DNA of 21,305 nt from the IMG/VR virus record IMGVR_UViG_3300005827_000213, positions 1 to 21,305 of that record; one strand, given 5' to 3'. The DNA is from a virus. Positions 1 through 21,305 of the stretch are shown here, in pieces. The first letter of the stretch is position 1. The number at the start of each line of letters is the position of its first letter. The notes under the pieces are model-generated. The model searched no databases. It was not told the origin of the DNA and worked only from the letters and a program-made list of their open reading frames with translations. The position numbers and the translations under genes are program-made.

Positions 1-759
1 CAACCGGCTGGCTGCCGGAACATCTTGGAACACACCCGACATTGGCACCGGCCCGCTGATCCGTTCGGTGGTGTCCTTGCCGTACCACCACCACCCAATC
101 GCTTCCTCGGTTGCCGCACCAACCCCGATACCGATGGCGAGGTGCCCGTCCGGGGTCAGTGACGAGTCGCTGTGCGCCTGGAAACCGGGCACCAGATAGA
201 ACTCGTCGTAGGTGGAGGAGGAGGTCATCTCAGTGACGGATGCGGCCCCACCCGAGGCGGTGACGGTCAGATCCTTCCCCCGCGCACCGTTCACCTTCGT
301 GCCGTAGGTGGTGACCCGTCGACCCACCTTGTGCGGGGGAGGTGACCCGCCGTGCAACCACACCCCAACCTGGCAACTGATCGAGGTCCGCACGTTCGCA
401 TGGGTCGCGGCGATACGGACCCCTGCCGGGATGTGAACCGGGAAGTAGTACTGGGCCACCGACCCGCCGATGCAGCGGTAGCCGCACAGCAACGAGTCGA
501 TCAGAACATCATCGGTGGCACCACCAATGAGGATGTCCACCACCGCTTCGGACTGGGTAGTCACAATCCCGGTGCCCGACACGGCGATGGTGATACCCCA
601 CGAGTCTCGGATGTTGTTGGCAGCTGAGATCAGTTCGGTGACAGCACCGTCGAGCAGCGTCGTCGCGTTACACGGCACCGCCGTCCACGGGGTTGCGGAG
701 CCAACAATCCCGGCGTTGGTGATGACCGTGCCGCGACCCTTGGCCGGAACCCACAGCAT
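1..759 (-). CDS. phage virion-associated protein, 3' end missing
   Basis: Reading frame open from an ATG at 759 to the left edge, 253 codons without a stop, so the C-terminus is not in the window. The ATG overlaps the stop of the preceding 154-residue gene (TAATG), so translation is probably coupled. The protein starts MLWVPAKGRGTVITNAG and is rich in Gly, Thr, Ser and Val with alternating hydrophobic residues, as in beta-rich phage surface or tail proteins. It has no signal peptide or obvious membrane segment. Cysteines occur at VPCNA, LLCGYRC and SCQVG. A WLHGGSPPPH stretch lies near residues 141-150, and the last visible part is tryptophan-rich (AIGWWWYGKD). It lies downstream of the capsid gene in the same direction, which suggests a head, neck or tail-fibre component. 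I do not recognise a specific family; the structural role is inferred from position and composition. Confidence 0.75.
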   Translation of the reverse strand, partial: MLWVPAKGRGTVITNAGIVGSATPWTAVPCNATTLLDGAVTELISAANNIRDSWGITIAVSGTGIVTTQSEAVVDILIGGATDDVLIDSLLCGYRCIGGSVAQYYFPVHIPAGVRIAATHANVRTSISCQVGVWLHGGSPPPHKVGRRVTTYGTKVNGARGKDLTVTASGGAASVTEMTSSSTYDEFYLVPGFQAHSDSSLTPDGHLAIGIGVGAATEEAIGWWWYGKDTTERISGPVPMSGVFQDVPAASRL

Positions 760-1223
760 TACGACGCCGTGAAGATCGCAGTCCCAGCGTCGGCCACAAC
801 GTCGGACCCGTCCGGGGTGATGGCGAAGTCCAGCAGCAGCAGCGGGATGATGTTCGCGTCCGTGCCTGCCGTGGTGTCCGAGTCGTAGCAGATGATGAGG
901 TCAGTGACCGCACCCGCCGTTACGGCAGTCCACGTCTGGTCGGGGATGGTCACCGAGAACGTGTCCCCAGTGTCATCGACCGCTGGTGTGGCGATGTCCG
1001 CATCGGTCAGGGTCTTGCGGTTCCACCCACCCGTGGTGCGCTCAGTGAACCCACCACCCGTGCAGGCGGAAAGGGTGTCGAGGTCTCGTGCGGTCGCATC
1101 GGTGGTGGCACCGGCATCGACCGGGACCACGATGATGGCCGAGTTGGTTGGGTCGTTCGAGTCGACTCGGCGGAAGTACTCGACCACCGAACCCTTCGCG
1201 ATGTTGAACACAATGTTTGCCAT
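759..1223 (-). CDS. 154-residue phage structural protein of unknown role
   Basis: A clean start: ATG at 1223 with an AAGGAG ribosome site seven bases upstream, the best in the left part of the window. The protein (MANIVFNIAKGSVVEYFRRV...) is acidic and Thr/Ala/Asp-rich with many short beta-type stretches such as DTFSVTIPDQTW and ANIIPLLLLDFAI. It has two cysteines and no predicted signal or membrane helix. It sits between the capsid/acidic-protein pair and the unfinished 253+ residue gene, with a strong hairpin just upstream (1245-1286). Its own strong ribosome site suggests it is translated independently of the capsid gene. The composition and place would fit a head decoration, head-completion or tail-tube-like protein, but I cannot assign a family. 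Confidence 0.75.
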   Translation of the reverse strand: MANIVFNIAKGSVVEYFRRVDSNDPTNSAIIVVPVDAGATTDATARDLDTLSACTGGGFTERTTGGWNRKTLTDADIATPAVDDTGDTFSVTIPDQTWTAVTAGAVTDLIICYDSDTTAGTDANIIPLLLLDFAITPDGSDVVADAGTAIFTAS

Positions 1224-1244
1224 GCTGGCTCCTTACAGGTAGAG

Positions 1245-1286
1245 CTGACCGGGGCGGGTACGGGGGGATGCGCCCGCCCCGGTCAG
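1245..1286 (-). terminator. 14-bp perfect hairpin after the capsid/acidic-protein pair
   Basis: Arms 1245-1258 (CTGACCGGGGCGGG) and 1273-1286 (CCCGCCCCGGTCAG) are exact reverse complements, with a 14-base loop. The element fills the gap between the stop of the 77-residue gene (1288-1290) and the ribosome site of the 154-residue gene. On the minus strand the stem is followed by CTCTACC, so there is no U-tract. That means either a U-less terminator or attenuator, or an mRNA-stabilising or processing structure that sets the ratio of capsid protein to downstream proteins. Confidence 0.6.
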
Positions 1287-1287
1287 G

Positions 1288-1521
1288 TCATGCGCTGGGC
1301 TGATCGACGTACTCAGCCGCAGGAACCACGGCCGGGTCATTCTCCTGTGCGGCGGCAGCACCCTGGTCGTGCTCGTACTCGACAGCCGCCACAATCGGCG
1401 CGTCGATGTACCCAGGATCCTGTACCGGTGCGCCGGCGTCCGGGTCGATGAAGTCGATGGCAACCTCGGTTGCCCGAGGTGCCACCTCCTCCTCAACCTT
1501 CGCAGCTTCGTGCCGAGCCAT
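1288..1521 (-). CDS. small acidic Ala/Glu-rich protein (77 aa)
   Basis: The preferred start is the ATG at 1521, giving MARHEAAKVEEEVAPRATEV..., because it lies two bases after the capsid stop (TGAGCATG). An upstream in-frame start would run into the capsid gene. The product is strongly acidic and low in complexity, with many Ala, Glu, Asp, Pro and Val residues and no cysteine. No enzymatic motif is visible and it looks largely disordered. Immediate coupling to the capsid gene suggests a capsid accessory such as a head-completion or decoration protein. The function is unknown. Confidence 0.6.
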   Translation of the reverse strand: MARHEAAKVEEEVAPRATEVAIDFIDPDAGAPVQDPGYIDAPIVAAVEYEHDQGAAAAQENDPAVVPAAEYVDQPSA

Positions 1522-1523
1522 GC

Positions 1524-2465
1524 TCAGACACCCAGCGAGGACCGAGTGATGACCTTGCGGACACACTCGTTGCGGAACACCTTGTAGCCGCCCAGCCAGT
1601 ACCAGCCGACAGGCTGGAACCTCTTGAGTCGGTCGACAACCTCACCGAGCACAACCCCTGGCATCGGCCCGAACCCTGGCGCGTGCGAGTACGCCTTCGC
1701 CAGAGCTTCCTTGCCGACGAACAGAGAGTTGAACGTGCCCGTGCCGCCAGAGCCACCGGTGCTGACCCGGTTGGTGACGATGAAGCGGAAGCCCTCGAAG
1801 GCACCGATCTCACCGTTCATGATCTTGCCCTGGCTGTCGCCGCCGTAGACGTTCGGAGCACGCCAGTCAGCGGTTCCGGTCGCCGCCTTGAGGTCGAGAG
1901 CCTGACGCGGGTGGATGAAGGCGAGGTAGTACTCACCATCCCACGGCTCCACGTTGTTCTCTTGGAGGTTGACGTACGACGAGCGAATGTCGCCGGCGGA
2001 CAGGTTCGCTGCCGTGTCGGTCACCGCGTTGGTGGTGGCCTCAAGGGCGGTGCGAGCCAGCGTGTCAACCGTCAGGGCAGCGTTGCGCGAAATGCGCTCA
2101 GCAGCGATGGGGTCGACCGGGGTGTGGGTCTGACCGCGCAGGCGAGCTGTCGTCATGGCCGCGTTGCCGTACTCAGCCATGTAGACGTTCAGCGTGGTCG
2201 GGGTGATGCCCACCGTCTCAACGTCAACCGTCTCGGACAGTGGCGTGGTTGCCGCTGCCAGGTCGCCGGCGAACGTGAACTTGACGGCCGCACCCTCGTG
2301 CGACTGGTTGGTGGACGACACGGTTGCGATGGGGTCGAACCACAGTCGGGAGCGAAGCGGCCCGCGAATGAGCAGGTCGTACGCCATCGTTGCGGTGGCA
2401 CCGAAGTTACCGGCACCCGGACCCTCGGAAGCAAATGATCCGGCTACAAGTGGAGCATCAGCCAT
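1524..2465 (-). CDS. major capsid protein, N4 gp56-like family
   Basis: Forms the icosahedral phage head; the HK97-type fold is expected for the family. The protein is 313 residues. The C-terminal half carries the pattern I associate with N4 gp56-family capsids: a YYLAFIHPRQALDLK strand/helix (179-193), then MNGEIGAFEGFRFIVTNRV (216-234), then FNSLFVGKEALAKAY (245-259), and a closing VGWYWLGGYKVFRNECVRKV (286-305). The N-terminus (MADAPLVAGSFASEG...) has no cleavable-looking delta domain. The only cysteine is C301. Start ATG at 2465 with an AAGGA site about 11 bases upstream. It follows the scaffold-like gene by 27 bases, the usual scaffold-capsid order. Family assignment is from motif memory, not a search. 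Confidence 0.85.
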   Translation of the reverse strand: MADAPLVAGSFASEGPGAGNFGATATMAYDLLIRGPLRSRLWFDPIATVSSTNQSHEGAAVKFTFAGDLAAATTPLSETVDVETVGITPTTLNVYMAEYGNAAMTTARLRGQTHTPVDPIAAERISRNAALTVDTLARTALEATTNAVTDTAANLSAGDIRSSYVNLQENNVEPWDGEYYLAFIHPRQALDLKAATGTADWRAPNVYGGDSQGKIMNGEIGAFEGFRFIVTNRVSTGGSGGTGTFNSLFVGKEALAKAYSHAPGFGPMPGVVLGEVVDRLKRFQPVGWYWLGGYKVFRNECVRKVITRSSLGV

Positions 2466-2492
2466 TGTTTCTCACATCCTTCTCTCTGGTTT

Positions 2493-2939
2493 CTAGCCTT
2501 GACGTGTGGTGACCGGCACGCCCATCTTCTCGACCAGATCCAGCAGTCCTTCCGCCCCACCAGACTGGTACGCCTCAGCCAGCTGTTGATCAGTCGGCGC
2601 TGGTGTTCCAGTCTGAGAGCCGGCAACATTGTTGATCGTTTCCATGTTGTCGGCTACCGGGTTGGGTGCGTCGGACTCTGACTCACCTTCGGCGGCAAGG
2701 AAGCCATCCTCGATGGCCTGTGCCTTGATCGCGTCAGCGGTCAGCTCTCCTTCGTACCCGTTGATGAAGTACCGCATCTTCGGATCAGTCACCGGGATTC
2801 CTGCCTCAACGAACGCCATGCGGCGTGTCACCTTGGCAAGCTCCTCTTTCGCCTGGTCCCCTTCACGCGCTCTGCGCTCAAGGTCCCGACGCCAGTTGGT
2901 GCTCTGTTCCTGATCTTCGTCATCGAACGTGTCAGTCAT
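2493..2939 (-). CDS. capsid scaffolding-like protein
   Basis: A 148-residue acidic protein placed directly before the capsid gene. I chose ATG 2939 because GGGAGAGG precedes it closely; an in-frame GTG at 2960 would add seven residues (VSGKGEA) encoded by that ribosome site. The N-terminal half is charged and coiled-coil-like (NWRRDLERRAREGDQAKEELAKV). It is followed by AFVEAGIPVTDPKMRYFINGYEGE, a pattern seen in actinophage scaffold proteins, and a disordered Ser/Pro/Thr tail. It has no cysteine. The likely role is to guide assembly of capsid protein into the procapsid and then leave. The gap upstream (2940-3170) holds a promoter/operator candidate, so scaffold and capsid may have their own late promoter. 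Confidence 0.7.
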   Translation of the reverse strand: MTDTFDDEDQEQSTNWRRDLERRAREGDQAKEELAKVTRRMAFVEAGIPVTDPKMRYFINGYEGELTADAIKAQAIEDGFLAAEGESESDAPNPVADNMETINNVAGSQTGTPAPTDQQLAEAYQSGGAEGLLDLVEKMGVPVTTRQG

Positions 2940-3121
2940 TGCCTCTCCCTTTCCAGACACGCAGCCACGGAGGTATGACTACGGATGGGGCGGTGAAACA
3001 TCGGCAACACGCAGCCATGCGTGCGCCTGCAACACGGGCTAGAACGACACCGACCACCGCCCGGAGGGGGCCGGCCAACCAGAGCAAGGGGTGGATGGGC
3101 TTTCGCGCATCGCCACGCTTG

Positions 3122-3160
3122 TCTTGACATCAAGATACTGCGGGCTCAAGCGGTACGCAA
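3122..3160 (-). promoter_or_regulatory. promoter/operator candidate for scaffold-capsid genes
   Basis: On the minus strand TTGCGT (3160-3155) and TATCTT (3137-3132) are 17 bases apart, a plausible -35/-10 pair. The -10 overlaps a near-palindrome, AGTATCTTGATGTCAAGA (3139-3122). The same 18 bases occur with one change at 20670-20687. An operator on top of a -10 would block RNA polymerase. The leader to the scaffold start is about 180 bases. It contains a 6-bp stem hairpin (CACGCA/TGCGTG, 3008-3023) and two direct copies of ACACGCAGCCA (2957-2967, 3007-3017). No gene is supported in this gap. The hexamer calls are inference; the shared 18-mer is directly visible. Confidence 0.5.
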
Positions 3161-3170
3161 GAACCGCCGA

Positions 3171-4142
3171 CTACAAGTTTGCCGAGCCCAGCCCGGTGAT
3201 CCCCGACTGACTGGAAGCGAAGTCGCCGCCGCCGGCGTAAGCAGCTCGACGCCGTGCCGCACGGGCCTCCACACTGGCCGCATCGACACCCGACACGCCG
3301 AGAGCAGCGGACACGCCTTCCTCGACCGACAAGGTATCCGCCTCACCCATGAGGTTGGCGAACAGGTCACGCTGCAAGCCCACCTGGGCGGCAGCCCGCT
3401 GCGCCTCCTCTGGACTGAGATCCCCGGCCGCTGTTGCCAGCCGCTCAGCCTGAGCCTTGGTCAACGACAGCCCGTTAGCCATGACGTTGCCGGCGACCTG
3501 AGCCGCTGCCCACTCCCGCTGCAAGATCGGCGCGTTCCGGTCAGGGTCGAGGAAGTAGGCGATGGCAGCACCGTCACCGGACGGCCCGTAGAACTGGGCG
3601 AACATCTGCCTGACCTGTGGCGACCCGTAGACGAGGGATGCGGCATCGCGCATACGATCCTCCACCTCGACAGCCGACACGCCGTTACGGAGCATCTGCG
3701 AGATCGCGTTCCGGTCCCGGTACACCCCGGCCGGGATGCCGTACTGGCTGGCAAGCTCCTGCAGGGTGGACTCGAACTGGATGAATACGCCCTCGTTGAT
3801 CCCCAACCCAAGGGATTGCAGCTCCGCCATGCCAGGGAACCGGGCCTGGTACGCCTTCTGGTTTCTGATCTTGAGCATGATCTCGGCCTCGGAGTCACCG
3901 TTCAGCCACTGTTCCCATGCCCAACCACCCAGCTCACCAAGACCCCACGCCGCCAGCGCGGACTCAAGGATCGCCTGAGCACTCTGTGAAGCATTCGAGT
4001 CCGGGTCACGCCCCTTTGGCTTCTGCCGGTTCCGGTCACGCCGGCCATCTTTACCGGTGCGCGGGTCGTTGCCCTTGTTCCGGTCACGATCCCGGTCACG
4101 GTTCGGGTGCCGATCCCGGTCCCGGTCCCTGGTGGTTGCCAT
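3171..4142 (-). CDS. phage structural protein with Arg/Asp repeat N-terminus
   Basis: 323 residues; the ATG at 4142 overlaps the stop of the lysozyme gene (TGATG). Residues 4-48 are a charged low-complexity head of repeating Arg-Asp pairs (TTRDRDRDRHPNRDRDRDR) plus Lys and Gly. The rest is helical and of a type common in actinophages: SAQAILESALAAWGLGELG, then FPGMAELQSLGLG, then LQELASQYGIPAGVYR. The LQELASQYGIP...ISQMLRNGVSAVEVEDRMRDAA stretch resembles the LADEFGLP...ILSGRQTVEGYADVLRRQA stretch of the two wall-cleaving proteins upstream, so the three probably share a helical module. It has no cysteine and no membrane helix. It is last in the cassette before the promoter gap. An internal or ejected virion role is inferred; the repeat head could bind DNA or a protein partner. 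Confidence 0.7.
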   Translation of the reverse strand: MATTRDRDRDRHPNRDRDRDRNKGNDPRTGKDGRRDRNRQKPKGRDPDSNASQSAQAILESALAAWGLGELGGWAWEQWLNGDSEAEIMLKIRNQKAYQARFPGMAELQSLGLGINEGVFIQFESTLQELASQYGIPAGVYRDRNAISQMLRNGVSAVEVEDRMRDAASLVYGSPQVRQMFAQFYGPSGDGAAIAYFLDPDRNAPILQREWAAAQVAGNVMANGLSLTKAQAERLATAAGDLSPEEAQRAAAQVGLQRDLFANLMGEADTLSVEEGVSAALGVSGVDAASVEARAARRRAAYAGGGDFASSQSGITGLGSANL

Positions 4143-5488
4143 CAGATCGCTCCCATCATCTGACCCAGCTTGCCAGCCAGCTCAGCGGCAGTCTCCTGCG
4201 CATCGTTGGTCTTGTCGTAGCCAAAGCGTTTCTCGTTCATGATGGTGCGCTGCCACTCGTCCATTGTGGGGATTTTGCCGTCATCGGTTGGTTTCAGTAG
4301 CGCAGCCCACCGTCCACGATCCAGCCGCATTTCCTCCGTTGACACACCAAGCAGGGATGAGGCTTGCTGCAAGTAGGGCTCAGCCCAGTCCCGTACGGAC
4401 ACACCTCGGTCGAGGATGGGGGCGAGGTGTCCGTAGGTGTTCTTGGCTTGTCGTCGTAGAACATCGGCGTACCCTTCCACCGTTTGCCGACCGGAGAGAA
4501 TGTCCTGAGTCCACTGGGTGCGGCGTGCGTTGTCCAGCGGCAGACCGAACTCGTCCGCCAGCTCCTCAAGTTGCATGGTGATTTGCGCCGCGTCACCCAT
4601 CTCGGGCTTCTTGCCGCCGGCCCTGTACTTCTGGCCGATGATCAGCTGTAGCTCGGTGGAGTCCATGCCGTTCTTGACTGACCGTTCAGCAAGACTGCGT
4701 ATCTGGTCACCGTTCAGCCTGACACCCATCTGCCGGGCCATCGTCCGCACTTGCTCCCGCGCCCGCTCGATCATCCGGGCAGCTTCACCGGGATCCTCCA
4801 CAACGGTGATCTGCCAGTCACGCTGCGCCATCGTGTGCGTCTGCCACCACTCGGTCTGCTTGACCTCAGCCTCGAACCGATTGATCGACCACTCCTTGTC
4901 GACCGCCTGCTCCACCAGCTTGTCGATGGCCGGGTGCTTCTTGAGGAACTCAGGGTCGAACCCGAAGTCCAACCGGGTCAGCGGCTCCTCCTCTGGCCGG
5001 CCACCACGCCCACCACCGCCACCGCCCGCTCCGCCACCACCGCCACCACCGCCACTGGTGTCGGCCGATCCGGAGTTGTTGCCCCGGACATCCTGGGCCA
5101 GCTCGATGCGACCGTTGATCGCCGCTTGTGTCTGGTCGGCGGGCCGCTCGAACTCGGTCATAAACAACGACGTGGCGGATCCGAGAGAAATGTTGCCGCG
5201 CAGGTTCGCCAACAGGTTCGGGTAGTAGGACCGCAGCTCGAACATGATGTACCGCAGCTGCGTGTCGAGCGACCTCGGATTCAGCCCCTTGTTCGCAGCC
5301 CACCCAACCAGCGAATCCCACCGCTCACCTTCGGACCACTGGGCAATACCCATACCCGGCCCGCCGGCTTGGTCAGCGTTCGGGTCGACCCCTGACTCTG
5401 CCTTGAGGTTGCCGACGATGCCGGCCGCTGCGTTCCGCGACATCCCCTGGTTGATAAAGAACGAGTACGCATAGTTGACGTTGTTCAT
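4142..5488 (-). CDS. phage tail-lysozyme domain fused to helical virion module
   Basis: 448 residues. Residues 1-135 look like the phage tail lysozyme family: AYSFFINQGMSRNAAAGIVGNLKAE with probable catalytic Glu31, then GMGIAQWSEGERW (46-57). This should cut the glycan strands of peptidoglycan during entry. Residues 145-165 are a polyglycine linker encoded by a GGN repeat. Residues 170-448 are a helical module closely similar to that of the neighbouring M23 protein: identical blocks include GRQTVEGYADV, YLQQASSLLGVST and DGKIPTMDEW. The ATG at 5488 overlaps the M23 stop (ATGA). There is no signal peptide or holin partner and it sits inside the virion block, so a virion-associated entry enzyme is more likely than a late lysis endolysin. 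No cysteine. Confidence 0.8.
   Translation of the reverse strand: MNNVNYAYSFFINQGMSRNAAAGIVGNLKAESGVDPNADQAGGPGMGIAQWSEGERWDSLVGWAANKGLNPRSLDTQLRYIMFELRSYYPNLLANLRGNISLGSATSLFMTEFERPADQTQAAINGRIELAQDVRGNNSGSADTSGGGGGGGGAGGGGGGRGGRPEEEPLTRLDFGFDPEFLKKHPAIDKLVEQAVDKEWSINRFEAEVKQTEWWQTHTMAQRDWQITVVEDPGEAARMIERAREQVRTMARQMGVRLNGDQIRSLAERSVKNGMDSTELQLIIGQKYRAGGKKPEMGDAAQITMQLEELADEFGLPLDNARRTQWTQDILSGRQTVEGYADVLRRQAKNTYGHLAPILDRGVSVRDWAEPYLQQASSLLGVSTEEMRLDRGRWAALLKPTDDGKIPTMDEWQRTIMNEKRFGYDKTNDAQETAAELAGKLGQMMGAI
5001..5056 (-). repeat. GGN trinucleotide repeat encoding polyglycine linker
   Basis: A run of CCACCACCGCC-type triplets (GGN on the coding strand) encodes the Gly-rich hinge, about residues 145-163, of the lysozyme fusion. 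Its length may vary between relatives by slippage. A shorter Gly-rich hinge (residues 139-150) lies at the same place in the M23 fusion. Confidence 0.8.
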
Positions 5489-6771
5489 GTTGCGCCCATC
5501 ATCCGACCCAGCGACAGGGCCAGCTGGGATGCGGACTCTTGCGCCCCGTTGGTCTTGTCGTACCCGAACTTCTCATCCTTCATTATGGTCCGGGTCCACT
5601 CATCCATTGTGGGGATCTTGCCGTCCTTTGTGGGATTCAGCAGCTGGGCGTACTTGCCTTTCTGTAGCCGCATCTGATCGGTCGACACACCCAGCAACGA
5701 CGACGCCTGTTGCAAGTACGGGTCAGCCCATTGCCGCACGGTGGAACCGTTGTTCAGCACCGGTGCCAGGTGAGAGTACGCAGCCAACGCCTGCTCCCGC
5801 ATAACGTCGGCATAACCCTCAACGGTTTGCCGACCGGACAGCACCTCTTGTGTCCACCGGTTCAGCCGACGCCGGCTCACCGGCAGACCGAACTCGTCCG
5901 CCATTGTGCGAATGTCCGACACGATGGTTGCCGCCTGACCCCGTTCCGCCCCCTTGTCCATGCGGAACTTCTGGCCGATGATCAGCTGAATCTCGGTCGG
6001 GTCCAAGCCCTGTCGGACGGCACGAGCCGAGATCCGATCAACCTGCTCGTCGGACAGCACCACTCCCATCTGATCAGCCATCGTGATCAGGTCCTGCTTT
6101 GACTTCTCAAGCAGCGACTCAGCCTCAGCCGGGTCCTCAGTCAGCTGTATCTGCCATGACCGCTCAGCGACAGTGTGGTTCTGCCACCACTTTGTCTGTT
6201 TCAGCTCCGCCTCGAACCGGGGGATCGACCACTCCTTGTCGACCGCCTTCTCGACCAGCTCCGCGATCTCCTTGTGGGTCCGCAGGAACTCGGGGTCGAA
6301 CCCGAAGTCTGACTTTGCCAGCCCACCGCCACCGGTGCCACCGCTACCGCCACCACCGTGACCTGCCACCTTCTTGCCACCGAAGTAGCGGGTCGGGTTG
6401 ACGTTCGACTCGTACTCCCGGCTGCCCTTGCGAACCTCGAAGTGAAGGTGGGCACCCTCGGAGTTACCGGAGTTGCCGACGTTGCCGATAAACTCGCCCT
6501 CACCGACCCGTTGACCTTTGCGCACGTCAATGTCGGACAGGTGCGCATACAACGTCCACAGCCCGTTGTCGTGGCGGACGATGATGTAGTTGCCATATGC
6601 GCCACCGGACCCGGCGAACACCACCACACCCTTGGCGGCAGCCTTGACCCTCGTACCGAACGCAGCCCCGTAGTCGATACCGGTGTGGTAGCCGGCCTCG
6701 TAGTCACGGTTCTCCACCCCGTACTGCTGGGTGATGGAAGCGTTGACCGGCGGGGTCCACGAGTAAGCCAT
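5485..6771 (-). CDS. M23 metallo-endopeptidase fused to helical virion module
   Basis: 428 residues. Residues 1-130 form an M23 (LytM-type) zinc peptidase that cleaves peptidoglycan cross-bridges. The ligands are visible: H29 and D33 in YHTGIDYG, and the HLH pair H108/H110 in GAHLHFEV, with the further active-site histidine H77 in YAHLSD. The core strands VVVFAGSGGAYGNYIIVRHDNG and VGEGEFIGNVGNSGNSEGAH are intact, so it should be active. A Gly-rich hinge (139-150) leads to a 278-residue helical module shared with the next gene. The ATG overlaps the upstream stop (TGATG). There is no signal peptide or membrane helix and no cysteine. Position between the giant protein and the lysozyme fusion suggests packaging in the particle and use at entry; the assignment as ejected protein is inference. 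Confidence 0.85.
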   Translation of the reverse strand: MAYSWTPPVNASITQQYGVENRDYEAGYHTGIDYGAAFGTRVKAAAKGVVVFAGSGGAYGNYIIVRHDNGLWTLYAHLSDIDVRKGQRVGEGEFIGNVGNSGNSEGAHLHFEVRKGSREYESNVNPTRYFGGKKVAGHGGGGSGGTGGGGLAKSDFGFDPEFLRTHKEIAELVEKAVDKEWSIPRFEAELKQTKWWQNHTVAERSWQIQLTEDPAEAESLLEKSKQDLITMADQMGVVLSDEQVDRISARAVRQGLDPTEIQLIIGQKFRMDKGAERGQAATIVSDIRTMADEFGLPVSRRRLNRWTQEVLSGRQTVEGYADVMREQALAAYSHLAPVLNNGSTVRQWADPYLQQASSLLGVSTDQMRLQKGKYAQLLNPTKDGKIPTMDEWTRTIMKDEKFGYDKTNGAQESASQLALSLGRMMGAT

Positions 6772-8105
6772 CAGCCGCCACCCATCATGTTGGCGATGAC
6801 GTTGTAGTAGTTGAGCCGCTGGTACGCCTGGTATTCCTCTTTGTTCTTGCCCTTGGTCATGTTCTCAGCGATCAACGTGGGATCAACGTCAGTCGGATCG
6901 GTCACCGTTGTCACATCCCCGTCACGCTGGTAGGTGGAGGTCACGATTGACGGGTCCGCTTCCTGCCGGCTGTGCAGCTTCTGCACATAGTCGTCAATCT
7001 GCGCCTCGGTGGGTGCCCGACCCAACAGGTTCTGCATCATCGTCCGCAGCGCGTTACGCGCATCGGCCCGCGAAGTCTTGGAGATCCGCTTGGACACCCG
7101 CACCGGGTCGAACGGTTCCGCCCCATCCACCCCGTCGACCCCGATGTCTAGGCCGGCCTTCTTGGCGGCGGCAACCATCTTGATTCGGGATGACAGGTAG
7201 GCAGCCAACGGCATCCCCGACAGGTTCGCCTGTGTCAACGCCTGCTCGTACGTTGCTATCGCTTCACTGGTGGTGCGGTTGATCAGGTCCAAGTTGTCAG
7301 CGCCAGGGATGGCAGCCGCTTTCATCTGCTGCACCAGCTGCGCGTACGCCACCTCATCCATTGTGGTGATCTGGTACTGCTCACCTTCGTCATACTGTGG
7401 CGTACCCCAACCGCGAGCCAGTTTCTTTTCGTAGTCCGCTGCCGCCTTCGTCAACCGGGTCGTCGGGTGCCCGGTCTGTGGCCCGGCAACGGCCGGTTCG
7501 AGCGCATCCCGTTTGGTGTAGAGCGGCAGGTCCACCTGGAAGTTTCTGACCAGAGCATCCAGCTCATCCGGTGACGCACCCAAGCCTTGCTGTTGCAGCG
7601 CGTACTCCTCGGATCCAAGCCAGTTGTCGCCTGCCTGCCTGGTCGGTGACGGCGGCAGAATGATCGGATCACTGGTGAAGGACGCGGACGCAGCGGCCCG
7701 AAGATCCCGCCGGCCCTGCCGGGTGGCAGCCTTGACATCCCGTGCGACCTGATTCTTGTACGCGGACGCACCGGCCTTGACCACCTCGATCTTGTCAACG
7801 GTTTCCGCCGGCACCCGAACCCAGGTTGCCTCCGTTGCTGGTACACCAATGTCGCGGTACCGGATTGCTGACTGCGCTTCCTGCAAGGCGTCCACGGTTC
7901 CGTCATCGTTGAACCGGTAGGTGACCGGCACCCCTTCGGCGTTCGGGTACACGATGGTTCTCGGCACCGTGGGGGTGGGCACCATCGGGCCGAACGGGGT
8001 ACGGATGAAGCGGGTGGGCATGGTGCCAACCCCGGCTGAGCTGGCCCGCCGAAGCATGGCAACGATGCCGCCCTGTGGGTCTGCTGGCCCAGTGTAAGAA
8101 CTCAC
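6771..8105 (-). CDS. 444-residue phage virion protein of unknown role
   Basis: GTG start at 8105, overlapping the stop of the giant gene as GTGA. The N-terminus (SSYTGPADPQGGIVAM...) leads into a Pro-rich region (MVPTPTVPRTIVYP) and a helical charged body (AYKNQVARDVKAATRQGRRDLRAA). Near 345-375 is ARNALRTMMQNLLGRAPTEAQIDDYVQKL, a helical LGR-PT motif often met in actinophage structural proteins; the tail ends YYNVIANMMGGG. There is no enzyme motif, signal peptide or cysteine. It is linked by overlap on both sides to the giant protein and the M23 fusion, so it is probably made in step with them and part of the same internal or tail complex. I cannot name a family. Confidence 0.65.
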   Translation of the reverse strand: MSSYTGPADPQGGIVAMLRRASSAGVGTMPTRFIRTPFGPMVPTPTVPRTIVYPNAEGVPVTYRFNDDGTVDALQEAQSAIRYRDIGVPATEATWVRVPAETVDKIEVVKAGASAYKNQVARDVKAATRQGRRDLRAAASASFTSDPIILPPSPTRQAGDNWLGSEEYALQQQGLGASPDELDALVRNFQVDLPLYTKRDALEPAVAGPQTGHPTTRLTKAAADYEKKLARGWGTPQYDEGEQYQITTMDEVAYAQLVQQMKAAAIPGADNLDLINRTTSEAIATYEQALTQANLSGMPLAAYLSSRIKMVAAAKKAGLDIGVDGVDGAEPFDPVRVSKRISKTSRADARNALRTMMQNLLGRAPTEAQIDDYVQKLHSRQEADPSIVTSTYQRDGDVTTVTDPTDVDPTLIAENMTKGKNKEEYQAYQRLNYYNVIANMMGGG

Positions 8106-11100
8106 GCCGCCTCCTCGAACTGCTCAGCATCGAACTCGTAGCTGAGCAACCTGTCCCACGCCATTGTGAACGCAGGAACCTCCTGTGCCAAGGACTGACC
8201 CAGCGCGTACAGCTGCGGGGCCAGGTCCCTACCGTCACCGGTGCGGAAGTTGGACACCCCTTGTGCGCGCATCGCTGACCTAGCCTTGAAGTATGTCGAC
8301 AGGGCTTCACCAATCGGTGAGGCGAGAACCTTCTTGTCCCGCGACGCCTGCTCTAGCTCCAAGATCATTACCGCTGTGCCTGATCCCAGGTCAGGGATGC
8401 GGGAGTAACCGGGGAACTTGAGTTCCAGCATCGACTGGTAGGCGCGCATCTGATCGGACTGGGCCTCGTCCGGGCTTTCCCCAATCTGGTCCCGGTACGA
8501 CTGGTAAAGGGCTTGGCCTAGCCGCTGGTTGGCGGTCTCCACCAACAGCGACGGGTCGACCAAGGTGCGGCTGCCCTGCCGGGTCATACCGGCATAGGCC
8601 GGGTAGTAGAACTCGCTGCCCGGTTCGGGCACCAACAGCCCCCAGGTTCGTGAGTACTTGCCGACCAGATCGTTGTTGTTCCGCATCCAGTCGTACGTTT
8701 CCCTGGTGGGGGAAGCGAACCCGGTCGACTCCGATTTGGCACCGGCCATCAGGTACAGCGAGGAACCGAAGTCCTTGAGGAACCGCAGCAGCCCCTGCTG
8801 GTAGCCGTACCCACCCTCAGCCGGGTCACGCTCGTAGTCACGCAGAATCGCGGCCAGCTTCGTCTGGTAGACCAGCTCACCGTTCCCGGTGACAGCTGCC
8901 TGCTCCGGCGAACCCATCGTCGGCAGGACGAACTGTGAGATCCCACGCAGGAAGTAGAGCCGGCGCGCCAGTGTTTCCGCGTCCGCCTGCAATGCGGCCG
9001 TCCCGTCAGCGGTGCCAGTGTTGTACTTGCCGGTCGACGCCAAGTAAATCTGTGCCGCCTGATTGGCTGACGCAAGCTGTGACTTCTGCTCAGGGGTGAT
9101 CGGGTGAACGGACACCAACAGTTTGCGCACCCACGCCGGTGTCACGGAGTCAACGACTGCGTTACCCAGTCCGCCCTTGACATCCACACCGGGTCCGCCG
9201 AATGGGGCGATGAAGTTGAGTAGGTCCTCCTGCCACCCTGGTTGGTTCAGCAGCTGGGTTGCCGGCCCTGTCACAATCGGCCCGAACCCTGGCTGAATCT
9301 GACCGATCAGGTTGAGCCCTGACACGGGTGCCGGGAACATGACCTCGGGTGAATCCCCTGACGCCATGCCCATTGTGAGGAACTGCTGGAACTGTTGCGG
9401 CATCGGCCACGCGAACGACTCGTCACCAGTAGTGGCGTCCTTGAAGAAGAATCCTTGGTGCTCATCGTGCGGGGTGCCGGTGGCTTCGTAGACCGCCGAC
9501 GACCCTGGTTGCTGCGCCCCGTAGATGGCGTGAGCCATCCGGTCCAGCACCTTCGGATTGTCGATGACCAGCTTTGTCCACGTCTTGAACACTTCGGCCC
9601 ACGCCGACCCGAATGGTGCGACGATGCGGGCCGCATCCCAAAAGTGGGTCTTGTCGGCGGTGTCGTACAGCAGCTCCTGCACCTTGTCGAGCGCCCTGGT
9701 CTTAGCCATCGCGTCAATGTCACTCTTGGTCATGTGCGCGTACTGCGGGTCACGCTTGGCTAGTGCTTTGCGGATCGCCTTGGCTTGTGGCTTCGGGACC
9801 TGCACCTTGTCGAGCTGCTTCTCGATGGCAGCGGCAGCCTCATCGGTGGCGACAGTGGCGAACTCGGCCACCCGATCCCAGTACTCCTGGCGGAACACGG
9901 GGGACCGGGACAGGTAGTTGGTGGGTCGGGAGTTGAGGAAGGAGAACATGGCGGTGACGGCCCGGTCCCGAATCTTCGTGTCCGCCTTGGACAGCAGCTC
10001 CTTGGGGGCCACCACTTTGTCCGGTCGGGTGTCGAGCCGGGTGTAGTTGCGCAGCTCAGCGATGAAGTCACCCTTGCCACCGGCGTTGTAGACCTGACCG
10101 CCGCGACCGTGCGACGGGTCAACGAACATGCGCACCTCGTCGCCGTTCTTCTTCACAAGGTGACCGCGTTTGATCACACCGACCAGCGCCGGATCCATCT
10201 GTGCGGTGGCGTACCGAACCTGATCCTCAAGCTCCTGTGCGAACCGGGCCATCCCGTCCACGTTCCCCAACGACTGCGAGAACTCTGGCCGGTGCTTGGC
10301 CGATGCCTCACGCAGCGACAACACGTACTCTTTGCCGGTGGCGTGGTTCTCCATCCACCACACGGTCTTTTCCATATCGGTGCCGTTCTTGGCAAGAGCC
10401 TCAGGCATCGACACCAGCTCGTCCTCGGTGAACCCACCGACCAGCCGGCGCGCCACCGGGTCGCCGTGCAGCTTGCCCAGGGTGAACATCCACCCCTTGA
10501 CGTACAGCGGAGACTCGACACCGACCGGCTCGTGGTAGTTGCCGACGAACTTCATCGCATCGTTGTTGTCCAACAGCAGTCGGGAGTTGACCAGCGCGTT
10601 CGAGTAGGCGTTCGGCTCAGGGTCAGCGGCCAGGTCCCGCCACGAACGACCCATCAGGTCATGCGACTTGTTGCCCTTGATCGAGTGGAGGATGAACTGA
10701 ATCGGGTGACTGTAGATGTTGGCGTACCCGGATGCGTACAGTCGGCCCTGCTCCTCCAACATGACCCTCACCGGGTAGGCGATACGGGCCAATGCCGTCA
10801 CCTTGAAGAACGTGTTGTACCCGTCAGCACCCCGGATCACCCCATCCAGTGCTTTGGAACGGGTCAGGTCGAACCCTGACGCTGCCGCCCGACCGATGAA
10901 TCCGGTGATCCTGGTGATCTCACGCGGGTTGGGCAACGCCAGCACGTTGTCCATGTAGTCGCCCAAGATCATCGGGCCGGGGATTACCGCATCGTTGTCC
11001 GCCAGGGCTGTGCCGGGAACGTGACCACGCACACCGGGGTCCTTGGTGTGGTACGCCGCAATCTGCTCCTGGTTCTCACGCAGGAACGTCGTCAACTTGA

Positions 11101-14100
11101 AAGCTATCGCGTCAACCTCGGCCGGGTCCTTGCCCTGCCTAGTCCACGCCCTTTCCAGGTGGTGCTTGAGCGTGGCGTTGATCGCCTTGAAGGTTTCCTC
11201 GTAGACAGTCTTGCGGCCGTACTGGGTGGACTTGTCAACCATCGACCCCAGCACCTTGTCACGCTCGGCCGCTGGCACCCGTGCCGCCATCATCCAGTTG
11301 TGCGCCTCACGCAGCGCCTGGTCCGCATCGTTGAGGTTGACGTACTGGCCCGGCATGACGTGGAACAACCGAATGTCCGACAGCTGCCGCTTGAACCCTG
11401 GCGCGTGCAGCAGCGCCGCGTCGACACCGTTGAGCACAGCATCCTTGCCGGCCCCACGGACAGCGATCTGCTGAATGTCCTTGGTGGCGGTGAACCGCAA
11501 CAGCTCCTCGGTCACATCATCGACAGTGTTGGCGTGACGCAGCGCACGCAGCACTACGGCCGGCTGCCACCCGATCAGCTTGATCAGCTGCTCCACCGAA
11601 TCGGTGGCGGCGATCTTCTCCTTGAGCGGGATCCGCTTGTCCGAGGTGACCCACTTGTAGAACCGTTCCGGCACCACGGATCGGCGCACACCAGCATCCG
11701 ACACGCCGGCCTCAGCCTTGTGTGGCGGTGTCGCATCCCCTGCCTTGAGTACCTGATTCAGCTCGTCAGCTGCTTCACGGCTGTACTCGCCGGCCATCGG
11801 CTTACGCAGCACCTCACGGCCATCAGCGGTGGGCTCGTAATGCCAGCCCCTGTCCAGCATCCGTTGCCGCTGCGACTGCCACGCATCCCACTGTTCCTGT
11901 GGCACCGTGGACGGGCGCTGCGCCGGAACATCGAACCCGATCATGTTGTCGTACAGGTTCTCCTGAGTACCGGACAGCCGCACACCAAACTGCCGCTCAT
12001 CCCAGTTGTCAATGACCTGTGTGGTGCGGTCGGCAACCTTCCTACGGGTGACCGGTTGCGACTTCCACTTGCTCGGTTCGACCACCTCATAGACGGCTTT
12101 GCCGGTGCTGTCGGACCACTTCACCGCGTCGTACTTGCCCAAGAACACCTTGTCGACAAGCATTTCCATTTCGCGGGCCGACCGCAGCGCCGACTCGCCT
12201 TGCGCTTCCGGCAGTACCCGGTTCAGCTCCTCGAACGCACGAACCAACTTCTCGATGTCAGGGTTGACAAGGTTCTCATCAACCTTGCGCAATGCCACCG
12301 TCACCGCGTCAGGGAGTTCGCCACCAAGAGCTTCCTCGATCTTGTTGAGCCGGCCACCGATGTAGTCCCGCAACGGTTCGGCCACATCCGGGTCGTCAAG
12401 GTCAGCCACCTTGGCCGGCCGGTTCGGCTTGAAGTTCATGGCGACAGCGCGTGCGCCATCCATGTTGTCGTCAATGATCTTCGGGTCGGTCACCAACGCA
12501 CGGGTGGTACCGAACAGCCGGAACTGGGGGAATGCTGCCTGCCCCTTGCCGGCGCGCACACCCACATCGGCCAGCTCAGCCCCGTACAGCGGCAATCCAG
12601 GCTCAGCTGTTGCCACCTTGGCCCTGGCCGCTTCGTGCGCCCGACGTGAGTAGTCAATGGTCTGGTCGAACCCTTGGTACATCTCAGCTTCGAGTTCACC
12701 GTACGGGTCACGTTTGATCCCAGGGATGGTGACATAGGGCTTGGTGCCGGTGCCCTTGACCCGCTCCTTGGTGATTCGTCGCACCCGACCGGGGTTGACG
12801 ACGTTGCCCTCATCGTCAACAACCCGACCAACCACCTTGTCGTACGGGGTGACCGTCCGCCATTCGGTGTTGGCCTTGAGCTTGACGTACTCACCGTTCG
12901 CTTTGGCCCGCCGCCACTCCGCCGGGTCGATCCCGTTGGCGATCAGCAGGTCATTGAACGGTGACGCATCGGCAGCACCGCCCACGATCTTCGCCTGCAT
13001 CGTGTCGCCCACCATTGCCGCCCGCAACGGACCCTGGTTCAGCCACATCCCCAGCTGCTCGGGGTCAGAGGAGGCGTTGATAAACCACTCGACCGGCACC
13101 TCACCCTCAAGAACCGCCCGCTCTTGCGCCTTCTTGGGCAGGGACGCAATCGACAGACCAACCTCGGTCATCTGTAGCTGCTCATCCAGCTCGTCAATGG
13201 CCTGCAACAGACGGGGTTTGCGCTGCTTACGGATCTCAGCCTCAACCTGCTTGGTGAGGGTTTCCACCTCCTTGGCCTCATCGAAGTCACCCAGGTCACG
13301 CGGGGCCGGCCATGCGTTCAGCGGCTCCTCCCGGTACACCGACTGGCGGACCTGCTCCGCCCCAAGCTGGGTGTCCACCCCACCTTTCAGACTGTCGGTG
13401 CGGTACATCACCCGTGCGTTGTCCAGTGGCACCACCTCGTCCAGCATGGTGGCGTCGGTCACCGCAGCAATGGGCTGACGGTCGAACAGCTCCTGTGTGC
13501 GTAGCGGCCGAACCTCGGACAGTGTTGCCAGGAACGTGCCGAACCCAAGATCGGCCGAAACGGTGTCGGTGTAGTTCGCCAACGGTTGCGTCATCGAGTC
13601 CACAGCAGGACCGAACGTGCGTGTCACCTCACCGGTGGCCTCATCCACTTGATCAACGAATGGGCTGACCCGTTCCGCGTCGGCGGGAAGCATCTGGTCG
13701 GGTCGGTACAGCGACACGTTGCGCCTGGTGCCGATCACGTTCCCGGTCTGGTCCTTCACCGGGATGTTGCGGACCACCCGCCGCCAACCCTCCTGGTTGA
13801 CGAGCTTGTCGAGTTCGACATTCATGGGATGGCCGGCAGGGATGGCCTCGGTCACGTCGATCTGGACCATGCGTGCCCGCATATCGGGCAGCGACACGCC
13901 GGTGGGGATCACGTTGGAGGAGTAGCCGGCTTTGAGTTCGTCCGCCCAGCCGGTCGCCGGGTCAGTGTCGATGTAGCCCTGCACCCCAGTCGGCTCGAAC
14001 TTCACCCTCACCGGGTCCGGGGCGTCCATCTTGCGGCGACTACGCAACCGCAACCCGGCCGCTTCGGCGGGTTTGTTGGAGCCGCGCAGCACCGCCAGCA

Positions 14101-15553
14101 CCCCAGGTTCGGACGATGACCCTGCCGCATACCAAGCCGGTGCCCACTGTTCCAGCTGGCCGGCCTGATCGGCTGCCCGTGGTGCCTGATCCCAGCTGGG
14201 AAGCTTGAACTGGGTGGCAGGGGCGACATCCTCCAATGTGGTGGCCGCAGCAGCCGCATTGTCCACGTCGGACAGCTCCACGAACGTCTTGCCCTTGGCC
14301 CAATCAACTACCTGAATGGTGTTCTGGAACGCTTTGGCACCGGGAATGGCACGGGTGACTGCCCGAATGGTGCCGGCCGGCATGTAGGTGGACGGGTCCA
14401 GGGCGAGCGCACCGGTCGCATCGACCAGCCCGGATGCCAGCTTGTACGGGGTGGACCCTGGTTGCAGGATCAACGATGCCAGGGTGCGGCCGGCGGTGGC
14501 CGGATCCTCACCGATCTGGTTGGCGTACCACACGGTGTCCCGCACCCGCTTGGTCGCTTCCACCTGACCACCCATAAACCAGCCTTCACCGGCCCGCATT
14601 TCACCGGTGCGCCACAGCTCACGGCTGGCCTCAGCGAAGGTGGTCTCATCCCAGCCCTCATCCCAGCCGACACCAACACCGGCAGCACCCACGGCGGCGA
14701 TCTTCTCCAAGTTGGAGAGGGTGTCGTAGTTGCCGTCAGACCAGTCCTTGAGGTTCGCCCGGATGGAAGCGTTGTACGCCTCCCACGGGGCGGACAGGGT
14801 GGCGAACGTGCCACGGGAGAACCACTTGACCGCATCGAACGCATCGGACAGGAAGTTGCCGTCGCTGCCCGCAACGTCAGCCTCAGCGGCAAGCACTTCC
14901 CGCAACGGCATGATCAGCTCGTCGTCGGTCAACGAATGGAACTGGCTGCCGTCCCAGCGGGCCGTGGTGACAGCACCCAGGTCGAACCCTCGGGTGACCA
15001 GATTGTTCGCCAAATCCGCATCGGACAACGAGTAGTTGAGGGAGGCGTATTCGGCCGCATCTTTCGGTGCCAGGGTGGCAACACCCTTGTCAGGGGTGGC
15101 AGGGGTGACCGCACCGGGGGTGGCTGACTGGACTGCCAACGATGCTGCCCGTAGCGCCGCCGTTGACGCCACCGGTAGCCCACTCATCCCCAACGCGAAC
15201 CCGGTGTCCGCCCCGACGAACGGCATTGACAAGCCGATCTCGTTGATTCGGGCAGCTGTCAACGCATAGTTGCCGTCCTCATCGGCAGCCATGACCTGTG
15301 ACATTGCCCGCAACCGGCGGGTGTTGGCTTGTGCCGCCTGTAGCCCTGCCGCCACATCCCTTGGGTGGGCTGGTGCCCCCGACTTCACCCACCGGACGAA
15401 CGGTTCGGCTGCCTGAGCCGACGCCCACCCGCCACCACCGCCTTGACGGTAGTTCGCTGACACCCGTGGGGCACCACCGAAACCGGGAATGGACACCTCC
15501 TGGTCGGCTGAGCCGTCGACCAACTCCTCCAAGGAGGGGAACTGCTCAGTCAC
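8102..15553 (-). CDS. giant 2483-residue virion protein, probably internal/ejected
   Basis: One uninterrupted frame from a GTG at 15553, three bases after the previous stop, to 8102. It occupies 35% of the window. Visible parts: a Gly-rich N-terminus (GGGGGW at 38-43); a weakly hydrophobic Ala-rich stretch around 113-148; GLVDATGALALDPSTYM at 375-391, a motif type I have seen near the start of large phage internal proteins; charged helices 760-900; a mixed region 1560-1620; and PFGSAWAEVFKTW at 1980-1992 within a helical C-terminal third. I see no HExxH peptidase motif, no Walker A and no convincing T7-type polymerase motif set. It contains no cysteine. It lies between portal and wall-cleaving proteins, so a packaged protein ejected with the DNA, or a large portal-vertex/tail protein, is the best inference. 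It could also be a multidomain polyvalent protein. Confidence 0.65.
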   Translation of the reverse strand: MTEQFPSLEELVDGSADQEVSIPGFGGAPRVSANYRQGGGGGWASAQAAEPFVRWVKSGAPAHPRDVAAGLQAAQANTRRLRAMSQVMAADEDGNYALTAARINEIGLSMPFVGADTGFALGMSGLPVASTAALRAASLAVQSATPGAVTPATPDKGVATLAPKDAAEYASLNYSLSDADLANNLVTRGFDLGAVTTARWDGSQFHSLTDDELIMPLREVLAAEADVAGSDGNFLSDAFDAVKWFSRGTFATLSAPWEAYNASIRANLKDWSDGNYDTLSNLEKIAAVGAAGVGVGWDEGWDETTFAEASRELWRTGEMRAGEGWFMGGQVEATKRVRDTVWYANQIGEDPATAGRTLASLILQPGSTPYKLASGLVDATGALALDPSTYMPAGTIRAVTRAIPGAKAFQNTIQVVDWAKGKTFVELSDVDNAAAAATTLEDVAPATQFKLPSWDQAPRAADQAGQLEQWAPAWYAAGSSSEPGVLAVLRGSNKPAEAAGLRLRSRRKMDAPDPVRVKFEPTGVQGYIDTDPATGWADELKAGYSSNVIPTGVSLPDMRARMVQIDVTEAIPAGHPMNVELDKLVNQEGWRRVVRNIPVKDQTGNVIGTRRNVSLYRPDQMLPADAERVSPFVDQVDEATGEVTRTFGPAVDSMTQPLANYTDTVSADLGFGTFLATLSEVRPLRTQELFDRQPIAAVTDATMLDEVVPLDNARVMYRTDSLKGGVDTQLGAEQVRQSVYREEPLNAWPAPRDLGDFDEAKEVETLTKQVEAEIRKQRKPRLLQAIDELDEQLQMTEVGLSIASLPKKAQERAVLEGEVPVEWFINASSDPEQLGMWLNQGPLRAAMVGDTMQAKIVGGAADASPFNDLLIANGIDPAEWRRAKANGEYVKLKANTEWRTVTPYDKVVGRVVDDEGNVVNPGRVRRITKERVKGTGTKPYVTIPGIKRDPYGELEAEMYQGFDQTIDYSRRAHEAARAKVATAEPGLPLYGAELADVGVRAGKGQAAFPQFRLFGTTRALVTDPKIIDDNMDGARAVAMNFKPNRPAKVADLDDPDVAEPLRDYIGGRLNKIEEALGGELPDAVTVALRKVDENLVNPDIEKLVRAFEELNRVLPEAQGESALRSAREMEMLVDKVFLGKYDAVKWSDSTGKAVYEVVEPSKWKSQPVTRRKVADRTTQVIDNWDERQFGVRLSGTQENLYDNMIGFDVPAQRPSTVPQEQWDAWQSQRQRMLDRGWHYEPTADGREVLRKPMAGEYSREAADELNQVLKAGDATPPHKAEAGVSDAGVRRSVVPERFYKWVTSDKRIPLKEKIAATDSVEQLIKLIGWQPAVVLRALRHANTVDDVTEELLRFTATKDIQQIAVRGAGKDAVLNGVDAALLHAPGFKRQLSDIRLFHVMPGQYVNLNDADQALREAHNWMMAARVPAAERDKVLGSMVDKSTQYGRKTVYEETFKAINATLKHHLERAWTRQGKDPAEVDAIAFKLTTFLRENQEQIAAYHTKDPGVRGHVPGTALADNDAVIPGPMILGDYMDNVLALPNPREITRITGFIGRAAASGFDLTRSKALDGVIRGADGYNTFFKVTALARIAYPVRVMLEEQGRLYASGYANIYSHPIQFILHSIKGNKSHDLMGRSWRDLAADPEPNAYSNALVNSRLLLDNNDAMKFVGNYHEPVGVESPLYVKGWMFTLGKLHGDPVARRLVGGFTEDELVSMPEALAKNGTDMEKTVWWMENHATGKEYVLSLREASAKHRPEFSQSLGNVDGMARFAQELEDQVRYATAQMDPALVGVIKRGHLVKKNGDEVRMFVDPSHGRGGQVYNAGGKGDFIAELRNYTRLDTRPDKVVAPKELLSKADTKIRDRAVTAMFSFLNSRPTNYLSRSPVFRQEYWDRVAEFATVATDEAAAAIEKQLDKVQVPKPQAKAIRKALAKRDPQYAHMTKSDIDAMAKTRALDKVQELLYDTADKTHFWDAARIVAPFGSAWAEVFKTWTKLVIDNPKVLDRMAHAIYGAQQPGSSAVYEATGTPHDEHQGFFFKDATTGDESFAWPMPQQFQQFLTMGMASGDSPEVMFPAPVSGLNLIGQIQPGFGPIVTGPATQLLNQPGWQEDLLNFIAPFGGPGVDVKGGLGNAVVDSVTPAWVRKLLVSVHPITPEQKSQLASANQAAQIYLASTGKYNTGTADGTAALQADAETLARRLYFLRGISQFVLPTMGSPEQAAVTGNGELVYQTKLAAILRDYERDPAEGGYGYQQGLLRFLKDFGSSLYLMAGAKSESTGFASPTRETYDWMRNNNDLVGKYSRTWGLLVPEPGSEFYYPAYAGMTRQGSRTLVDPSLLVETANQRLGQALYQSYRDQIGESPDEAQSDQMRAYQSMLELKFPGYSRIPDLGSGTAVMILELEQASRDKKVLASPIGEALSTYFKARSAMRAQGVSNFRTGDGRDLAPQLYALGQSLAQEVPAFTMAWDRLLSYEFDAEQFEEAA

Positions 15554-15556
15554 GGC

Positions 15557-15949
15557 CTAGCCCCGCATCTGCTGGTAGTCGAGGAGCCGTTTGATTCCGG
15601 GGAACGGGAACGCCTGATACAGCGCCCGCAGCTCATCGACCCCTGGTTGCGGTGCCTGCATCCCTGGCGGGGTCGACAACGCTTCCGGGCCGGGTCCGGG
15701 GCCGGCGGCAATACCGGCGGTGACCGGTTCGTTGGGCCGTTGGGTTGGGTCCATCAACCCAGGGATCGAGTCAGGGTTCGGCAACGGTGCGGACTGCACC
15801 GGCATCGCCTGCTGGGAGCGGACCTGTTCGGCTTGCGCACCGTACGGTTGGCCGGGAATCTTCGCCATCGCCGGTTTCGGTGCGTTCAGGTCGGTGCGGT
15901 TGGAGTACGCCTTGCCTGGTGTTCCGTTCCTACGGCCACCGCGTGCCAT
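15557..15949 (-). CDS. proline-rich small conserved phage protein after portal
   Basis: 130 residues, starting one base after the portal stop with a GGAGGT ribosome site six bases upstream. It begins MARGGRRNGTPGKAYSNRTDL, a basic opening I recall from many actinophage proteins located next to the portal. The middle (about 35-105) is disordered and rich in Pro, Gln and Gly, and the end (YQAFPFPGIKRLLDYQQMRG) may form a helix. It has no cysteine, no membrane segment and no enzyme motif. Coupling to portal and to the giant gene suggests a head-assembly or portal-associated factor. The function is unknown. Confidence 0.7.
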   Translation of the reverse strand: MARGGRRNGTPGKAYSNRTDLNAPKPAMAKIPGQPYGAQAEQVRSQQAMPVQSAPLPNPDSIPGLMDPTQRPNEPVTAGIAAGPGPGPEALSTPPGMQAPQPGVDELRALYQAFPFPGIKRLLDYQQMRG

Positions 15950-15950
15950 T

Positions 15951-17747
15951 TCACACCTCCGCTGGGGTCATCATGCTGGGCCGGCGCAACGCATTCATCA
16001 TCGACGCCAGATTCTGCGACCCCTGCTCCGGTTCACCAATGGTCGGCGGCTGCTCCGCCCCCATTCCCGGTTGCGCCAACCCTGGCATCGTTTCCGGTGA
16101 CCCCGGTGGTGCCTGCTCGGCTTGCCGTGCCTGCGCTTCGGCCTGCACCGTGGACACAGCTTCGGCCAGCTCCATCCGGTCGTTCTCCACCAGCTCGGTG
16201 ATGCGGGCAACATCGGCTGGGGGGATCTGCCCGGACTGGGCTTGCGCCTGAATGCCGGCCAGCAACGCCTTCGACAACGCTTCGGCTGTCACCCGGTCCA
16301 TTTCCTTCTCGGGATCGTCAACCATCGGGTCCATTTCCATGTACGTCTTGACACTCATGGCACCGATGCCGACCCGTTGACCCATTGCGATGACCATGCC
16401 GTTCAGGTCGGTGCCGACAGCCGGGTAGGTGACAATGCACTTGTCCGAGTCGAACACCTGATCGGGGATGTACGCCTGGTTGCGGGCGGTTCCCAACCCG
16501 GTGACGTACACCCTTCTGGTGCGCCCTCCGTACAAGCCTTTCTCCAAGGCGACAGCCCGCTTGTTCTCCTCCTCGGCGGACGCCGCCAACAGCTCCTGCG
16601 CCTCAGCAATGGGCATATCGATGATGCCTTGGAGCACCGCGTCACCACGCCGGCCGGTGCGAATGTTCGACCCTGATTCACCGGAGAACTCGCTGGGGAT
16701 ACCGGCGGTGACCCGCTGGTTGCGTTCCAACCGGTCAATGGTCGGGTTCGTTTGGTAGCCGGGGTTGGTGGTCTGGTCCTTGATGTCGCCACCGGCCACA
16801 ATGTTGAGCTTGCCGCTGCGGCCGTCGTAGGGGCCGTCGATGATGCGGGCGATCTCACCGGCACGCGACACAAGGTAGGTGTCGGGAAACACACCCTTCT
16901 CGACCGCTGCCAGCTCCAAACCCATGAGCCGCATCTGCATCTGGTACATGGGGATCATCTGGTCGAACTGGCCCTGCTCACCACCAAGGGTGAAGCGGCG
17001 GGGGACCACGACGGTACACATTCCGGCAGGGTTGGGCATATCCGCCAGGGTGGTGGCCCGCACCCCCACCCGGTCGTTGTACCCGTTCAGCGCGTTGCGG
17101 CGACCGATCAGCACCATCGACCATTGTTGCGGGTCGCAGTACTCAAGGATGGTGAACCGGTCGTCGTCTTTCTGCATTTCGCGGCGTTCGTCGGTGACCA
17201 TTGCCATCTGCTCAGCGAACCCGTGCTGCGCCAACCAGCCACGGGTCCGTTCCCGCTCCACAATGGCGTCGTACGGGCACATTTGGTCGATCTGATCCAG
17301 CGGCGACACGTAGGTTGCCAGCGGGTCGAGCACTTCCCACGCCGGCGGTGCGTCACCCATGCCTTTGCGGACCATCATGGGGGAGGATCCGTAGGCGATC
17401 AGGAACCTGGCCCTGTACCTCATCTTGAGGTTCATACGGTTGTGGTCCCACCAGCCTTGGGCGGCTACCCGGCGGGTGTTGGCTCGGCGGTCGGCCGCTT
17501 TCTTGCCGGGGTCGACTGACGGCCAGTACTGATTGGGTCGCACCGATGCGATGCGGGCAGCCATCTGGTCGATGCCGGTGTTGACAAGGTTCGCCACCCC
17601 TGAGCGTTCCGCCGAGTCCAGCTCGGGCAGCGGCACCACCAACGCACCTTCATAGGTTTGCCTGATCTCGGTCATCCGGTTGATAGCCGGGGTGCGGTTT
17701 GTCCTACGCAACTTCCACAGGTCGTGAACTTCTAGGCCGTCAAGCAC
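15951..17747 (-). CDS. phage portal protein
   Basis: 598 residues, forming the ring at the head vertex through which DNA enters and leaves. The GTG at 17747 overlaps the terminase stop by eight bases; an ATG would only come at residue 25. Portal-like features are the long helical wing, an FERxxxxT-free but typical stretch VPRRFTLGGEQGQFDQMIPMYQMQMRLMG, the GIPSEFSGESGSNIRTGRRGDAVLQG segment where many portals have their clip and stem helices, and a long C-terminal helix (AEALSKALLAGIQAQ). The last 56 residues are Pro/Gln/Met-rich and probably disordered. Four cysteines are present, unlike the genes that follow. Position directly after the large terminase supports the call. Confidence 0.8.
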   Translation of the reverse strand: MLDGLEVHDLWKLRRTNRTPAINRMTEIRQTYEGALVVPLPELDSAERSGVANLVNTGIDQMAARIASVRPNQYWPSVDPGKKAADRRANTRRVAAQGWWDHNRMNLKMRYRARFLIAYGSSPMMVRKGMGDAPPAWEVLDPLATYVSPLDQIDQMCPYDAIVERERTRGWLAQHGFAEQMAMVTDERREMQKDDDRFTILEYCDPQQWSMVLIGRRNALNGYNDRVGVRATTLADMPNPAGMCTVVVPRRFTLGGEQGQFDQMIPMYQMQMRLMGLELAAVEKGVFPDTYLVSRAGEIARIIDGPYDGRSGKLNIVAGGDIKDQTTNPGYQTNPTIDRLERNQRVTAGIPSEFSGESGSNIRTGRRGDAVLQGIIDMPIAEAQELLAASAEEENKRAVALEKGLYGGRTRRVYVTGLGTARNQAYIPDQVFDSDKCIVTYPAVGTDLNGMVIAMGQRVGIGAMSVKTYMEMDPMVDDPEKEMDRVTAEALSKALLAGIQAQAQSGQIPPADVARITELVENDRMELAEAVSTVQAEAQARQAEQAPPGSPETMPGLAQPGMGAEQPPTIGEPEQGSQNLASMMNALRRPSMMTPAEV

Positions 17748-19653
17748 GACTGCCCGCCCACGCCGGTAGCTTCGGTTTGTTCTGCACGGGTTGCCTCATT
17801 CCACGCTGGGCGTTCCGAAGATACGCCGGCCTTTCCTGCTGGTAGTGCGTCTGCTTCGGTGACCATGACTTTGCCAGGTGGTGCTCGAAGAACCACATAG
17901 CCATGACCTGATCGTAGTCCTGCACGTTCGGATAATGGGTCAGCTCGTACCGGATTCTGTCCATGACGTGTTTGCTGGCCTCCACCGGTGCCCCCGGCAA
18001 CCGGTACTTGCCCTGCTTGGTTGGGGACTGTAGCGACTCCACCCCGTACTGTGGGTCGGTTTTGTTGCGGTGGGTGTCGTGCGGCACCAACGCCACGTTG
18101 TACCTACTCAACCACCGTCCCCATATTGGGTTTTGCAGCATGAATCGTTGCGCCGCGTTCTGCTCCACCACCACCATTTCCAGCGGGAACCCTTGCCGCA
18201 ATGACTCCTGGTGGTAGTCGTGGAGGATGCCGGAGAACTCGCCGGAGTCCAGGTCCATCGACAGGAACTGTGGGGTGGTCAGTTTGGTGCGGGCCACCGC
18301 GTCGATCAGGTACCGGCCCTCGGTTTGCGGGTGGTAACCCCACCATTGGATCGCCCAATATTTTGTGGGGGACGGGTCAACGGTGATCACTGACCACCCG
18401 GACCCGTCTTTGAGTAGGTCGGGCACCTGACCCAACGGCCGTTTCGGGTCGTAGCAGCCGGGGAAGTACTGCTGCGTGTTCGGGTCGGTGCCACCGTCCA
18501 ACCACAACTTGTCGATGAGGACATCCTCAGGGTTGGTGTCCTCCTGTTGGTACACCGTGGTGAAGATGCGCGGCCGGTTCTCAGCAATGGCGGCAAGCTT
18601 CTTCCACGGCAACCGTTTCGGGTCGAGCAAACACGTCGCCGGCCACGGTGCAACGGAATGGTGGTGACCCAAACATTTCGATTCGTCGTGCGCCGGGTAG
18701 ACGATGTGTTGGTAGTCAGGTCCGCCGGCTTCGTTCTTCTTGTCCAGGCAGTACCGGTACAAGTCCTCGGCAACAATCCTTTGCCCTTGCAGGATGAGCA
18801 CACCGCCCGGTTCCAACCGTGATTCGGCTTGGGTGTCCCATTCGTCGAACAGTTCGGCCCGCATCCCATCGGTGCGCATGTTTTTCAGGTCAACAAGGTC
18901 GTCCCATATCACCACGTCGAACCGGCCACCCAAGTATCCGGAGTCGAACCCGTATGCGGTAACAGTGGATTCTTTCTCGTCGGTCAGTTCCATGCCGGGT
19001 TGGATGACGGTGAACTCGTGTGCCCGCCAAATCTCTGACCGGTCGGGTGGTTGGAACGCACCGAAGTCTTTGACCATGACTGCTTGCGCATCGGTTGCCA
19101 TGCCACGTTTGAGATCTTTGTTGGAGGCTCGCATCGCAATTTTGCGCATGAGGGTGTTTCGGATGCGGCGGGTGTATGCGGTGGCTTGCCGTTCGGTTCT
19201 TGACCCCAACATGATTCGGATGGAACGGTCTCGTGCGATCAGCCAGCAGGGAATGTCGTGGGTGAATGTGGTCGATTTACCTGACCCTGGTGGTGCGTTG
19301 ATCACCAGCTTCGATTCGACATCTTCGTCGTTGAGTGCGGCGACCACTTTGTTGGCGGCATCAACCTGCCACGGCACGGATCGTCGCCCGAAGTAGCGGG
19401 CACGGAAGTAGGCGAAGTCGTCCAACGCCCGTTTCGGCACGTTGCCGTATCCGGGGTCGATGACGGTGCGACCAACACGGGTGATGCCGAGGGCTTGGGC
19501 AGCTTTCGCCCCTGACCCGCCACCGGTCCGCTCGAACCGTAAACATGTTTCGGGGCTGATTCCGGCTTGTTTGGCGGACGCGGTGACCGAGTTGCCTTGG
19601 TCTCGGGCGGCGAAGTACACCCCCCACCGGTCGGTCCCTACCCGTGCGGCCAT
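17740..19653 (-). CDS. terL: terminase large subunit with N-terminal HTH
   Basis: 637-residue packaging motor. The ATPase domain has Walker A NAPPGSGKST (119-128), a Walker B-type FDVVIWDD (245-252), and the LILQGQR coupling motif (287-292). The RNase H-like nuclease domain has probable metal ligands D426 (ITVDPSPT), E497 (VVVEQNAA) and D579/D581 (QDYDQVMAMWFF). Residues 9-45 (WGVYFAARDQGNSVTASAKQAGIS...) read as a helix-turn-helix typical of small terminase subunits; no separate small subunit gene is visible in the window. The start ATG at 19653 lies 13 bases after the previous stop with only a weak ribosome site. The C-terminus overlaps the portal start. It has six cysteines. The nuclease and ATPase motifs look intact. 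Confidence 0.92.
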   Translation of the reverse strand: MAARVGTDRWGVYFAARDQGNSVTASAKQAGISPETCLRFERTGGGSGAKAAQALGITRVGRTVIDPGYGNVPKRALDDFAYFRARYFGRRSVPWQVDAANKVVAALNDEDVESKLVINAPPGSGKSTTFTHDIPCWLIARDRSIRIMLGSRTERQATAYTRRIRNTLMRKIAMRASNKDLKRGMATDAQAVMVKDFGAFQPPDRSEIWRAHEFTVIQPGMELTDEKESTVTAYGFDSGYLGGRFDVVIWDDLVDLKNMRTDGMRAELFDEWDTQAESRLEPGGVLILQGQRIVAEDLYRYCLDKKNEAGGPDYQHIVYPAHDESKCLGHHHSVAPWPATCLLDPKRLPWKKLAAIAENRPRIFTTVYQQEDTNPEDVLIDKLWLDGGTDPNTQQYFPGCYDPKRPLGQVPDLLKDGSGWSVITVDPSPTKYWAIQWWGYHPQTEGRYLIDAVARTKLTTPQFLSMDLDSGEFSGILHDYHQESLRQGFPLEMVVVEQNAAQRFMLQNPIWGRWLSRYNVALVPHDTHRNKTDPQYGVESLQSPTKQGKYRLPGAPVEASKHVMDRIRYELTHYPNVQDYDQVMAMWFFEHHLAKSWSPKQTHYQQERPAYLRNAQRGMRQPVQNKPKLPAWAGSRA

Positions 19654-19666
19654 GCCCGTAGCGTAC

Positions 19667-19966
19667 TCAACCGACGAATGTTAGACACTCACATGCCGCA
19701 CTGGCTTGGCACCCGTCGTCGTCGTGGGCACCTCGCAGGTGGTGGCAGACGACGCATTGACCGGCCGGGGTGACCTGCTCACTGGATAGGGCTTCGAGGT
19801 CGGCATCGGTGATGCTGATCACCGGTTCGGCCGGTTTGATTGCCGGCACCCACACCACCTGATCATCCCATTCGACGGTGTAGCGGTGAACCGACCCGTG
19901 GCCGGCTTTGTGCTGGCATCTGGTCCCATCGGTGTGGAACGCCCAACATTGGGGCCTTTCAGCCAC
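19667..19966 (-). CDS. small Cys/His-rich putative zinc-binding protein
   Basis: 99 residues from a GTG at 19966 that overlaps the preceding gene by eight bases; no ATG is available. It has two Cys/His clusters. The N-terminal one is C7, H11, C17, H19, H23 and H27 (CWAFHTDGTRCQHKAGHGSVH). The C-terminal one is C71, C74, H81, C86, C92 and C94 (CVVCHHLRGAHDDDGCQ). Such paired clusters occur in uncharacterised actinophage proteins. It is the last micro-gene before terminase, so it could be a DNA-binding or nuclease-associated cofactor for packaging or early takeover. The zinc role is inferred from residue spacing; no specific function is known. Confidence 0.65.
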   Translation of the reverse strand: MAERPQCWAFHTDGTRCQHKAGHGSVHRYTVEWDDQVVWVPAIKPAEPVISITDADLEALSSEQVTPAGQCVVCHHLRGAHDDDGCQASAACECLTFVG

Positions 19967-20081
19967 GGTTCACGTCCGAAACGGTTGTCAGCATGCGCAG
20001 CAAACCCCGTGATTGGGCTTTGGCTATTTGCAGCTGGTCCGCCAGGTCGGTGCATTCGGCCCGCAACTCCGCTTTCGTCAT
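19959..20081 (-). CDS. 40-residue helical peptide
   Basis: The ATG at 20081 overlaps the preceding stop (ATGA) and has a strong GGAGGG site seven bases upstream, so translation is well supported although the product is only 40 residues. The sequence MTKAELRAECTDLADQLQIA begins a single amphipathic, coiled-coil-like helix with one cysteine. It could be a dimerisation peptide or partner for the neighbouring Cys-rich proteins. No family is recognised. Confidence 0.55.
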   Translation of the reverse strand: MTKAELRAECTDLADQLQIAKAQSRGLLRMLTTVSDVNRG

Positions 20082-20203
20082 GCCACACCCTCCAAGATGA
20101 TCATTTGCCCGGTGCCGGTGCAGCACGGGCAGTCCAAATCGGGGTCGCGGTGGTCGTCGCCGCACTCACCGAACCAACATCCGACGCACATTCTCACCAC
20201 CAT
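20078..20203 (-). CDS. 41-residue Cys-rich putative zinc ribbon
   Basis: ATG at 20203, directly overlapping the stop of the membrane peptide (TGATG); an internal ATG at 20191 is an alternative. The product MVVRMCVGCWFGECGDDHR... has six cysteines at 6, 9, 14, 25, 27 and 28. The CPCCTGTG segment is like DnaJ-type CxxCxGxG zinc repeats. It probably binds one zinc ion and acts as a small protein- or nucleic acid-binding adaptor. It is part of a run of overlapping micro-genes behind the ribbon-helix-helix regulator. The function is unknown. Confidence 0.5.
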   Translation of the reverse strand: MVVRMCVGCWFGECGDDHRDPDLDCPCCTGTGQMIILEGVA

Positions 20204-20283
20204 CACCCGTCTCTCACTATCAGGTAGAACACGCCCCCGATCAACGCCGTGCTGACTGCCCACACCATCACCGCCGGCCACAT
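20203..20283 (-). CDS. 26-residue single-pass membrane peptide
   Basis: This is too short for usual gene callers. The ATG at 20283 overlaps the regulator stop (TGATG), and the TGA at 20205-20203 overlaps the next ATG in the same TGATG form. The product starts MWPAVMVWAVSTALIGGVFY and ends LIVRDG, a hydrophobic helix of about 20 residues with a charged Arg-Asp end, so it would insert in the membrane with a short cytoplasmic tail. Double stop-start overlap argues that it is a real translated link. Possible roles are superinfection exclusion, a toxin-like or holin-like peptide, or simply translational coupling. None can be decided from sequence. Confidence 0.45.
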   Translation of the reverse strand: MWPAVMVWAVSTALIGGVFYLIVRDG

Positions 20284-20477
20284 CAGGCAATCCCATCCAG
20301 CTCAGCATCCCCAACCACCCGCATCGGCCCATTCTGCTGCGCCGAAGGCGCACGATTTTTTGCCAGCCGTTCCCGCATCACATCCGAGATCGGCAGATCA
20401 CGCTCCGCAGCCTCAGCCCGCAACTCCCAGTACAAAACCTCATCCATCCTCAGATGAACCGCACGCCGATAAGCCAT
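20283..20477 (-). CDS. ribbon-helix-helix DNA-binding regulator
   Basis: 64 residues from ATG 20477. The fold pattern is clear: a strand RRAVHLRM (4-11), helix A DEVLYWELRAEAAERD (12-27) and helix B PISDVMRERLAKN (29-41), followed by a short acidic tail. Such proteins dimerise through the strand and read the major groove; many repress their own promoter or act as antitoxins. Directly upstream lie phased repeats (20486-20545) that look like its operator. No ribosome site is visible and TACAAC sits at -13 to -8 from the ATG, so a leaderless mRNA is likely. In-frame upstream codons would run through the repeats and are less likely. No toxin gene is recognisable next to it. Confidence 0.75.
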   Translation of the reverse strand: MAYRRAVHLRMDEVLYWELRAEAAERDLPISDVMRERLAKNRAPSAQQNGPMRVVGDAELDGIA

Positions 20478-20485
20478 AACCCAAG

Positions 20486-20545
20486 TTGTAGCACAAACGT
20501 AGAACAAGATGTAGCACATTTGTAGAACAAACGTAGAACAAGATG
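20486..20545. repeat. phased GTAG(A/C)ACA repeats, operator candidate
   Basis: Five units starting GTAGCACA or GTAGAACA follow each other at 11-12 base steps, about one DNA turn. A 19-base direct repeat, ACAAACGTAGAACAAGATG, occurs at 20493-20511 and 20527-20545. Two small dyads are embedded: TTGT-AGC-ACAA (20486-20496) and TTTGT-AGA-ACAAA (20519-20531). The block is AT-richer than its surroundings and covers the presumed promoter of the ribbon-helix-helix gene, which fits cooperative repressor binding along one DNA face. An iteron for replication or partition is an alternative. Confidence 0.65.
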
Positions 20546-20669
20546 ACCGAGATCGGGGGAAAGCCCATTCCTATGGAATACCTCAGGCCCCTGGGCATAC
20601 CCCCTGGTCATAGCTCCCCACAACGTAAGGGTTTCCTTGCCTCCTGAGCTCTGATCTCGCAGTCCGTGA

Positions 20670-20688
20670 AGTATCTTGACGTCAAGAT
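20670..20688 (+). promoter_or_regulatory. 16-bp perfect palindrome, operator candidate
   Basis: ATCTTGACGTCAAGAT at 20673-20688 is a perfect dyad. With two leading bases, AGTATCTTGACGTCAAGA (20670-20687) matches the element before the scaffold gene (minus strand 3139-3122) at 17 of 18 bases, and in both cases it is oriented towards the downstream gene. It lies about 190 bases before the 77-residue gene. A dimeric repressor or activator is the likely reader. No good -35 sits 17 bases before its TATCTT. Confidence 0.6.
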
Positions 20689-20766
20689 TGTCGAGATCGA
20701 GACAGATAGCCTGGGTATCCTTTGTGGCTAGGGGGATATGATCAGAAGCTACTAGGCAAGGGCTAC

Positions 20767-20795
20767 TTGACACGGGCTCAGATTGGAGGAGAATC
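20767..20795 (+). promoter_or_regulatory. possible promoter for the rightward ArdC operon
   Basis: TTGACA (20767-20772) and AGAATC (20790-20795) are 17 bases apart. The -35 is perfect and the -10 weak. Downstream, AGGAGGGA at 20808-20815 has no start codon within reach, so it may be a purine-rich leader rather than a ribosome site. Elsewhere in 20546-20879 there is a small dyad, ATTCC-TAT-GGAAT (20567-20579), and a TATGAT (20737-20742) without a clear -35. No gene is supported in that stretch. Confidence 0.35.
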
Positions 20796-20879
20796 GGACA
20801 CGTACACAGGAGGGAGTCAGCCGCCACACTGGGCAGGATCCCCCGCTACGAACACTTGACACCGAGAGAGTAGGACACC

Positions 20880-21113
20880 ATGAATCCGATTAGCACCCGC
20901 AGCTCCACGCACGTGACGATCACCCTCACCAACGACGAAGCTGACACGCTCCGAGTAGCAGTCCTGTCCGCTAGGAGTGTTCTCCCCCAGCTCAGGGCCG
21001 AAGATCACGAGTCCGCTAGGGATCCTTGGATCGATGACCAGCTCGACGTGCTCTATCGTGCGCTGTTCACCGCACACCGTGCCGAAGCCGAAGCCGCAGC
21101 GGGCCGGTCATGA
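20880..21113 (+). CDS. 77-residue protein before ArdC-like gene
   Basis: ATG at 20880 with a modest AGTAGGA site upstream. The protein MNPISTRSSTHVTITLTNDE... has a short strand (THVTITL) and two long helices (EADTLRVAVLSARSVLPQL and WIDDQLDVLYRALFTAHRAEAEAAA). It is acidic, with no cysteine or membrane segment. Its TGA overlaps the next ATG (ATGA), so it is made together with the ArdC-like protein. Small helical partners in this position are frequent in mobile-element operons, but I do not recognise this one. Confidence 0.65.
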   Translation: MNPISTRSSTHVTITLTNDEADTLRVAVLSARSVLPQLRAEDHESARDPWIDDQLDVLYRALFTAHRAEAEAAAGRS

Positions 21114-21305
21114 CTTCCCCCGCCGTCGAACAAGCTCTCGACACTCTCGCCAACGGGATCACCGCCCTAGTGGAGTCGAACGCCTGGACGGACTACCTCA
21201 CCACTCAGGCCAGCTTCCACCACTACAGCGCCCGGAACGTTCTCCTGATCTACACACAGAACCCGGCCGCTACCCAGGTGGCGGGCTACCGGGCGTGGCA
21301 GAAGC
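21110..21305 (+). CDS. ArdC-like antirestriction protein, C-terminus missing
   Basis: Open to the right edge; 65 residues are visible. The stretch FHHYSARNVLLIYTQNP followed by ATQVAGYRAWQK is the signature of the ArdC N-terminal ssDNA-binding domain (DUF1738 type). Full-length members add a zinc metallopeptidase-like domain that cannot be checked here. ArdC proteins from plasmids coat incoming single-stranded DNA and block type I, and in some cases type II, restriction. The gene follows the 77-residue gene with an ATGA overlap and is divergent from the virion genes, which fits early expression after entry. Some relatives are multidomain proteins with polymerase or helicase parts, so the full function is open. 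Confidence 0.8.
   Translation, partial: MTSPAVEQALDTLANGITALVESNAWTDYLTTQASFHHYSARNVLLIYTQNPAATQVAGYRAWQK

Follow-up and report, generated by a model that had tools for sequence, protein, structure and literature searches.

Seven consecutive genes without cysteine

Why should a run of neighboring virion genes encode no cysteine (Cys) at all? The question is raised by a virus record of 21,305 bases, analyzed here over its whole length (the window), in which the main genes lie on the (−) strand. A preliminary description had stated that seven consecutive products of 130, 2,483, 444, 428, 448, 323, and 148 aa lack Cys and that the proteins around them do not, and the translations bear out both statements: none of the 4,404 residues of the seven products is Cys, and their neighbors contain six (terminase), four (portal), one (capsid), and two (a 154-aa protein). 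A 253-aa ORF cut at the window end encodes another four. The block differs from the remaining window proteins (Fisher test, P = 1.9e-9, or 9e-8 without the terminase), with the signal carried mostly by the 2,483-aa protein; the 130- and 148-aa proteins would each be Cys-free by chance with a probability of 0.3 to 0.6 and are uninformative alone.

In a six-frame control, the sense frame of the block showed 0 TGY in 4,411 codons, and its five other frames showed 224, 149, 112, 158, and 212. The base composition at the codon positions predicts 54 Cys in the coding frame, 843 block codons are a single base change away from Cys, and Trp is not depleted (75 observed vs. 46 expected). Because 54 Cys are expected, the other frames contain 112 to 224 TGY, and Trp is above its expectation, base composition does not explain the absence; the composition expected from codon use, which the preliminary description had named as a check, does not account for it either.

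Gene content of the window and comparison with Beephvirinae

Three (−)-strand genes outside the block encode the terminase large subunit (17740 to 19653; 25 to 27% identity to Beephvirinae terminases and a weak Terminase_6N match), the portal protein (15951 to 17747; 23 to 24% identity to Beephvirinae portals), and the major capsid protein (1524 to 2465; PF13252 and phrog_1357), with the terminase and portal genes overlapping at 17740 to 17747. The seven block genes, all on the (−) strand, start after the portal gene with a small Pro/Gln-rich protein of 130 aa (p130; 15557 to 15949; phrog_8200, unknown function), probably a small member of an ejection set. It is followed by a giant protein of 2,483 aa (8102 to 15553), which is the counterpart of Beephvirinae gp9 and a candidate for the main ejection protein, and by a 444-aa candidate ejection protein (6771 to 8105). 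Next come two predicted peptidoglycan hydrolases: a 428-aa protein with an M23 peptidase head and a helical C-terminal domain (5485 to 6771; Pfam PF01551, E = 2.6e-33) and a 448-aa protein with a Phage_lysozyme2 head and a C-terminal domain as in the 428-aa protein (4142 to 5488; Pfam PF18013, E = 4e-32). The block ends with a 323-aa candidate ejection protein that has an Arg/Asp-rich N terminus (3171 to 4142; phrog_8424, unknown function) and an acidic protein (2493 to 2960) of 148 aa, or 155 aa if started at an upstream GTG, which lies directly upstream of the capsid gene and is probably the scaffolding protein.

The two hydrolases are paralogues (48% identity) that combine one common C-terminal domain with different enzyme heads and Gly-rich linkers (4142 to 6771). 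In many environmental relatives, this family includes members of ~300 aa whose N terminus has no recognizable enzyme head. The C-terminal domain of the 428-aa protein was modeled with a pLDDT of ~90, and no known fold was found for it; a Foldseek search with the peptidase model returned nothing below E 0.8, and a PDB profile search with the peptidase family gave only noise. The giant protein had no Pfam match and only noise in a PDB profile search, and its C-terminal part was modeled with too little confidence (mean pLDDT, 53) for a fold search. At 2,483 aa, the giant protein is longer than full-length counterparts from environmental relatives (1,511 to 1,858 aa) and than those of Beephvirinae (~1,640 aa). 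The block proteins are largely helical in prediction, and hydropathy revealed no transmembrane segments in them. Elsewhere in the window, a TTGTAG(A/C)ACAA-type repeat occurs in three overlapping copies (20486 to 20545). The copies cover the beginning of a 78-aa ORF (20283 to 20519, (−) strand) and the bases immediately upstream; the ORF resembles a ribbon-helix-helix regulator in sequence, and the repeats are possibly an autoregulated operator.

The window phage is apparently a short-tailed phage of actinobacteria, and we compared it with seven Streptomyces phages of the Beephvirinae (FlowerPower, RosePharie, WRightOn, Immanuel3, Stella, and Dennebes, with Abafar alike), which are known as short-tailed phages. 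Their late gene order is that of the window (terminase, portal, small genes, giant protein, 280-aa protein, two peptidoglycan hydrolases, 380-aa protein, scaffold, and capsid), with homologous terminase, portal, and capsid proteins (22 to 39% identity overall, 36 to 39% for the capsid) and a C-terminal domain common to the two hydrolases. However, all of the Beephvirinae examined have an endolysin gene between the terminase and portal genes and a tRNA array before the scaffold gene, both of which are absent from the window (0 tRNA genes). Since it lacks these features, the window phage is a relative of the Beephvirinae and not a member.

In the seven Beephvirinae, the 22,156 residues of the five large block proteins include 7 Cys. 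Each genome has one, always Cys33 of an NlpC/P60 peptidase, in the motif DCSGL. This is the catalytic motif of the NlpC/P60 family; the only Cys tolerated in the block of the named relatives is the catalytic residue of an enzyme, whereas the window encodes an M23 metallopeptidase without Cys. Other virion-region genes of the Beephvirinae encode 0.70% Cys, and the (−)-strand genes of FlowerPower encode 1.26%.

Cysteine absence is conserved in environmental relatives

Direct scans of viral contigs with the giant protein and with the portal protein found no relatives. A scan based on a capsid alignment found 424 contigs, 80 of which were kept, and the absence of Cys was replicated in ~60 environmental contigs. 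There is no Cys in 34 homologues of the giant protein (45,158 aa), in the 33 proteins at the position of the 444-aa protein (8,576 aa), or in 22 homologues of p130 (2,672 aa), which keep their place between the portal and giant proteins; the 59 homologues of the 323-aa protein contain one in 20,747 aa. The peptidase family has 57 real members in the relatives, three apparently Cys-bearing homologues having been rejected as off-frame ORFs or a frameshift. Likewise, the apparent Cys in 4 of 63 scaffold homologues was traced to false upstream starts or a frameshift.

Overall, the block genes of the relatives contain a single in-frame TGY in 99,510 codons, compared with 3,493 to 5,203 per other frame. 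This codon is a TGT in the 323-aa family of contig L063. Because two near-identical contigs have GGT there and the peptidase-family gene of L063 is itself broken (7191 to 8197; an apparent frameshift relative to the near-identical contig L060), the TGT may be a sequencing error. The giant proteins are 17 to 25% identical where aligned to that of the window, and the absence of Cys has therefore outlasted most of the sequence. Downstream virion families of the same contigs contain 285 Cys in 57,580 residues (0.50%). Ordinary Cys numbers, which the preliminary description had named as evidence against its reading, were not found in homologous block proteins of the relatives, nor is low Cys a property of the whole group, as the other gene sets (0.50%, 0.70%, and 1.26%) are not comparably poor. 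We are nearly certain that selection removes Cys from the block.

Ejection proteins of other short-tailed phages

The comparison was extended to proteins known or annotated to be ejected in model phages, which were chosen by hand and are not a random sample. In T7, gp15 (0/747), gp16 (0/1318), and gp14 (1/196) together contain one Cys in 2,261 residues, and P22 gp7, gp20, and gp16 contain none in 1,309. The N4 proteins gp50, gp51, and gp52 (ejection set from PMC12633501) have 0 Cys in 4,294 residues, and the proteins annotated as ejected have 0 in 2,416 in phiKMV (gp35 to gp37) and 0 in 2,956 in phiEco32 (gp22 to gp26). The count is 7/7478 (0.09%) in the cargo of crAss001 (set from PMC10172136) and 5 in 2,574 aa in epsilon15 gp14 to gp17. 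The ejected sets of T7, P22, N4, phiKMV, and crAss001 each fall below the other virion proteins of the same phage (P of 0.002 or less). The polymerase-associated cargo of crAss001 has five Cys, four of them no more than ten residues from a terminus (gp47, position 2339 of 2341; gp49, position 5; gp50, positions 5 and 2404 of 2412).

Homologues in viral contigs follow the same pattern, in sets that include many close copies before dereplication: no Cys was found for T7 gp15 (34,319 residues; 11,242 dereplicated), P22 gp20 (34,247; 3,344 dereplicated), or P22 gp16 (49,222; 1,895 dereplicated), and T7 gp16 homologues contain 5 in 63,244 residues (1 in 24,412 dereplicated). The exception among the three core ejection proteins of T7 is gp14, with exactly one Cys in each of its 14 dereplicated homologues. 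The preliminary description had proposed a shared constraint linked to ejection, and the same absence in proteins whose ejection is known (T7, P22, and N4) or annotated (phiKMV and phiEco32) lends this proposal strong support.

N4 (Schitoviridae) resembles the window phage in having a giant Cys-free internal protein whose gene lies next to those of smaller Cys-free ejection proteins, but it infects gram-negative hosts, its giant protein is a virion RNA polymerase (vRNAP), and no homology to the giant protein of the window is detectable. Pfam and PDB profile searches revealed no relationship of the latter to the N4 vRNAP or other polymerases, although, its fold model being poor, a distant relation in fold is possible. 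T7 (gp14 to gp16) and P22 (gp7, gp20, and gp16) are also short-tailed and encode their ejected internal proteins in consecutive genes, the large ones being Cys-free; they differ in their gram-negative hosts, in the single Cys of T7 gp14, and in that no sequence homology to the window proteins was found.

Contractile tails and tape measure proteins

In the three contractile-tailed phages compared (phiKZ, P1, and T4), cargo is not depleted relative to the other virion proteins of the same phage: the phiKZ vRNAP has 16/2614 Cys (P = 0.65; mildly below its non-virion counterpart, P = 0.036), the Dar, Ddr, and Hdf proteins of P1 have 13/4213 (P = 0.28), with 9/2255 in DarB, and T4 Alt has 3/682 (P = 0.6). 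Homologues of DarB (64 copies, mostly close) average ~8 Cys each. All five tape measure proteins analyzed are Cys-free (lambda H, 0/853; P1 Sit, 0/1140; T4 gp29, 0/590; Samy, 0/1568; ArV2, 0/1208). This comparison of sequences indicates that Cys absence marks the ejected proteins of several short-tailed phages and not the cargo of contractile-tailed ones.

These data bear on the idea, also raised in the preliminary description, that the constraint is unfolding and passage through a narrow tube. If transit alone were the cause, a disulfide or thiol crosslink formed in the head or tail would block exit via the portal and tail. The cargo of crAss001 must indeed partly unfold for constrictions below 50 Å (PMC10172136), and ejected proteins are Cys-poor in five short-tailed phages, but the phiKZ vRNAP, P1 DarB (with its Cys-bearing homologues), and T4 Alt pass a tail with ordinary Cys, and we consider transit alone unlikely. 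The proposed link to ejection stands, whereas narrow-tube passage is insufficient. Storage in the head and transit through a tube are common to both tail types, and therefore neither alone explains the absence of Cys; the Cys retained in the head-packaged proteins of P1, T4, and phiKZ led us to reject storage in the capsid as a sole cause.

What does differ is the route into the cell. Short-tailed phages build a conduit through the envelope from ejected proteins, whereas a contractile tail brings its own tube. Tape measure proteins emerge from long tails into the envelope. For phiM1, an envelope conduit made from ejected proteins has been described (PMC11440229). The Cys-free tape measure proteins and the contrast between tail types thus favor exposure of unfolded protein in the oxidizing envelope as the cause.

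A proposed mechanism and its limits

We suggest that the block serves this short-tailed relative of the Streptomyces Beephvirinae as its ejection cassette. The giant, 444-aa, M23, lysozyme, and 323-aa proteins, and probably p130, would be packed in the head and, unfolded at least in part, would exit through the portal and the short tail; the two hydrolases would open the cell wall, and the ejected proteins would refold in the envelope to form a conduit for DNA. Cys would be costly while chains are unfolded in an oxidizing space outside the cytoplasm, where disulfides between them would cause misfolding or jam the conduit, and cargo inside a long contractile tube would be shielded from this cost. 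That the cause is exposure in the oxidizing envelope, and not transit alone or assembly, is the reading to which we lean with modest confidence, drawing on a small, chosen set of phages.

Several observations run against the envelope reading. T7 gp14 has one Cys in every homologue, epsilon15 has five, and the crAss001 cargo has seven. The Beephvirinae peptidase takes its catalytic Cys along the same route, and the N4 vRNAP is fully Cys-free even though it ends in the cytoplasm and may travel inside the conduit. Scaffolds are also Cys-free, though not ejected.

The probable scaffold and the extent of the proposed ejection set

The last of these points applies to the block itself. The 148-aa gene occupies the position, directly upstream of the capsid gene, of the annotated scaffolding protein in Dennebes, and its product is probably a scaffold, Cys-free yet probably not ejected. 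Cys is likewise absent from the T7, P22, and phiKMV scaffolds, which lie outside the ejected sets, and the phiEco32 scaffold has one Cys. Cys-free scaffolds mean that the absence of Cys is no proof of ejection. They also suggest another cause: without Cys, the scaffold and ejection proteins packed together inside the procapsid would stay free to come apart or be rearranged. The window family adds to the Cys-free scaffolds, but the single Cys of phiEco32 and the Cys of the head-packaged P1 Dar proteins, T4 Alt, and phiKZ internal proteins speak against an assembly constraint, which we regard as quite improbable.

The suggestion that the whole block is one injected machine accordingly needs trimming: it fits five or six genes and not the 148-aa one. 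The layout, with a giant protein, an M23 protein, and a Phage_lysozyme2 protein encoded between the portal and capsid genes, is that of an ejection-set region, and the block has the Cys absence proposed as the mark of such sets in short-tailed phages. The block without the scaffold is probably the ejection set.

A further possibility is that low Cys is a general feature of helical, charged, and partly disordered proteins, which would suit block proteins that are largely helical and without transmembrane segments. However, the block includes globular enzymes and more Trp than expected, and related proteins differ according to their fate: the N4 vRNAP has 0/3500 Cys compared with 13/673 in its fold-matched, non-ejected relatives RNAP1 and RNAP2 (P = 5e-11), and in FlowerPower, the 257-aa endolysin has 4 Cys and the virion lysozyme has none. 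Composition is thus a very doubtful cause. Chance in a single genome, to which only the two small, individually uninformative block proteins lend anything, has a negligible probability, refuted as it is by the base-composition expectation (54 vs. 0) and by the codon counts of relatives, with repetition in ~60 contigs and seven named phages.

Relation to earlier work and implications

The absence of Cys from N4-type vRNAP was reported in 2002, according to a passage in PMC2784036, and tail passage or the disulfide-forming periplasm was suggested as the reason (PMC3715699), a suggestion repeated in later papers. Cys absence has also been remarked on for internal proteins of Zobellviridae (PMC10747016). 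The Cys-free N4-type vRNAP and the passage or periplasm idea are hence already published. A review of ejection proteins makes no mention of Cys, and a literature search, with subscription journals mostly outside its scope, found no published general rule, contractile-tail contrast, or catalytic exception.

The pattern has practical consequences. It is unsafe to infer a virion RNA polymerase from missing Cys, as was done for StenR_269 (PMC10747016). Ejection proteins are often too divergent to spot by homology, and in the short-tailed phages examined, the longest reading stretches free of both stop codons and Cys are mostly ejection proteins (T7 gp16 and gp15, P22 gp16 and gp20, N4 vRNAP and gp51, phiKMV gp37 and gp36, and the five large block genes), which provides a cheap annotation test. 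More broadly, though here we are tentative and the balance is somewhat against us, Cys absence may be a general mark of proteins exposed unfolded in the envelope (ejection proteins of short-tailed phages and tape measure proteins), set by oxidizing chemistry and not by the tube, relaxed under a contractile tail, and usable to find ejection proteins in any genome. An old remark on the N4 vRNAP would thereby become a testable statement on what ejected proteins meet on entry.
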